A DNA stretch of 64,000 bases from Curvibacter lanceolatus ATCC 14669 (GTDB taxonomy: Bacteria > Pseudomonadota > Gammaproteobacteria > Burkholderiales > Burkholderiaceae_C): NCBI RefSeq assembly GCF_000381265.1, contig NZ_KB906259.1, forward strand, positions 186,001 through 250,000, in the 5' to 3' direction. Numbering within the stretch: position 1 is the stretch's first letter; each line of letters starts with the position of its first letter. Positions 1 to 64,000 of the stretch are shown one piece after another. The position numbers and the translations under genes are program-made. Below the pieces are notes generated by a model. That model saw nothing but the letters and a program-made list of their open reading frames with translations. It was not told the DNA's origin and made no database searches.

Positions 1-204
1 GCCTACCTGGTGAGCTTCCGCAACCACAACGAGTTTCACGAGCAGTGCGTGGAACGCATCTTCATGGACCTCTGGCGCCGCTGCCAGCCGATCAAGCTGT
101 CGGTGTATGCGCGCTACACGCGGCGCGGCGGGCTGGACATCAACCCTTTCCGCACCAGCCACCCCCAGGCGCTGCCTGCCAACACCCGCACCGCCCGCCA
201 GTGA
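1..204 (+). CDS. queF: NADPH-dependent 7-cyano-7-deazaguanine reductase QueF, C-terminal end (partial)
   Basis: The frame is open from the first base and ends in TGA at 202-204, so only the last 67 residues are present. The segment contains [12 protein letters not shown] and [15 protein letters not shown], which match the C-terminal part of the long (E. coli-type) QueF. QueF reduces preQ0 to preQ1 in queuosine biosynthesis, in the cytoplasm. The active-site cysteine and NADPH-binding region lie upstream of the window. It is convergent with the chemoreceptor gene. Confidence 0.85.
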
Positions 205-211
205 GGCCAGT

Positions 212-228
212 GGCGGGTACAGCCCGCC
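212..228. terminator. Hairpin between convergent queF and chemoreceptor genes
   Basis: GGCGGG (212-217) and CCCGCC (223-228) form an inverted repeat with a 5-base loop, in the 24-base gap between the two convergent stop codons. There is no clear T-run, so a bidirectional terminator role rests on position. Confidence 0.4.
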
Positions 229-1788
229 TCAATTGAGCCGGAACACGCTGACCGAGCGCTGCAAGGAGCGCGCACTCTGGCTCAGGGTCTGCGCCGCGGC
301 GGCAGATTCTTCCACCAGGGCGGCATTCTGCTGCGTGGTCACGTCCAGTTGCGTCACCGCCTCGTTGATTTGCGACAGGCCGGTCGACTGCTCACGCGCC
401 GCCGCACTGATCTGCGCCACCAGGGTGCTGACCCGCGACACCGAGGCCACCACCTCTTCGATGGTGTGCCCCACACCCTGCACCTGCCGGGCCCCATCGC
501 CCACTTGCTGGGCCGAGTTGCCGATCAGCTCGCGGATCTCCTTGGCGGCCGTGGCGCTGCGCTGGGCCAGGGCCCGCACCTCGGAGGCCACCACCGCAAA
601 GCCCCGCCCCTGCTCGCCCGCCCGGGCGGCCTCGACCGCCGCGTTGAGGGCCAGGATGTTGGTCTGAAACGCGATGCCCTCGATCACGCCGATGATCTCG
701 CTCATCTTGGCCGACGAGCGCTCGATGGTGCCAATGGCCTCGGCGGCCTCGCGCATCGCGGTGCCACCCTTCTCGGCCAGCGCCAGGCTTTGCTCGCTTT
801 CATGCGACACCTTGCCCGAGGTGTCGGCCGTCTGGCGCACGGTGCTGGAGATCTCCTCCATGGAGGCTGCGGTTTCCTGCAGGCTGCTGGCCTGGGTCTC
901 GGTGCGGCCCGACAGGTCGTCAGCGCCCTGGGCGATCTCGCTGGCCGCCTGGGTGAAGCCCGCCACCTCGAAGCGCACATCGCCCACCACCGCCTTGAGG
1001 TTGACCTGGATCTGCTGCAGCCGCTGCATCAAGCCCCCCAGGGGCTCGGGGTAATTGACGGCCACCGAGGTGGACAGATTGCAACCCGACAGATCGCCCG
1101 CAAAACGCACCGCCTCATCCAGGCTGCGGCTGACGCGGGCATGGAACCAGGCCACCACCCCGACGCCGCCAAGCAACATCACGGCCAGACGGATCCCCAT
1201 CGCCAGGCTGGTCGACACCCCCGTCACATCGGGCAGCATCACCCCGCAGGCCATCAGAAACAACCACAGCCCCAAGGTGCTGGGCAAGTCCAGGCGGGTC
1301 AGCCCCAGCAGGCGGGAACCCCAGTCGCGGCTGATCACCTTGCCGCTGCGCAGCAACACCGTGGCACGACCTTGCTCTTCGTCGCGGCGCAGCTGCTCAT
1401 ACAGGCGCTCGGCCTCCTGCACCTGCTGGCGGGTGGGCTTGATGCGCACCGACATGTAGCCTGTGGGTTTGCCGTTGGACATCACCGGGGTCACGTTGGC
1501 ATACACCCAGTAGTGATCGCCGTTCTGGCGCCGGTTTTTCACCAGGCCCGTCCAGGGCCGCCCGCGGCCAATCGTGGCCCACATGTCCTTGAAGGCCGCC
1601 GCCGGCATGTCCGGGTGGCGTATCAGGTTGTGGGGCTGACCGATCAGTTCGTCGTAAGTGAACCCGCTGACCTGCACAAAGGCTGGGTTGCAGTGGGTGA
1701 TCACGCCACGGGTGTCGGTGGTGGACACCAACAATTGGTCGTCGTCGAACACGTATTCGTGTTGAGACACCGGCAGATTGACGCGCAT
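229..1788 (-). CDS. PAS-domain methyl-accepting chemotaxis protein (Aer-like)
   Basis: The 519-residue protein starts at the ATG at 1788, preceded by a G-rich stretch; this gives the MRVNLPVSQ start usual for this family, whereas an upstream ATG at 1869 would add an unlikely Cys-rich leader. Residues about 8-115 form a PAS sensor domain ([15 protein letters not shown]). A hydrophobic region around 180-230 gives two membrane segments, and the C-terminal half is the MCP signalling domain with the hairpin tip [20 protein letters not shown]. Aer-type receptors bind FAD in the PAS domain and report redox or oxygen state to CheA/CheW. FAD binding here is inferred. No che genes are nearby. Confidence 0.9.
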
Positions 1789-2026
1789 GTAGACCCCCAT
1801 CCAGTAACAACTCAAAAAGCAGCACCGACAGGATTGGCGCTCGTCAGCCGTGACCAGACTGTGCCGCACATGCTGCAGCAGAACGCCAACCTCCCCTGAG
1901 CCAGCCGCATCATTGGCGCCTTGGCTCTACTCTTGTAATAAATGACTGTAGCGCTTAGCGCTTACGAACGGTTGATTCGCGGCAAGAAAAAAACAAGCAA
2001 CGTCCGCCAACCGAACACTGGGCTCA

Positions 2027-2860
2027 TCAACCCAGCGATTTGAAGGGCGTCAGTGCCGACAAGGGTGGAAAAGCACCAGCGCGCTTTTGCTTCATGGCCA
2101 ACACAGCCTCGCGCACATGGGCATTGCTCCAGATGGCGCCCTGCAACCAGCCCATCTGGCGCAACGAATCCTCCACCGAATGGTCGCGTGCGTAGTGGAT
2201 GGCCTGCTTGGTGCCCCAGATGGCCACGGGCGGCTTGGCCGCGATTTCGCGTGCGCATTGCAGGGCCGCCTCCAACGTGGCTTCGGCGCTCTCGAACACC
2301 TCGTTGACCAGCCCATGCGCCTGGGCCCGTTCAGCGCTCAGGCGGCGACCGGTGTAGGCCAGTTCCTTGACCAGGGCCTGCGGCAGCAGCTTGGGCAGGC
2401 GCTGCAGGGTGCCCACATCGGCCACCATGCCGATGTTGATCTCCTGCACACAGAAAAATGCGTCAGCGCTGGCATAGCGGATGCAGCAGGCCGTCACCAT
2501 GTCCACCGCACCGCCGATGCAGCCGCCCTGGATGGCCACGATCACCGGCATGCGCAAGGTCTCCAGGCGGGTGAAGGTGGCCTGCATATCGGTCAGCAGG
2601 TCAAACACCGCGGCTCGGCCCTCGGGGCTCTGGTCGTCCATGCTGATGGCGCCGGCAAAGGTGTCCAGCGACATGCCCGCGCTGAAATGCTTGCCCGTGC
2701 TCGAGATCACCAGCGCACGCGCCTGCCCCTCGCGGTTCAACTGCTCCAGCGCCTCATCGAGCTCGCGCCAGAAGGTGGGGTGCATGGTGTTCAAGGCCTC
2801 GGGCTGGTTCAACACCAGGTGGGCAATGTGGTCGGTCTGGGTCAGGGCAAAGCACTTCAT
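2027..2860 (-). CDS. Enoyl-CoA hydratase/isomerase (crotonase) family protein
   Basis: This is a 277-residue protein. The ATG at 2860 has a GGAGA ribosome site just upstream and gives MKCFALTQ. The crotonase fold is shown by the oxyanion-hole regions HFSAGMSLD and QGGCIGGAVDMVTACCIRYA. The residues NIGMVADVGTLQRLP resemble dienoyl-CoA isomerases and other enoyl-CoA hydratase-like proteins. It probably acts on an acyl-CoA in the cytoplasm, but the substrate cannot be told. It lies 121 bases downstream of dinB with no pathway partners, so context does not help. Confidence 0.8.
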   Translation of the reverse strand: MKCFALTQTDHIAHLVLNQPEALNTMHPTFWRELDEALEQLNREGQARALVISSTGKHFSAGMSLDTFAGAISMDDQSPEGRAAVFDLLTDMQATFTRLETLRMPVIVAIQGGCIGGAVDMVTACCIRYASADAFFCVQEINIGMVADVGTLQRLPKLLPQALVKELAYTGRRLSAERAQAHGLVNEVFESAEATLEAALQCAREIAAKPPVAIWGTKQAIHYARDHSVEDSLRQMGWLQGAIWSNAHVREAVLAMKQKRAGAFPPLSALTPFKSLG

Positions 2861-2981
2861 GGGGTCTCCGTCTTGTCGAGGTGGGGCGGGCCGCAAAACC
2901 GCTCGCAGCCGAACGTTTCAATTTAACGTGAGCGCCGATCAAGCCGCTGGCAAACGGGCGACAGCGACCAGCGGCCCTGGC

Positions 2982-4217
2982 TCAGAACAAGGGCTCGGTC
3001 AGCAGGTCCAGGCTGCGCTGCCCGCCAGGGTCGGAGGCTGGCAGTTCCAACGGCACAGGTCGACCATCCGGCCCCAGGCGCTGCAAGCTGCCCACACGCA
3101 CGCCCAGCAGGCGAAAACGCCGCGTCAGGTCCACCCGCTTCAGGCACTGGCCGGCCGCACGCCGGATCTGGGCCGCATCCGCCGTGGCTTGGGTCAGGGT
3201 CTGATCGCGGGTGACACTCTTGAAATCGTCATAGCGCAGCTTCACGCCGATGGTGCGCCCCACATAGCCCTTGCGCTGCAGGTCGGCCGCCACGCGCTCG
3301 CACAGGTGGGTGAACACCGCGCCCAGTTCGGCCTTGTCATGCACCGCATGCAGATCGCGCTCAAAGGTGGTTTCACGGCTCACCGACACCGGCTCGCTTT
3401 CAGTCACCACCGGGCGCTCATCGCGGCCCCAGGCCGCATCGTGCAGCCAGGCGCCATAGCTGCGGCCAAAATGGGCCACCAGCCAGGCCCGGTCGCGGGT
3501 GGCCAGATCGCCGATGGTGTGGATGCCCTGCGCCGCCAATCGGGCTTCGGCCTTGGGACCAATGCCATTCACCTTGCGGCAGGCCAGGGGCCAGATCTTC
3601 GTCTGCAGATCAGCCTCGCGCACCACCGAGATGCCATTGGGCTTGTTGAACTCGCTGGCCATCTTGGCCAGCAGCTTGTTGGGCGCCACCCCCACCGAGC
3701 AGGTCAGGCCGGTCACATCAAAAATCCGTTTCTGGATCAGGCGGGCCAGCACGCGGCCGCCCTCGCGCTGACCGCCGGGCACCCCGGTGAAATCGATGTA
3801 CACCTCGTCCACCCCACGGTCTTCCATCAGCGGGGCGATCTCCGTGATCTCCTGCTTGAACAGGCGCGAGTACTTGCGGTACTCGTCAAAATCCACCGGC
3901 AGCAGGATGGCCTGCGGGCACAGCCGGGCCGCCTTCATCAGCCCCATGGCCGAACCCACACCGAACTGGCGCGCCGCGTAGGTGGCCGTGGTGATCACGC
4001 CCCGGCCGGTGTAGCCCGACAGGCGCGCGAAGGCCTCCAGCGGCAGGGCCGCCCCCGCGGCCAGCACTGCGTCCTCCTTGCGGCGCCCACCGCCGATCAC
4101 CACCGGCAGCCCCTTGAGCTGCGGATAGCGCAGCAATTCGACCGACGCGTAGAAGGCGTCCATGTCGAGGTGCGCGATGCGCCGCAGCGGAGGGGGCGAT
4201 GAGGCCGGCGGGTTCAT
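2982..4217 (-). CDS. dinB: DNA polymerase IV (Y-family translesion polymerase)
   Basis: The protein has 411 residues from the ATG at 4217. The palm catalytic motifs are clear: HLDMDAFYASVE near the N-terminus holds the first metal-binding Asp, and GVDEVYIDFT holds the Asp-Glu pair. CSVGVAPNKLLAKMAS and the helix-hairpin-helix VNGIGPKAEARL follow, then the little-finger domain. It carries an insertion after VVIGGG (about residues 45-80), so it is longer than E. coli Pol IV (351 aa). Pol IV extends primers past lesions and misalignments. No LexA box was identified in the 127-base gap to the divergent BLUF gene. Confidence 0.93.
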   Translation of the reverse strand: MNPPASSPPPLRRIAHLDMDAFYASVELLRYPQLKGLPVVIGGGRRKEDAVLAAGAALPLEAFARLSGYTGRGVITTATYAARQFGVGSAMGLMKAARLCPQAILLPVDFDEYRKYSRLFKQEITEIAPLMEDRGVDEVYIDFTGVPGGQREGGRVLARLIQKRIFDVTGLTCSVGVAPNKLLAKMASEFNKPNGISVVREADLQTKIWPLACRKVNGIGPKAEARLAAQGIHTIGDLATRDRAWLVAHFGRSYGAWLHDAAWGRDERPVVTESEPVSVSRETTFERDLHAVHDKAELGAVFTHLCERVAADLQRKGYVGRTIGVKLRYDDFKSVTRDQTLTQATADAAQIRRAAGQCLKRVDLTRRFRLLGVRVGSLQRLGPDGRPVPLELPASDPGGQRSLDLLTEPLF

Positions 4218-4344
4218 GAGAGCCAAGCATAGCGCCCCAGACATCACCCCAAACCAACCGCAGGACTGGCGCTTTGCAAAAGCTGGAAGAGATGGCAGGG
4301 CTGGCCCGCAGACGGGTGAGGCAAACCTGAGATGCTTGGGGGCC

Positions 4345-5382
4345 ATGCTCACGCCAGACGACTTTCTGCTGCCCCGCTCCGAGACAGTTGACTCGGTGGT
4401 CTACGCCAGCCGCGCCTGCTTCGAGGGCACCCCGCTGGCCCAGGTCAGGCACATTGGGGCCTCGGCCGCCGCCCGCAACGCCGCCATGGGGGTGGCCTCC
4501 ACCCTGCTCTACCAGAGCGGCTGGTTTGTGCACTGGCTGGAAGGCCCGGGCACGGCCATCGACCAGGTGCTGACCCGCATCGCCCGCGATGCCCGCCACC
4601 GCCACATGCGATTGCTGCACCGCGAGCCCGCCGAGCGCCGGCTGCTGGTGCCGTGGTCCAGCGCCGTCATGGAAAGCCCCGAAACCCCCGACAGCCTGGG
4701 CCGCCGCATCGACCAGTTCCGCCACGCCCGACGCCAGCGGCTGGCGCTGGCACCGGCCCAGTTGCTGCGCCTGCTGTCCACCCCCCTGGCCGCCACGGGT
4801 GGCAACCCCTTCCTGCCGCCACAGCCTCTGCAGCGCCTGATGGTCTGCGCCCGGCAAAACGAGCACGCCACCAGCCTGGTGCATTGGCTGGCCAGAAAGC
4901 ACCGGCGCAAGGTGGGACACGGCCGCTTCACGGGTGGAGAGGCCCCCAGCCTGTCGATCCGCTATGTCGATTTCGGGCAACAGGGCCAGCCCCGGCGCGT
5001 GGTGGCCCTGCCCCAGTCCGGCCTGGAACTGGGCATCGTGCAGGCCTTGCTGGCCGACTACGGCCACCTGCTGTTGCTGTTCGAGGGCGATGCCACGCAC
5101 GACCGCCTCTTGATGCACGACGCCCTGCGCTGCCTCACCCGGCTGGAACGTCCACAGCGCCCCGGCCTGATCGGCCTGGGCCTCGCCCCCAGTCTGGAGG
5201 GCGAACTGAGCGCCCTGGCCCAACAAGCCGGGCTGGGCTTGCGCACCCTTGGCGAACAAGGCTCCGATGCCGCAGACAACAGCTGGTCAGGGCTGTGGCC
5301 CAACTTGGAAGGGCTATTCAAGCAAGTGCCAGCGCCACGGACTCAGGATGAGGGGCAGAGCCCCTCGCCCACCGCTCAGTAA
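4345..5382 (+). CDS. Degenerate BLUF-domain protein with an unassigned C-terminal domain
   Basis: The 345-residue protein starts at the ATG at 4345 after GGGGG. Residues about 15-110 align by eye with BLUF blue-light sensors: VVYASR carries Tyr20, ARNAAMGV carries Asn45, FVHWLEGP is the F-x-Q-x-LEG block, and RIARDARHRHMRLL follows. The photocycle Gln is His63 here, and the usual WSM is PWSS (Trp104 kept, Met replaced by Ser). FAD may still bind, but normal BLUF photochemistry is unlikely. Residues about 160-325 form a second domain whose RYVDF and LLLLFEGDATHD spacing resembles a GTPase-like fold without a P-loop; that is speculative. The 3' end overlaps the end of lldD by 7 bases. Confidence 0.7.
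   Translation: MLTPDDFLLPRSETVDSVVYASRACFEGTPLAQVRHIGASAAARNAAMGVASTLLYQSGWFVHWLEGPGTAIDQVLTRIARDARHRHMRLLHREPAERRLLVPWSSAVMESPETPDSLGRRIDQFRHARRQRLALAPAQLLRLLSTPLAATGGNPFLPPQPLQRLMVCARQNEHATSLVHWLARKHRRKVGHGRFTGGEAPSLSIRYVDFGQQGQPRRVVALPQSGLELGIVQALLADYGHLLLLFEGDATHDRLLMHDALRCLTRLERPQRPGLIGLGLAPSLEGELSALAQQAGLGLRTLGEQGSDAADNSWSGLWPNLEGLFKQVPAPRTQDEGQSPSPTAQ
5350..5366. terminator. GC-rich hairpin at the convergent BLUF/lldD ends
   Basis: GAGGGGC-AGA-GCCCCTC is a perfect 7-base-arm inverted repeat inside the last codons of the BLUF gene and just beyond the lldD stop. No T-run follows on either strand, so terminator function is a guess. Confidence 0.3.
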
Positions 5383-6533
5383 GTCCCCGGCAGCAGGATG
5401 CCCTTGTCCACGGTGTCGATCTTCGTGTGGCCGCAGAAGGCCATGGTCACGTCCAGTTCCTTGTGGATGATCTGCAGGGCGCGGGTCACGCCGGCTTCGC
5501 CATAGGCGCCCAGGCCGTACAGAAAGCTGCGTCCGATGAGGGTGCCGCGGGCGCCCAGGGCACGGGCCTTGAGCACGTCCTGACCGCTGCGGATGCCGCC
5601 GTCCATCCACACCTCGATGTCCTTGCCCACGGCCTCGGCGATCGCGGGCAAAGCCTTGATGGATGAGGGTGCGCCGTCCAACTGGCGGCCCCCGTGGTTG
5701 GACACCACCAGCGCATCGGCGCCGCTGTTGGCGGCCAGACGGGCGTCTTCGGCATCCATGATGCCTTTCAGAATCAGCTTGCCGCCCCAGCGCTTCTTGA
5801 TCCACTCCACGTCGCCCCAGTTCAGGCAAGGGTCGAACTGCTCGGCCGTCCACGACGACAGCGAGGACAGGTCGCCCACGCCCTTGGCATGGCCCACGAT
5901 GTTGCCGAAGGAGCGGCGGGGCGTGCCCAGCATGCCCAGGCACCAGCGCGGCTTGGTGGCCAGGTTGATCAGGTTGCGGATCGTGGGCTTGGGCGGTGCC
6001 GACAGGCCATTCTTGATGTCCTTGTGCCGCTGGCCCAGGATCTGCAGGTCGAGCGTGAGTTGCAGGGCCGAGCAGTTGGCGGCCTTGGCGCGGTCGATCA
6101 GGCGCTCGATGAAATCGCGGTCCTTCATCACGTACAGCTGGAACCAGAACGGGTGGCCCTGGGTGTGTTGGGCGATGTCCTCGATCGAGCAGATGCTCAT
6201 GGTCGACAGCGTGAACGGGATGCCGAAGGCCTTGGCCGCCCGCGCGCCCAGAATCTCACCATCGGCATGCTGCATGCCGGTCAGGCCGGTGGGGGCGATG
6301 GCCACGGGCATGGCCACGTCCTGGCCGATCATGGTGCTGCGGGTGCTGCGCCCATCCATGTTCACAGCCACGCGCTGGCGCAGCTTGATGCCCTGGAAAT
6401 CGCTCTCATTGGACCGGTAGGTGCCTTCGGTCCAGGCGCCCGAATCGGCGTAGTCGTAGAACATGCGCGGCACCCGCCGCTGGGCCACACGGCGCAAATC
6501 TTCGATGCAGGTGATTTTGGACAGATCGGTCAC
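5376..6533 (-). CDS. lldD: FMN-dependent alpha-hydroxy-acid dehydrogenase, probably L-lactate dehydrogenase
   Basis: I chose the GTG at 6533 because an AAGGAGA ribosome site lies 7 bases upstream and the resulting N-terminus (TDLSKITCIEDLRRVAQ) fits the family; the in-frame codons further upstream have no such site. The product is 385 residues. VPRMFYDYADSGAW is the usual N-terminal block, and VVSNHGGRQLDGAPS contains the catalytic His followed by the substrate-binding Arg. The late glycine-rich FMN phosphate site (DGGIRSGQDVLKARALGA) is intact. The family oxidises L-lactate, mandelate or glycolate. L-lactate is the likeliest by overall similarity but not proven. It appears monocistronic. Confidence 0.85.
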   Translation of the reverse strand: MTDLSKITCIEDLRRVAQRRVPRMFYDYADSGAWTEGTYRSNESDFQGIKLRQRVAVNMDGRSTRSTMIGQDVAMPVAIAPTGLTGMQHADGEILGARAAKAFGIPFTLSTMSICSIEDIAQHTQGHPFWFQLYVMKDRDFIERLIDRAKAANCSALQLTLDLQILGQRHKDIKNGLSAPPKPTIRNLINLATKPRWCLGMLGTPRRSFGNIVGHAKGVGDLSSLSSWTAEQFDPCLNWGDVEWIKKRWGGKLILKGIMDAEDARLAANSGADALVVSNHGGRQLDGAPSSIKALPAIAEAVGKDIEVWMDGGIRSGQDVLKARALGARGTLIGRSFLYGLGAYGEAGVTRALQIIHKELDVTMAFCGHTKIDTVDKGILLPGTY

Positions 6534-6630
6534 GAGGCGTTCTCCTTGGGATGCGAAATGGTAGCGATTTGCCCCGGCGGCGCACGTGAAGATTTTTGAT
6601 CCGCGCCTCAATTTCTCTCAACCTGCTCGC

Positions 6631-7389
6631 TCAGGCCGGCGTCTGCTCCGTCGGGCGGCAACGCGCCTGCAATTCCGCCCAAGACAGCTGCTGCTCGCCC
6701 CGGGCATCTCGCACCCCGATGCGCACCGGCCCGTGCAATTGGCACAGGTCCTGCGCCAGGCGGGACAACTCGGCCAGCGCCAGCGCACCCGCCGGGCTGT
6801 CCAGGGTCACGCCCAAAGGCCAGGGCGCAGCAGCCAGCGCCAGCGTGTGCAGCCATTGCGCTGCCTCTGCCGGCGCCGGCAAGGCCGCGGGACGGATCAC
6901 CAGGCCCAGCGAGCGCCCCGCCTGGGCATCGGCAGGGCATGGAGCGCCGCTGGCCAGTGCCAGTGCCCAGGCCCCTGTTGGGCCAGCATCGCCCAGGCCC
7001 AGGGTCGACAAGACCGAGTGCAGCCGCTGCCCCGTGGCCTGCAGGCCCTCTGGCCAAGCCGCACTGCCGCGCGCAGCACCGGCGCACCAGCGCTGCAGCA
7101 GTTGGGCCGGCTGCAGGCAGGCCTGCACCTGAGGCGCCTCCACCCAGTCGGCATGGCGCTGGGCCGGGCCCAGGCCCTGCAACTCGATCGGCACCGCCCC
7201 GGCCGGCCTGGGCCCCTGGCGCACCAGCCCCCAGGGCCGGGCCTGCAGGGCCGCCGCCAGCCAGCCCGGCCCGCTGCGCGCCAGCCTGGCGCAAGCGGCA
7301 GGCGCCAGCTGCAGCAGATCGTGGCAGCGCGGCGGCCACAGGTGGTGATGAGGGCCCCAGACTGAAGAAGGGCTCGGCAGGGTCAACAT
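6631..7389 (-). CDS. Divergent MdcG-like protein (phosphoribosyl-dephospho-CoA transferase family), probably inactive
   Basis: The 252-residue protein starts at the ATG at 7389 with GGAGA upstream. It is very rich in Ala, Leu and Gln. Weak family marks suggest MdcG, which loads the prosthetic group onto the malonate decarboxylase acyl carrier: CHDLLQL near the N-terminus, GPTGAWALALASG in the middle and LDSPAGALALAELSRL near the C-terminus. The acidic nucleotidyltransferase motif expected after the middle block (S-D-L-D-L) reads RSLGLV, so both catalytic acids are missing. No other mdc genes are nearby. It may be a relic or a protein of unrelated function; the assignment is tentative. Confidence 0.45.
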   Translation of the reverse strand: MLTLPSPSSVWGPHHHLWPPRCHDLLQLAPAACARLARSGPGWLAAALQARPWGLVRQGPRPAGAVPIELQGLGPAQRHADWVEAPQVQACLQPAQLLQRWCAGAARGSAAWPEGLQATGQRLHSVLSTLGLGDAGPTGAWALALASGAPCPADAQAGRSLGLVIRPAALPAPAEAAQWLHTLALAAAPWPLGVTLDSPAGALALAELSRLAQDLCQLHGPVRIGVRDARGEQQLSWAELQARCRPTEQTPA

Positions 7390-7615
7390 GGGCGATCTCC
7401 GCATCAGGCCGTCATTGGCCGATGCGATGCTGACGCGCCGCCAGCGAAGGAGATGAGCGAAGCGAAATCAGATGTTCGCGGCAAACCAGGCGACAAAGCG
7501 GGCGGTGGTAGCCGCCAAGCGGCGCCAGCCAAGCCAGGTGGCGCCCCGGGCCCGCCAAGCAGCGGGCGCCTTGAGCCCCCAGCGCCTGCAAACCTGCATG
7601 CAGGTCTTACGATTT

Positions 7616-8044
7616 TTATCGAGGTGCCTGGCCGCTGTCGTGCTGCAGGAGTCGCTGGGTATAAGCCAGGAAGTCGCCCAGATGGTGCTCGATGATGTTG
7701 AGCGTGATCGGCAACTGCAGGGCTTGATAGTCATGAACCGCGATGTTCCTGAAGCCCACCATGCGCTTCATCACATCGGCCTGCGCCGGCTCAATCCAGC
7801 CCGCCTGGGCCAACAAGCCAAACACATCCCGGGCACTCTGAGGCAGGCCCAGACGCTCGCGTCGAAGCAGGTACTGCCCCATGTCCAGGCAAGCCTCACA
7901 GGCGCGTTGAAGGTTGAGGATGGCCGCATCCTGACGCGTGAAATCGGCCCCGAACGTGGCGGGGCCCTTGTCGTACTCCTGCCGGACTCGCGCCACACAG
8001 CGCTCGACGGTGGAGGCCTTGTTCATCAGTACGTCATCGGCCAT
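7616..8044 (-). CDS. hepT: HepT-like ribonuclease toxin (DUF86)
   Basis: The 142-residue, largely helical protein starts MADDVLMNKASTVERC, the usual N-terminus of this family. The catalytic R-x4-H-x-Y motif is present as RNIAVHDY (Arg99, His104, Tyr106). HepT toxins are HEPN-fold RNases that in described systems are silenced by AMPylation of the motif tyrosine by the partner MntA. The ATG at 8044 lies inside the end of mntA (11-base overlap), so the pair is translationally coupled. An in-frame ATG at 8026 is a possible alternative start. Confidence 0.85.
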   Translation of the reverse strand: MADDVLMNKASTVERCVARVRQEYDKGPATFGADFTRQDAAILNLQRACEACLDMGQYLLRRERLGLPQSARDVFGLLAQAGWIEPAQADVMKRMVGFRNIAVHDYQALQLPITLNIIEHHLGDFLAYTQRLLQHDSGQAPR

Positions 8045-8450
8045 GCACACGCCCCGCGCGCAGAATGTCCTGCACATACCCGGCACGCGCCACATCAAGA
8101 TCCAGCTTGTCGCTCAAGACGGCGGCCTCCCAGGCGCCCACCAGGGGGTCAGCGACCCACAGGCGCTGGCCCTGTGTCAGGATCTGGTACTGCAAGACCG
8201 TCGAAGCAGCACGCATGTCGAGCAGATCGACATCGCAACCCACGCATTCGGCCACCTCGCTGGCCAGATGCCACAAGGCCACCCCATCGGCATAGCCGGC
8301 CACCAGAACCGCCAGATCAAGGTCACTGTCCGGTCGGGCTTGGCCTGAGATGCGGCTGCCAAAAGCGTAGACAGACAGCAGCTTGGGCAAACCAGCCCGC
8401 AGCAAGGGCACGACCTGGGCAGAAAGTTGGGCGTTGAGTTCGGCCGACAT
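8034..8450 (-). CDS. mntA: MntA-like nucleotidyltransferase antitoxin
   Basis: This 138-residue minimal nucleotidyltransferase carries an exact G-S-x10-D-x-D motif (Gly31-Ser32 to Asp43/Asp45), with a further acidic cluster at DVDLLD (Asp73-Asp78) as third metal ligand. In the HepT/MntA family it adds AMP units to the toxin tyrosine and neutralises it. I used the ATG at 8450, which gives the family's usual length; an ATG at 8501 would add 17 residues without a better ribosome site. The antitoxin precedes and overlaps the toxin. Confidence 0.83.
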   Translation of the reverse strand: MSAELNAQLSAQVVPLLRAGLPKLLSVYAFGSRISGQARPDSDLDLAVLVAGYADGVALWHLASEVAECVGCDVDLLDMRAASTVLQYQILTQGQRLWVADPLVGAWEAAVLSDKLDLDVARAGYVQDILRAGRVHGR

Positions 8451-8536
8451 GGATGAAATAGTGGCAAGACCCGCGCCAAGCGGGCGCAGGAACCCTGCCA
8501 TGCTAATTCAAATGCCCGCCGTCCCCTCCTCCCCAC

Positions 8537-10579
8537 TCAAGCGCGCTTGGCCACCAGGGTCAGGATGTCGTAGCTGGCCACCAGCTCGTCGTGCTGGTTG
8601 GTGACCTCCACGTCCCAGGCCACCACGCCCTGGCCGACGCCATTGGCGTCTTTCTTCTGGCGGTCGATCTTGCGCTTGGCGGTCAGGCGGGCGCGGATGG
8701 TGTCGCCGATGCCCACCGGCTTGACGAAGCGAAGCGTGTCCAGCCCATAGTTGGCCAGCACCGGGCCCGGGGCTGGCGAGACAAACAGGCCGGCCGCAGC
8801 CGACAGCACGAAGTAGCCGTGCGCGATGCGCTTGCCGAAGGGGCTGTCCTTGGCGGCGATCTCGTCGAAGTGCATGTAGAAGTAGTCGCCCGACAGGCCG
8901 CCAAAGGCGACGATGTCGGCCTCGCCCACCGTGCGGCGGTGCGTGAGCAGCGACTCGCCGATCTGCAGGTCTTCGAAGTGGCGGCGGAAGGGGTGCACCT
9001 CGGTTTCGATGCGGCGGGCGCCACGCACGTACTCGCCGGTGACGGCGGCCAGCATGCTGGGCGAGCCCTGCACCGCAGCACGCTGCAGGTAGTGCTTGAC
9101 GGCGCGGATGCCGCCCAGCTCTTCACCGCCGCCGGCACGGCCGGGGCCGCCGTGCTTGAGCATGGGCAGGGGCGAGCCGTGGCCGGTGCTCTCGGCCGCG
9201 GCCTCGCGGTCCAGCACCAGCAGGCGGCCGTGGTGGGCTGCGGCCACCGGGATCACCCGGGCGGCCGTGGCCGGGTCTTTGGTGACCAGCGAGCCCACCA
9301 GGCTGCCCTTGCCCCGGGCGGCCAGTTGCAGGGCCTCGTCCAGGCCGTCGTAAGGCATCAGGGTGCTGACCGGGCCGAAGGCCTCCACATCGTGCACGGC
9401 ATCGTGGCTCAGGGGCTGGCGGCTCAGCAGCAGCGTGGGCTGGAAGAACGCGCCCTGGGCCGTGCCCTCGCCCAGCGGGGCGAAGTCGGCCGTGCCGCCG
9501 CCAAAGACCAGCTCGGCCCCCTGGCGCAGCAGGGCCACACGCTCGGCCACATCGGCCTGTTGGGCCTGGGAGGCCAGGGCGCCCATGCGCACGGCCTCCA
9601 GCGCCGGGTCGCCGACCACGGTCTTGGCCAGGCGGGCCTTCAGGCGCTCGGCCACCGCGTCCAGGTGCTGGCGCGGCACGATGGCGCGGCGGATCGCCGT
9701 GCATTTCTGCCCCGCCTTGACCGTCATCTCGCGAGCCACCTCTTTGATGAACAGGTCGAACTCTTCGTCGTCAGGCGTCACATCGGGCGCCAGGATGCAG
9801 CAGTTCAGCGAGTCGGCCTCGGCATTGAAGGGGATGCTGTGGCGCACCAGGTTGGCATTCACCCGCAGCCGGGCCGCGGTGTCGGCCGAGCCGGTGAAGG
9901 TGACGAAATCAGGGCCCTCCAGGCGGTCCAGCAGGTCGCCCGTGCCCCCGATCACCAGTTGCAGCGCGCCCGGCGGCAGGATGCCCGACTGGTCGATCAG
10001 GCGCACCGCCGCCTCGGTGAGGTAGCTGGTGGCGGTGGCGGGCTTGCCGATGCAGGGCATGCCGGCCAGGAAGCTGGGCGCAAACTTCTCCAGCAGCCCC
10101 CAGATGGGGAAGTTGAAGGCATTGATGTGCACCGCCACGCCGCCGCGCGGCACCAGGATGTGGGTGCCGGCAAAGCTGCCCTTCTTGCCCAGCGGCAGGG
10201 CCGGGCCTTCGTGGATCAGGTTGCCGCTGGGCAACTCGCCGCTGCCCATCGAGGCGTAAGCAAACAGGGTGCCTGTGCCGCCTTCGATGTCCACCCAGCT
10301 GTCGGCGCGGGTGGCCCCGGTGTGGGCCGAGATCGCGTAGAGCGACTCCTTGTGCTCGTTGAGGTACTTGGCCAGCGCCTTCAGGCGCGCGGCGCGCTCT
10401 TGAAAGTCGAGCGCCATCAGGGCCGGCAGGCCGGTGCGGCGGGCAAAGTGCAGGGCCTCGCCAAAATCCAGCGCCTCGGCATGGGTGTGGGCCACGGTGG
10501 CGCCGTTGACGGCGCTGTGCAGGGCTTGCGCCGCCTGCTGGCCGATCCAGCGGCCGCCGATGAAGCTTTGAAGGGTCAT
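8537..10579 (-). CDS. paaZ: Bifunctional oxepin-CoA hydrolase / 3-oxo-5,6-dehydrosuberyl-CoA semialdehyde dehydrogenase
   Basis: The 680-residue length equals that of E. coli PaaZ (681). Residues 1 to about 510 are an aldehyde dehydrogenase: NAEADSLN holds the general-base Glu region and [11 protein letters not shown] the catalytic Cys. Residues about 530-680 are a MaoC-type hydratase ([20 protein letters not shown], with the Asp/His pair). The enzyme opens oxepin-CoA and oxidises the aldehyde to 3-oxo-5,6-dehydrosuberyl-CoA in the phenylacetate pathway. It is the last gene of the long minus-strand run, 39 bases after livF. Confidence 0.95.
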
Positions 10580-10618
10580 GATGGAGAACTCCCGATAAGT
10601 GAAAGGCTAGTCGCAGGC

Positions 10619-11365
10619 TCAGTGCTTGCCGCCCAGGCCCAGGTAGGTGTCGATGATCCGGCGGTCGTGCAGCAGGTCGGCGGCAGCGCCGCTCAAGGCC
10701 ACGGCGCCCATTTCGAGCACATAGGCGCGGTCGGCCACCTGCAGCGCGGCACGGGCGTTCTGCTCGACCAGCAGCACCGACACGCCCAGATCGCGCAATG
10801 AGGACACCACCTGCAGCACCTCGCGCACGATCAGTGGCGCCAGGCCCAGCGAGGGCTCGTCCAGCATCAGCAGGCGCGGGCGTGCCATCAGGGCGCGGCC
10901 GATGGCCAGCATCTGGCGCTCGCCGCCCGACAGCGTGGCCGACAACTGGGCACGCCGCTCTTTCAGGCGCGGGAAGATGGCAAACACCTCTTCCATGCGC
11001 TGCTTCTGGTCTTTCAGGCCCTTGCGCCAACGCGAGAAGCCGCCCAGCAACAGGTTGTCCTCCACCGACATTTCACCGAACAGCTCGCGCTTTTCGGGCA
11101 CCAGGGCCACACCCCGCGCCACCATGGCCTCGACACTGAGACGGTCGATGCGCTCGCCCGCCAGGGTCAGCACGCCCTGGGCTGGCAGCAAGCCCATGGC
11201 CGCCGACAGCAGCGTGGTCTTGCCCGCCCCGTTGGGGCCGATGACGGTGACGATCTCGCCCTCGCCCACCGTCAGGTGGACCTGGTGCACGGCCTCGACC
11301 TGCCCATACGAGACGCTGAACTGCTGCAGATCAAGCAGCGTGGGTTTCACGGTCGCGCTGCTCAC
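10619..11365 (-). CDS. livF: Branched-chain/aromatic-acid-type ABC transporter ATPase LivF
   Basis: The 248-residue ABC ATPase has Walker A (GPNGAGKTT), signature (LSGGERQ) and Walker B (LLMLDEPS). The start is a GTG at 11365 that overlaps the preceding stop as GTGA, implying coupled translation. It pairs with the ATPase domain of the LivMG fusion to power import. Its position between the fusion gene and paaZ suggests that the transporter carries phenylacetate or a related aromatic acid rather than leucine. Confidence 0.92.
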   Translation of the reverse strand: MSSATVKPTLLDLQQFSVSYGQVEAVHQVHLTVGEGEIVTVIGPNGAGKTTLLSAAMGLLPAQGVLTLAGERIDRLSVEAMVARGVALVPEKRELFGEMSVEDNLLLGGFSRWRKGLKDQKQRMEEVFAIFPRLKERRAQLSATLSGGERQMLAIGRALMARPRLLMLDEPSLGLAPLIVREVLQVVSSLRDLGVSVLLVEQNARAALQVADRAYVLEMGAVALSGAAADLLHDRRIIDTYLGLGGKH

Positions 11366-13185
11366 AGGCCACCTCCATTGAGTTCGCCGCCGAGGTAGGC
11401 CTCAAGCACGCGGGGGTTGGCCTGCACTTCGGCGGGGGTGCCTTCGGCGATCACCTCGCCGAACTCCAACACCGTGATGCGGTCGGCCAGGTTCATCACG
11501 AATTCCATGTCGTGCTCGACCACCAGGATGCCCAGGCCTTCGGAGCGCAACTGGTCCAGCAAGGTGGCCAGGGCCTGCTTCTCCAGGTGGCGCAGGCCGG
11601 CGGCCGGCTCGTCCAGCAGCAGGGCGGCCGGTTGCCCGGCCAGGGCGCGGGCGATCTCGACCACGCGCTGCTGGCCCAGGGCCAGCGAGGCGGCCGGGCG
11701 ATCGATGTACTCGGCCAGGCCGCAGCGCTCGATCTGGCGCCGGGCCTCGGCCAGGATGGCGGCCTCCTCGGCGCGGTCCAGGCGCAGCATGCTGGCGATC
11801 CAGCCCTTGCGGCCACGGCGGTGCGCGCCCAGGGCCACGTTCTCGAGCACGCTGCGCTGCCCCAGCAGGCGCACATGCTGGAAGGTGCGGCCCAGGCCCA
11901 GCGCGGCAAACTCACGCGAAGGCCGGCCCTGCATGGGCTGCTCCATCAGGCGCACCTCGCCCGAGGTGGGCTCGTCCACACCCGAGATCATGTTGAAGAA
12001 GGTGCTCTTGCCGGCGCCGTTGGGGCCGATCAGGGCATGCACCTCATGCGCCTTCAGGCTCATGTTGACGTTGTTGTTGGCCAGCAGGCCGCCAAAGCGG
12101 CGGCTCACCTGGCGTGCATCCAGCAGCACCTGGCCGGCGGGCGGCAGCACGCGCTGCTGCAGCGTGACGGCCGCGGCGGCCCCGACGCGGCGCACCTCGG
12201 GCTTGAGCCAGCGCCCCGAGGCGGCCTGCAGGCGGGGCCACAGACCGTCGGCAAAGCGCTGCAGCACGAACAGCATCAGCAGGCCGAAGACGATCACCTC
12301 GAAATTGCCACTGGCGCCCAGCAACTTGGGCAGCCAATCCTGCAGTTGCTCCTTGAGCAGGGTGATCAGGGCCGCGCCCAGCACCGCGCCCCACAGGTGG
12401 CCGGCACCGCCGACCACGGCCATGAACAGGTACTCGATGCCGATGTTGATGTTGAAGGGCGTGGGGTTCACAAAACGCTGCAGGTGGGCATACAGCCAAC
12501 CCGAGATGGCCGCCAGCAAGGCCGCCAGCACAAACAGCTTGATGCGGTAGTGCGCCGTGTCCACGCCCATCGACTCGGCCATCACCCGGCCGCCCTTGAG
12601 CGCCCGGATGGCCCGGCCTTCACGCGAGTCCAGCAGGTTGTGCAAGGCCCACAGGCAAAACAGCAGCACGGCCCAGATCAGCGGCCCCAGGTACAGCGGC
12701 GAGGCCAGCGAGAAGCCCGCCACCGTCAGCGGCGGCAGGCCGGACATGCCGGTGAAGCCGCCCAGCACATCGAGGTTGCCGAACACGTAGTACAGGCTCA
12801 GGCCCCAGGCAATCGTGCCCAGCGGCAAGTAGTGGCCGGACAGGCGCAGCGTGACCGCGCCCAGAAAGCGGGCCACGGCATAGGTGGCCAGCAGGCCCAG
12901 CGCCAGGCCGACAAAGGGCAGCAAGCCCGGCGGAATGCCAGCCGGCAGCCAGGCTGCGGCCAGGGGCGAGGTGCACACCCAGGCCGTGGCGTAGGCTCCC
13001 AGGCCCACAAAGGCGGCCTGTCCGAAGGAGGTCATGCCGCCCACGCCGGTCAGCATCACCAGGCCGGCGGCCACCAGGGCATACAGGCCGATGTAGCTCA
13101 TCACGGTGAGCGTGAATTCAGGCAGGAAACCCCAGGCCAGCGCCAGTGCGGCGATGCAGGCCAGGGTCAGTTGACGCGCGCTCAT
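11362..13185 (-). CDS. Fused ABC transporter permease (LivM) and ATPase (LivG)
   Basis: This 607-residue protein joins two usual subunits. Residues 1 to about 330 are a LivM permease with many hydrophobic segments (LTGVGGMTSFGQAAFVGLGA is the conserved loop). Residues about 350-605 are a LivG ATPase with Walker A GPNGAGKST, signature LALGQQRVVEIARAL and Walker B ALLLDEPAAGL. The reading frame is uninterrupted across a linker at about 330-350. The ATG at 13185 overlaps the livH stop (ATGA). The fusion keeps inner-membrane channel and motor in one chain. The gene sits in the paa block and probably imports phenylacetate or a similar substrate. Confidence 0.92.
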   Translation of the reverse strand: MSARQLTLACIAALALAWGFLPEFTLTVMSYIGLYALVAAGLVMLTGVGGMTSFGQAAFVGLGAYATAWVCTSPLAAAWLPAGIPPGLLPFVGLALGLLATYAVARFLGAVTLRLSGHYLPLGTIAWGLSLYYVFGNLDVLGGFTGMSGLPPLTVAGFSLASPLYLGPLIWAVLLFCLWALHNLLDSREGRAIRALKGGRVMAESMGVDTAHYRIKLFVLAALLAAISGWLYAHLQRFVNPTPFNINIGIEYLFMAVVGGAGHLWGAVLGAALITLLKEQLQDWLPKLLGASGNFEVIVFGLLMLFVLQRFADGLWPRLQAASGRWLKPEVRRVGAAAAVTLQQRVLPPAGQVLLDARQVSRRFGGLLANNNVNMSLKAHEVHALIGPNGAGKSTFFNMISGVDEPTSGEVRLMEQPMQGRPSREFAALGLGRTFQHVRLLGQRSVLENVALGAHRRGRKGWIASMLRLDRAEEAAILAEARRQIERCGLAEYIDRPAASLALGQQRVVEIARALAGQPAALLLDEPAAGLRHLEKQALATLLDQLRSEGLGILVVEHDMEFVMNLADRITVLEFGEVIAEGTPAEVQANPRVLEAYLGGELNGGGL

Positions 13186-14210
13186 TCTTCGTCCTCCACA
13201 TGGCGGCTGTTCAGTGAGCGCCACCACAGCACGGGAATGATCAGGGTGAACACCAGCACCTCCTTGAAGGCACTGGCCCAGAACGATGAAAACGCCTCCA
13301 GCTGGCCCACCATCACCGCACCGGCCAGGGCCAGCGGGTAGCTGCCCAGGCCGCCCACGATGGCGGCGACAAAGCCTTTCAGGCCGATCAGGAAGCCGGT
13401 GTCGTAATACACCGTGGTCAGGGGTGCGATCAGCAGGCCCGACACGGCGCCAATCAGGCCGGCCAGGGCAAAGCTCAGGTCACCCGACAGCTCGGTCGGG
13501 ATGCCCATCAGGCGGGCCCCGACCCGGTTCATGGCGGTGGCGCGCAGCGCCTTGCCGATGATGGAGCGCTCAAAGAACACAAACATGGCCACCACGAGCA
13601 CCGCGGCCATGGCCACCACCACCAGCGACTGGCCGGTGACGGGAATGCCGCCGAGGTCGAAACGCGCCTCCGAAAAGGCCGGCGTGCGGTAACCCTCGGC
13701 ACCGAAGAACAGCAGGCCCAGGCCCACCAGCACCCCGTGCAAGGCCACCGAGACAATCAACAGGATCAGCACCGTGGCATGCGCCAGCGGGCGGTAGGCC
13801 AGGCGGTACAGCAGCGGGCCCAGGGGCACGATCAGGGCCAGCGTGGCCACCGACTGCAGCAGCAGCGACTGCGGCTTGACCAGCAGCACCAGGGCTGCGG
13901 CCAGGGCCGGCAGGGCCAGCGTCCAGACCGCCGTGGCGGCCCACTCGACCGGCTGGCCGCGCTGGTGACGCCAGGCCTCGACCACCAGGGTGGCCACAGC
14001 CAGCGCGATCAGCAGCCACAGCGTGGCCGGCACCTTGCCGGCCTGCATCATGGCCATCGACAGGGCGCCGAAAGCCACAAACTCGCCTTGCGGGATGAAG
14101 ATCACCCGCGTGACCGAAAACACCAGCACCAGGGCCAGCGCAATCAGTCCGTACACCGCGCCATTGACGACGCCGTCCTGCCCCAGGATCAGGGCGATCT
14201 GAAGATCCAT
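13182..14210 (-). CDS. livH: Branched-chain-type ABC transporter permease LivH
   Basis: The 342-residue integral membrane protein begins in the family manner (NGAVYGLIALALVLVFSVTRVIFIPQGEF shortened: VYGLIALALVLVFSVTR). It has about eight hydrophobic segments and the conserved LIGLKGFVAAIVGGLGSYPL loop near the C-terminus. It forms the inner-membrane channel with the LivM half of the next protein, whose start codon it overlaps by 4 bases. The start is the ATG at 14210. Confidence 0.92.
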   Translation of the reverse strand: MDLQIALILGQDGVVNGAVYGLIALALVLVFSVTRVIFIPQGEFVAFGALSMAMMQAGKVPATLWLLIALAVATLVVEAWRHQRGQPVEWAATAVWTLALPALAAALVLLVKPQSLLLQSVATLALIVPLGPLLYRLAYRPLAHATVLILLIVSVALHGVLVGLGLLFFGAEGYRTPAFSEARFDLGGIPVTGQSLVVVAMAAVLVVAMFVFFERSIIGKALRATAMNRVGARLMGIPTELSGDLSFALAGLIGAVSGLLIAPLTTVYYDTGFLIGLKGFVAAIVGGLGSYPLALAGAVMVGQLEAFSSFWASAFKEVLVFTLIIPVLWWRSLNSRHVEDEE

Positions 14211-14314
14211 GTTGAAAATCCCGTTCAGGCCGACCCAAGGTCAGCAACAAAAAGGCAGGCTGGCGCCCCAGGGGTCATCCCCCCGGGCGTCAAAACAGCC
14301 TGCTCAGGCTGGGT

Positions 14315-15460
14315 TCAGGGCTGGAATTTCCAGGCGCCGTTCTCGATCTTGACCATCACGCGGCCGCGCTGGTCCAGGCCCAGGTGGTCGGCGGCCGAGG
14401 TGTTGAACACCCCGTGGGCACCGGCCACTTCCTTGACCTTCTCGAGTTCGTCGCGCAGTGCCGCACGGAAGGCCGGCGTGCCGGGCTGGCCCTTCTTGAG
14501 GGCGCCGGGCACGGCAGCATTGAGCACCAGGCCGGCATCCCACGCGTGGCCGCCGAAGGTCGACACATTGGCCTGGCCGTAGGCGCCGGCATAGGCGCTC
14601 ACATAGGCCAGAGCCGACTTGCGCACCGGGTGGTCGGCGGGCAGCTGATCAGCCACCAGCACCGGGCCGGCGGGCAGGAAGGTGCCCTCCACATCCTTGC
14701 CGCCCACGCGCAGGAAATCGGCATTGGCCACGCCGTGGGTCTGGTAGAACTTGCCGGTGAAGCCGCGCTCCTTGAGCGTCTTCTGCGGCAGCGCGGCCGG
14801 GGTGCCCGAGCCGGCGATCAGCACCGCGTCGGGCTTGGCGGCCATGATCTTCAGCGCCTGGCCGGTCACCGAGGTGTCGGTGCGCGAGAAGCGCTCATTG
14901 CTGATGATCTGCAGCTTCTTGAGCTCGGCCGCCTTGACGAACTCCTTGTACCAACCTTCGCCGTAGGCATCCGAGAAACCGATGAAGGCCACGGTCTTCA
15001 CCCCATGGTTGGCCATGTGCTCAGCCACGGCCAGCGACATCATGATGTCGTTCTGCGGGGTCTTGAAGACCCAGCGCTTCTTGGCGTCCTGCGGCTCGAT
15101 CAGCGCGGCCGAGGCGGCCAGGGTGATCATCGGGGTCTGGGCCTCGGACACGGCGTCGATCATGGCCAGCGAGTTGGGCGTGGTGCTGGAGCCGATCACG
15201 ACGTCGACCTTGCTCTCGGCGATCAGCTTCTTGGCGTTGCTGACGGCCGCGGTGGTGTCGGAGGCATCGTCGAGCACGATGTAATTGACCTTCTGGCCCC
15301 CCATGGTCTTGGGCAGCAGGGCCATGGTGTTTTTCTCGGGGATGCCCAGCGAGGCCGCCGGCCCGGTGGCCGACACGGTGACGCCCACATTGATGTCGGC
15401 ATGGGCCAGCAGGCTGGCCAGCAAGGCGGTGGCCAGGGCCACGGGTTTGAGCAGTTTCAC
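14315..15460 (-). CDS. Periplasmic substrate-binding protein of Liv-type ABC transporter
   Basis: The 381-residue protein starts at a GTG (15460) with GGAGA upstream. It has a Sec signal peptide, KLLKPVALATALLASLLAHA, cut before DINVG. The rest is a two-lobed type I binding protein (VNYIVLDDASDTTAAVSNAK; IGSSTTPNSLAM). It delivers ligand to the LivH/LivMG/LivF complex. Gene order (next to paaR and the epoxidase genes) suggests phenylacetate or another aromatic acid as ligand; that is inference. A 104-base gap separates it from livH. Confidence 0.88.
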   Translation of the reverse strand: MKLLKPVALATALLASLLAHADINVGVTVSATGPAASLGIPEKNTMALLPKTMGGQKVNYIVLDDASDTTAAVSNAKKLIAESKVDVVIGSSTTPNSLAMIDAVSEAQTPMITLAASAALIEPQDAKKRWVFKTPQNDIMMSLAVAEHMANHGVKTVAFIGFSDAYGEGWYKEFVKAAELKKLQIISNERFSRTDTSVTGQALKIMAAKPDAVLIAGSGTPAALPQKTLKERGFTGKFYQTHGVANADFLRVGGKDVEGTFLPAGPVLVADQLPADHPVRKSALAYVSAYAGAYGQANVSTFGGHAWDAGLVLNAAVPGALKKGQPGTPAFRAALRDELEKVKEVAGAHGVFNTSAADHLGLDQRGRVMVKIENGAWKFQP

Positions 15461-15530
15461 GGTTTGTCTCCTTCAGTTTCTAGGGGCGGTTTTGCCCCGC
15501 TTGATCGGTCAGTTTCAGACCAGCGATGGG

Positions 15531-16148
15531 TTAGTCCGACGTACGGGCCTTTGGCGGCTTGACAGCAGTCAACCCACCCATGAACAGATCCGCCACGATC
15601 GGAGCCATGGCATCGTAGTCGAGTTCCCCTTCGGGCTTCATCCAGGTAAACATCCAGTTGATCATGCCGAACAAGAGCATGGTCAATGGCTTGCTGAGTT
15701 CGGCCTGCAGCGACTCGCCGCGCACCTCGGCCACGGCCCGGGCAAAGCCGCTGACCACGTCGCGTTCGTGGTCCAGAACGCGCTCGCGATCGGCCTCGTC
15801 GAGGAACTTCACGTCTTCGGTCAGCACGCGGTGGGCGTCCTGGGCATCGGCGTATTCCTCGACGATGCGGCGGATCAGTTCGCGCAGGCGCTGCTCAGGC
15901 GCCAGGGCCTCGGCCTCCACCTCGACCACCAGCGCCTGCAGGCGCGACACATGGCCTTCGGCAATGCTGACCAGCAGGCTGTATTTGTCTTTGTAGTAGT
16001 GGTAGAGCGTGGCCTTGGACAGGCCACAGGCCTCGGCCACCTGGTTCATCGAGGTCGAGGGGTAGCCCCGCCGCGCAAACAGGTGCGCGGCCTGCTCCAG
16101 AATCATCTCGCGCTGGTCGTTGTAACCAGCAGCCCGTCCTCGGCCCAT
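15531..16148 (-). CDS. paaR: TetR-family repressor of the phenylacetate genes (PaaR-like)
   Basis: The 205-residue protein has an N-terminal TetR helix-turn-helix (QVAEACGLSKATLYHYYKDK) at about residues 37-56 and a helical ligand domain. In betaproteobacteria and Thermus, TetR regulators next to paa genes respond to phenylacetyl-CoA. The gene lies only 26 bases after paaE and 70 before livK, in the same direction, so it is probably part of the operon it controls. A likely operator is the ACCG/CGGT palindrome at 22649-22662 upstream of paaG. Confidence 0.82.
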   Translation of the reverse strand: MGRGRAAGYNDQREMILEQAAHLFARRGYPSTSMNQVAEACGLSKATLYHYYKDKYSLLVSIAEGHVSRLQALVVEVEAEALAPEQRLRELIRRIVEEYADAQDAHRVLTEDVKFLDEADRERVLDHERDVVSGFARAVAEVRGESLQAELSKPLTMLLFGMINWMFTWMKPEGELDYDAMAPIVADLFMGGLTAVKPPKARTSD

Positions 16149-16174
16149 CGGTGTGTCCTTGTGTCTAGTTCAGT

Positions 16175-17257
16175 TCAACGTTCGTCAAATGATAGGACGA
16201 CCCGCGGGGTCAACGGATGGGCTTGGCAGGCCAGCACAAAGCCGGCCTCGACCTCGGCCTTGTCGAGGGCGAAATTGCGCTCCATGCGCACCTCGCCTTC
16301 GAGCACCTTGCAGCGGCAGGTGGCGCACACGCCCGAGGTGCAGGAGAACGGCACTTCCAGGCCGGCCGCCGACGCCGCGTCGAGGATGCTGGGCTGGTCT
16401 TTGCTGAAGCCGATCTCGCGGTGCAGGCCGTCGCGCACGATGACCACGCGGGCGGTCTCGGCATCACCCGCCTGGGGCTGGTGCAGCACGGCCCCGGCGG
16501 CCGGGCCGGCACTGGCCACGCCAAAGCGTTCGATGTGGATGCGCTCTTCGGGCACGCCGGCGGCCTTCAGGGCCAGCTCGGCCTCGTCATTCATCTGGAA
16601 GGGGCCGCACACATAGACGTGGTCGATGCCGGCCGGATCGAGCACCTTGCCCAGGAAGGTGCCGAGCTTGTCGCTGTCCAGGCGACCGGCGTACAGAGGC
16701 GCATCGACATGCTCCTGGGTGAACACATGGTGCAGCGACAGGCGCGCCATGTAGCGGTTCTTCAGGTCCTCGATCTCTTCCTTGAACATGGTCGAGGCCG
16801 GGGTGCGGTTGCTGTAGATCAGGGTGAACTGACTGTGCGGCTCGCGTGCCAGCACGGTCTTCATGATGGACAGTATGGGCGTGATGCCGCTGCCGCCGGC
16901 GATGCCCACATGGTGGCGGCGCGAGGCGGGCTCGATGGGCACGAAGAAACGGCCTTGCGGGGCCATCACCTGCACGGTGTCGCCCACCTTGAGGTGCTGG
17001 TGGATCCAGGTCGAGAAGGCGCCGCCGTTGACGCGGCGCACCGCCACGCGCAGCTCGCCGTCGTCCACGCCGGCGCAGATCGAGTACGAGCGGCGCAGGT
17101 CCTTGCCATCGATGGTGCTGCGCAGGGTCAGGTACTGGCCCTGGGTGAAGCCGAAGGCCTCGCGCAGGCTGTCGGGCACGGAGAAGGAAACGATCAGGGA
17201 CTCGGGCGTGTCCGCCTCGATGGCCTTGACCGGCAGGGGATGGAACATGACGCTCAT
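16175..17257 (-). CDS. paaE: Phenylacetyl-CoA epoxidase reductase subunit PaaE
   Basis: The 360-residue protein has an FAD/NAD(P)H reductase module at residues about 1-240 (RRSYSICAG for FAD; GIAGGSGITPILSI for NAD(P)H). A plant-type [2Fe-2S] domain follows, with the cysteine set in FSCTSGVCATCRC and a last Cys in FVLACQAHP. It passes electrons from NADPH to the PaaA di-iron site of the PaaABCE epoxidase. It follows paaD in the same operon. Confidence 0.95.
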   Translation of the reverse strand: MSVMFHPLPVKAIEADTPESLIVSFSVPDSLREAFGFTQGQYLTLRSTIDGKDLRRSYSICAGVDDGELRVAVRRVNGGAFSTWIHQHLKVGDTVQVMAPQGRFFVPIEPASRRHHVGIAGGSGITPILSIMKTVLAREPHSQFTLIYSNRTPASTMFKEEIEDLKNRYMARLSLHHVFTQEHVDAPLYAGRLDSDKLGTFLGKVLDPAGIDHVYVCGPFQMNDEAELALKAAGVPEERIHIERFGVASAGPAAGAVLHQPQAGDAETARVVIVRDGLHREIGFSKDQPSILDAASAAGLEVPFSCTSGVCATCRCKVLEGEVRMERNFALDKAEVEAGFVLACQAHPLTPRVVLSFDER

Positions 17258-17302
17258 GGCGGTCTCGCTTGAATCTGGTTGTTGTAGGAAGAGTCGATGG
17301 GT

Positions 17303-17845
17303 TCAGATCGGCTTGAAGTGCTCAAACGGTTCGCGGCAGCTCATGCAGCGGTACAGCGATTTGCAGGCGGTGGAGCCAAAGGCACTCAGGCGCTCGGTCT
17401 GCAGGCTGCCGCAGCGCGGGCAGGCCAGGCGCCGGCCCGAGGGGGTGCGCCCCACGAAGTGCATGGGCACGCCTTCGCTGAGGTCCACCGGGCCCGGCGG
17501 GGCAATGCCGTAGTCGAGCAGCTTCTGGCGCCCTTCGGCGCTGATCCAGTCGGTGGTCCAGGCCGGGGCGCGGCGCATCGTGACGCGTGCCGGGCCCAGG
17601 CCAGCCTCCGCCACCGCGGCCAGCACGTTCTGTTCGATCAGCTCGGTGGCGGGGCAGCCCGAGTAGGTGGGCGTGAGCACGATCTCCAGCCCGTCGTCGT
17701 GGGCCAGCACCTCGCGCACCAGGCCCAGGTCGACCACCGACAGCGCAGGCACCTCGGGGTCGAGCACGGTGCCCAGCACCTGCCAGACCGGTGCCAAAGC
17801 ACCGCTTGCGCCGCTGGTGGGGACCACGGCGGCCTGGTTCACCAC
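17303..17845 (-). CDS. paaD: Phenylacetate-CoA oxygenase assembly protein PaaD
   Basis: The 180-residue protein has an N-terminal DUF59/MIP18-like domain (LDPEVPALSVVDLGLVREV; TPTYSGCPATELIE) and a C-terminal zinc-ribbon-like region with two cysteine pairs (CPRCGSLQTERLSAFGSTAC and CMSC). PaaD is needed for epoxidase activity, probably in iron or Fe-S maturation. Two adjacent GTG codons (17845 and 17842) can start it; the second makes a GTGA overlap with the paaC stop. Confidence 0.92.
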   Translation of the reverse strand: MVNQAAVVPTSGASGALAPVWQVLGTVLDPEVPALSVVDLGLVREVLAHDDGLEIVLTPTYSGCPATELIEQNVLAAVAEAGLGPARVTMRRAPAWTTDWISAEGRQKLLDYGIAPPGPVDLSEGVPMHFVGRTPSGRRLACPRCGSLQTERLSAFGSTACKSLYRCMSCREPFEHFKPI

Positions 17846-18612
17846 ACGCCCCCGGGGAAGGCGCGCTGCAGATACTGCATCTCGGCCAGGATGAAGCCCA
17901 TGTGCTCGGAATGCACGCCGCGCCGGCCGGTGCTGCGGTACACCGAATCGGCCGGCACCGGCAGCTTCACGGCGGCCAGCAGGGCGGCCATCTCGGCACG
18001 CCAGTCGGCCTGCAGTTCAGACCACTTCGGGCCCAGGCCGCTGGCGGCGGCCTGCTCGTCGATGGCGTCGTCCTCGAACAGCTCGGCGCTGTAGCGCCAC
18101 AGCTGGGCCAGGGCGGCCTTCAGGCGGCGCGCCGACTCGTCGGTGCCGTCGCCCAGGCGCACCACCCAGTCGCAGGCGTGCTGCTGGTGGTAGCGCGATT
18201 CCTTCAGGGCCTTGCCAGCGATGGCGGCCAGCTCGGCATCGCTGGAGGCCGACAGGCGCTGCCACATCAGCTTCAGAAAGGTGGCCACCATGGCGTTGCG
18301 CAGCACGGTGAAGGCAAAGTCGCCGCGCGGCAGCTCGACCAGGGTGGGGTTGAGGTAGTCGCGCTCGTCACGCAAGAAGGCCAGTTGGTCTTCGTCATGG
18401 CCCAGGCCGCTGATCTGGCCCGCATGGGTCAGCAGCGCACGGGCCTGGCCGATCAGGTCGAGCGACATGTTGGTCAGCGCGATGTCTTCTTCCAGCACGG
18501 GGGCGTGGCCGCACCATTCGGCGATGCGCTGGCCCAGGATCAGGCAGGTGTCGCCCAGGCGCAGTACGTACTGGGTGGCCGCGTCGCGGCCAGGTTGGAT
18601 GGAGGCTTGCAT
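17839..18612 (-). CDS. paaC: Phenylacetyl-CoA epoxidase structural subunit PaaC
   Basis: The 257-residue helical, ferritin-like protein contains YVLRLGDTCLILGQR, EWCGHAPVLEEDIALTNMS and LLTHAGQ. PaaC pairs with PaaA as the non-catalytic scaffold of the di-iron epoxidase. I used the ATG at 18612, which gives the usual short lead before YVLRLGD. A GTG at 18624 that overlaps the paaB stop would add four residues and is equally possible. Neither has a strong ribosome site, which suggests coupling to paaB. Confidence 0.92.
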   Translation of the reverse strand: MQASIQPGRDAATQYVLRLGDTCLILGQRIAEWCGHAPVLEEDIALTNMSLDLIGQARALLTHAGQISGLGHDEDQLAFLRDERDYLNPTLVELPRGDFAFTVLRNAMVATFLKLMWQRLSASSDAELAAIAGKALKESRYHQQHACDWVVRLGDGTDESARRLKAALAQLWRYSAELFEDDAIDEQAAASGLGPKWSELQADWRAEMAALLAAVKLPVPADSVYRSTGRRGVHSEHMGFILAEMQYLQRAFPGGVW

Positions 18613-18620
18613 GGCGCGGC

Positions 18621-18911
18621 TCACATGTGGTTCACGGATTCGGGCAGTTGGTAGAAGGTGGGGTGGCGGTACACCTTGTCTTCCATCGGGTCGAAGAACA
18701 TGCCCTTGTCGCCCGGGTCGCTGGCCACGATCTGGTCCGAGCGCACCACCCACACGCTGGTGCCTTCCTGGCGCCGGGTGTAGACGTCACGGGCCAGCTG
18801 GATGGCCATCTTGCTGTCGGCGGCGTGCAGGCTGCCGCAATGCTTGTGGTCCAGGCCGGCCTTGGCGCGGACAAACACTTCCCACAGGGGCCATTCGTTC
18901 TGGGTGGTCAT
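18621..18911 (-). CDS. paaB: Phenylacetyl-CoA epoxidase subunit PaaB
   Basis: This is a 96-residue protein, the usual PaaB size. The signatures NEWPLWEVFVRAKAGLDHKH and HCGSLHAAD near the N-terminus are almost invariant in the family. PaaB bridges PaaAC heterodimers in the epoxidase complex. The gene lies 24 bases after paaA and overlaps or abuts paaC. Confidence 0.95.
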   Translation of the reverse strand: MTTQNEWPLWEVFVRAKAGLDHKHCGSLHAADSKMAIQLARDVYTRRQEGTSVWVVRSDQIVASDPGDKGMFFDPMEDKVYRHPTFYQLPESVNHM

Positions 18912-18935
18912 GGAGGTCTCCTTGTCTTGCTTGAA

Positions 18936-19946
18936 TCAGGCAGCCTGTTGCTGCGGGGTGTTTTTGGCGGCATGGGCCAGCGCGGCTTCGCGCACCCAGG
19001 CACCGTCTTCCCAGGCCTTGACGCGGGCGCCCAGGCGTTCCTGGTTGCAGGGGCCGTCACCGCCCACCACGCGCCAGAACTCGCTCCAGTCGATGGCGCC
19101 GAAGTCGTAGTGCTGGCGGGCTTCGTTCCACTTCAGATCGGGGTCGGGCAGGGTCACGCCCAGCACCTTGGCCTGCTCGACGGTGGCGTCGACAAACTTC
19201 TGGCGCAGCTCGTCGTTGCTGACGCGCTTGATGCCCCAGCGCATCGACTGCGCGCTGTTGGGCGACTGGTCGTCGGGTGGGCCGAACATCATCAGGCAAG
19301 GCCACCACCAGCGGTTGACCGAGTCCTGCACCATGGCGCGCTGGGCCTCGGTGCCGTGTTGCATCATGGTCAGCAGGGCGTCGTAGCCCTGGCGCTGGTG
19401 AAAGCTCTCCTCGCGGCAGATGCGGATCATGGCGCGGGCATAGGGGGCGAAGGAGCAGCGGCAGATCGGCACCTGGTTCATGATGGCCGCGCCGTCCACC
19501 AGCCAGCCGATGGTGCCCATGTCGGCCCAGTTCAGCGTGGGGTAGTTGAAGATCGAGCTGTACTTGGCCTTGCCGGTGTGCAGGGCGTCGAGCAACTGAT
19601 CGCGCGAGGTGCCCAGGGTTTCGGCGGCGGCATACAGGTACAGGCCGTGGCCGCCCTCGTCCTGGATCTTGGCCAGCAGGATGGCCTTGCGCTTGAGCGT
19701 GGGGGCCCGGGTGACCCAGTTGCCCTCGGGCAGCATGCCGACGATCTCGGAGTGGGCGTGCTGGCTGATCTGGCGCACCAGGGTCTTGCGGTAGTGCTCG
19801 GGCATCCAGTCCTTGGCCTCGATGAAGTCGCCATCATCGATGCGGGCCTCGAAGCGCTCTTCGAGCAGGGCCTCCTCGGCCGAGCGGACCGCTTTGGGGC
19901 CGTCGCCGGGCTCGCGGGCCATGGTGTCCATTGCTTGGGTGTACAT
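18936..19946 (-). CDS. paaA: Phenylacetyl-CoA epoxidase catalytic subunit PaaA
   Basis: The 336-residue protein starts at the ATG at 19946 after AAGGAACTCC. The di-iron carboxylate ligands are visible: E-x2-H in [10 protein letters not shown] and a second set in [12 protein letters not shown], with [18 protein letters not shown] upstream. The enzyme converts phenylacetyl-CoA to ring-1,2-epoxyphenylacetyl-CoA with O2 and electrons from PaaE. It is the first epoxidase gene, directly after paaK. Confidence 0.96.
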
Positions 19947-19973
19947 GGTGGAGTTCCTTTTCTGAAAGTGGCC

Positions 19974-21290
19974 TCAACGGGGCCGGGTGTCGATCACGCG
20001 CCGGGCCTTGCCGGTCAGCGTGCGTTCGATGGTTTCGGGTTCCTGCACCTGGACGCGGGTCGAGATGCCGACCAGGGTCTTGATGCGGTGCTTGAGCCAG
20101 TCGCCGATCTCCTTGACCTCGGCCGCACCGAGCGGGCCGGCGGCCGGCTGCAGTTCGCAGCGCACCTCGACCTCATCGAGGTTGCCGTCGCGCTTGACCA
20201 GGATCTGGTACTGGCCGGAGAGCTTGGCGTGCTGCAGCACGATCTCTTCGATCTGGGTCGGGAACACGTTCACGCCGCGGATGATCAGCATGTCGTCGCT
20301 GCGGCCGACGATCTTGCCCATGCGGCGGAAGGCGCGGGAGGTGGGCGGCAGCAGGCGGGTCAGGTCGCGGGTGCGGTAGCGGATGATGGGCAGGGCCTCT
20401 TTGCTCAGCGAGGTGAACACCAGTTCGCCCTCGGCACCGTCGGGCAGCACCTCACCGGTGAGGGGGTCGATGATCTCGGGGTAGAAGTGGTCTTCCCAGA
20501 TCACCGGGCCGTCCTTGCTCTCGATGCATTCGCAGGCCACGCCGGGGCCCATCACTTCGGACAGGCCATAGATGTCGACCGCGTCGATGCCGGCCTTGGT
20601 CTCGATGTCGCGGCGCATGGCCTCGGTCCAGGGCTCGGCCCCGAAGATGCCCACCTTGAGCGAGCTGGCCGCGGCGTCCAGCCCCTGGCGTGCAAACTCT
20701 TCGATGATCACCTGCATGTAGCTGGGGGTGACCATGATGATGTCGGGCTTGAAGTCGGTGATCAGCTGCACCTGCTTCTCGGTCTGGCCACCCGACATGG
20801 GGATCACTGTGCAACCCAGGCGCTCGGCGCCGTAATGGGCGCCCAGGCCGCCGGTGAACAAGCCATAGCCATAGGCCACGTGCACCGTGTCGCCGCGGCG
20901 CCCGCCGGCCGCGCGGATCGAACGCGCCACCAGATCGGCCCAGGTGTTGATGTCGTTCTGGGTGTAGCCCACCACGGTCGGCTTGCCGGTGGTGCCCGAC
21001 GAGGCATGGATGCGCGCCACCTGCTCACGGGGCACGGCAAACAGGCCGAAGGGGTAGTTGTCGCGCAGGTCGGTCTTGACCGTGAAGGGGAACTTGCTCA
21101 GGTCGCTGAGCTGCTTCAGGTCGTCGGGGTGCACGCCCTTGGCATCGAAGGCCTTCTTGTAGTGCGGCACGTTGTCGTAGGCGCGCTGCAGCGTGGTGCG
21201 CAGGCGGCTCAGTTGCAGGGCGGCGATCTCGTCGCGGCTGGCGGTCTCGATCGGATCGAGCTCTCCGGGGGCGGGGGTCTTGGCGGTCAT
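19974..21290 (-). CDS. paaK: Phenylacetate-CoA ligase
   Basis: The 438-residue protein starts at the ATG at 21290 with AGGAGA upstream; an upstream ATG at 21356 would overlap paaI and add a non-family leader. Adenylate-forming motifs are intact: RIHASSGTTGKPTVVGY (P-loop), DIYGLSEVMGPG, and GRSDDMLIIRGVNVFPTQ at the hinge. It activates phenylacetate with ATP and CoA, which commits it to the pathway and probably also traps the imported acid. Confidence 0.96.
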   Translation of the reverse strand: MTAKTPAPGELDPIETASRDEIAALQLSRLRTTLQRAYDNVPHYKKAFDAKGVHPDDLKQLSDLSKFPFTVKTDLRDNYPFGLFAVPREQVARIHASSGTTGKPTVVGYTQNDINTWADLVARSIRAAGGRRGDTVHVAYGYGLFTGGLGAHYGAERLGCTVIPMSGGQTEKQVQLITDFKPDIIMVTPSYMQVIIEEFARQGLDAAASSLKVGIFGAEPWTEAMRRDIETKAGIDAVDIYGLSEVMGPGVACECIESKDGPVIWEDHFYPEIIDPLTGEVLPDGAEGELVFTSLSKEALPIIRYRTRDLTRLLPPTSRAFRRMGKIVGRSDDMLIIRGVNVFPTQIEEIVLQHAKLSGQYQILVKRDGNLDEVEVRCELQPAAGPLGAAEVKEIGDWLKHRIKTLVGISTRVQVQEPETIERTLTGKARRVIDTRPR

Positions 21291-21309
21291 GTGGGTCTCT
21301 CCTGATACT

Positions 21310-21747
21310 TCAGCCGGCCACCGCCGGCTTGCCTTTGAGGGTGTAGGAGCGCCCACGGAACACCGCGATGCGCTCGCCGTTCTGGTTGCTCACCTCCACG
21401 TCGTACACGCCGGTGCGGCCGGCCTTGGAGACCTCGGTGGCGCGCGCGGTCAGCACGTCGCCGGCGCGGGCCGGGGCCATGAAATCGACGCTGAAGCCCG
21501 AGGCCACGGTGAGTTCGTTGTACGAGTTGCAGGCAAACGCGAAGGTCGAGTCGGCCAGGGTGGAGATGAGCCCGCCATGGCAGGTCTTGTGGCCGTTGAG
21601 CATGTCCTCGCGCACGGTCATGCTGAGCACGGCGCCGCCGGGCGTCACTTCATGGATCTGCATGCCGAAGCCCAGGGTGACGTTGTCGTTGGCCAGCATG
21701 CCGACGCGCACCAGATCAGCGGTTTGTTGGGGGGTGAGTTCAGACAT
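21310..21747 (-). CDS. paaI: Hydroxyphenylacetyl-CoA thioesterase PaaI
   Basis: The 145-residue hot-dog thioesterase contains GHKTCHGGLISTLADSTFA with the catalytic Asp. PaaI hydrolyses ring-hydroxylated phenylacetyl-CoA side products and frees CoA. The start at 21747 lies 8 bases after paaG, and the gene precedes paaK by 19 bases. Confidence 0.92.
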   Translation of the reverse strand: MSELTPQQTADLVRVGMLANDNVTLGFGMQIHEVTPGGAVLSMTVREDMLNGHKTCHGGLISTLADSTFAFACNSYNELTVASGFSVDFMAPARAGDVLTARATEVSKAGRTGVYDVEVSNQNGERIAVFRGRSYTLKGKPAVAG

Positions 21748-21755
21748 GGCGGGGC

Positions 21756-22559
21756 TCAGCGATCGGTGAAGACGGGGGCGCGGCGCTGGCCGAAGGCGGC
21801 CACACCTTCCTGGTAGTCGTGGGCGGCGCCCAGCTGGCTTTGCAGGCGCGCCTCCAGGGCCAGGGCGCCGTCGAGCGACAGGCCCTGCGCCTCATCCAGC
21901 GCCTGGCGGGTGGCCACCAGGGCGCGCGAGGGCTGGGCGGCCAGACGCTCGGCCAGGGCGGCGGCCTCAGCGGCCAGCGTGTCGTCGTCGACGCAGCGCC
22001 AGATCAGGCCCATCTGCTCGGCCTCGGCGGCCGGCAGCTTGTCGCCCAGCAGGGTCAGGCCCAGGGCCTTGCCCCGGCCCACCAGGCGCGGCAGCAACCA
22101 GGTGCCGCCGGTGTCGGGCACCAGGCCGATCTTGCTGAAGGCCTGGATGAAGCTGGCCGAGCGCGCGGCCAGCACCAGATCGCAGTTCAGCGCCAGGTTG
22201 GCGCCGGCACCCGCCGCCACGCCATTGACGGCCGCCACCACCGGCACCGGCAGGCTGCGCAGGCGCTGCACCAGGGGGCGATAGAAGCGTTCGATCACCT
22301 GACCCAGGTCTTTCGGTGCCGCACCGGGCGTGGTGTCAGGGGCCACGCTGGGGTCGGCCAGGTCCTGCCCGGCGCAGAAGCCGCGCCCGGCCCCGGTCAG
22401 CACCACGCAACGCACGCTGGCATCGGCGGCCACGGCATCGAGGGCGGCCAGCAGCTGGGCGTGCATCTCGCCGGTGAAGCTGTTCAGGGCCTGCGGGCGG
22501 TTCAGCGTCAGGGTCCGGACCGCGCCGTTCTGGCGGGTCTGGATCAGGTCGTCGCTCAT
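21756..22559 (-). CDS. paaG: 1,2-epoxyphenylacetyl-CoA isomerase
   Basis: The 267-residue crotonase-fold enzyme starts at the ATG at 22559 after AAGGAGA. GRGFCAGQDL and GVAAGAGANLALNCDLVLA form the oxyanion hole, and FSKIGLVPDTGGTWLLPR contains the acidic residue typical of PaaG. It turns the ring epoxide into oxepin-CoA, the substrate of PaaZ. It is the first gene of the minus-strand operon, facing the paaY promoter region. Confidence 0.94.
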   Translation of the reverse strand: MSDDLIQTRQNGAVRTLTLNRPQALNSFTGEMHAQLLAALDAVAADASVRCVVLTGAGRGFCAGQDLADPSVAPDTTPGAAPKDLGQVIERFYRPLVQRLRSLPVPVVAAVNGVAAGAGANLALNCDLVLAARSASFIQAFSKIGLVPDTGGTWLLPRLVGRGKALGLTLLGDKLPAAEAEQMGLIWRCVDDDTLAAEAAALAERLAAQPSRALVATRQALDEAQGLSLDGALALEARLQSQLGAAHDYQEGVAAFGQRRAPVFTDR

Positions 22560-22648
22560 CGTGTCTCCTTGAGTGGGTCAGGTGCTTCAGGCGGCGTGGG
22601 GCGGCAACTGCCCCAGACCGTCTTTGCGCTGGCGCAAATCTATGTTTA

Positions 22649-22662
22649 ACCGTCCAGTCGGT
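22649..22662. promoter_or_regulatory. Candidate PaaR (TetR) operator in the paaG/paaY intergenic region
   Basis: ACCGTCCAGTCGGT is an imperfect palindrome (ACCG and CGGT arms, 6-base centre) in the 204-base gap between divergent paaG and paaY. Related ACCG/CGGT palindromes are known for TetR regulators of CoA-linked catabolism. It is the only clear palindrome there. Confidence 0.5.
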
Positions 22663-22763
22663 CGATAATACTATCGAGACTCTTTCTGACGCAAGTCAAA
22701 GCCCCCAGTGAAAACCCTAGGCCGGATCCAGACAGGCCGCCCAGATTCCAAGGAGACCCACTC

Positions 22764-23384
22764 ATGCCCTGCTACGCGATCGATGGTGTTGTGCCCGTCA
22801 TCCACCCCAGTGCCTATGTGCACCCCACGGCCGTGCTGATCGGCGACGTGATCGTGGGCCCCGACTGCTATGTCGGGCCCTGTGCCGCGCTGCGCGGCGA
22901 CTTCGGGCGCATCGTGCTGCACCGCGGCGCCAATGTGCAGGACACCTGCGTGGTGCATGGCTTCCCCAACCAGGACACGGTGGTCGAGGAAAACGGCCAC
23001 ATCGGCCACGGCGCGGTGCTGCACAGCTGCGTGGTGCGGCGCGACGCCCTGGTGGGCATGAACGCGGTGGTGATGGACGAGGCCGAGGTGGGCGAGCAGG
23101 CCATCGTGGCGGCCAGCGCCTTTGTGCCGGCCGGCACCAAGGTGCCGCCGCGCACCCTGATGGCGGGGGTGCCGGCCAAGGCCTTGCGCCTGTTGCGCGA
23201 CGAAGAGATCGCCTGGAAACTCGAAGGCACCCGCACTTACCAGGCGCTGACCCGGCGCTGCCTGGCCTCGATGGTCGAGGTCAGCCCCCTGACCGAACCC
23301 GAGGCCCAGCGCCCTCGCCTGCCGGCCACCGAGGTGCACTCGCTGATCGCCACCCGGCGCCAGGAGACGACACCGGCCGTCTGA
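22764..23384 (+). CDS. paaY: PaaY, gamma-carbonic-anhydrase-like thioesterase of phenylacetate degradation
   Basis: The 206-residue protein is a left-handed beta-helix of hexapeptide repeats ([20 protein letters not shown]) with the three metal-ligand histidines of the family in [14 protein letters not shown] and [10 protein letters not shown]. PaaY proteins act as thioesterases that remove dead-end CoA esters of the pathway. It starts at the ATG at 22764 after AAGGAGA and is divergent from the main operon, so the two probably share control. Confidence 0.92.
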
Positions 23385-23512
23385 CGACGAGCCGCTCGGG
23401 CCCGCTGGCGCCAACGGCCATCAGCGCCTCCGGTGGCGCCAATGGCCGACCGAACGGCCAGATGGATACCGCCTGACCAACGTTAACAACCGACCATCCA
23501 AACCTGTGCCAC

Positions 23513-23532
23513 CAGGCGCCGAATGGCGCCTG
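23513..23532. repeat. Perfect inverted repeat between paaY and the MFS gene
   Basis: CAGGCGCC-GAAT-GGCGCCTG has 8-base perfect arms. It lies 129 bases after the paaY stop and has no T-run. It may be a transcript-end hairpin for paaY. The same gap has two near-identical copies of TGGCGCCAACGGCC (23406 and 23434) and a half-site ACCGACC near 23490. Nothing else was recognised in this 287-base gap. Confidence 0.4.
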
Positions 23533-23671
23533 ACAAGCCCGCGACAGCGGCTTGCAAACACTTACAGACCCGTCTGCACCGCTCCCGTGATGCTTGGCGA
23601 CGCTCAGCCCCGAGTCCCCACCGTTGGGGCTCAGGCCAGCCCCCCCAAGACATCACAACAAGGAGACAAGC

Positions 23672-25039
23672 ATGACCCCTGCCCCCACCCAGGCGCCCCG
23701 GACTGGCGCCGCCGCTGCCCCGGAGCCATCAGCCGCCTCGGCGGCCTTCACCCAGGCGGTGTTCCGCAAAATCAACTGGCGCCTCATGCCGCTGCTGCTG
23801 ATCTGCTATGCCGTGGCCTACCTCGACCGCATCAACATCGGCTACGCCCAGTTGCAGATGCGACAGACACTCGACTTCAGCGATGCGGTGTACGGCCTGG
23901 GCGCCGGCATCTTCTTCATCGGCTACCTGTTGTTCGAGGTGCCCAGCAACCTGATGCTCGAAAAGATCGGCGCCCGCAAGACCCTGTTGCGCATCATGCT
24001 GTGCTGGGGCCTGGTGGCAGCGGCCATGGCTTTTGTCAGCACGCCGACGCAGTTCTATGTGGCGCGCTTTCTGCTGGGAGCGTTCGAGGCCGGCTTCTTC
24101 CCCGGCATCATCCTGTACCTCACCTACTGGTACCCGGCCGATCGCCGCGCCCGCATGATCGCCATCTTCATGTGCGCCACCACGCTGGCCGCCCTCAGTG
24201 CCGGCCCCTTGAGCGGCGCCATCATGAAATACTTCAACGGCTACGGGGGGCTGGCCGGCTGGCAATGGCTGTTCCTGATCGAAGGCCTGCCCGCCGCCGT
24301 GCTCGGGGTGGTGGCCTTTGTGGTGCTGCGCGACAGCCCTGAGCAGGCGCCCTGGCTCAACGAGGCCGAAAAGCGCTGCGTGCGCGAAGCCATGGCCCGC
24401 TCGCCCAGCACCGTGGGCAGTGCCGCCCACGGCTCGCTGCGCCACATGCTGGCCGACCCGCGCATCTACCTGCTGTCACTGGCCTACGCCTGCCTGCTGG
24501 CCAGCACCATGGGCCTGACCTTCATGGCGCCGTCGCTGATCCGCTCCTGGGGCGTGCAAGACCTGGTCGAGATCGGCTGGTACACCGGCCTGCCCAATCT
24601 GCTGGGCCTGGTGGGCATGATCGTGATCGGCGGCCACAGCGACCGCCATGGCGAGCGGCGCTGGCACTACGCCTTCTGCATTGCCCTGGCCATGCTGGGC
24701 GTGGGGCTGAGCACCCTGGTCGAGGGCTCGGCCCTGCTCAAGGTGTCGGTGATGGCCGTCAGCTACATCGGCATTGCCGGTGCCACGCCGCTGTTCTTCA
24801 CCAGCGTGACCGAGTACCTGCCCAAATCGGTGGCCGCCGGCGGCATTGCGCTGATCAGCAGCCTGGGCAACCTGGGCCCGGCCGCCAGCCCCAGCGTGAT
24901 GGCTTACCTCAACGCCCAATCCGGGGGCATGACCCAGAGCCTGTATTTCGTGGTCCTGAGCTGGCTGGCCTCGGGGGTGCTGCTGATGCTGACCCTGCGC
25001 GCGCGCGGCGCCAAGGCGCCGGTCCCGGCCACGGCCTGA
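23672..25039 (+). CDS. MFS transporter, anion:cation symporter (ACS) family
   Basis: The 455-residue protein starts at the ATG at 23672 with AAGGAGA upstream. It has about twelve membrane segments. The first begins INWRLMPLLLICYAVAYLDR, the ACS hallmark, followed by NIGYAQLQM. The A-like motif is LMLEKIGARK. This family moves organic anions such as tartrate, phthalate or hydroxyphenylacetate with protons. Substrate is unknown. It lies after paaY but with a long gap, and it ends 9 bases from the convergent LysR gene. Confidence 0.85.
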   Translation: MTPAPTQAPRTGAAAAPEPSAASAAFTQAVFRKINWRLMPLLLICYAVAYLDRINIGYAQLQMRQTLDFSDAVYGLGAGIFFIGYLLFEVPSNLMLEKIGARKTLLRIMLCWGLVAAAMAFVSTPTQFYVARFLLGAFEAGFFPGIILYLTYWYPADRRARMIAIFMCATTLAALSAGPLSGAIMKYFNGYGGLAGWQWLFLIEGLPAAVLGVVAFVVLRDSPEQAPWLNEAEKRCVREAMARSPSTVGSAAHGSLRHMLADPRIYLLSLAYACLLASTMGLTFMAPSLIRSWGVQDLVEIGWYTGLPNLLGLVGMIVIGGHSDRHGERRWHYAFCIALAMLGVGLSTLVEGSALLKVSVMAVSYIGIAGATPLFFTSVTEYLPKSVAAGGIALISSLGNLGPAASPSVMAYLNAQSGGMTQSLYFVVLSWLASGVLLMLTLRARGAKAPVPATA

Positions 25040-25048
25040 GGCAGAACC

Positions 25049-26203
25049 TCAGACCAGCACGTCAGCGTGTTGGCACTGGCAGACCGGCCCGCAGGCCGGT
25101 TCGTCGGCCGTGACCTGGGACGGGGCCACCGGCTCGGGCTCGGCCGGGGCTGCCACAGCAGGAGCCTCGGGAGCAGAGGGAACAGAGGGAGCAGCAAGCG
25201 TTGCAGCTGCGGTCTGGGGCCTGAAACGCTCCAGCGCCCAATCCACCAGCGCGGCCAGGGCGGGCGATTCGGCCTCGTCACTGCGCAGCAGCAGGCCCAG
25301 CGGCTCCACCCCCAGGCTCAGGCCGGGCAGCAGCGCCACCAAACGGCCGGCCGCCAGGTCATCGGCCACCAACGCCCGAGGCAGCACCGCAATGCCGGCC
25401 CCGTGCAAGGCCAGCGCATGCAAGGCCAGCGCATTGTTGGCCTGAACCACCACGCGCGGCGCCAACGGTGCCTCGGCATCGGCGTCATCCTCGACCCCGA
25501 AGCACTCGTCATGCCCGCCACAGGGGCCTTCCCAGTCCTCGTCCTCGTGATCCGCCCCCCAGTCAGCCTCCTCAGACCAGGCTCCGTCGTCCCGCTCGTC
25601 TTCATTGAGCTCGTCGGGTGCCATGAAACCCAGGCACTGGTGGCGCACCAACTCCTCGGCGCGCTGCGGGCTCCCCTGACGCTCCAGGTAGGCCGCAGAG
25701 GCCACCATGGTGAGTGCCTCCTCACACAGGGGTAAGCATTCGATACCGGGGTGGTCCAGGGGCTCGCCGCGGTGAAAGACCAGATCGAAGTCGTCGTCCA
25801 CCGGATTGGCGGCACGATCGTCCAAGACCAGCGACAGTTGAACCTTCGGGTAGGCCTGCAGGAAGGCGGCCAGGGCCGGCGCCAGGTCGCGGGTACCGAA
25901 CAGCACCGGCGCGTGAACGCGCACAGACCCGCTGGCCTGCTGGGCCGTGGCCTGGAGGCCCGTTTCGGCCCCCCGCACCATTTCAAGGATGCTGCGGCAT
26001 TGCTGGTGGTAGGCAGCCCCCGCCGCGGTCAGGCGCTGCCAACGGCCGTGGCGCTCGAACAGGGGCGTGCCCAGTTGTTCTTCCAAGGACTGGATCTGTT
26101 GGCCGATCAAGGCCGGCTGGAGCTCAAGGGCTCGTGCAGCGGCCGCCATGCTGCCGGTCTCCACCGTGGCAACAAAGACAGCCATGCTCTGAAATCGATC
26201 CAT
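25049..26203 (-). CDS. LysR-family regulator with an acidic insert and a Cys/His-containing tail
   Basis: The 384-residue protein starts at the ATG at 26203 (MDRFQSMAVFVATVETGS), the standard LysR start; the usual length is about 300. Residues 1-60 form the winged helix. The effector domain is interrupted at about residues 195-245 by an insert rich in Asp and Glu that also carries CGGHDEC. A C-terminal tail after about residue 330 is rich in Ala, Pro and Glu and ends with CGPVCQCQH. Both additions are unusual, and the Cys/His residues could bind metal or sense redox state. The target may be the divergent broken gene at 26402 or itself; this is not shown. Confidence 0.8.
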   Translation of the reverse strand: MDRFQSMAVFVATVETGSMAAAARALELQPALIGQQIQSLEEQLGTPLFERHGRWQRLTAAGAAYHQQCRSILEMVRGAETGLQATAQQASGSVRVHAPVLFGTRDLAPALAAFLQAYPKVQLSLVLDDRAANPVDDDFDLVFHRGEPLDHPGIECLPLCEEALTMVASAAYLERQGSPQRAEELVRHQCLGFMAPDELNEDERDDGAWSEEADWGADHEDEDWEGPCGGHDECFGVEDDADAEAPLAPRVVVQANNALALHALALHGAGIAVLPRALVADDLAAGRLVALLPGLSLGVEPLGLLLRSDEAESPALAALVDWALERFRPQTAAATLAAPSVPSAPEAPAVAAPAEPEPVAPSQVTADEPACGPVCQCQHADVLV

Positions 26204-26346
26204 GTGTGCAATGCGTCGTTTTTTTGTGAGGCGCTGATAGTAGGCGATTTGAATGGCATGGCCGCCGGTTCCCAAGGCCTGGCAAGCGGCAGGGACAGCA
26301 AGAAAACTTACATGTGAGCGGATTTGAATCTGATTTGTTTCTTTTT

Positions 26347-26364
26347 TTATCATTAATTTGATAA
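26347..26364. promoter_or_regulatory. AT-rich palindrome upstream of the LysR gene
   Basis: TTATCA-TTAATT-TGATAA has 6-base perfect arms and fits the T-N11-A pattern of LysR sites. It sits in a strikingly AT-rich stretch (about 26300-26385) between the divergent LysR gene and the broken exported-protein gene, so it may be the LysR operator and promoter region. Confidence 0.45.
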
Positions 26365-26401
26365 TAAATATCACTTTATCCGATCGCTCCACGCCACCAC
26401 C

Positions 26402-27099
26402 ATGCCCCATCCTCAGCGCAACTCCGCCTTGAGGTCTGCGGCGGCTTGCCCCACCCCCCACAACCCTCGCCCCCACGCCAGTGCCCGCCCACCGAGGCAT
26501 GGCGCTGCCCATCGTCTGCTCTGGCTGCTGTGCCTGTTTTCAAGCTGCGTCGCGGCCCAGATCACCGGGCTCACGCGCTACCCGCTGGGCCCCGACACCC
26601 TGCTCCAAGAAATCGTGGCGGGCCCCGACGGACCGCTGCAGTCCGCTGGGCCTCAGCGAACCGGGCACGGTCAGCACAGCGCTGCTGAGCAGCGATTGCA
26701 CCGTGAGTGCCCGCTTCACGGCCCCCCAATGCAGCGCCAGCTCGGCGCGGGGCTTTGCCGGCGCGCAGCGGCACCCCGGTCATCATCCACTGCAGCGATG
26801 TGCCTGCAGGCAGCGTGGCCACGCTCGCCCAGGGCCTGTGCCAGGTCGGCAACGATGGCCAAGCCACCTGCCAGGGCACGGCCGGACTGGGGGCTGGCGA
26901 GCTCGGTCTGAACCCCGCGCTCAGCTTCGAGTTGAACGGCGCCACGGCGCGCATCGTCACGCCTTTGGCCCTGCTCAACGCCCCACCCTCGCCGGCCGAC
27001 CCGCTGACCCCCGTGCCGACCCTGGGCACCACGGGCTTGGGCGCACTGATCGGTTTGTTGCTGCTTGGCGCCCGCCGCCAGCGCCAGCGCGGCCGCTGA
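26402..27099 (+). pseudogene. Frameshifted exported protein with an IPTL-CTERM-like C-terminal anchor
   Basis: One protein appears to be split over three frames. The first frame (from ATG 26402) has a hydrophobic signal HRLLWLLCLFSSCVAAQ, then ITGLTRYPLGPDTLLQE. Near 26640 the sense continues in a second frame (PLGLSEPGTVSTALLSSDC), and near 26760 in a third (SGTPVIIHCSDVPAGSVATL), ending at 27099. The end, VPTLGTTGLGALIGLLLLG followed by ARRQRQR, matches the IPTL-CTERM layout of motif, membrane helix and basic tail. Each jump fits one extra base. It may be decayed or carry sequencing errors. Function is unknown; several paired cysteines suggest a disulphide-rich exported domain. Confidence 0.6.
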
Positions 27100-27101
27100 A
27101 A

Positions 27102-29502
27102 TCAAGGCCGCAGGGCCTGCGCCGCCGCGGTGCGCGACCGCAGCCCGGCACCCCGCACCTCCAGCCGGATCTCATCGAGCACCCGGCCCTGGGCATTGGT
27201 GAGCTGCATGCGGTGCCGCCCCGGCCAGGGCATCCAGGGCCAGACGGGGCCGCGCCCCACCTCCAGGCCGTCCAGGCGCCAGCGCAGCCCGGTTTCAGCG
27301 CTGTCCGGGGGTGCCACCGCCGTGGCGCGGAAATTCAGTCTTTGATGGGCCGGCGGAATGTCCGGGTCCAGGGCCACGATGGTGCCTGGGGCCGGCTCGG
27401 CAATGCGGGCCTCCAGAACACGGGCCGCCCCCGCGGGGCTGCCACGTCGCCTGGCCGTGGCGCCAGCGTTCGCGCCGGGCAGCGCCACCACCGAAGGCGC
27501 GCGCGCCTCGAACACGGCCTGCTCGGTGCCGGCCAGAAACCACTCGCGCCGCGGTGCCTCCAGCCAGGCCGACAAGCCCCCCCCGGCCCCCCTCATCGCC
27601 CGCGCCGGCCGGGGCCTGGGCAAAGCGCACCTCCACCTGCACCAGCCCTGGTGGCGGCGGGGCCTGCAGGCTGGGCTGGCGGGCGTGCAGGAAGTTCATC
27701 AGTTCCGCCCACACGGGCGCGGCGCCGGTGGTGCCACTGACATCGTGCATGGGCTTGCCGCTGGCGTTGCCCACCCACACCCCCACGGTGTAGCGCTGTG
27801 ACCAGCCCACGGCCCAGTTGTCGCGCATGTCCTTGCTGGTGCCGGTCTTCACCGCGCTCCAGAAACGGGTGGCCAGCACGCTGTCGGTGCCAAAGGTGCG
27901 GGCCCGGGCGTTGGGGTCGCTCAGGATGTCGCCCACCAGCCAGGCGGCCGCAGGGTCCAGGGCGCGGCGCCAAGGCCTGGGGCTGGGCGCCGCGCCCGGC
28001 CCGGGCAACAGCGGGGGCGCCCACTCGCTGGCCTGGCCGGCATTGGCCAGGGTGCGGTAGGCATTGCTCAGGTCCAGCAAGGGCAGCTCGGGGCTGCCCA
28101 GGGCCAGGCTGTAGCCGTAGTAATCGCCGCTTTCGCGCAGCGGCAGGCCTGCGGCGCGCAGTTGGCGGTGCAGGGCATCGGGCGACACCAGGGCCAGCAC
28201 ACGCACCGCCGGCACATTGAGCGACGAGGCCAGCGCGCCACGCGCCGAGACCCAGCCCTTGAAGTGGTGGTCGTAGTTCTGCGGGATGTACAAGCCGCCC
28301 GGCGTGGGGATGTGGGCCGGCGAATCGTCGAGCAGCGAGGCGGCGGTCAGGCGCCGTTCGGCCAGGGCTTGCGCGTACAAAAAGGGCTTCAGGGTCGAGC
28401 CCACCTGGCGCCGCGCCAGCACGCCATCCACCTCACGGGCCCGGCTCAGGGGCCCCGACGAGCCCACCCAGGCCAGCACCTCGCCACTGGCGTTGTCCAG
28501 CACCACCAGGGCGCCGTCTTCCACATGGCGCCCGGCCAGCTCGTTCAGGTGGCGTTGCAGGGTCTGCACCGCAAAGCGCTGCAAGGGGGCCCGCACGGTG
28601 CTGCGCACGCTGGCCAGCCCGCGCCCGCCCTCGGGCAGGCGTTTGAGCACCTGGCGCGCCCAGTGCGGGGCCACGCCGCTGCTGCCCTCCAGGGAGCGGC
28701 GCTGCAAGGCCCCGGCCACCAGCAAATCCAGGGCCTCGCAATCCGGCTGGGTCGGCTGGGTCGGCTTGTCGAACGGGGGCTGGGTCTGGGTCTGGGCCTG
28801 CACCGCCCCCAACACCCCGCAGGCGCGGCGCGCCACCTGGGCCTCGGGCGCATTGGGGGCCCGCACCAGGGCGGTGGCGATGGCCGCCTCGCGCAGGTCC
28901 AGGCCCTGCGCCGCCTTGCCGAACAGGGTGCGCGACAGCGCGTCGATGCCCACCAGTTCACCGCGAAACGGCAACAGGTTCAGGTAGGCCTCGAGGATTT
29001 GATCCTTGCGCCAGCGCCGCTCCAGCACCTGGGCCGCCACCGTCTGGCCCAGCTTCTGCACCACGTTGCGCCCGCCGCTGCGCTGACGCCAATCGCCGTC
29101 GAGCAGGCCGGCCAGCTGCATGGTCACGGTGGACGCGCCCCGGGTGCGGCCATGCCACAGCTGGCCCCAGGCCGCCGCCGATACCGCCGGCCAGTCCACC
29201 CCGCTGTGCTCGTAAAAGCGCTTGTCCTCGCTGAGCAACAAGGCCGTGCGCAGGGCGGGCGACACGTCTTCCAGCGCCACCCAGGGGCCCCGGCGCACGG
29301 CAGGGTCGGTGCGCACGGTCTGCAACCACTCGCCGTCGCGGTCCAGCACCTGGGTATCGCTGGGGCGGTGCTCGCGGCGCACCTCTTCAAAGCTGGGCAA
29401 GGCCTGCACCGCAGGCGCCGCCAGCTGGAGCATCAGCCCGGCCAGGGCCGACGACGCCCAGCGCAGCCGAGCGCTCACGGTGCGGGTCATGGGTCGTGTC
29501 AT
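27102..29502 (-). CDS. pbpC: Penicillin-binding protein 1C, interrupted by a frameshift in a G8 tract
   Basis: From the ATG at 29502 the frame has a signal/anchor, a GT51 glycosyltransferase domain (SEDKRFYEHSGVDW; RGASTVTMQL) and a transpeptidase domain (SxxK in GSTLKPFLY, SSLN, KTGTSKDMRDNW). At 27577-27584 (C8 on the plus strand) the frame shifts. Removing one base joins EGGRGG to LSAWLEAPRREWFLAGT and the BiPBP C-terminal domain, ending at 27102, for about 799 residues (E. coli PbpC 770). As it stands the first frame runs on to 27295 with a spurious tail. The start overlaps the alpha-2-macroglobulin stop (ATGA), the common pairing of these genes. The break may be a sequencing error, a mutation or phase variation. 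Confidence 0.85.
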
Positions 29503-32500
29503 GGGGCGGCGTCCACCTTCACCACCTCGTTCGGGGCTTCGCCAAACATCTCGGGGGCGTACATCGCCTCCACCCGGCTGGGCGGCAGGGCGAAGCGGCC
29601 CACGTTGTTCAGGCGCAGCGTGTACTCGAGCTTGATCGTGCCCTTGGGCAAGTACTCGTAGTAGCTGCGGAAGGCCTCGAAGCTGCGCTCTTCAAAGGCC
29701 GGCCAGGCATTGCCTTGCCGCCGCTCGCCCTGGGTGGCGATCTCTGAATCACGCCCCAGGCCGCTGCCCAGCACGGTGGCCCCGGCCGGCACCGGGTCGC
29801 TCAGCACCACCCAGCTCATGTCGGCGCTGGCATTCACCTCCAGGCTGACGCGCAGCACATCGCCCCGGCTGTAGCGGCCCTTGACGGCCTGCTCCAGCGC
29901 CGTGACGGTCTTGCGGATCTGGTAGCCGGCGTTGACCGGGGCCTGGAGCGGCACCGCAGCCAGCGCCTGCAGCGTGAGCCAGGGCTTGCCGCTGCCCGTC
30001 TGGCTGAGCACCAGGGGGGCCTTGGCCCCCTCGGCCGGCCAGGGCAGGTTCAGCGTGTTGTTGCGCCAGCCGCCCGGCGCCGCAGGCGCGCCAAACCAGG
30101 TGGTCTGATGGGCCACACCCTGGCTGTCGGCAGGCTTGGCCCGCTCGACCCGGGCCCAGTCCACACTGCCACTGACGGCGCCCAGGCTGGCCCGGGTGCT
30201 GCCGGTGACCGGTGTGGCCTCGAAGCGGGCCGAGAACTTCTCCAGCGCCAGACCGCCCCACAGATTGGCCGTGGTGGTGTGCCAGGCCCCGTTTTGCTGG
30301 CGGCCGATGAAACCGGCGGCCAGGCGGCCCAGATCGTCCTTCCAGGCCGGGTCGTCCTGCACGGCCAGCAACAGCCGGGCGGCATTCACGTCGCCGTTCT
30401 GCATCATCCACCACCAGGCGTCGTCGGCCTCGGTGCTGAACACCAGCTTGCTGCCCTGGTAGGACAGGCGCGCCCGCAAGACCTGGCTGGCCTCGGCCAG
30501 GCGCTGCTCTCGCTGCGGCACGTCCTTCACGCGGCGCAGGATGTTGAACCAGTCGATCACGGTGTGGGTGGGCCACTGGTTGGGCGCCACGCTCACGCTG
30601 CCCAGCAGGCGCGCCGGGGCCAGGCCGTAGCGCGACAAGGCCTCGATGGCCGCGATCTTGCGCATGTCCAGGTCCTTGCGCGGGCTCCAGAAGTCACGGC
30701 TGATGCGCCCTTCGACAAAGGCCGTCAGGCCGCGCGCCAGGGGGTCGCGCAGCGCATCGGGCAAGGCGAAGGCCGGGTTCAGGCCGGCGGCCTCGTCGGT
30801 GGCGGCCAGCAGGTAGGCGCTCAGCACATCGCTGCCCCGCTGGGCGTCGCCATCGCGCGGCGGAAAGTAGCTGGCCAGGCCGTCGCTGTCGAGGTAGGTG
30901 GGCATCTGGGCCAGCACGGTCTGCCACAGGCGGGCATCGCGCAGGCCCACGGCCTTGCTGGTCTTCTGCTCCAGGCAGGCAAAGGGGTAGTTGGCAAACC
31001 AGTCGCGCACACCGGGCAGGCCATCGGCCAGGCGCGGCTGCAGGGCCAGCTTCAGGCCGCCGCGACCGGGCAAGGCCCCCGCCGGGGCGGCCACATCGAG
31101 GCTGAAGGGCCCGTCGAGCTGCACCAGGGTGGCCTGGCGCACCGTCAGCGGTGTGAGCGGGATCAGGCGCTGGCTGGCCTTCAGGGCGTCGCGGGCGCCG
31201 CTCAGGCTGTCTTTGGCCTCGACCTCCCACAGCAGGGCCTGGGCGCGGGTCTGGCCCAGTTGGGCGGGTGCGGTCACCGTCCAGGCCACTTCGCGCGCCT
31301 CGCCGGGCGGGATGTCCAGCGTCTGCGGCGGCGGGGCCAGCAGCGTGGCACGCGCGCTGACCTGCACCTTCATGGGCTTGGCGGTGGTGTTGCGCAAGGT
31401 GAACTGGGCGCGGTACTGGTCGTCCTCGCGCACCAGCGGCGGCAGGCCGCTGATGATCTGCAGGTCCTGCGTGACGCGGATCGCGGCCTGCCCGGTGCCG
31501 AACAGGCCGGCCCCCACGTCGGCCACCGCCACCACCTGGAAGGTGGTGATGGCGTCGTTCAGAGGCACCTTGAGCGTGGCCTGGCCCTGGGCATCGAGCT
31601 GCACCCGCGGCTGCCACAGCAGCAGGGTGTCCAGCAGCTCACGGGTGTTGCTGCGGCCCCCGCCGCCGCCCGCAGGCACGGCCTTGCGGCCGTAGTGGCG
31701 CCGCCCCACGATCTCCATCTGGGCGGTCGAGGTCTCCACGCCCCAGGCGCGGCGTTGCAGCATGGCGTCCAGCACATTCCAACTGGTGTTGGGCATCAGC
31801 TCCAGCAAGGCCTGGTCGACCACGGCCACGGCCACTTCGGCATTGGCGGCAGGACGGCCGTCGGGCAACCGGGCCTGCAGCGTCACCTGCGCCTGGCCCC
31901 GCACCCCGTAGCCGGGCTTGTCGGTGCTCACCTTCACCTCGATGCGGTGCGCTGCCGTGCCCACCCGCAGCTCGGCCAGGCCCAGGCGGAAGGCGGGCTT
32001 GCTGAGGTCGACCAGGGCCGAGGGGGCCACGTACTCGCGCCCCTCGAACCAGAACGCGGTCCACCACTCGCGTGGGGCCTTGTAGCCCCAGGTGAACAAG
32101 CTGTACCAGGGCACCTCGCGCAGGCGCCCGCGCAGCGCCAGCACGCTGACATACACATTGGGGCCCCAGCCGGGCTGCACCTTGAGCTGCACCGTGGGGT
32201 CCTGCCCGTTGAGCTGCACCACCTCGGAGTGCAACACCCCCTCGCGCTCGACCGACACCAGGGCCGTGGCGTAGCGGAAGGGCATGCGCACCTGCAGCCG
32301 GGCGGTTTCACCGGGCTGGTAGCTCTTCTTTTCGGGCAGCACATCGATGCGGTCGTGGTTGTCACCGCCAAACCACAGCTCACCCTGGCGCGTGATCCAC
32401 ACCGTGCCGGCGGCCTGGGCCTCATGGCCCTGAGCGTCCTTGGCGGTCACCACCAGCTCGACCTCGCCGGCTTCGCGCAGCGTGGTCTCGCACAGCAGCA

Positions 32501-35474
32501 GGCCGCGGCTGTCGCTGCGCCCGCTGCACACGGTGCCCAGCTCCTGGCGACTGCTCTGGTTGTCGTAGGCATAAAAGCCGCCCACCATGCGCTTGCGGCT
32601 GGTGGTGGTGCGGCGGGCCACGGCGCGCACCTCCAGCGGCACATCGGCCTGAGCCCGGCCGTCCGTGCTCAGCGCCAGGGCCTGGAAGCGCAGGGTCTGG
32701 CCACTGGCCACCCAACCCTCGGTCTTGAGGCCCGGCACCACCGCCGCCGGCCACAGCACCTGCTGGCTGCGCAGGGTCTGCACCTCGCCATTGGGGTCGG
32801 CGTAGCGCGCCTCCAGCAACAGGTCCTGGGGCTGGCGCGACTGGGGCAGCTCGGGCAGGGTCAGCCGCCCGCTGCCCTGGCGGTCCAGCAGCAGCGGCAG
32901 CTTGTCGGCCACCACCCGCTGGTCCTGCGCGGCCTGGGGTTGCTCTTCGTCGGCCTGCTCGCTCGCCGCCTGCGGCCCACGGGGCGGGTTGAAGCTGAAA
33001 TCGTCGTGATCGGCAAAGGCGGTGGTGTGCGGGCGCACCAGGGCCGACACCCGCACCGGCAACTGGGCCGCTGGCCCGCCCGACACGTAGCTGACCTGCA
33101 CCTGGGTCGGCAGGCTGCTCAGGTGGACCAGGGGGCCCTTGCCCACCGGACCGATCTGGCCCTGCAACACCGGCAGCCGGAACTCTTCCACCCGGAACAG
33201 CCCGCTTTGCCGGCCGTCCAGGCTCACGTTGTAGACGCCCAGCTTGGCCGCGGGCGGGATGGCGAACTCGCTCTCGGCGCTGAAGCCGCCGCTGGCGGTC
33301 TGGCGCCAGCGCAAGGGCAGGCTGAACTGCTGGCCACTGCCCTCGTGGGTGATGAGCACGGTGGCCGGGCCCTTGGGCGGCAGGCCCAGGCCCTGGCGGG
33401 TTTCGGTGCGCAGGAAGTGCTTCATGGCCACGGTCTCGCCGGCGCGCAGCAGCATGCGGTCGAACACGGTGTGGGCCCGCACATCGGGGCGGGCCTCCTG
33501 GCTGGTGGGCACATTGAAGCGCCAGGATTCGATGCCGCGGTTCCAGTCGCTCCAGGTGAAGGCCAGGTCTTCCACCCCATCGGGGCCCTTGGCGCGGGCG
33601 CTGACGAAATAGGCTTGGCGATAGTCGGCATCGTCGGCGTCTTCGCCGGCCCGAGGCCGGGCACCGCTTTGCGGGCAGGCCGGCGGGTTGGGTGCCAGAT
33701 TGCCAAATTCGACCAGGCCCTGGGCATTGGTGCGGCCCTGGGCCAACTCGCGGCCCGCGCAGTCCGACACGCGCACCAGGGCACCGGCCACCACCGTGCC
33801 CTTGTCCAGGGTGGTGACCCAGGCCTGGGCGTTCTCACGGCCGAGCTTGAAATGCACCCCCAGGTTGGTGACCAGGGCCGAGGTGCGCACCACCATGCTG
33901 CGCCCGGGCCCGTAGCCTTCGGCCAGCAGTTTTTCGCCCAGGCGACGCGACTGGATCTCGACCACGTGGAAGCCCGGGCTCAGCGGAATGCCCACCACCT
34001 CGAAGGGGCGTGGATCGGGGCTGTCGGTCTTGGGCAGGTCCAGGGCCTTCACGCCCGGCAGGCCGTCGATCAGCGACAGCATGCGCGATTCGACCAGGCC
34101 CCGGGTGTCGGGCAGCACCTCTCTGGGCAGCGGGCCCTTCACGTCGCGGGCGGCCCGGCTGCGCGGCACCCAGAAGGCGTCATAGGCCTGCACCTTGCGG
34201 TACCAGGCGATGATGTCGGCGTCGTCTTTGGGCTGCAGGTCGCGCACCTGGCCGGGGCTCAGGCCCTTCACCTGCAGGGCCGGCTCGACCTGGCGCAGCG
34301 TGACGGGCAGCAAGGCGGGGCCCCCCGGCTCGGCCAGGCGCTCGATCACGCCAAACGGGGCGGCGGCAAACTTGGCCAGTGGTGGCATGGCCCCGGTGGC
34401 CACGGCCAGCGGAAAGGTGGCGGCATTGCTCAGGGGTCGGCCCGACACATCGGCAAAGCCCGAAGGCAGGGTCAGGCGGTAGGCCTTGCGCTCGGGAAAC
34501 ACCCCCTTGAAGCTGAGCGAGGTCACCGCGCCCTCCGTGCCTTCGTCGGCCGCGTCCAGGCTGGGGGCCAGGCTGCCGCCGTCGTGCTGCAGGCGCACGC
34601 CTTCGGCCAGGCGCCGCGGCACCGCGGCGTTGAAGTGCAGCGTCATGGGCCGGATCGGCAGGCAGGCGGCCTGGGCGTTTTCGCGCTCGCAGCTGAAACT
34701 GGCGGCAAAGGCTTCGCGCACCTGGTAGCGCCAGCGCTTGTCCTGGTTGCTGAGCACACCGCTCGGGGTGGCCACCCCTTTGCCCACCACCAGGTCCAGC
34801 TCCGAGCCCGGCGCCAACTGGCGCGGGCAGCGCACCGTGTGGTAGCGCAGGGGCTCGGCGGCGGCGGCCTTGCCCAGGCCCAGGGCCTGCAGCAAGGCCG
34901 TGCGATCTGCGGGCTCCAGCGGCTTCACGGGCATGCGCTCGCCCAGGCCCTGCAGCTCGCAGGCCACCCGGGCCTGCACACTGGTCGCCGTGGCTGGGCC
35001 GTTGAACTGCAGCACGAAGAACTGCCCCTCATCGATGGGCGCGTAATGCCCGGGCCGGATGTTCTGAACAAAGGGCCCGCCGGTGTTGAAGCGGAAACGG
35101 TTGCGCCCGCTCAGGGCCACGCCCTTGGGCGAGGTGAAGCCCGTGCGGGCCTGCAGCTCGCAGGCCACGCCGGGCGGCAGGTCACGCTCGAAATCAAAGG
35201 CCCACTCACGGTCGCTGAGCCAGCGGCCACTGCCCCGGCTGGCGCTGGCGTCGTCACACACCAGGCTCAGCGGGGCGGGGGCAGCCGGGTCGCCAAAGGT
35301 GACGGCAGGCTCGTCAAAACGCGCCAGCACCTGGCGCACCTGGGCCACCTCGCCCTGGGGCGACAAGGTGCTGATCTGCAGCGCCTGGGCGGCGGTGGCG
35401 AACAGGCCGATGCTGGCCCACAGGCCAACTCGCCAGCGTCGCAGGGCCTTCTGGAACGGGACATTCTTGTTCAT
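29499..35474 (-). CDS. Bacterial alpha-2-macroglobulin family protein (YfhM-like)
   Basis: The 1991-residue protein starts at the ATG at 35474 with a strong AGGAGGTG site. A signal peptide ends near ATAAQA-LQI; no lipobox Cys follows, unlike the lipoprotein E. coli YfhM. MG domains follow (HTVFDRMLLRAGETVAMKH is the conserved bait-flanking block). The thioester motif CLEQ is intact at Cys1500, within PFACLEQKTSKAVGLRD, inside an alpha/alpha toroid complement-like domain. Such proteins trap foreign proteases in the periplasm, and PbpC then repairs damaged peptidoglycan. The two genes overlap by 4 bases here. Confidence 0.93.
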   Translation of the reverse strand: MNKNVPFQKALRRWRVGLWASIGLFATAAQALQISTLSPQGEVAQVRQVLARFDEPAVTFGDPAAPAPLSLVCDDASASRGSGRWLSDREWAFDFERDLPPGVACELQARTGFTSPKGVALSGRNRFRFNTGGPFVQNIRPGHYAPIDEGQFFVLQFNGPATATSVQARVACELQGLGERMPVKPLEPADRTALLQALGLGKAAAAEPLRYHTVRCPRQLAPGSELDLVVGKGVATPSGVLSNQDKRWRYQVREAFAASFSCERENAQAACLPIRPMTLHFNAAVPRRLAEGVRLQHDGGSLAPSLDAADEGTEGAVTSLSFKGVFPERKAYRLTLPSGFADVSGRPLSNAATFPLAVATGAMPPLAKFAAAPFGVIERLAEPGGPALLPVTLRQVEPALQVKGLSPGQVRDLQPKDDADIIAWYRKVQAYDAFWVPRSRAARDVKGPLPREVLPDTRGLVESRMLSLIDGLPGVKALDLPKTDSPDPRPFEVVGIPLSPGFHVVEIQSRRLGEKLLAEGYGPGRSMVVRTSALVTNLGVHFKLGRENAQAWVTTLDKGTVVAGALVRVSDCAGRELAQGRTNAQGLVEFGNLAPNPPACPQSGARPRAGEDADDADYRQAYFVSARAKGPDGVEDLAFTWSDWNRGIESWRFNVPTSQEARPDVRAHTVFDRMLLRAGETVAMKHFLRTETRQGLGLPPKGPATVLITHEGSGQQFSLPLRWRQTASGGFSAESEFAIPPAAKLGVYNVSLDGRQSGLFRVEEFRLPVLQGQIGPVGKGPLVHLSSLPTQVQVSYVSGGPAAQLPVRVSALVRPHTTAFADHDDFSFNPPRGPQAASEQADEEQPQAAQDQRVVADKLPLLLDRQGSGRLTLPELPQSRQPQDLLLEARYADPNGEVQTLRSQQVLWPAAVVPGLKTEGWVASGQTLRFQALALSTDGRAQADVPLEVRAVARRTTTSRKRMVGGFYAYDNQSSRQELGTVCSGRSDSRGLLLCETTLREAGEVELVVTAKDAQGHEAQAAGTVWITRQGELWFGGDNHDRIDVLPEKKSYQPGETARLQVRMPFRYATALVSVEREGVLHSEVVQLNGQDPTVQLKVQPGWGPNVYVSVLALRGRLREVPWYSLFTWGYKAPREWWTAFWFEGREYVAPSALVDLSKPAFRLGLAELRVGTAAHRIEVKVSTDKPGYGVRGQAQVTLQARLPDGRPAANAEVAVAVVDQALLELMPNTSWNVLDAMLQRRAWGVETSTAQMEIVGRRHYGRKAVPAGGGGGRSNTRELLDTLLLWQPRVQLDAQGQATLKVPLNDAITTFQVVAVADVGAGLFGTGQAAIRVTQDLQIISGLPPLVREDDQYRAQFTLRNTTAKPMKVQVSARATLLAPPPQTLDIPPGEAREVAWTVTAPAQLGQTRAQALLWEVEAKDSLSGARDALKASQRLIPLTPLTVRQATLVQLDGPFSLDVAAPAGALPGRGGLKLALQPRLADGLPGVRDWFANYPFACLEQKTSKAVGLRDARLWQTVLAQMPTYLDSDGLASYFPPRDGDAQRGSDVLSAYLLAATDEAAGLNPAFALPDALRDPLARGLTAFVEGRISRDFWSPRKDLDMRKIAAIEALSRYGLAPARLLGSVSVAPNQWPTHTVIDWFNILRRVKDVPQREQRLAEASQVLRARLSYQGSKLVFSTEADDAWWWMMQNGDVNAARLLLAVQDDPAWKDDLGRLAAGFIGRQQNGAWHTTTANLWGGLALEKFSARFEATPVTGSTRASLGAVSGSVDWARVERAKPADSQGVAHQTTWFGAPAAPGGWRNNTLNLPWPAEGAKAPLVLSQTGSGKPWLTLQALAAVPLQAPVNAGYQIRKTVTALEQAVKGRYSRGDVLRVSLEVNASADMSWVVLSDPVPAGATVLGSGLGRDSEIATQGERRQGNAWPAFEERSFEAFRSYYEYLPKGTIKLEYTLRLNNVGRFALPPSRVEAMYAPEMFGEAPNEVVKVDAAP

Positions 35475-35556
35475 ACGCACCTCCTCAACCGGCTCTGGGG
35501 GAACAAAAGTGTTCACCAGGCGGGCTCCGGATGGCATCGTATGAGAAAAATGCGAC

Positions 35557-35579
35557 AAGCCCCCGCAATGCGGGGGCTT
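35557..35579 (-). terminator. Strong hairpin between degP-like and alpha-2-macroglobulin genes
   Basis: AAGCCCCCGC-AAT-GCGGGGGCTT is a perfect 10-base-arm inverted repeat 37 bases past the protease stop codon. On the minus strand a TTTTT run follows 6 bases after the stem, so it is probably the protease terminator. Confidence 0.7.
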
Positions 35580-35615
35580 ATGTTCAAGGCCTGGGGCGCA
35601 CAGCCCCCTCGCGGG

Positions 35616-37130
35616 TCAACCCAGTCGGATCGGCACAAAGATGCGCTGATCACCACGCTGGATCAGCAAGGCCACCGACTTGTCGGATTTGGCCACCGCC
35701 TCGCGCACCTGGTCCACCGAGCGCACGTTGGTGCCGTTGACGGCCAGCAGCACGTCGCCCTGCTGCACGCCGGCCCGGGCCGCGGCGCCCCGGGCGTCCT
35801 GCACCAGCAGGCCGCTTTCGGCGCCGATCTGCTCGCGCTCCTGCGGCTGCAGGGGCCGCAAGGCCAGACCGAGCTTGCCCTGATCCGCGGGCTTGTCGCC
35901 TTCGGCCTTGGCCGACTTGTCGCCCACCTTGACCAACTGGGCCTGCAGCGTCTCGGAACTGCCCTTGCGCCAGACGTCGATGCTGATCTTGTCGCCTGGC
36001 GAGGCCAGGGCGATCAGGGCGGGCAGGTCGCCCGAGGACACGATGCGCTGGCCATTGACCTGACGGATCACGTCACCGGGCTGCAGGCCGGCGCGCTCGG
36101 CCGGGCCGCCCTTCTCGACGCTGGACACCAGCGCCCCTTCAGGCCGGTCGAGCTTGAAGGAGTCGGCCAGGGTCTGGTTGACCTCCTGCACCACCACGCC
36201 CAGGCGGGCATGCTCGACCTTGCCGGTGGCCACGATCTGGTCGCGGATGCGGATCGCCACGTCCACGGGAATGGCAAACGACACCCCCTGGTAGCCCCCG
36301 GTGCGGCTGTAGATCTGCGAGTTGATGCCCACCACCTCGCCGCGACCATTGAACAGCGGCCCACCCGAGTTGCCGGGGTTGATGGCCACATCGGTCTGGA
36401 TGAAGGGCACCGCACTGTCGTCCGGCAGGGTGCGGCCCTTGGCGCTGACCACGCCGGCCGTCACGGTGTTCTCAAAGCCGAAGGGCGAGCCGATGGCCAG
36501 CACCCACTCACCCACCTTGAGGTCAGCCATGCGGCCGAACTTGACCACGGGCAGGTTCTTGGCCTCGACCTTGATCACGGCCACGTCGGTGCGCGGGTCC
36601 GAGCCCAGCACCTTGGCGCGCAGTTCGCGCCGGTCGGTCAGCTTGACCGTGACCTCCTTGGCGCCCTTGACCACGTGGGCGTTGGTGAGGATCACGCCGT
36701 CTGCACTGACGATGAAACCCGAGCCCTGGCCCCGGGTGGGGGTCTCCTGAGCCCGCGGCCCCTGGCGCTGGCCGGGCATGGGGCCGCCGAAGCGGCGGAA
36801 GAACTCGGCGATGGCCGGCGGCATCTCTTGGGCACCGGCGTCGGCGTCGTCATCGTCGTCGTTGGACTCGTTGCTCACGCGGGTGGTGCCCACCACGCTG
36901 ATGTTGACCACGGCCGGACCGTAGCGCTCGGTGATCGCCGAGAAATCGGGCGCCTGCACACCACCGACCGGGGCGCTGGCGGCGGGGCTGGCGGCTGCGA
37001 CCAGGGCCGGTGGGGTCTGGGCGTGGGCCAGGCCCAGGTGCACAGCCGACACGCCGGCGCCCCCCAGGGCACCCGCCGCCAACAGGGCCATGACCAGACG
37101 GGATGCGGGCCATTGAAGGGTGTTTTTCAT
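35616..37130 (-). CDS. Periplasmic serine protease of the Do/DegP (MucD) family
   Basis: The 504-residue protein starts at the ATG at 37130 after AGGAG. An N-terminal hydrophobic signal (LVMALLAAGALGGAGVSAV) precedes a linker of Ala/Pro and an acidic run of Asp. The chymotrypsin-fold triad is His152 (TNAHVVKGA), Asp182 (DPRTDVAVIKV) and Ser255 (NPGNSGGPLFN). Two PDZ domains follow (about 300-385 and 410-500). It degrades or refolds damaged envelope proteins. It lies upstream of the alpha-2-macroglobulin/PbpC pair, separated by a terminator, so the three form an envelope-quality block. Confidence 0.93.
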   Translation of the reverse strand: MKNTLQWPASRLVMALLAAGALGGAGVSAVHLGLAHAQTPPALVAAASPAASAPVGGVQAPDFSAITERYGPAVVNISVVGTTRVSNESNDDDDDADAGAQEMPPAIAEFFRRFGGPMPGQRQGPRAQETPTRGQGSGFIVSADGVILTNAHVVKGAKEVTVKLTDRRELRAKVLGSDPRTDVAVIKVEAKNLPVVKFGRMADLKVGEWVLAIGSPFGFENTVTAGVVSAKGRTLPDDSAVPFIQTDVAINPGNSGGPLFNGRGEVVGINSQIYSRTGGYQGVSFAIPVDVAIRIRDQIVATGKVEHARLGVVVQEVNQTLADSFKLDRPEGALVSSVEKGGPAERAGLQPGDVIRQVNGQRIVSSGDLPALIALASPGDKISIDVWRKGSSETLQAQLVKVGDKSAKAEGDKPADQGKLGLALRPLQPQEREQIGAESGLLVQDARGAAARAGVQQGDVLLAVNGTNVRSVDQVREAVAKSDKSVALLIQRGDQRIFVPIRLG

Positions 37131-37394
37131 CGAAGACTCCTGACCAAAACGGTGTTGCGATGAAAGCAATGTGCCCGCCCAGTCTTAGCGCTGTCTTAAA
37201 CCCGTCGCCCCAGCGGCGGCGACCGCCTGTGCCCAAACTGCTGCCAATCGATGCAAGCGCAACAGGTGTTGTAAGCCCCGTCATCAATGGTTTCAGAAAG
37301 GCCTTCTGGCTGCCGTTTCGCCACGTCCAGCCGGTACATTCGCGCCGGATTGCCGGACATCCCCCACCCAGCCCCACCGCCCGCCCTGCATGAC

Positions 37395-38276
37395 ATGAAA
37401 CTCCAGACCCGCCTGATCGACCTTGAAATCCGTGACCAGGGGCCCGCCAAGGCCCCGGTGGTGCTGTTGATCATGGGCCTGGGCATGCAACTGATCTCCT
37501 GGCCCTCGCGCCTGGTCGACACCTTGCTGGCCGCGGGCTACCGGGTGATCCGCTTCGACAACCGCGACGCGGGCCTGTCGCAGCGCTATCCGGAGCTGGG
37601 CGTGCCCAACCTGCCCTGGGCCTGGCTGCGCCATGCGGTGGGCCTGCCCATCCGCCCCCCCTACTCGCTGCAGGACATGGCCCGCGACACCCTGTCGCTG
37701 CTGGACGCACTCGACATCGCCAGCGCCCATGTGCTGGGGGTGGACCTGGGCGGCATGATCGGCCAGCACATGGCCTTGATGGAACCCGCCCGGGTGCGCA
37801 GCCTGTGCAGCGTGATGAGCAGCAGCGGGGCCCGCCACCTGCCCGGCCCCGGGCGCGCCGTGCGCGCCGCCCTGCTGCGCGAGCCTGCGGGCGTCGACAC
37901 CGCCAGCCTGCTGGCCCATCAGCAGGCCTTGTTCCACCTGTTGCGCAGCCCGTGCTTTCCGCAAGACCTGGAAGACCAGCGCAAACGGCTGCTGGCCGGC
38001 ATCCACCGGGCCGTCTACCCCGAGGGCGTGGTGCGGCAACTGGCCGCCGTGCTGGCCGACACCCAGCGCGCCGCCGCCCTGGCGCAGTTGCAAGTGCCCA
38101 CCCTGGTGGTGCACGGTCGCCAAGACCCCCTGCTGCCGGTGGCCTGCGGCGAAGACACCGCCCGGCGCATTCCGGGGGCCAGGCTGCTCACCATCGAAGG
38201 CATGGGCCACGACCTGCCGCCCGGCGTGGTGCAGGCCCTGCTGGCGGCCCTGCTGCCGCACCTGAAGATGCACTGA
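37395..38276 (+). CDS. Alpha/beta hydrolase with Asp in the nucleophile position
   Basis: The 293-residue protein starts at the ATG at 37395. It has the alpha/beta hydrolase layout: LIMGLGMQLISWP (oxyanion loop), RVIRFDNRDAGLS, the nucleophile elbow, the acid Asp in HGRQDPLLP, and the His in EGMGHDLP. The elbow reads GVDLGGM, so the expected Ser of GxSxG is Asp117. Asp at this site is typical of haloalkane dehalogenases and epoxide hydrolases, but the rest resembles the RdmC/aclacinomycin-esterase group. It could be a dehalogenase-like enzyme, an epoxide hydrolase or an inactive homologue. No partner genes are adjacent; it is divergent from the DegP gene. Confidence 0.78.
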   Translation: MKLQTRLIDLEIRDQGPAKAPVVLLIMGLGMQLISWPSRLVDTLLAAGYRVIRFDNRDAGLSQRYPELGVPNLPWAWLRHAVGLPIRPPYSLQDMARDTLSLLDALDIASAHVLGVDLGGMIGQHMALMEPARVRSLCSVMSSSGARHLPGPGRAVRAALLREPAGVDTASLLAHQQALFHLLRSPCFPQDLEDQRKRLLAGIHRAVYPEGVVRQLAAVLADTQRAAALAQLQVPTLVVHGRQDPLLPVACGEDTARRIPGARLLTIEGMGHDLPPGVVQALLAALLPHLKMH

Positions 38277-38293
38277 GCGCGGTCAGAAAGTGC

Positions 38294-39661
38294 TCAGGCG
38301 GTCGTGGCTCCGGTCGTGGCTCCGATTTTTGCCTCGAAGGCCACCGTCACCTTGAGCCCGCCCAGGCGTTCCGAGTCGCCCAGGCTGACCCGGGCGCCGT
38401 GCTGGCGCGCCACCGCCTCCACGATGGCCAGGCCCAGGCCGCTGCCCGGCACCTCGGCCACCCCCTCGCCGCGCTTGAAGCGGTCGAACACGCGGGCCCG
38501 CTCAGCCAGTGGGATGCCGGGGCCGCTGTCCTCGACCACCCAGGCCGCCGTGCCATCCGCCTGGCGCAGCAGCGAGACATCGATGGTGCCTGGGCCCGGG
38601 GTGTACTTGATGGCGTTGTCCACCAAGTTGCGCAGCAGCACCCGCAAGGCCTCGGCCTGACCCGGCACGCTCAGCGCATCGGCCTGATCCACGCCCAGAT
38701 CCAGGCCGCGCGCGCCCGCCAGCGGCAGGCAATCGGCCATCACCTCGCGGGTCAGGGCCAGCAGATCGACCGGCTGAGCCTGGGCCTCGGGGGCCGATTC
38801 CTGACGCGCCAGCAACAGCAACTGCCCGACCAGGTCAATGGCCCGCTCGATGCCCTGGCGCAGGCGCTGGGCCGCCAGCTCACGCGCCGGCTCGTCGGCC
38901 GCGCGCTGCAGGGCCTGCATCTGCAGGCGCAGCGCCGTCAGGGGGGAGCGCAGTTCGTGTGCGGCATCGGCCACAAAGTGGCGCTGCGCCTGCAGCGTGC
39001 TCTGCACGCGTGCGAACAGCGCGTTGAGCTCACCCACCAGCGGGCGCACCTCGTCGGGCAGGCCCTGCTCGGGCAGGGGCGACAGGTCGTCGGCGCTGCG
39101 CCGGGCCACCTGGCGCTGCATGCGCTGCACCGGGCGCAGGGCCCGGCCGATGATCCAGCCCACCACCAGCATCAGCATGGGAGTGATGCCCAGCAGCGGC
39201 AGCACGGCCCGGAAGGCCAGGGCCCGGGCCCGCGCATCGCGCGCGCTCATGTCCTGCGCGATCTGCACCGTCTGCAAGGCGGTCTGCAGGGTGTAGACGC
39301 GGTAGCGCACGCCCCCGCTCTGGAGGTCCGAAAAACCCAGCACGGCGCGGCCCGGCAGCACCGAGCGCGGTGAGCGGAACAGCGGAAAGCCGTCAGCCCC
39401 CCAGATCTGTACCTCGATGCCGGCGTCTTCGCTGGCCTCTTCGGGGTTGATCCAGCCCAGCGGCACGCCCTGCTGCACCGCCTGGGCCATCTGGCGCAGG
39501 TGCTCGTCGAACAGGGCATCGGCCTCGAACAAGGCGTTGCGGTAGGCGGTGGCGGCCAACACCGCGCAGGCCAGCAAGATGGTGCCCAGCACCAGCGCCT
39601 GCAGGCGCGCCCGCAGCGAATGCCGGGCCGGGGCCCAAAAACGCCACATCATTCGCCGCAT
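38294..39661 (-). CDS. Sensor histidine kinase, QseC/TctE-like
   Basis: The 455-residue kinase starts at the ATG at 39661, which shares one base with the regulator stop (TGATG). It has two membrane segments (VLGTILLACAVLAATAY; LPLLGITPMLMLVVGWIIG) around a periplasmic sensor of about 120 residues, a HAMP-like region, the phosphoacceptor His in DAAHELRSPLTAL, the N box NLVDNAIKYTPG, G1 EDSGPGIP and G2 GSGLGLAIV. It would phosphorylate the preceding response regulator. The signal is unknown. Confidence 0.92.
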   Translation of the reverse strand: MRRMMWRFWAPARHSLRARLQALVLGTILLACAVLAATAYRNALFEADALFDEHLRQMAQAVQQGVPLGWINPEEASEDAGIEVQIWGADGFPLFRSPRSVLPGRAVLGFSDLQSGGVRYRVYTLQTALQTVQIAQDMSARDARARALAFRAVLPLLGITPMLMLVVGWIIGRALRPVQRMQRQVARRSADDLSPLPEQGLPDEVRPLVGELNALFARVQSTLQAQRHFVADAAHELRSPLTALRLQMQALQRAADEPARELAAQRLRQGIERAIDLVGQLLLLARQESAPEAQAQPVDLLALTREVMADCLPLAGARGLDLGVDQADALSVPGQAEALRVLLRNLVDNAIKYTPGPGTIDVSLLRQADGTAAWVVEDSGPGIPLAERARVFDRFKRGEGVAEVPGSGLGLAIVEAVARQHGARVSLGDSERLGGLKVTVAFEAKIGATTGATTA

Positions 39662-40320
39662 CACTCGCGCGGCACCAAGTAACCCAGGCCGCGCACGGTC
39701 TGGATCAGGCCAGCCCCCAGCTTCTTGCGCACGCCATGGATGTAGACCTCGACCGCATTGCTGCTGATGTCTTCCTTCCAGCTGAAGAGCTTTTCTTCGA
39801 GTTGAGCCCGCGAAAAAATCACCCCGGGGCGTGAGATCAGGGGCTCCAGCACCGCCCATTCGCGGGCTGACAGCGTCACGGGCTGGCCGTTGAGGCGGGC
39901 TTCGTGGGTGGCGGGGTTGAGGCTGACGCCATGCTGTTCGAACACCGGGCCGGCCTGCCCGGCCTGGCGCCGCAGCAGGGCCCGCACGCGGGCCAGCAGC
40001 TCGTCGGTGTCAAAGGGCTTGACCACGTAATCGTCGGCGCCGGCATCCAGCCCGGCCACGCGGTCGCTGACCGCATCGCGTGCGGTGGCCACCAGCACCG
40101 GCAGAGTGCTGCGCCGCGCGCGCAGATCCCGCAGCACCTGCAGCCCGTCGCGGCGCGGCAGGCCCAGGTCGAGCAGCATCAGGTCATAGGTGGCGCTGCG
40201 CAGGGCCGTGTCGGCCATCTCGCCATCGCGCACCCAATCAACCGCGTAGTGCTCGGCGCGCAGCACATCGAGCACGGCCTGGCCGATCATGGGGTCGTCT
40301 TCCACCAGCAGCAAACGCAT
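39661..40320 (-). CDS. OmpR-family response regulator, QseB/TctD-like
   Basis: The 219-residue protein begins MRLLLVEDDPMIGQA with the acidic pocket. The phosphoacceptor Asp is in LMLLDLGLPRRDG, and the switch Lys is in VVKPFDTDEL. The C-terminal winged helix includes LSAREWAVLEPLISRPG and SNAVEVYIHGVRKKLG. It forms a two-gene unit with the kinase that overlaps it by one base. Targets are unknown. Confidence 0.93.
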   Translation of the reverse strand: MRLLLVEDDPMIGQAVLDVLRAEHYAVDWVRDGEMADTALRSATYDLMLLDLGLPRRDGLQVLRDLRARRSTLPVLVATARDAVSDRVAGLDAGADDYVVKPFDTDELLARVRALLRRQAGQAGPVFEQHGVSLNPATHEARLNGQPVTLSAREWAVLEPLISRPGVIFSRAQLEEKLFSWKEDISSNAVEVYIHGVRKKLGAGLIQTVRGLGYLVPRE

Positions 40321-40401
40321 CGCGCAGCACTCCGTTCACAGGGACCGACACAGCCTAGCCGGGCAGGCTTAGAGCAGGCTGAAGCCCGCCCCTGCCCGCT
40401 C

Positions 40402-40418
40402 AGAACGTGTTGACGTTC

Positions 40419-40419
<1 letters not shown>
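40402..40419 (-). terminator. Hairpin at the end of argH
   Basis: AGAACGT-GTTG-ACGTTCT, with 7-base perfect arms, begins at the argH stop codon and lies upstream of the regulator gene. It lacks a T-run, so it may be a weak terminator or an operator. Confidence 0.4.
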
Positions 40420-41873
<1,454 letters not shown>

Positions 41874-41944
41874 GAAAAGCAATAATCCGTGTCGAGGGGG
41901 CCACTGGGCCGCTGCCCAGGAGGTCGCTGAAAAGGCGATAGGCC

Positions 41945-43003
41945 ATGAAAGATTCGCAAATTTTATCGACCTTCGGTCCAACCGCGCCGCAAACCGCCTC
42001 CAAGCCGTCGGCCAGACCGGCTCCGCTGGTGTTCGATGCCTGTCATGTGGGGGTGGTTCTGCGCGCCGTGTTGTTCGTGGAAACCGTGATGGGCGTGGCC
42101 GCGCTGTACGCGGTCGACACCTTCATGGCCTGGGTCGGGCTGCTGGGCGTGCTCACCTGTGCCGCCCTGCCCGGCACCCTGGCCTGGCTGGTGGTGGCCT
42201 GCCTGCTCAAGCACACGCTGGCGCGCCTGCCTGCCCCCGCCCAGTACGGGGTGGGCAGCCTGCTGGGCGCGCTCACCGGCCTGTATGGCTGCGGCCTGCT
42301 GGCCCTGACCGGCTTCACCGAACGTTCGCCCTGGCTGGCCAGCGCCTGCACCGGCGCCCTGCTGGCCGGGCTGCTGGTGGCCAGCCTGGTGTGGCGCGCC
42401 CGCGCCCGCACCCCGGCGGCCACCACGGCGCGCCTGGCCGAGTTGCAGTCGCGCATCCGGCCGCACTTTCTGTTCAACACCCTGAACAGCGCCATCGCGC
42501 TGGTGCGCGCCGAGCCGGCCCGCGCCGAAACCCTGCTGGAAGACCTGAGCGACCTGTTCCGCGCCGCCCTGATCGAGCACGGCGAGACCGCCACCCTGGA
42601 CGAGGAGGTGGCCCTGGCCCAGCGCTACCTGGCCATCGAGCAGGTGCGCTTTGGCGAGCGCCTGCGCGTGCACTGGGAGCTCGACCCTGAGGCCGGTCAG
42701 GCCCGCCTGCCGCCCCTGCTGCTGCAGCCCCTGGTGGAAAACGCCATCAAGCACGGCGTGGAGCCCAGTGCGGTGGGCGGCGAGCTGATCGTGCGAACCC
42801 GCAATCAGGGGACTCGTGTGCGCCTGGATATCATTAATTCACTACCACCGGAAGCTCAAAAAACGACCGCTCAAACAGCTGGTCACGGGATAGCGCTCGC
42901 CAATGTAAGCGACCGCTTGCGTTTGTTGCACGACGTCGAAATTGAGTTCAGTGCTGGCGTGAGGGACGACCGCTACCATGTCCGAATCACGTTTCCGACG
43001 TGA
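41945..43003 (+). CDS. algZ: LytS/AlgZ-family membrane sensor kinase
   Basis: The 352-residue protein has four membrane segments (about residues 38-145), then a His-kinase domain with [17 protein letters not shown] (phosphoacceptor His), [14 protein letters not shown] and [13 protein letters not shown]. This is the family of AlgZ. From about residue 285 the codons change: ATA, CTA, TCA, AGG and GTA appear, although they are rare in the first part. The stop overlaps a GTG that could start the next gene. Confidence 0.88.
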
Positions 43004-43059
43004 GTCGAGGCATGGAGACAACCTTGCCGCATGGATTCAATCAACGTCTTGAAAGCACC

Positions 43060-43812
43060 ATGGAGCTTCACCTTCTGATCGTTGACGACGAAGCATTGGC
43101 ACGCTCCCGTCTGCGAACGCTGCTGAGCGACCTGCACGCAGCTCACCCCTTCACGGTCCAAGAGGCCACCAACGCCGTCACAGCCATGTCGGTGCTCGAT
43201 CGCGAGCCCATCGATGTGGTCCTGCTGGACATCCACATGCCCGGCACCGACGGCCTGGGCCTGGCCAACCACCTGCGCACCCTGAGGCGCCCGCCGGTGG
43301 TGATCTTCATCACGGCCTATGCCGAGCATGCGGTGCAGGCCTTCGACCTCGATGCGGTCGACTACCTCACCAAGCCCGTGCGCGCCGACCGCCTGAGCGA
43401 GGCCCTGCAGAAGGCAGAGCGCCGCCTGCAGACCCAGCGCAGCCAGCCGCAGCCCGACAACAACCCCTCCGAGCACCTGATCATCCAGGACCGCGGCCGC
43501 ACCGAGCGGGTCCCCCTGGCCGAGGTGCTGTACTTCAAGGCCGAGCTCAAGTACGTGACCGTGCGCACGGCCGTGCGCAGCTACATCCTCGATGGCTCGC
43601 TGAGCGACCTCGAAACCCGCTACCCCAACCGTTTCATGCGCATCCACCGCAATGCGCTGGTGGCCCGCCAGGCGGTGCGCGCGCTTGAGAAGCACTACGA
43701 CAGCGAAGAAGGCGATGGCTGGGCCGTGCGTCTGCAAGGCCTCGATGAGCGCCTGTCGGTGTCGCGCCGCCAGCTGACCTCGGTGCGCGAGGCGATTGCC
43801 GCCAGCCGCTGA
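43060..43812 (+). CDS. algR: LytTR-type response regulator, AlgR-like
   Basis: The 250-residue protein from the ATG at 43060 starts MELHLLIVDDEALARSRL. The phosphoacceptor Asp is in VVLLDIHMPGTDG, and the Lys in VDYLTKPVRAD. The C-terminal LytTR DNA-binding domain has RVPLAEVLYFKAELKYVTV and NRFMRIHRNALVA. A GTG at 43000 (GTGA overlap with the kinase stop) or an ATG at 43012 would lengthen it but do not fit the family start. It is the partner of the preceding kinase. hemC, which often follows algR, is absent here. Confidence 0.88.
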   Translation: MELHLLIVDDEALARSRLRTLLSDLHAAHPFTVQEATNAVTAMSVLDREPIDVVLLDIHMPGTDGLGLANHLRTLRRPPVVIFITAYAEHAVQAFDLDAVDYLTKPVRADRLSEALQKAERRLQTQRSQPQPDNNPSEHLIIQDRGRTERVPLAEVLYFKAELKYVTVRTAVRSYILDGSLSDLETRYPNRFMRIHRNALVARQAVRALEKHYDSEEGDGWAVRLQGLDERLSVSRRQLTSVREAIAASR

Positions 43813-43859
43813 GCTGAGCCGCCCACCCAGTCCTGGCCCCGCACCGGGCGGGCCACCCA

Positions 43860-43934
43860 ACCCGGCCCCAGCGCCGGGTCAGGCTCCGGCCCCGGGGCCG
43901 CGATTCACAAAAGCAATCGCCGACGCGCTTTTTT
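43860..43934 (+). terminator. Terminator region after algR with three nested palindromes
   Basis: The 206-base gap holds ACCCGGC/GCCGGGT (43860-43879), the 12-base palindrome GGCCCCGGGGCC (43888-43899), and GCGATT/AATCGC (43900-43920), followed by TTTTTT at 43929-43934. The last hairpin with the T-run is the likeliest terminator. Confidence 0.5.
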
Positions 43935-44018
43935 GAATTGGACCTGGGCGCCAGTGCACTCCAAGATGGGCCTCCGGCAGCCGGCACAGACCGGGCGCCA
44001 CCCCTTGGAGACAACACC

Positions 44019-45026
44019 ATGAACCGCTTGCATGCCTGCACGGCACTGCTGGCCCTGGCCCTGGGCGCCCCGCTGGCCGCCCGGGCCCAGGGCCTGCCCT
44101 CACCCGCCACCGCACCGGGCACTGCGCCAGGCAGCTACCCCAACGGCCCCATCACCCTGGTCGTGCCCTTTGCGGCCGGCAGCGGCACCGACTCGGTGGC
44201 CCGCGCCATCGGACAGAAGCTGGGCGAACGCCTGCGCCAGCCGGTGCTGATCGACAACCGCCCCGGCGCCAGCGCCCAATTGGGTGCGCAGTACGTGGCC
44301 AAGGCCAAGCCCGACGGCTACACGCTGTTCATGACCACCAACACCTCGCACTCGGCCAACCCCAGCCTGTTTGCGCAACTGCGCTACGACCCCATCAAGG
44401 ACTTCACCCCCGTGGCCGGTGTGGGCGAGCTGCCGTTTGCCCTGGCGGTCCACCCTTCGGTGCCGGCCCGCACCTTGAGCGAGTTCATCGCCTATGCCAA
44501 GGCCCGCCCCGGCCAGCTCAGCTACGCCACGCCCAACAGCACCTCGCTGGTGGCCAGTGAAACCCTCAAGCGCATCGCCGGCCTGGACATCGTGGGCGTG
44601 CCCTACAAATCCAGCCCACAGGCCATGACCGACCTGGTGGGCGGCCAGGTGCAGATGTACGTGGCCGACCTGGGCTCGGGCATGAGCATGCTCAAGAGCG
44701 ACAAGGTGCGCACCCTGGGCATCACCACGGCCGAGGCCTCGCGCCTGCTGCCCGGCGTGCCCCCGATCGGCAAGACGGTGCCGGGCTTTGACCTGACCTC
44801 GTGGAACGGCGTCTTCGGCCCCGCCGGCCTGCCGCCGCCGGTGGTGGAGCGGCTCAACCGCGACATCAACGCCGTGCTGGCCGACACCGATGTGCAAGAC
44901 AAGCTGGCCCAGATCGGCTTTCAGGTGTGGCCGGGCGCCACGCCCGAGGCCTTTGCCCAGTACGTGGCCGAGCAACTGCGGCACTGGGGGCAGTTGATCC
45001 GCCAGGCCGGCATCCGCCCCGAATGA
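44019..45026 (+). CDS. Bug/TctC-family periplasmic solute-binding protein (first copy)
   Basis: The 335-residue protein starts at the ATG at 44019 after TTGGAG. A signal peptide (CTALLALALGAPLAARA) is followed by the family block YPNGPITLVVPFAAGSGTD and IDNRPGASAQLGA. Bug proteins bind small organic acids in the periplasm, often without a linked TctAB permease; none is nearby. It probably forms an operon with the cupin and acyl-CoA dehydrogenase that follow, so the ligand may be the acid that pathway uses. Confidence 0.9.
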   Translation: MNRLHACTALLALALGAPLAARAQGLPSPATAPGTAPGSYPNGPITLVVPFAAGSGTDSVARAIGQKLGERLRQPVLIDNRPGASAQLGAQYVAKAKPDGYTLFMTTNTSHSANPSLFAQLRYDPIKDFTPVAGVGELPFALAVHPSVPARTLSEFIAYAKARPGQLSYATPNSTSLVASETLKRIAGLDIVGVPYKSSPQAMTDLVGGQVQMYVADLGSGMSMLKSDKVRTLGITTAEASRLLPGVPPIGKTVPGFDLTSWNGVFGPAGLPPPVVERLNRDINAVLADTDVQDKLAQIGFQVWPGATPEAFAQYVAEQLRHWGQLIRQAGIRPE

Positions 45027-45049
45027 GCTCTGCCCCTTGAAAGAACACC

Positions 45050-45463
45050 ATGTCTCAAGCCCCCCGATATGACTACTGCGTGCGCGCCGGCAGCGTGCCC
45101 AGCTACCAGCCGGCCAACCACGCCCACACCCACAACCAGCGCCTGATCGGCCCCGACAATGTGGGCGCACGCCACCTGGAGGTGGTGCTGGGCACCCTGG
45201 CCCCGGACGGCGGCGCCCTGCCCCACGCCCACCCGGGCATGGAGCAGGCCTGCTACCTGCTCGAAGGCACGGCCCACGTCGAAGTGGCCGGCCAGTCGTT
45301 CGAACTGGGGCCGGGCGACGCCTGCTTTTTTCCGCAAGACGAGATGCATGTGTTCCAGGTCACCAGCGCCAACCCGGTGAAGCTGCTGGTGATCTACAGC
45401 CCCCCCTACGGCGAGAACCCCGAGCGCGTGCGCCGCGCCAACCCGGCCGGAGGTGCCGCATGA
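45050..45463 (+). CDS. Small cupin-domain protein
   Basis: The 137-residue protein has one cupin barrel. The metal-binding region is ALPHAHPGMEQACYLLEG, followed by HVEVAGQSFELGPGDACFF and DEMHVF, which supplies the last His. Such proteins can be isomerases, dioxygenases or sensors; which one cannot be told. It lies 23 bases after the Bug gene and overlaps the next gene by 4 bases (ATGA). Confidence 0.8.
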   Translation: MSQAPRYDYCVRAGSVPSYQPANHAHTHNQRLIGPDNVGARHLEVVLGTLAPDGGALPHAHPGMEQACYLLEGTAHVEVAGQSFELGPGDACFFPQDEMHVFQVTSANPVKLLVIYSPPYGENPERVRRANPAGGAA

Positions 45464-46623
45464 ATTTCGGCTGGACCGAGCAACAGCAGCAGATCCGCGA
45501 CGCGGTCGAGCGCGTGTGCGCGCCCTTTGACGCCGACTACTGGTTGCGCCACGACCGCGAGGGCGGCTTTCCGGGCGACTTCCACCAGGCCCTGGCCGAG
45601 GCCGGCTGGCTGGGCATCGCCATGCCCGAGGCCTATGGCGGCGCCGGCCTGGGCATCAGCGAGGCCGCCTTGATGATGCACACCATCGCCGCCACCGGCG
45701 CCGGCCTGTCGGGCGCCTCGGCCGTGCACATGAACATCTTCGGCCTGCACCCCGTGGTGGTGTTTGGCAACGAGGCGCAAAAACAGCGCTGGCTGCCGCC
45801 CCTGATCGCGGGCCGCGACAAGGCCTGCTTTGGCGTGACCGAACCCAACACCGGCCTCAACACCCTCAAGCTCAAGACCCGCGCCGTGCGCCAGGGCGAC
45901 CACTATGTGGTGACCGGCCAGAAGGTGTGGATCTCGACCGCCCAGGTGGCCAACAAGATCCTGCTGCTGGCCCGCACCACCCCGGTCGAGGAATGCCGTG
46001 GCACCGAAGGCCTGAGCCTGTTCTACACCGACCTGGACCGCAGCACCGTGGAGGTGCGCGAGATCGAAAAAATGGGCCGCAAGGCGGTCGACTCGAACCA
46101 GGTCTTCATCGACGGCCTGCGCATCCCGGTGGAAGACCGCGTGGGCGAGGAAGGCCAGGGCTTCAGCTACATCCTGCACGGCCTGAACCCCGAACGCATC
46201 CTGATCGCCGCCGAGGCCGTGGGCCTGGGCCGCGCCGCCCTGGCACGCGGCGCGCTGTACGCCCAGGAGCGCGTGGTGTTCGACCGCCCCATCGGCATGA
46301 ACCAGGGCATCCAGCACCCGCTGGCCAAGTCATGGATGGAGCTGGAGGCCGCCCACCTGATGGTGCACAAGGCCGCCTGGCTGTACGACCAGCACCAGCC
46401 CTGCGGTGCCGAGGCCAACAGCGCCAAATACCTGGCCGCCGAAGCCTGCTACCACGCCTGCGAAAACGCCATCCTGACCCACGGCGGCATGGGCTATGCC
46501 AAGGAATACCACGTGGAGCGCTACCTGCGCGAAGCCTGGATCCCCCGCCTGGCCCCAGTCAGCCCGCAGCTGATCCTGTGCTTCATTGCAGAGAAAGTGC
46601 TGGGGCTGCCGAAGTCGTATTGA
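45460..46623 (+). CDS. Acyl-CoA dehydrogenase
   Basis: The 387-residue flavoenzyme has the family marks MPEAYGGAGLGISEA, CFGVTEPNTGLNTLK (FAD/substrate), TGQKVWISTAQVANK and ILTHGGMGYAKEYHVERYLRE near the C-terminus. It would oxidise an acyl-CoA and pass electrons to ETF. Being translationally coupled to the cupin gene and near a Bug receptor, it likely serves one organic-acid pathway, but the substrate is unknown. It is convergent with the LysR gene 27 bases away. Confidence 0.88.
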   Translation: MNFGWTEQQQQIRDAVERVCAPFDADYWLRHDREGGFPGDFHQALAEAGWLGIAMPEAYGGAGLGISEAALMMHTIAATGAGLSGASAVHMNIFGLHPVVVFGNEAQKQRWLPPLIAGRDKACFGVTEPNTGLNTLKLKTRAVRQGDHYVVTGQKVWISTAQVANKILLLARTTPVEECRGTEGLSLFYTDLDRSTVEVREIEKMGRKAVDSNQVFIDGLRIPVEDRVGEEGQGFSYILHGLNPERILIAAEAVGLGRAALARGALYAQERVVFDRPIGMNQGIQHPLAKSWMELEAAHLMVHKAAWLYDQHQPCGAEANSAKYLAAEACYHACENAILTHGGMGYAKEYHVERYLREAWIPRLAPVSPQLILCFIAEKVLGLPKSY

Positions 46624-46650
46624 GGGGGGCCTACCCTTCTTGGCCCGGCC

Positions 46651-47670
46651 TCAGCGTCGGCGCGAAGGGCGTTGCCCGGCGGGCTCGCTCGGGGTGGGTG
46701 GCGTGGGTGGCGCAGTAGCCAGCACGGGCGGCGGCGCCTCACGGTCTTCCCCGGCAGCATGGCCCGCCACCGCCTGCTGCACCACCTCGCGGATCAGGGC
46801 CAGGGCGCGCTTGTGGGTTTCGGTGGAGGGGCGGCGCGAGGACCACACCAAGTTCAGCTCGCTCATGATGCGCGGCGAGTGGATGCCGTGCAGCACAAAG
46901 GGCGTGGCGTTGCTGAAGCTGCTCAGGGTGTAGGCCGGCAGCACGGCGTGGCCCAGGCCTTCGCGCACCAGGTTGAGGATGGCGTTCAGGCCGTCCACCT
47001 CCAGCGTGACCTGGGGCTTGAGGCCGAAGCGGGCCATTTCGGCGTCGATCAGGATGCGGAACACATTGGGCCGGCTGGGCAGGATCAGCGGCAGGGCCGC
47101 CACCTCGCGCAGGCTCAGCGTGGCGGGCAGGGGCGTGTCCTGGCGCAGGGGGTGGTCGCGGGCGGCGATCAGCACCAGTTGCTCTTCGTGCAGCGTGCTC
47201 ATCTCCAGATCGGGCGAGCGCACCGGGTTGTACAGCACCGCCATGTCGAGGTTGCCCACGCGCAGGCCCTCGTACATCTGCACCGAAAAGCCTTCGGTGA
47301 GGGTGAGCCGCGCCTGCGGCAGGTGCTGCATGAAGGCGCGTGCCAGCGGCACGGTGATCAGGCGCGACAGGCTGGGCGGCAGGCCCACCGACACCCGGCC
47401 GGCCAGGGCGCCGCGGGCGCTGCCCATCTCCTCGCGCGCCACCTCCACCTGGTGCAGGATGCCGCGGCCATGCTCCAGCAGCAGCTTGCCGCTTTCGGTC
47501 AGCTTGACGCCGCGCCCATTGCGGTCGAGCAGGTTCTGGCGCAACTCCACCTCCAGCATGCGCACCTGGCGACTGAGCGCGGGCTGGGCGATGTTGAGGG
47601 CGATCGAGGCGCGGGTGAAGCTGCCCAGTTCGGCCACACGAACGAAGTATTCGAGCTGTTTGAGGTCCAT
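46651..47670 (-). CDS. LysR-family regulator divergent from the protocatechuate operon
   Basis: The 339-residue protein begins MDLKQLEYFVRVAELGSFTR, with the winged helix in the first 60 residues (IAQPALSRQVRMLE) and a normal effector domain. A Pro/Arg-rich tail of about 35 residues follows, which is unusual. It starts 211 bases from the transporter gene, and the gap has a good LysR-type palindrome at 47702-47718. It most likely activates the protocatechuate 4,5-cleavage genes; that role is inferred from position. Confidence 0.88.
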   Translation of the reverse strand: MDLKQLEYFVRVAELGSFTRASIALNIAQPALSRQVRMLEVELRQNLLDRNGRGVKLTESGKLLLEHGRGILHQVEVAREEMGSARGALAGRVSVGLPPSLSRLITVPLARAFMQHLPQARLTLTEGFSVQMYEGLRVGNLDMAVLYNPVRSPDLEMSTLHEEQLVLIAARDHPLRQDTPLPATLSLREVAALPLILPSRPNVFRILIDAEMARFGLKPQVTLEVDGLNAILNLVREGLGHAVLPAYTLSSFSNATPFVLHGIHSPRIMSELNLVWSSRRPSTETHKRALALIREVVQQAVAGHAAGEDREAPPPVLATAPPTPPTPSEPAGQRPSRRR

Positions 47671-47701
47671 GACGCGTGATTTTGAATACCTTTCGTCGAA
47701 C

Positions 47702-47718
47702 TATATCAATTCGATATA
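47702..47718. promoter_or_regulatory. Candidate LysR operator
   Basis: TATATC-AATTC-GATATA has 6-base perfect arms and a T-N11-A core, 31 bases from the LysR start and 163 from the transporter start. Its A/T content stands out from the GC-rich surroundings. Confidence 0.6.
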
Positions 47719-47881
47719 CCAGCTAGTGTGGGGGGCCGCTGGCAAGGCCGGCCGGCCCTGTCGAGAATCAGCGCCAACACAAACTGCGCGCCCGAGCGGA
47801 CCCCTACCCGCCACAGAGCCCGCGCCAGCCCGATTCAGCGAGGGAGGGAAGCAACCCCGATGGATCACCCAGAGACAAGCC

Positions 47882-49252
47882 ATGAAACCCAATGCCTCGG
47901 ACGTCAACGTCCAGACCCTGCTCAATGAGCACCCGTTCTCACCCTTCCAATGGGTGATCTTTGCGCTGTGCTTTTTCATCGTGCTGCTGGACGGTTTTGA
48001 CACCGCCGCCATCGGCTACATCGCGCCCTCGCTGATCAAGGAATGGGGCGTCAGCAAGCCCGCCCTGGCACCGGTGCTGAGCGCCGCCCTGTTTGGCCTG
48101 GCGGCCGGCGCCCTGCTGGCGGGCCCGCTGGCCGACCGGCTGGGCCGCAAGACGGTGCTGGTGGGCTCGGTGCTGATCTTTGCCGTGGCCTGCCTGGCCT
48201 CGGGCTTTGCCCCCGACCTGACCACACTGAGCGCGCTGCGCTTTGTGACCGGCCTGGGCCTGGGTGCCGCCATGCCCAATGCCGTGACCCTGATGAGCGA
48301 ATACTGCCCGGACGGCCGGCGTGCCACCCTGACCAACGCCATGTTCTGCGGCTTTCCGCTGGGCGCGGCCTTCGGCGGCTTTCTGGCGGCCTGGATGATC
48401 CCGAACTTCGGCTGGCGCAGCGTGCTGATCCTGGGCGGCGCCGTGCCCCTGGTGCTGGTGCTGCTGCTGGTGGTGCTGCTGCCCGAGTCGGTGCGCTACA
48501 TGGTGGCCAATGGCCAGCCGGTGGAGCGCATCCGCGCCGTGCTGGCCCGCATTGCCGGCCCCGCCGTGCTGAAGGCCAAGCGCTTTGTGCTGACCGAGAC
48601 GGCGGCCCACTCCGACGCCAAGAGCGGCATCGGTGTGGTGCTGTCGGCCCCGTACCGCGTGGGCTCGCTGATGCTGTGGCTGGCCTATTTCATGGGCCTG
48701 GTGATCTTCTATGCCCTGATCAACTGGATGCCCGTGCTGTTCAAGGACGCCGGCATCGACCCCAAGACCGGCACGCTGATCGCGGCCCTGTTCCCGCTGG
48801 GGGGTGTGGGCGCCGTGTTCTTTGGCTGGCTGATGGACCGCTTCAATGCCAACCGCATCATTGCCACCGGCTATGCGCTCACCGCCGTCTCGATCTGGGC
48901 CATCGGCCAGGCCGCGGGCCAGGTGGGCTGGCTGGTGGTGGTGGTGTTCATCGCCGGCACCATCATGAACACCGCGCAATCTTCGATGCCGGCCCTGGCC
49001 GCGGCTTACTACCCGACGCGGGGCCGCGCCACCGGCGTGGCCTGGATGCTGGGCATCGGCCGCTTTGGCGGCATTGCCGGCTCCTTCCTGGTGGCCGAGT
49101 TGTCGGCGCGCCAGCTGAGCTTTGGTGACATCTTTGCGGTGGTGGCCATCCCCGGCATCATTGCCACCGCGGCCCTGATGCTGAAAGAATTCAAGCGCCC
49201 CAAGGGGGGCGATGACAGCAGCGCCCGCCTCGTGCCGGTGGCTGCGCACTGA
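47882..49252 (+). CDS. MFS aromatic-acid:H+ symporter (AAHS), probably protocatechuate/4-hydroxybenzoate uptake
   Basis: The 456-residue protein begins about 35 residues before the first membrane segment (WVIFALCFFIVLLDGFDTAA), whose acidic LLDGFDT motif marks the AAHS/PcaK family. The A motif GPLADRLGRK follows TM2. Twelve membrane segments are visible. It is the first gene of the protocatechuate operon, in the place of pmdK in Comamonas. The start at 47882 is the family-like MKPNASDVNVQTLLNEHPFS. Confidence 0.9.
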   Translation: MKPNASDVNVQTLLNEHPFSPFQWVIFALCFFIVLLDGFDTAAIGYIAPSLIKEWGVSKPALAPVLSAALFGLAAGALLAGPLADRLGRKTVLVGSVLIFAVACLASGFAPDLTTLSALRFVTGLGLGAAMPNAVTLMSEYCPDGRRATLTNAMFCGFPLGAAFGGFLAAWMIPNFGWRSVLILGGAVPLVLVLLLVVLLPESVRYMVANGQPVERIRAVLARIAGPAVLKAKRFVLTETAAHSDAKSGIGVVLSAPYRVGSLMLWLAYFMGLVIFYALINWMPVLFKDAGIDPKTGTLIAALFPLGGVGAVFFGWLMDRFNANRIIATGYALTAVSIWAIGQAAGQVGWLVVVVFIAGTIMNTAQSSMPALAAAYYPTRGRATGVAWMLGIGRFGGIAGSFLVAELSARQLSFGDIFAVVAIPGIIATAALMLKEFKRPKGGDDSSARLVPVAAH

Positions 49253-49296
49253 GCTTTCTGAACCCCTTCTGTTTTCGACCCTCTGGAGAATCCCCG

Positions 49297-50325
49297 ATGA
49301 TCATCGACGTTCACGGCCACTACACCACCGCCCCGGCCGCCCTGGGCGCCTGGCGCGACCTGCAGATCGCCGCCCTGAAAGACCCCAGCAAGGCGCCCAA
49401 GGCCTCCGAGCTGAAGATCAGCGACGACGAGCTGCGCGAGTCCATCGAGACCAACCAGCTCAAGCTGATGAAAGAGCGCGGCAGCGACCTGACCATCTTC
49501 AGCCCGCGCGCCAGCTTCATGGCGCACCACATCGGCGACTTCGAGACCTCGTCCACCTGGGCCGCCATCTGCAACGAGCTGTGCTTCCGCGTGAGCGAGC
49601 TGTTCCCCGACCACTTCATCCCGGCCGCCATGCTGCCGCAGTCGCCCGGCGTCGACCCGGCCACCTGCATCCCCGAACTGGTCAAGTGCGTGGAGCAGTA
49701 CGGCAACGTGGGCATCAACCTGAACCCCGACCCTTCGGGCGGCCATTGGACCAGCCCGCCGCTGTCGGACCGCCACTGGTACCCCATCTATGAAAAGATG
49801 GTCGAGTACGACATCCCGGCGATGATCCACGTGAGCACCAGCTGCAACAGCTGCTTTCACACCACCGGCGCCCACTACCTGAACGCCGACACCACGGCCT
49901 TCATGCAATGCCTGACCAGCGACCTGTTCAAGGACTTCCCCACCCTGAAGTTCCTGATCCCGCACGGCGGCGGCGCGGTGCCCTACCACTGGGGCCGTTT
50001 CCGGGGCCTGGCACAAGAGCTGAAGAAGCCCCTGCTGAAGGACCACCTGCTCAACAACATCTTCTTTGACACCTGCGTGTACCACCAGCCGGGCATCGAC
50101 CTGCTGACCAAGGTGATCCCGGTGGACAACATCCTGTTTGCCAGCGAGATGATCGGCGCCGTGCGTGGCATCGACCCCGAAACCGGCCACTACTACGACG
50201 ACACCAAGCGCTACGTGGCCGCCACGCCCAACCTGAGCGACGAAGACCGCTACAAGGTCTATGAAGGCAACGCACGCCGCGTCTTCCCGCGCCTGGACAA
50301 GGCCCTCCAGGCCAAGGGCCTGTAA
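49297..50325 (+). CDS. ligJ: 4-oxalomesaconate hydratase (LigJ/PmdE)
   Basis: The 342-residue amidohydrolase-superfamily protein has the metal motif DVHGHY at the N-terminus, later His in AMIHVSTSC and [16 protein letters not shown], and [13 protein letters not shown] near the C-terminus. It hydrates 4-oxalomesaconate to 4-carboxy-4-hydroxy-2-oxoadipate in the protocatechuate 4,5-cleavage route. It is second in the operon, followed after 28 bases by the aldolase. Confidence 0.93.
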
Positions 50326-50353
50326 CCCCATTCAACGAACCGGAGCCCCCACC

Positions 50354-51037
50354 ATGTACGAACTCGGAGTCGTTTACCGCAACATCACCCGCGCCGACCG
50401 CGCGGCCGCCGACGGCCTGGCCGCCCTGGGCTCGGCCACCGTGCACGAAGCCATGGGCCGCGTCGGCCTGCTCAAGCCCTACATGCGCCCCATCTATGCG
50501 GGCCAGAAGGTGTCGGGCACCGCTGTCACCGTGCTGTTGCAGCCCGGCGACAACTGGATGATGCACGTGGCCGCCGAGCAGATCCAGCCCGGCGACATCG
50601 TGGTGGCGGCGGTCACCGCCGAATGCACCGACGGCTATTTTGGCGACCTGCTGGCCACCAGCTTCCAGGCCCGTGGCGCCCGCGCCCTGATCATCGATGC
50701 CGGCGTGCGCGACGTGGCCACGCTGCAGGAGATGAACTTCCCGGTCTGGAGCAAGGCCATCAGCAGCAAGGGCACCATCAAGGCCACCCTGGGCTCGGTG
50801 AACATCCCCGTGGTGTGCGCCGGCATGCTGGTCACCCCGGGTGACGTGATCGTGGCCGACGACGACGGCGTGGTCTGCGTGCCCGCCGCCCGCGCCCAGG
50901 CCACCCTGGAGGCCGCCATCAAGCGCGAATCGTTCGAAGGCGAAAAGCGCGCCAAGCTGGCCTCGGGCGTGCTGGGCCTGGACATGTACAAGATGCGCGA
51001 GCCGCTGGCCGCCGCCGGCTTGAAGTACATCGACTGA
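50354..51037 (+). CDS. ligK: 4-carboxy-4-hydroxy-2-oxoadipate aldolase (LigK/PmdF)
   Basis: The 227-residue protein is an RraA-like class II aldolase. [31 protein letters not shown] and the Arg/Asp pair in [11 protein letters not shown] are conserved, and Arg/Asp help bind metal and pyruvate enolate. It cleaves the hydratase product to pyruvate and oxaloacetate. The start at 50354 gives the family-like [11 protein letters not shown]. Confidence 0.95.
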
Positions 51038-51047
51038 TGCGCCCCCC

Positions 51048-51069
51048 GGCGGCCCCGCTGCGGGCCGCC
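51048..51069 (+). other. Hairpin between ligK and ligI
   Basis: GGCGGCCC-CGCTGC-GGGCCGCC has 8-base perfect arms, 10 bases after the ligK stop. It lacks a T-run and lies inside the operon, so it may affect transcript stability or act as a partial terminator. Confidence 0.5.
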
Positions 51070-51101
51070 TCTTTGGCAACACCACCCCCACAGAGATTGA
51101 C

Positions 51102-52034
51102 ATGAGCAAACCCACCACAGGTGATTTCACCAAGACCTCCGGCTGGCTGGACTGGTACGAAGGCCCGGCCAAGCCGGCTTTCAAGCTGCCGGCCGGCGCG
51201 GTTGACGCGCACTGCCACGTGTTCGGCCCGGGGGCCGAGTTTCCCTACGCCCCCGAACGCAAATACACCCCCTGCGACGCCAGCAAGCAACAGCTGTACG
51301 CGCTGCGCGACCACCTGGGCTTTGCCCGCAACGTGGTGGTGCAGGCCACCTGCCACGGCGCCGACAACCGCGCCATGGTCGATGCCTGCCTGTCCAGCGG
51401 CGGCAAGGCCCGCGGCGTGGCCACCGTCAAGCGCTCGGTCACCGACGAAGAGCTGCAGGCCCTGCACGCCGCCGGCGTGCGCGGTGTGCGCTTCAACTTC
51501 GTCAAGCGCCTGGTCGACTTCACGCCCAAGGACGAGCTGCTGGAGATCGCCAACCGCATCGGCAAGCTGGGCTGGCATGTGGTGATCTACTTCGAGGCGG
51601 TGGACCTGCCAGAGCTGTGGGATTTCTTCACCGCCCTGCCCACCACCGTGGTGGTCGATCACATGGGCCGCCCCGATGTGAGCAAGCCCATCGACGGCCC
51701 CGAGTTCCAGCTGTTCCTGAAGTTCATGCGCGAGCACACCAACGTGTGGAGCAAGGTGAGCTGCCCCGAGCGCCTGAGCGTGAGCGGCCCCAAGGCCCTG
51801 AACGGCGAGCAGAACGCCTACACCGACGTGATCCCCTTCGCCCGTGCCGTGGTGCAGGAGTTCCCGGACCGCGTGCTGTGGGGCACCGACTGGCCGCACC
51901 CCAACCTGAAGGACCACATGCCCGACGATGGCCTGCTGGTCGACTTCATCCCGCACATCGCACCGACCGCCGAGCTGCAGCAAAAGCTGCTGGTGGACAA
52001 CCCCATGCGTCTCTACTGGCCAGAAGAACAATGA
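51102..52034 (+). CDS. ligI: 2-pyrone-4,6-dicarboxylate hydrolase (LigI/PmdD)
   Basis: The 310-residue amidohydrolase has the metal motif VDAHCHVFGPG, and GTDWPHPNLKDHMPDDG near the end holds the catalytic Asp. RGVRFNFVKRLVD and VVDHMGRPDV lie between. It opens 2-pyrone-4,6-dicarboxylate to 4-oxalomesaconate. Hairpins in the gaps on both sides set it apart within the operon. Confidence 0.95.
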   Translation: MSKPTTGDFTKTSGWLDWYEGPAKPAFKLPAGAVDAHCHVFGPGAEFPYAPERKYTPCDASKQQLYALRDHLGFARNVVVQATCHGADNRAMVDACLSSGGKARGVATVKRSVTDEELQALHAAGVRGVRFNFVKRLVDFTPKDELLEIANRIGKLGWHVVIYFEAVDLPELWDFFTALPTTVVVDHMGRPDVSKPIDGPEFQLFLKFMREHTNVWSKVSCPERLSVSGPKALNGEQNAYTDVIPFARAVVQEFPDRVLWGTDWPHPNLKDHMPDDGLLVDFIPHIAPTAELQQKLLVDNPMRLYWPEEQ

Positions 52035-52059
52035 CCCCCACGCTCCACCGCTGCGCGGG

Positions 52060-52112
52060 TCGCTGCCCCCCCGGGGGGCGCAAATCGCCTTGGGGCGGCC
52101 CGGCGGCGATTT
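52060..52112 (+). repeat. C/G-rich intergenic element (Comamonadaceae-type) with two hairpins
   Basis: The 102-base gap between ligI and ligA contains a GCCCCCCCGGGGGGC stem (about 52065-52079) and AAATCGCC/GGCGATTT arms (52082-52089 and 52105-52112). Its CGCTGCCCCCC...GCCTTGGGGCGGCCCGG layout resembles a dispersed repeat common in Comamonadaceae intergenic DNA; this is from memory. Confidence 0.55.
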
Positions 52113-52136
52113 CGACCGTCAAATTGGAAAAATGAA

Positions 52137-54407
<2,271 letters not shown>

Positions 54408-54485
54408 TGAAGCCGTGGTGGCCGGGGTGCGGCGCGCCCTGGTCACCACCCGAATGCCTGCCGGCCTCACAGGCGGCCTGGCGCA

Positions 54486-54770
54486 TCAGGGCGGCCACTG
54501 TTGCGAACCGTGCAGCAGACGGAGCATTTCCAGCCGCTGTCGGGCTTCGTGATACCGATAGACAAGCACAAAGGGGGTCTTGCTGATCACCAGTTCCCGG
54601 GTTCCCGGCACCCGGCCGGGACGCCCCATCAACGGGTGTTGCAACAACAGCTGGATCTGCCCCTCCAGGTGGTCACCCTGCTTCAGGGCGGCATGGGGAT
54701 TGCGCTGAGCGATATAGTCCAATTGTGCCTGCCGGTCTTGCACCGCTCTGGGCAGCCAGAAGATCCTCAT
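54486..54770 (-). CDS. ParE/RelE-family toxin
   Basis: The 94-residue protein has the RelE/ParE fold pattern: IFWLPRAVQDRQAQLDYI, LLLQHPLMGRPGRVPGTREL, and LVISKTPFVLVYRY, with a C-terminal RLEMLRLLHGSQQWP. The ending is typical of ParE-type toxins (gyrase) rather than RelE ribonucleases, but that is not certain. Its ATG overlaps the antitoxin stop by 4 bases. It lies between ligC and the aldo/keto reductase. Confidence 0.85.
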   Translation of the reverse strand: MRIFWLPRAVQDRQAQLDYIAQRNPHAALKQGDHLEGQIQLLLQHPLMGRPGRVPGTRELVISKTPFVLVYRYHEARQRLEMLRLLHGSQQWPP

Positions 54771-55024
54771 CCGGAATTTCCAGGATGCTCCAGCCTCTCA
54801 GATTCGGTCATCGCCAAGCCTGGCTTGGCCGCAATGGCAGCCCGCTGCAGGGCCCAGTCGGCCTGTGCCTGCTCCTGGGTGAGCCATTCCGTTGCAGGAT
54901 CGTCAGCCAAGTCGAGGGCCTGCTTGACTTGCTGCTGAAACCATTTTTCGTGAGCTTGCGCAGGCAGACCGTCAGCATCGGCCACAGACACTGGCGCCAA
55001 AGGCTTGGGAGTCGAAGTGTTCAT
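54767..55024 (-). CDS. Antitoxin partner of the ParE-type toxin
   Basis: The 85-residue protein has a Lys/Gln-rich helix EKWFQQQVKQALDLADDP and the segment TEWLTQEQAQADWALQR, which resembles the toxin-binding half of such antitoxins. No clear DNA-binding motif is visible at the N-terminus, which is Ser/Pro-rich. It starts at the ATG at 55024 with AGGAGA upstream, and a TACAAT -10-like box lies about 25 bases further up. It precedes the toxin and is coupled to it. Confidence 0.75.
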   Translation of the reverse strand: MNTSTPKPLAPVSVADADGLPAQAHEKWFQQQVKQALDLADDPATEWLTQEQAQADWALQRAAIAAKPGLAMTESERLEHPGNSG

Positions 55025-55116
55025 GGCATGAGTCTCCTGGCAAAGAAATCATTGTATTGACGCACTCTCCCCATGGGGGATGCAAGGCCAAATCGGCTTT
55101 CTGAAAGGATTTTTTG

Positions 55117-56121
55117 ATGACCACCCGCTCCATCGGCCCCTTCCAGGTCAGCCCCATCGGCCTGGGCTGCATGAACCTCAGTCACGCCTACGGCCAGCCG
55201 CCCGCCTTTGAAGACGCCGAACGCCTGCTGCTGCGCGCACTCGACCTGGGCGTGACCCTGTTCGACACCGCCGCGCTGTACGGCTTTGGCGCCAACGAAA
55301 CCCTGGTCGGCCAGGTGCTGGCCAAGCACCGCAGCCGGTTCATCCTGGCCAGCAAGTGCGGCATGCAGGGGGTGCAGTTCCCTGAGGGCATGAAGCGCGT
55401 CATCGATGGCCGCCCCGAGACCCTGCGCGCCAGCTGCGAGGCCAGCCTGAAGCGCCTGCAGACCGATGTGATCGACCTGTACTACCTGCACCGCTGGGAC
55501 AAGCAGGTGCCCATCGAAGACTCGGTGGGCGCGCTGGCCGATCTGGTGCGCGCCGGCAAGGTGCGCGCCATCGGCCTGAGCGAGGTCTCGGCCAGCACCC
55601 TGCTCAAGGCCCATGCGGTGCACCCGATCAGCGCCGTGCAGACCGAGTACTCGCTGTGGACCCGCAACCCCGAGATCGCCGTGCTGCAGGCCTGCAGCGA
55701 CATCGGCGCCGCCTTTGTGGCCTTCAGCCCCGTGGCGCGCGGCTACCTGACCGGCAAGGTGCGCGATGTGGCCGCTTTTGACGCCAAGGACATCCGCCGC
55801 GCCATGCCGCGCTTTGCCCCCGACAACTACGCGGCCAATCTGGCCCTGCTCGACGGCGTGGCCGAGGTGGCGCAGGCCGCCGGCTGCACCCTGGCACAGC
55901 TGGCCCTGGCCTGGCTGCTGCAGCGCGGCGAGCACATCATCCCCATCCCGGGCACCACCCGCATCGACCACCTGGAAGAAGACCTGGGCGCCCTGCAGGT
56001 CACGCTGAGCCCGGCCCAGATGGCACGCCTGGACGAGCTGATCAACCGCCACACCGTGAAGGGCCCGCGCTACAACGCCGGCAACCAGGTCGAGATCGAC
56101 ACCGAAGAGTTCACGGCATGA
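55117..56121 (+). CDS. Aldo/keto reductase
   Basis: The 334-residue protein starts at the ATG at 55117 after AAGGAT. The catalytic residues are visible: Asp/Tyr in LFDTAALYGFGANE, Lys in FILASKCG, and His in YYLHRWD. The C-terminal IIPIPGTTRIDHLEEDLGA binds NADPH. It reduces aldehydes or ketones; the substrate is unknown. It overlaps the following Bug gene by 4 bases (ATGA), so both are one unit. Confidence 0.9.
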   Translation: MTTRSIGPFQVSPIGLGCMNLSHAYGQPPAFEDAERLLLRALDLGVTLFDTAALYGFGANETLVGQVLAKHRSRFILASKCGMQGVQFPEGMKRVIDGRPETLRASCEASLKRLQTDVIDLYYLHRWDKQVPIEDSVGALADLVRAGKVRAIGLSEVSASTLLKAHAVHPISAVQTEYSLWTRNPEIAVLQACSDIGAAFVAFSPVARGYLTGKVRDVAAFDAKDIRRAMPRFAPDNYAANLALLDGVAEVAQAAGCTLAQLALAWLLQRGEHIIPIPGTTRIDHLEEDLGALQVTLSPAQMARLDELINRHTVKGPRYNAGNQVEIDTEEFTA

Positions 56122-57107
56122 GGGCCGACCGCCGCCGGGGCCTGCAACACCTGGCCGCCCTGCCGGCCCTGGCCCTGCTGGGCGCCACCGGCGCGCGTGC
56201 CGAGGGCGCGGCCTTTCCGCAGCGCCCCATCACGCTGCTGGTGCCCTTTGGTGCCGGGGGCGTGGCCGACCTCACGGCGCGCATCGTGGGCCAGGCCATG
56301 GGCACACTGCTCAAGCAGCCCGTGGTGATCGACAACCGCCCGGGCGCCGGCGGCGTGGTGGCCACCAACCTGGTGGTGAATGCACCGGCCGACGGCCACA
56401 CCCTGCTGCTGATGAGCAACGCCAGCGCGGTCAGCGTGCACCTGTTCAAGAAGCTGCCCTACGACGTGACGCGCCAGCTCAGCCCCATCAGCACGCTGGG
56501 CTTTTTTGACCTGGCGCTGGCGGTGCCGGCCAACTCGCGTTTCAAGAACCTGGCCGATCTGCTGGCCTACGCCCGGGCCCAGCCCGGGCGCCTGACCCTG
56601 GGCAGCATCGCGCCCGGCAGCACCCAGCACCTGGCGGCCGAGCTGTTCAAGTGGCGCGCCGGCATCGAGGCCACGGTGGTGCCCTACAAGGGCTCGCCCG
56701 CGCTGATCAATGCGCTGCGCGCCGGCGAGGTGGACGTGGGCTTCGAGATCCTCAGCCCCCTGCTGCCCCAGGTGAGCGGCCAGGCGCTGCGCCTGCTGGC
56801 CGTCACCGGCCCCAAGCGCTTTGCCGGCCTGCCCCAGGTGCCCACGGTCAAGGAGCAGGGCCTGGCCAACTACGAGGTGGACAGCTGGAACGCCCTGGCC
56901 GCCCCCGCGGGCACACCGGCCAGCACCGTGGCCCGCATTGCCTGGGCGGCCCGTGAAGCCGTCGCCCAGCCCGAGGTGCAGGACGGCCTGCGCAAGCTGG
57001 GCGTCACCCCCCAGGCCGGCACACCGGCCGAACTGGCCCAGTTGCTGGGCCAGGAAATCACGCACTGGGGCGAGGTGGTGCGCAAGGCGGGGATCACACC
57101 GGAGTGA
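56118..57107 (+). CDS. Bug/TctC-family periplasmic solute-binding protein (second copy)
   Basis: The 329-residue protein has an Arg-rich start (MRADRRRGLQHLAALPALALL) that could be a signal, then FPQRPITLLVPFGAGGVADLTAR and VIDNRPGAGGVVATNL. It pairs with the aldo/keto reductase upstream. It is a separate paralogue from the copy at 44019. No TctA/TctB permease genes occur in the window. Its stop is 4 bases from the convergent monooxygenase stop. Confidence 0.88.
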   Translation: MRADRRRGLQHLAALPALALLGATGARAEGAAFPQRPITLLVPFGAGGVADLTARIVGQAMGTLLKQPVVIDNRPGAGGVVATNLVVNAPADGHTLLLMSNASAVSVHLFKKLPYDVTRQLSPISTLGFFDLALAVPANSRFKNLADLLAYARAQPGRLTLGSIAPGSTQHLAAELFKWRAGIEATVVPYKGSPALINALRAGEVDVGFEILSPLLPQVSGQALRLLAVTGPKRFAGLPQVPTVKEQGLANYEVDSWNALAAPAGTPASTVARIAWAAREAVAQPEVQDGLRKLGVTPQAGTPAELAQLLGQEITHWGEVVRKAGITPE

Positions 57108-57111
57108 GGGC

Positions 57112-58575
57112 TCAGCGGTAGACCAGCGCCTCGTCCTGCAGCGACGCCCCGGGCAGGATGACACGCTCCTCGGCATACTCCAGGCCGTGCCGCCACGGGT
57201 GGCGATCCCCCTGGCCGAACAGGGTGGCCTGCGCGCGCATGACATAACCCGCGTTGAAGTTGTCGGCCTCGCTCCAGGGCCGGCGTGGCATGCCGGCGTC
57301 GGCATCGGGCACGGTGGGGACCACCATGGCATGGCCCTGCTCGCGCAGGTGGGCCAGCAGGCGGCACACCCAGTCGCACACCAGGTCGGCGCGCAGCGTC
57401 CAACTGGAGCGGAAGTAGCCCTGGGTGTAGGCCATGTTGGGCACCCCTTCGATCATCAGGCCGCGGTAGGTGACGCGCTCGCGCCAATCCACCGGCACCC
57501 CGTCGACCTCGAAGTGGATGCCCCCGAACAACTTGAGATTGAAGCCGGTCGCGGTGACGATGATGTCGGCATCCAGGCGCTCACCACTGGCCAGCTCAAT
57601 GCCTTGCGCATCGAAGCGCTCGATGGTGTCGGTGACCACCGAGGCCCGGCCCGTGCAGAGGGCCTGGAACAGATCCCCGTCGGGCACCTTGGCAATGCGT
57701 TGCTGCCAGGGTCGGTAACGCGGGCTGAAGTGCCGATCCAGGTCGTAACCCTCGGGCAGCCGCGCCCGCACATCGTCGAGCAGCAGGGCACGCAAGGCCT
57801 CGGGCTGCTCAAACGACAGCCGAATCACCTCGTCCGATCGGGCCACGAAGGCCCGGCGCATGATCTCGTGAAACCAGTCATCGGGCAGATGGAGCGGGCG
57901 CAGCTGAGCCGCCAGCGGATGCTCCCAGGGCTCGGCCGAGAAGAACGTGGGTGAGCGCTGCAGCATCGTGACGTGGGCCGCCTCTTCGGCCAGACTCGGG
58001 ATCAGTGTGGCGGCCGTGGCGCCCGAGCCAATGACCACCACGCGCCGGCCCTCGCAGGACAAATCCTGCGGCCAATGCTGGGGGTGCACCACCTGCCCCT
58101 GGAAGTCCTTGAGCGTGGGCCATTCCGGGGTGTGGCCCTGGTCGTGGTCGTAGTAGCCCGCACAGATCCAGAGAAAGGCGGTGGTGAAGGTCTGGCTTTC
58201 GCCGGCCCCATCGCGGCTGACGGTGAGCGTCCAGCGATGGGTGTCGGACGACCAAGCGGCCGACTGCACCTTGTGGCCGTAGCGAATGTGCGGGGCCAGG
58301 TCGTTCTCTGCGATCACCTCGTCCAGGTAGGCTCGGATCTCTTCGGCGCTTGCGATGGCGCGCCCTGTCCAGGGTTTGAAGCCATAGCCATAGGTGAAAA
58401 GGTCACTGTCGGAGCGAGCACCCGGGTAGCGGTGGGTCCACCAGGTGCCGCCAAAGCCAGGCATGGCCTCAAGAAGGCAGAAGGAACGGTCGGGGAAGCG
58501 TTGGCTCAGCTGACGGGCCGCGCCGAGGCCGGAGATGCCGGCGCCGATGATGAGAACGTCGAAGTCTTGCGTCAT
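57112..58575 (-). CDS. Flavin-containing monooxygenase, Baeyer-Villiger type
   Basis: The 487-residue protein has an N-terminal FAD fingerprint (IIGAGISGLG), then the Baeyer-Villiger fingerprint F-x-G-x3-H-x3-W-P at DFQGQVVHPQHWP (Phe158 to Pro169) and a second Rossmann motif IGSGATAATLIPS (about 182-194). It uses NADPH and O2 to oxidise a ketone to an ester, or a similar substrate. It follows the P450 operon on the same strand after a hairpin, so it may be separately transcribed. Confidence 0.88.
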   Translation of the reverse strand: MTQDFDVLIIGAGISGLGAARQLSQRFPDRSFCLLEAMPGFGGTWWTHRYPGARSDSDLFTYGYGFKPWTGRAIASAEEIRAYLDEVIAENDLAPHIRYGHKVQSAAWSSDTHRWTLTVSRDGAGESQTFTTAFLWICAGYYDHDQGHTPEWPTLKDFQGQVVHPQHWPQDLSCEGRRVVVIGSGATAATLIPSLAEEAAHVTMLQRSPTFFSAEPWEHPLAAQLRPLHLPDDWFHEIMRRAFVARSDEVIRLSFEQPEALRALLLDDVRARLPEGYDLDRHFSPRYRPWQQRIAKVPDGDLFQALCTGRASVVTDTIERFDAQGIELASGERLDADIIVTATGFNLKLFGGIHFEVDGVPVDWRERVTYRGLMIEGVPNMAYTQGYFRSSWTLRADLVCDWVCRLLAHLREQGHAMVVPTVPDADAGMPRRPWSEADNFNAGYVMRAQATLFGQGDRHPWRHGLEYAEERVILPGASLQDEALVYR

Positions 58576-58669
58576 GAGCTAGGCCTCCTGGTTGGCTGAC
58601 CAGGGTCATCCTAGGCTCCAGGTCAAAAACCACACTCACCCACGCGACAGAAGTCGGGTGTGGCTGGAC

Positions 58670-58706
58670 GCGCCTGCAGCCTCCCCGCACAGGGGCCTGC
58701 AGGCGC
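58670..58706 (-). terminator. Long nested hairpin after the ferredoxin reductase gene
   Basis: GCGCCTGCAG and CTGCAGGCGC are perfect 10-base arms, and CCCC/GGGG pairs inside the loop. It lies 20 bases beyond the stop of the P450 operon and upstream of the monooxygenase start. There is no T-run, so it may terminate poorly or mainly stabilise the transcript end. Confidence 0.55.
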
Positions 58707-58726
58707 AGGACGCCCTCAGCCCACCA

Positions 58727-59992
58727 TTACCCCGCCAGCAGCCCCGCCAGGTTGAAGCCCAGATCCGCCGCCTGCTCGGGCGTGGGCGACACGCCCGCGT
58801 CGAGCAGCTTGCGCGCCGTCAGGTGATCCTTGGCGGCATTCACCGAATCCACCGCCACCAGGCGCCCGGCGCGGTACTGGAAGACCGAGAACGGGCCCTC
58901 GTCCAGGCTGCCGCGCAGCACCGCCTGGTCGGCGCCTTCGGACAGGCCGGCCATCTGCAGCTTGCGGTCGTACTGGTCAGACCAGAACCAGGGCGTGGCC
59001 GTGAAGGGCCGCTCCTGCCCCAGCAGGGCCGCCGCCGCCGACTTGCCCTGCTCGGAGGCGTTCTGCACCGACTCCAGGCGCAGCAGCCGGCCGTCCGGCA
59101 GGCGGCGCGCGGCACAATCGCCCGCCGCCACGATCAGCGGATCGGCCGTGCGCCCGCAGGCGTCCACCACAATGCCACGGTCCACCGCCAGGCCGGCCTC
59201 GCGGGCCAGCGCATCGTTGGGCTGCACGCCCACACCCAGCACCACCAGACCGCAAGGCAGCGCGCGGCCATCGGCCAGTTGCACGGCCCGGGCCTGGCCG
59301 TCTTGCACCACCAGACGCTCGATGGCGGCGCCCAGCTCCAGCGCCACCCCGTGGCTGCGGTGCAGTGCGGCATACCAGTCGGACAACTGCGGGCTCAGCA
59401 CCCGGCCCAGCAGGCGCGGCGCGGCTTCAAGCACGGTCACGGCCACGCCCTTCTTGCGCGCCGTGGCCGCCACCTCCAGGCCGATGAAGCCGCCGCCGAT
59501 CACCACCAGGGGCAGACCCTCGGCCTGGCAACGGGCCAGCCCGGCAGCGATGGCCACGGCGTCGTCGCGGCTGCGCAAGGTCAGCACGTTGGCGGCCTCG
59601 GCGCCGGGCAAGGGCAGGCGCCGCGGCGTGGCCCCGGTGGCCAGCACCAGGCCGGTGTAGGGCAGTGCGCTGCCATCGGCCAGCCGCACCTGCTGTGCCG
59701 CGCGGTCGATGGCCTGCACCGGGCTGCCGGTGCGCAGGGTGATCTGCTTGCGCGCCAGCATCTCGGGCGCGCGCATCAGCAACTGAGCCGCATCCACCTC
59801 GCCGGCCAGCCAGGCCTTGGACAGTGGCGGGCGGTGGTAAGGCGCATGCGGCTCGTCGCCCAGCAGGGTGATGGCGGCGCTGCTGCCGCCGCTGCGCAGG
59901 GCCTCGGCCGCCATCAGGCCGGCCTGGCCGGCCCCGATGATGACAATGTGCGCCCCGGGGTCTTGCGGGGCGGTGTCGGGCAGGCCGCTCAT
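58727..59992 (-). CDS. Ferredoxin--NAD(P)H reductase of the P450 system
   Basis: The 421-residue protein has an FAD fingerprint IIGAGQAGLMAAEAL near the N-terminus, RPPLSKAWL typical of putidaredoxin-reductase-like enzymes, an NAD motif VIGGGFIGLEVAATA and a C-terminal ACQ-free dimer region (FWSDQYDRKLQMAG). It passes electrons from NADH to the ferredoxin. The ATG at 59992 overlaps the ferredoxin stop by 4 bases. Confidence 0.92.
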   Translation of the reverse strand: MSGLPDTAPQDPGAHIVIIGAGQAGLMAAEALRSGGSSAAITLLGDEPHAPYHRPPLSKAWLAGEVDAAQLLMRAPEMLARKQITLRTGSPVQAIDRAAQQVRLADGSALPYTGLVLATGATPRRLPLPGAEAANVLTLRSRDDAVAIAAGLARCQAEGLPLVVIGGGFIGLEVAATARKKGVAVTVLEAAPRLLGRVLSPQLSDWYAALHRSHGVALELGAAIERLVVQDGQARAVQLADGRALPCGLVVLGVGVQPNDALAREAGLAVDRGIVVDACGRTADPLIVAAGDCAARRLPDGRLLRLESVQNASEQGKSAAAALLGQERPFTATPWFWSDQYDRKLQMAGLSEGADQAVLRGSLDEGPFSVFQYRAGRLVAVDSVNAAKDHLTARKLLDAGVSPTPEQAADLGFNLAGLLAG

Positions 59993-60312
59993 TCCTGCGT
60001 CTCGGGCAGGGTCAGGCTGCCGCCGGCCAGGGCCGGGCTGGCCTTGATCTGGCAGGCCAGGCGGCTGTTGGGGCGCCGCTCGGCGGACACGTTGTCCAGC
60101 ATGTCGAGCTCGCTGGCGCTGGGCGCGGGCAGGGCCCCCATCAGCAGATCGTCCACGTAGCAGTGGCAGGTGGCACAGGCGCAGGAGCCGCCGCATTCGC
60201 CCAGAATGCCGTCGATGCCGTTGGCGATGGCGGCCTGCATCAGGCTCCAACCGTCGGGAACGTCCACGTCGGTGCGTTGGCCCGAGGCTTCGATGTAGGT
60301 GAGTGTGGTCAT
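59989..60312 (-). CDS. [2Fe-2S] ferredoxin (putidaredoxin/adrenodoxin type)
   Basis: The 107-residue protein has the C-x5-C-x2-C set (Cys40, Cys46, Cys49) in GECGGSCACATCHCYVDD, with the fourth ligand Cys87 in SRLACQI. Two extra cysteines (44 and 51) are nearby. It starts 16 bases after the P450 gene and delivers electrons to it. Confidence 0.95.
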   Translation of the reverse strand: MTTLTYIEASGQRTDVDVPDGWSLMQAAIANGIDGILGECGGSCACATCHCYVDDLLMGALPAPSASELDMLDNVSAERRPNSRLACQIKASPALAGGSLTLPETQE

Positions 60313-60328
60313 GGGTGGGGCTCCAGGT

Positions 60329-61507
60329 TCAGCGGGTGCTCAGGTCCAGCACCAGGGGGCTGCGGAAGGTGGACGACGGCATCCAGGCCAGTTGGTCCTG
60401 CATGCGGTGGTACTCGGGCACCACCTGGTGGAACTCCTCGAACGCGGTCTTGATGGCCAGGCGCGCGATCGCCGTGCCCAGGCAGGCATGCACGCCGCCG
60501 CCAAAGCCCAGGTGGCCGCGTGGCTTGCGTGTGATGTCGTAGGCATCGGGGTTGGGGTACTGGCGCTCGTCGCGGTTGCCCGACCCATAGGCCAGGCAGA
60601 CGAAGTCGCCGGTCTTCATGGTCTGGCCGTGCAGGGTCACGTCCTTCATCAGGCGGCGGCGGAAGCGCTGGGCCGAGGTGTTGAAACGCAGCGACTCTTC
60701 GACGGCATCGGGCAGCAGGGCCGGGTTGGCCACCACGGCGCGGCGCGCCTCATCGAAGCTGGCCAGGTTGTAGGCAAACATCATCATGAAGCCGCCCAGC
60801 GATTCGACACCGGCCATGATCAGCGTGGTGGTGGTCAGCAACACCTCGCGCTCGTCCAGGCGGTCGCCGTCGATCTCGGCCATGGCGAAGTGGCTGATCA
60901 GGTCGTCGCGCGGCTCGGCGCGGCGCATGGCGATCACCTTGGAGGCGTACTCCTGCATCCAGTTGTAGGCCGCGATGTGCTCGGGGCCCTTGGTGCGGGT
61001 GCGGGCGTCGCTCTGCACCATCAGCACGGCGTTGTCGCGCACGGTCTGCTCGTCGACGATGGCCTCGTCGCCCATGGGCAGGCCCAGGGCCGCCATCAGT
61101 ACCTTGACGGTGAACTGCGAGGACACCTCCTTGAAGTCAAAGCGCTCCACCCCGCGCAGCTGGCCGAACACCTGGCGCGCCACGGCACGGATGGGCTCGT
61201 CAAGCGCCAGCAGGTTGCGCTTCATGAAGGCATGCTGGATCAGGCCGCGCAGGCGGTCATGGCGCGGTGGATCGGAGCTGCCCAGGGTGGCGCCGGCGCG
61301 GCCGGGCAACTCGGTCATGAGGTTGCCGCTGGCCGAGGAATAGGTCTGCCAGTCCTGGCCCGCCGTCACGATGTCGGCGTAGCGCGACAGCACCCACATC
61401 TGGGCCTCGGGGCTCCAGAAGCAGGGGTGTTCGTCGCGCAGGATCTTGTAGTACGGAAAGGGATCGGCATCGATGGCCGGCGAATAGGGGTCGAAACTGA
61501 AGCTCAT
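60329..61507 (-). CDS. Cytochrome P450 (bacterial class I)
   Basis: The 392-residue soluble protein starts at the ATG at 61507 after CAGGAGA. The haem loop is FGGGVHACLG with Cys342 as ligand. ExxR is EESLRF, and the I-helix reads MAGVESLGG, so the usual Thr of the A-G-x-D/E-T motif is Ser. P450s with ferredoxin and reductase form three-component hydroxylases or demethylases. The setting among aromatic genes and an AraC gene suggests an aromatic substrate, but the sequence does not name it. Confidence 0.93.
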   Translation of the reverse strand: MSFSFDPYSPAIDADPFPYYKILRDEHPCFWSPEAQMWVLSRYADIVTAGQDWQTYSSASGNLMTELPGRAGATLGSSDPPRHDRLRGLIQHAFMKRNLLALDEPIRAVARQVFGQLRGVERFDFKEVSSQFTVKVLMAALGLPMGDEAIVDEQTVRDNAVLMVQSDARTRTKGPEHIAAYNWMQEYASKVIAMRRAEPRDDLISHFAMAEIDGDRLDEREVLLTTTTLIMAGVESLGGFMMMFAYNLASFDEARRAVVANPALLPDAVEESLRFNTSAQRFRRRLMKDVTLHGQTMKTGDFVCLAYGSGNRDERQYPNPDAYDITRKPRGHLGFGGGVHACLGTAIARLAIKTAFEEFHQVVPEYHRMQDQLAWMPSSTFRSPLVLDLSTR

Positions 61508-61550
61508 GTTGTCTCCTGGGGCACCCGCTGTGGGGCTGGGCTGAATTCTG

Positions 61551-61607
61551 TTTTGACCCAGGGCAAAGCGCAGTGGACGAAAGCCGGCCAATACTTGCAC
61601 TTTTGAC
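61551..61607. promoter_or_regulatory. Direct repeats in the P450/AraC intergenic region
   Basis: TTTTGACCCA at 61551 and TTTTGACGCA at 61601 are near-identical direct repeats exactly 50 bases apart, in the 114-base gap between the divergent P450 and AraC genes. Direct repeats are typical AraC-family sites. Function is inferred. Confidence 0.45.
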
Positions 61608-61621
61608 GCACCCTGCCTGAC

Positions 61622-62590
61622 ATGCCCCACTCGCCCCGATCCCCCCAGCCGGTGCGCCGCCGCTTCAACACCCTGCCCGCGTTTGCGCTCTATGGCGAAG
61701 CCGGCAGCCCCGGCGCAGCCTTGCTGCACATTGAATCCATCGAGTCGCGCAGCCGGCTGTACGACTGGGAGATCGATGCCCACGTGCATCAGGGTTTGCA
61801 CCAGGTGCTGTGGCTGCGCTCGGGCTGGGCCGAGGTGGTCTTGGACGAAAGTCGCAGTCGCTGCGAGGGCCCCACGGCGGTGCTCATCCCCCCCGGCGTG
61901 GCGCACGCCTTCCGTTTCTCGTCCGACAGCGACGGCCATGTGCTGACCGTCAACGCCCACCTGCTGGCCGAGGGCGAAGCCGCCGGCATGGGCCAGGCGC
62001 TGCAGCAGTTGTTCGCCCGCCCGCGCACCCTGCCGCTGGAGGCGGGCTCACCCGACGTATCCCGCCTGCAGCCCCTGTTCGAGGCCCTGCACGCCGAAAA
62101 CAGCGCCGACGACGCCGCCGAGGCGCCTGTGCCCCTGTGGCTGGCCCGGGCCGTGGTCTGGCGCCTGGCCCAACTGGGCCAGCGCGGCCAAGCCGAGGGT
62201 TCAGACGCCGGCCCGCCGGGCGACACCAGCCGCCCCTCGCGCCGCCAGGCCCTCTACACCCGCTGGGTGGTGCTGCTGGAGTCGCACTACCGCGAACACT
62301 GGCCGGTGTCGCGCTATGCCGAGCAACTGGGCCTGTCCACCGAACGGCTGAACCGCATGGTGGCGGCCGAAACCGGGCGCAACGCGCAAGAGCTGCTGCA
62401 CGCCCGCCTGGCACGCGAGGCCTGCCGCCGGCTGGTGCACATCGCCGCGCCCGTGCAGCGCATCGCCTTCGACCTGGGCTTTGAAGACCCGGCCTACTTC
62501 TGCCGCTTCTTCAAGCGCCACACCGGCCAGTCGCCCCGCGCCTACCGCCAACAGGCTCAAGGTGGCGCAGGCGCCACGCCATCGGGTTGA
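61622..62590 (+). CDS. AraC-family regulator (PobC-like)
   Basis: The 322-residue protein has an N-terminal cupin-like sensor (WEIDAHVHQGLHQVLWLRSG; LIPPGVAHAFRF) and a C-terminal AraC domain with two helix-turn-helix units (SRYAEQLGLSTERLNRMV and VQRIAFDLGFEDPAYFCRFF). The sensor resembles PobC-type activators of 4-hydroxybenzoate genes, from memory. It is divergent from the P450 operon, its likely target. Its 3' end overlaps the convergent LysR gene by 34 bases. Confidence 0.85.
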   Translation: MPHSPRSPQPVRRRFNTLPAFALYGEAGSPGAALLHIESIESRSRLYDWEIDAHVHQGLHQVLWLRSGWAEVVLDESRSRCEGPTAVLIPPGVAHAFRFSSDSDGHVLTVNAHLLAEGEAAGMGQALQQLFARPRTLPLEAGSPDVSRLQPLFEALHAENSADDAAEAPVPLWLARAVVWRLAQLGQRGQAEGSDAGPPGDTSRPSRRQALYTRWVVLLESHYREHWPVSRYAEQLGLSTERLNRMVAAETGRNAQELLHARLAREACRRLVHIAAPVQRIAFDLGFEDPAYFCRFFKRHTGQSPRAYRQQAQGGAGATPSG

Positions 62591-63483
62591 ACAGCGCGGG
62601 CCACGTCGTCCAGCGCATGGCGCAGCCACTGGTGCACCGGGTCGCTGTGGTGGCGCAGGTGCCACACCTGGTACATGGGCATGGGCGGTGTGACCAGGGG
62701 CACCGGGGCCATGGCCAGGCCCCGCAGGCTGTGGCGCGCCAGCAGCGAGGGCGCGGTGGCCAGCCAGTCGCTGCCGCGCAGCATCGAACCCAGCGCAGCC
62801 ATGCCCGGCACGCTGGCCACGAAGCGGCGCTCCAGGCCCTGGGCCAGCATCCACTGGTCGATGTCCAGCGTGCGGCGCGGCTCGTACAGCACGGTCACGT
62901 GGTCGGCGCCCAGATAGGCCTCGCGGCTGGCCGGGGCGGCCCGCTGGCCGGGGTCGTAGAACACGGCGTAGCGGTCTTCGAACAGGCGTTTTTGCAGGAT
63001 GTCCGAGCCCTCGGGCGGGCGCGGCGTGATGATCAGCTGGCACACCTCATCGCGCAGCAAGGCCGGGCCGGGTGCGCCCGACTTGATCACCCGCAGGGTG
63101 ACGCCCGGGGCCTGCTCGCGCAGGCGGCGCAGCAGGGGCGGCAGCAGCAGGTCGCGCTGCAGGTCGTTGGCCGCGATGGTGAAACAGGTGTTGAGCCGGG
63201 CCGGCTCAAAGCCGGCGGCCACGCTGAAGGCCTCCAGTTCATCGAGCAGGTGGCGGGCCCGCTGCGCCAGCAGGCCCGCCTGGGCCGTGGCCACGATGCC
63301 GCGCCCCGACTTGACGAACAGCGGATCGCCCACGATGGCGCGCAGCCGGTCCAGGCCGTGGCTGACCGCCGACTGGGTCAGGCCCAGGCGCTGGGCGGCA
63401 CCGGTCACGCTGCCAGCCTCCTGCACCGTGACCAGCAGTTGCAGCAGGCGGGCGTCCAGACTCAACCAATCAAATTTATTCAT
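62557..63483 (-). CDS. LysR-family regulator divergent from the second ligA-like gene
   Basis: The 308-residue protein begins MNKFDWLSLDARLLQLLVTV, with the winged helix GAAQRLGLTQSAVSHGLDRLR and a normal effector domain. I used the ATG at 63483; an upstream ATG at 63519 gives a hydrophobic leader unlike the family. It faces the second dioxygenase genes across 86 bases and probably controls them. Confidence 0.88.
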   Translation of the reverse strand: MNKFDWLSLDARLLQLLVTVQEAGSVTGAAQRLGLTQSAVSHGLDRLRAIVGDPLFVKSGRGIVATAQAGLLAQRARHLLDELEAFSVAAGFEPARLNTCFTIAANDLQRDLLLPPLLRRLREQAPGVTLRVIKSGAPGPALLRDEVCQLIITPRPPEGSDILQKRLFEDRYAVFYDPGQRAAPASREAYLGADHVTVLYEPRRTLDIDQWMLAQGLERRFVASVPGMAALGSMLRGSDWLATAPSLLARHSLRGLAMAPVPLVTPPMPMYQVWHLRHHSDPVHQWLRHALDDVARAVQPDGVAPAPP

Positions 63484-63484
63484 G

Positions 63485-63504
63485 AGATGTATGAGTATCC
63501 ATCT
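63485..63504. promoter_or_regulatory. Candidate LysR operator upstream of second ligA
   Basis: AGATG (63485-63489) and CATCT (63500-63504) are inverted repeats spaced by 10 bases, right next to the LysR start codon, in an A/T-richer stretch. The arms are short, so this is only a candidate. Confidence 0.4.
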
Positions 63505-63569
63505 GTTTATCTTTGGCAATGGCCCCGGAATACTCCGCCCCTGACACAGATCAACCGCAGGAGACCCCG

Positions 63570-63938
63570 ATGACCGCCACCAAGCCCCAGATCCCGGGCA
63601 CCACCTTGTTCGACGGCGACCAGGCCCAGAAAGGCTATGCCCTGAACAAGATGTGCTTCTCGTTCAACAGCGCCGACCAGCGCAACGCCTTCAAGGCCGA
63701 CGAAGCCGCCTACATGGCCGCCTACGGCCTGAACGAGGAACAGGCCCGGGCCATCCGTGAACGCGACGTGCTGGGCCTGCTGGCGGCCGGCGGCAATGTG
63801 TACTACCTCGCCAAGTTCGCCGGCATCCTGGGCCTGGATGTGCAAGACCTGGGCGCTGCCCAGACCGGCATGAGCAAGGACGCCTTCAAGGCCATGCTGC
63901 TGGCGCAGAACCAGCAACCCGACACCCTGGCCGCCTGA
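63570..63938 (+). CDS. Second LigA-like dioxygenase alpha subunit
   Basis: The 122-residue protein shares IPGTTLFDGDQAQKGYALNK, FKADEAAYMAAYGLNEEQ and AAGGNVYYLAKFAG with the LigA at 52137, but is 23 residues shorter and differs in the C-terminal half (ILGLDVQDLGAAQTGMS). It starts at the ATG at 63570 after GGAGA. It is followed after 44 bases by a LigB-like start, so it is a paralogous extradiol dioxygenase, perhaps for gallate, a methylated catechol or another substituted protocatechuate. Substrate is unknown. Confidence 0.88.
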   Translation: MTATKPQIPGTTLFDGDQAQKGYALNKMCFSFNSADQRNAFKADEAAYMAAYGLNEEQARAIRERDVLGLLAAGGNVYYLAKFAGILGLDVQDLGAAQTGMSKDAFKAMLLAQNQQPDTLAA

Positions 63939-63982
63939 GCCGCCCCCCACAAGCACGATAACGACGACAACGGAGAAACAAA

Positions 63983-64000
63983 ATGGCAAAGATTGTTGGT
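63983..64000 (+). CDS. Start of a second LigB-like dioxygenase catalytic subunit (cut by window edge)
   Basis: Only six codons are present: ATG GCA AAG ATT GTT GGT (MAKIVG), with a GGAGAAAC site about 6 bases upstream. The MAKI start matches LigB (MAKITA) at 52576, and it follows a LigA-like gene. The identification depends on position and these few residues. Confidence 0.6.

Follow-up and report, generated by a model that had tools for sequence, protein, structure and literature searches.

The cytochrome P450 encoded in the 64-kb window (the whole stretch of DNA analysed) is, by its sequence, a member of the CYP203A subfamily, and the CYP203A system is nearly always accompanied by the gene pair of a second LigAB-type extradiol dioxygenase, LigAB2, distinct from the PmdAB enzyme. 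LigAB2 starts at 63570 and thus lies outside the interval 57112–63483 to which the earlier note was confined, making it a partner new relative to that note. We consider it probable that the P450 oxidizes a hydroxy- or methoxybenzoate to a protocatechuate-type catechol for LigAB2 under the control of a divergently encoded AraC-family protein.

The genes for the P450 (60329–61507, minus strand, 392 aa, Pfam PF00067), a putidaredoxin-type [2Fe-2S] ferredoxin (59989–60312, minus, 107 aa, Pfam Fer2) and a putidaredoxin-reductase-type ferredoxin reductase (58727–59992, minus, Pfam Pyr_redox_2 and Reductase_C) form one operon, with a 16-base gap between the first two and a 4-base overlap between the last two; the start codons of the P450 and reductase were set at the first ATG in the translations. 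This arrangement, with the AraC-family gene (61622–62590, plus, Pfam HTH_18) diverging across an intergenic region (61508–61621) and a gene for a Baeyer-Villiger monooxygenase (BVMO)-type flavoenzyme (57112–58575, minus, 487 aa) behind the reductase, is as the earlier note had described. On the far side of the AraC-family gene lies a LysR-family gene (62557–63483, minus, Pfam LysR), divergent from ligA2 (63570–63938, plus), which encodes the alpha subunit of LigAB2 (NF009918, 194.4 bits, cut-off 161), and this is followed by the opening bases of ligB2 (63983–64000, plus), a gene for 278 aa that continues beyond the window (L006:1983–2819; NF009901, 521.8 bits, cut-off 290). The main protocatechuate 4,5-cleavage operon (50261–54407, plus) was recognized by profile and Pfam matches; it comprises LigK (50261–51037), a LigI-type hydrolase (51102–52034), PmdB (52576–53448) and a PmdC-like dehydrogenase (53445–54407), all on the plus strand, where the names LigI and PmdC are provisional and follow from gene position. 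Genes of 4,5-cleavage surround the P450 operon, and the suggested link to protocatechuate ring cleavage is supported. Neither sigma-70-type promoters (0 found, 0.3 expected) nor terminators (2 found, 2.5 expected) rose above chance. Across 80 loci, which were chosen by their P450 and a number of which end at contig ends, the P450 is accompanied by the ferredoxin in 75, the reductase in 70 and the AraC-family protein in 73, which is more than chance. A LysR gene occurs in 47 of the 80 loci, and also in 15 of 24 LigB2 loci without the P450.

The P450 shares 342 of 389 aligned residues (87.9%) with P450-T2 (PDB 8FBC), well above the 55% identity to a named member that a subfamily demands. Among solved structures 8FBC is the best match by far (794 bits), the next chains, including CYP125 and P450terp, scoring 181 bits or less, so that the family assignment proposed in the earlier note as a check places this P450 in CYP203A and in no terpene or steroid hydroxylase family. 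P450-T2 itself was assigned to CYP203A by its authors at 73.15% identity to CYP203A1 (PMC7780096). The pocket and I-helix residues agree with this assignment. The I-helix sequence AGVES was confirmed, and its Glu-Ser is present in 82 of 82 sequences (the window and 81 of 82 fetched loci, one with a short match being left out); the serine is therefore ordinary for CYP203A, and it does mark a subfamily as had been supposed, but a subfamily already known. Furthermore, each of the 17 sites mutated in P450-T2 is identical in at least 80 of the 82 sequences, a near-invariance that fits the expectation of one common substrate. The nearest solved relatives of the ferredoxin are putidaredoxins (best PDB match 1oqq, 106 bits), and putidaredoxin reductase ranks third among those of the reductase (3fg2, 338 bits; 1q1r, 304 bits). 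Because of these resemblances, P450, [2Fe-2S] ferredoxin and FAD reductase make up a complete class I set, as originally claimed, in which electrons would pass from NAD(P)H through the reductase and ferredoxin to the P450.

LigB2-type genes, counted at 65% identity or more in the sample of the window's family, occur in 12 of 12 genomes with the P450 (as two fragments in G012) versus 24 of 138 without it, giving a hypergeometric probability of 7e-9 that is uncorrected for kinship; related genomes are not independent. In another genome collection, whose species partly overlap, 48 of 50 P450-containing genomes have LigB2, one as fragments, and the other two contain no LigB match whatever. For the Bradyrhizobium family, LigB2 was found in 19 of 19 genomes whose P450 is at least 73% identical versus 15 of 179 others, while two of the four genomes with a P450 of 53–56% identity were without it. 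The two genes also often share a locus: LigB2 is present in 25 of 44 P450 loci with at least 8 kb of flank on both sides, and neither LigB2 nor PmdB is near the P450 in 15 of these. In the Bradyrhizobium family, all 14 fetched loci with a P450 at least 73% identical have LigB2 no more than 3 kb away, and seven of them read ligA-ligB-P450 in line; they represent 14 of the 19 genomes, and in one of the other five (G188) the distance is about 28 kb. The P450 and LigAB2 genes are likewise in line in Comamonas (L043, L049) and convergent in Azospirillum (L004). Given this near-constant partner, the P450 probably readies an aromatic acid for ring opening, which supports the role in preparing a substituted aromatic that had been put forward earlier.

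LigB2 is 45% identical to PmdB of the same island and represents a separate lineage. It matches LigB (1b4u) with 282 bits and gallate dioxygenase with 232 bits, retains the SHxPAI, YNDH, DH and GTGGxSHQ stretches of LigB, and carries the loop HIPxSNTA in the LigB form, unlike that of gallate dioxygenase. Both subunits, alpha and beta, are encoded and have the His/Glu stretches typical of LigAB-type protocatechuate 4,5-dioxygenases; LigAB2 would probably cleave a protocatechuate-type catechol.

For the AraC-family protein, the closest NCBIfam model is HpaA, the 4-hydroxyphenylacetate regulator (TIGR02297, 168.7 bits, under the cut-off of 274.65). A putative AraC-site motif was derived from 18 hand-picked loci among the 80; in the window it matches only the P450/AraC intergenic region, the first half-site reading along the minus strand from 61604, when one mismatch is allowed, and this is one of two matches when two are allowed. 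With up to one mismatch, 35 of 78 loci, about half, carry it ahead of the P450, and four matches fall elsewhere; this count is partly circular, since 18 of these loci had served to build the motif. The alphaproteobacterial loci that were scanned (L170–L174, L176–L178, L181 and L182) gave no match, and one AraC-site motif for every locus was accordingly rejected.

We thus propose that the CYP203A monooxygenase, fed by its own reductase/ferredoxin chain, would perform one oxidation, either hydroxylation or O-demethylation, of a hydroxy- or methoxybenzoate. The product would be a protocatechuate-type catechol, whose ring LigAB2, encoded just past the LysR gene, would open; the opened compound would then pass into the island's own PmdC/LigI/LigK pathway. 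Presumably it is the divergent AraC protein that turns the P450 on. Binding of 4-hydroxybenzoic acid, among other substituted aromatics, has been reported for CYP203A1 (PMC7780096); binding is not selective, since chlorobenzenes, mimosine and emodin are also reported as CYP203A ligands. The passages covered of PMC7780096 and PMC11334723 describe no CYP203A that turns over a natural substrate. A literature search at the level of titles and abstract openings, with most subscription papers outside its coverage, yielded neither a native CYP203A substrate nor a P450–LigAB unit. In a bolder version, which we put forward tentatively and with some doubt, CYP203A and LigAB2 would act on a single lignin-derived benzoate as an obligate pair of enzymes, with LigAB2 dedicated to it and PmdAB as the housekeeping enzyme; in strains devoid of PobA the P450 could then be a P450-type 4-hydroxybenzoate 3-hydroxylase.

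A narrower alternative is that the P450 is an O-demethylase of a methoxylated benzoate (vanillate, isovanillate, anisate or veratrate), with chemistry like that of CYP199A4, which demethylates 4-methoxybenzoate and serves as the precedent. It would account for the coexistence of PobA and PmdB with the P450, and for the separate regulator, but no demethylase-specific feature was found, and we rate this possibility as rather unlikely.

Also doubtful is the P450 as a direct equivalent of PobA that 3-hydroxylates 4-hydroxybenzoate to protocatechuate. In L107, PobA occupies the exact position of the P450, with AraC on one side and AKR-PmdC on the other, while L109 has the order AraC|PobA-LigA2-LigB2, apparently a single operon; the 4-hydroxybenzoate-binding residues are retained. 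Both loci also favor the pathway into LigAB2 proposed above. The P450 promoter motif moreover precedes pobA in five loci (L073, L076, L077, L147 and L148, two of them in one genome), a strong PobA match is absent in four of the 12 P450-containing family genomes (G036, G054, G066 and G142) with fragments alone in a fifth (G050), and the 4-hydroxybenzoate binding reported for CYP203A1 points the same way. A simple replacement, however, would predict few PobA genes, whereas PobA is present in 42 of 50 P450-containing genomes (41 above the cut-off) versus 104 of 150 in the family sample above the cut-off (Fisher p = 0.10), and in every one of the 19 Bradyrhizobium-family genomes with the P450. It even lies near the P450 in L068, L073, L076, L077 and L081, and the window's genome encodes its own PobA elsewhere, beside an IclR-like gene. 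Plain replacement was demoted to a rival because PobA mostly coexists with the P450. The exceptions to the pairing count against the proposed pathway into LigAB2, and so do the 24 family genomes having LigB2 without the P450, among which PobA is nearby in only three loci.

A gallate-type branch, in which the P450 would make gallate or a 5-substituted protocatechuate that is poor for PmdAB and is cleaved by LigAB2, appears improbable. A PmdB-type dioxygenase is encoded separately in 19 of 19 P450-containing Bradyrhizobium-family genomes, so that LigAB2 looks specialised; against this branch stand the higher score of LigB2 with LigB, its LigB-type loop, and the joining of PobA, LigA2 and LigB2 in L109.

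The flavoenzyme (Pfam FMO-like; 4ap1, a steroid monooxygenase, 123 bits) carries two Rossmann motifs of the form GxGxxG/A and, at residue 158, the type I BVMO fingerprint F-x-G-x3-H-x3-W-P. A joint pathway in which the P450 and this enzyme act in sequence, e.g., on aryl ketones, as the earlier note had envisaged, is very improbable: the two are on the same strand, with 151 bases between the reductase and BVMO genes, but the BVMO gene adjoins the P450 in one of 80 loci (L007, the window's own species), is absent between the reductase and a TctC gene within about 25 bases of it in L008 and L009 (P450 98% and 93% identical), and a BVMO relative occurs in 18 genomes of the family, only two of which have the P450, namely the window's own and G119, where they are far apart. 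On the count of 1/80 it was rejected as a pathway partner, and it is probably a bystander outside the P450 system.

The preferred reading, oxidation of a benzoate for LigAB2, bears on enzymes that others have expressed and crystallised and have engineered to catalyse carbene transfer, the passages of the two papers giving no native substrate. The LigAB2 pairing, together with the AraC site and the partial sharing of loci with PobA, narrows the candidate substrates to a few hydroxy- and methoxybenzoates, which makes the native function directly testable. An obligate CYP203A–LigAB2 unit, if true, would give the orphan CYP203A family a native role. The preferred reading would, in addition, open a way into protocatechuate 4,5-cleavage by means of a P450, with possible use in lignin conversion.

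Among known systems, P450-T2 (GenBank MT232929, hot-spring metagenome) is nearest to the P450 of the window, with the same Glu-Ser in the I-helix, and differs in being known as a heterologous catalyst of carbene transfer that binds mimosine and emodin, the available passages giving neither its genomic context nor its native role (PMC11334723, PMC7780096). CYP203A1 of Rhodopseudomonas palustris, the reported binder of 4-hydroxybenzoic acid, is of the same subfamily. PobA, an FAD-dependent 4-hydroxybenzoate 3-hydroxylase whose regulator is of the AraC or IclR type, can take the place of the P450 and adjoin LigAB2, and shares a promoter motif with it in Bradyrhizobium-type loci, yet it is an unrelated protein mostly present alongside the P450. 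CYP199A2 and CYP199A4 are bacterial P450s acting on para-substituted benzoates, the latter a 4-methoxybenzoate demethylase, and are distant from the P450 of the window: 2fr7 (CYP199A2) scores 125 bits against 794 for 8FBC. Compared with LigAB/PmdAB and gallate dioxygenase (DesB), LigB2 keeps the LigB stretches, yet stands as a lineage of its own.

All genes of a class I CYP203A system are present in the window. Genes for a Baeyer-Villiger monooxygenase (BVMO)-type flavoenzyme, ferredoxin reductase, ferredoxin, and P450 were located on the minus strand from 57112. With starts placed from translations, P450 and ferredoxin were spaced by 16 bases and ferredoxin and reductase overlapped by 4 bases; these coordinates confirmed the class I operon divergent from an AraC gene that an earlier note had described. 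AraC is followed by a LysR gene, LigA2 (starting at 63570), and LigB2, which extends beyond the window end; the last two constitute LigAB2, a second LigAB-type extradiol dioxygenase apart from PmdAB. The main protocatechuate 4,5-cleavage operon (LigK, a LigI-type hydrolase, PmdB, and PmdC-like) lies at 50–54 kb. The aromatic island may extend past the protocatechuate genes, because phenylacetate-type genes occupy 8537–21356: a PaaZ-like aldehyde dehydrogenase–MaoC fusion (8537–10579), an ABC transporter fusion of branched-chain amino acid type (11362–13227), and an AMP-binding, phenylacetate-CoA-ligase-like enzyme (19974–21356). A bacterial alpha-2-macroglobulin of 2019 aa adjoining a transglycosylase/transpeptidase was also observed (27295–35558), resembling the YfhM–PbpC pair.

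The flavoenzyme has the BVMO fingerprint, and its relatives (45–66% identity) occur in 17 other genomes among 150 from the window's family. The joint P450–BVMO pathway suggested in the earlier note was not borne out: among 80 P450 loci, the best of 115 confirmed candidates, a BVMO adjoins P450 only in that of Curvibacter gracilis ATCC BAA-807 (L007), whose P450 is 100% identical, and none was present between the reductase and TctC genes in L008 and L009. The flavoenzyme is regarded as an independent neighbor.

CYP203A is closely paired with LigAB2. Neighbors in the 80 loci were ferredoxin (75), AraC (73), reductase (70), LysR (47), LigB2-type (42), and PmdB (19); in the 44 loci whose flanks reach 8 kb or more on each side, LigB2 was found in 25, PmdB in 15, at least one in 29, and neither in 15. 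The link is tighter genome-wide, though counts are inflated by closely related genomes: of 150 genomes sampled from the family to which the window belongs, 12 have P450 (only partly matched in G142, where the contig ends), and all 12 are among the 36 carrying LigB2-type at ≥65% identity (in G012 the gene is split into two fragments, each on its own contig). LigB2-type was also detected in 48 of 50 P450-bearing genomes, hand-picked from the 80 loci and partly overlapping that sample in species, and was lacking in two. In 198 genomes of a second family, that of a Bradyrhizobium, all 19 with P450 at ≥73% fall among 34 with LigB2-type (≥59%); of four with a 53–56% P450, two have it. The pairing holds in two Proteobacteria classes with differing gene arrangements. 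The window order is LigB2-LigA2, LysR, AraC, P450-ferredoxin-reductase. Two Comamonas loci (L043, L049) and 7 of 14 second-family loci (P450 ≥73%) have ligA-ligB-P450 in line; AraC intervenes in five of the 14, and two follow the window order. LigAB was not nearby in two fetched second-family loci with a 52–55% P450 (L184, L185). Near the ligAB-P450 unit of the second-family loci L170, L173, L175, L176, and L182, a protein of ~650 aa with a similar N-terminus is encoded on the strand opposite to P450. The window's genome has a third LigB-like gene (G000:C1:737663-738469), 44% identical to LigB2.

The LigB2 surroundings were fetched for all 24 LigB2-bearing family genomes without P450, and PobA, the FAD 4-hydroxybenzoate 3-hydroxylase, was close in three. 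L107 has LigB2-LigA2, LysR, AraC, PobA, AKR, PmdC-PmdB, the window's order with PobA at the P450 position; L109 has AraC, then PobA-LigA2-LigB2, and its PobA is the only above-cut-off match listed for genome G143. These PobA proteins retain the 4-hydroxybenzoate-binding residues. A putative AraC site in the P450/AraC spacer (AARAGTRCMAG with ≤1 mismatch, then GTNCA 7–23 bases on), derived from 18 of the same loci, lies ≤250 bases upstream of P450 in 35 of 78 loci, with four matches elsewhere in 1.34 Mb; the window has one match, and 417 kb around P450-less loci has none. It also occurs upstream of pobA in five Bradyrhizobium-type loci, two of them (L073, L148) from one genome, at L073 8895, L076 1772, L077 8915, L147 384, and L148 395, all on the minus strand; in these it was not found upstream of P450, and the pobA half-sites are closer together. 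P450 and PobA are thus features of the same island type, probably with a common regulator type. P450 as a simple PobA substitute, which the L107 position might suggest, is ruled against by PobA in 42 of 50 P450-bearing genomes and in 19/19 of the second family (PmdB likewise 19/19); a neighboring substrate or redundant route is more likely. We infer that P450 would oxidize a hydroxy- or methoxybenzoate to protocatechuate or a close analogue, which LigAB2 would cleave.

In an alignment of 82 P450s (the window's own and those from 81 of the 82 loci fetched; identity down to 60.8%), the I-helix Glu and Ser were invariant. The Ser, previously proposed to mark a distinct subfamily, is hence a trait of CYP203A relatives and no oddity of this P450. 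Pocket residues are conserved: each of the 17 sites in the PMC11334723 mutagenesis table is the same in at least 80 of 82. That work applied P450-T2 to carbene transfer, and the excerpts of it and of PMC7780096 state no native substrate. P450-T2 (8FBC) is the top solved relative (794 bits; others ≤181 bits), and the CYP-family check assigned our P450 to CYP203A through 342/389 identical residues. According to PMC7780096, P450-T2 was itself placed in CYP203A at 73.15% to R. palustris CYP203A1, which is said to bind 4-hydroxybenzoic acid and chlorinated aromatics.
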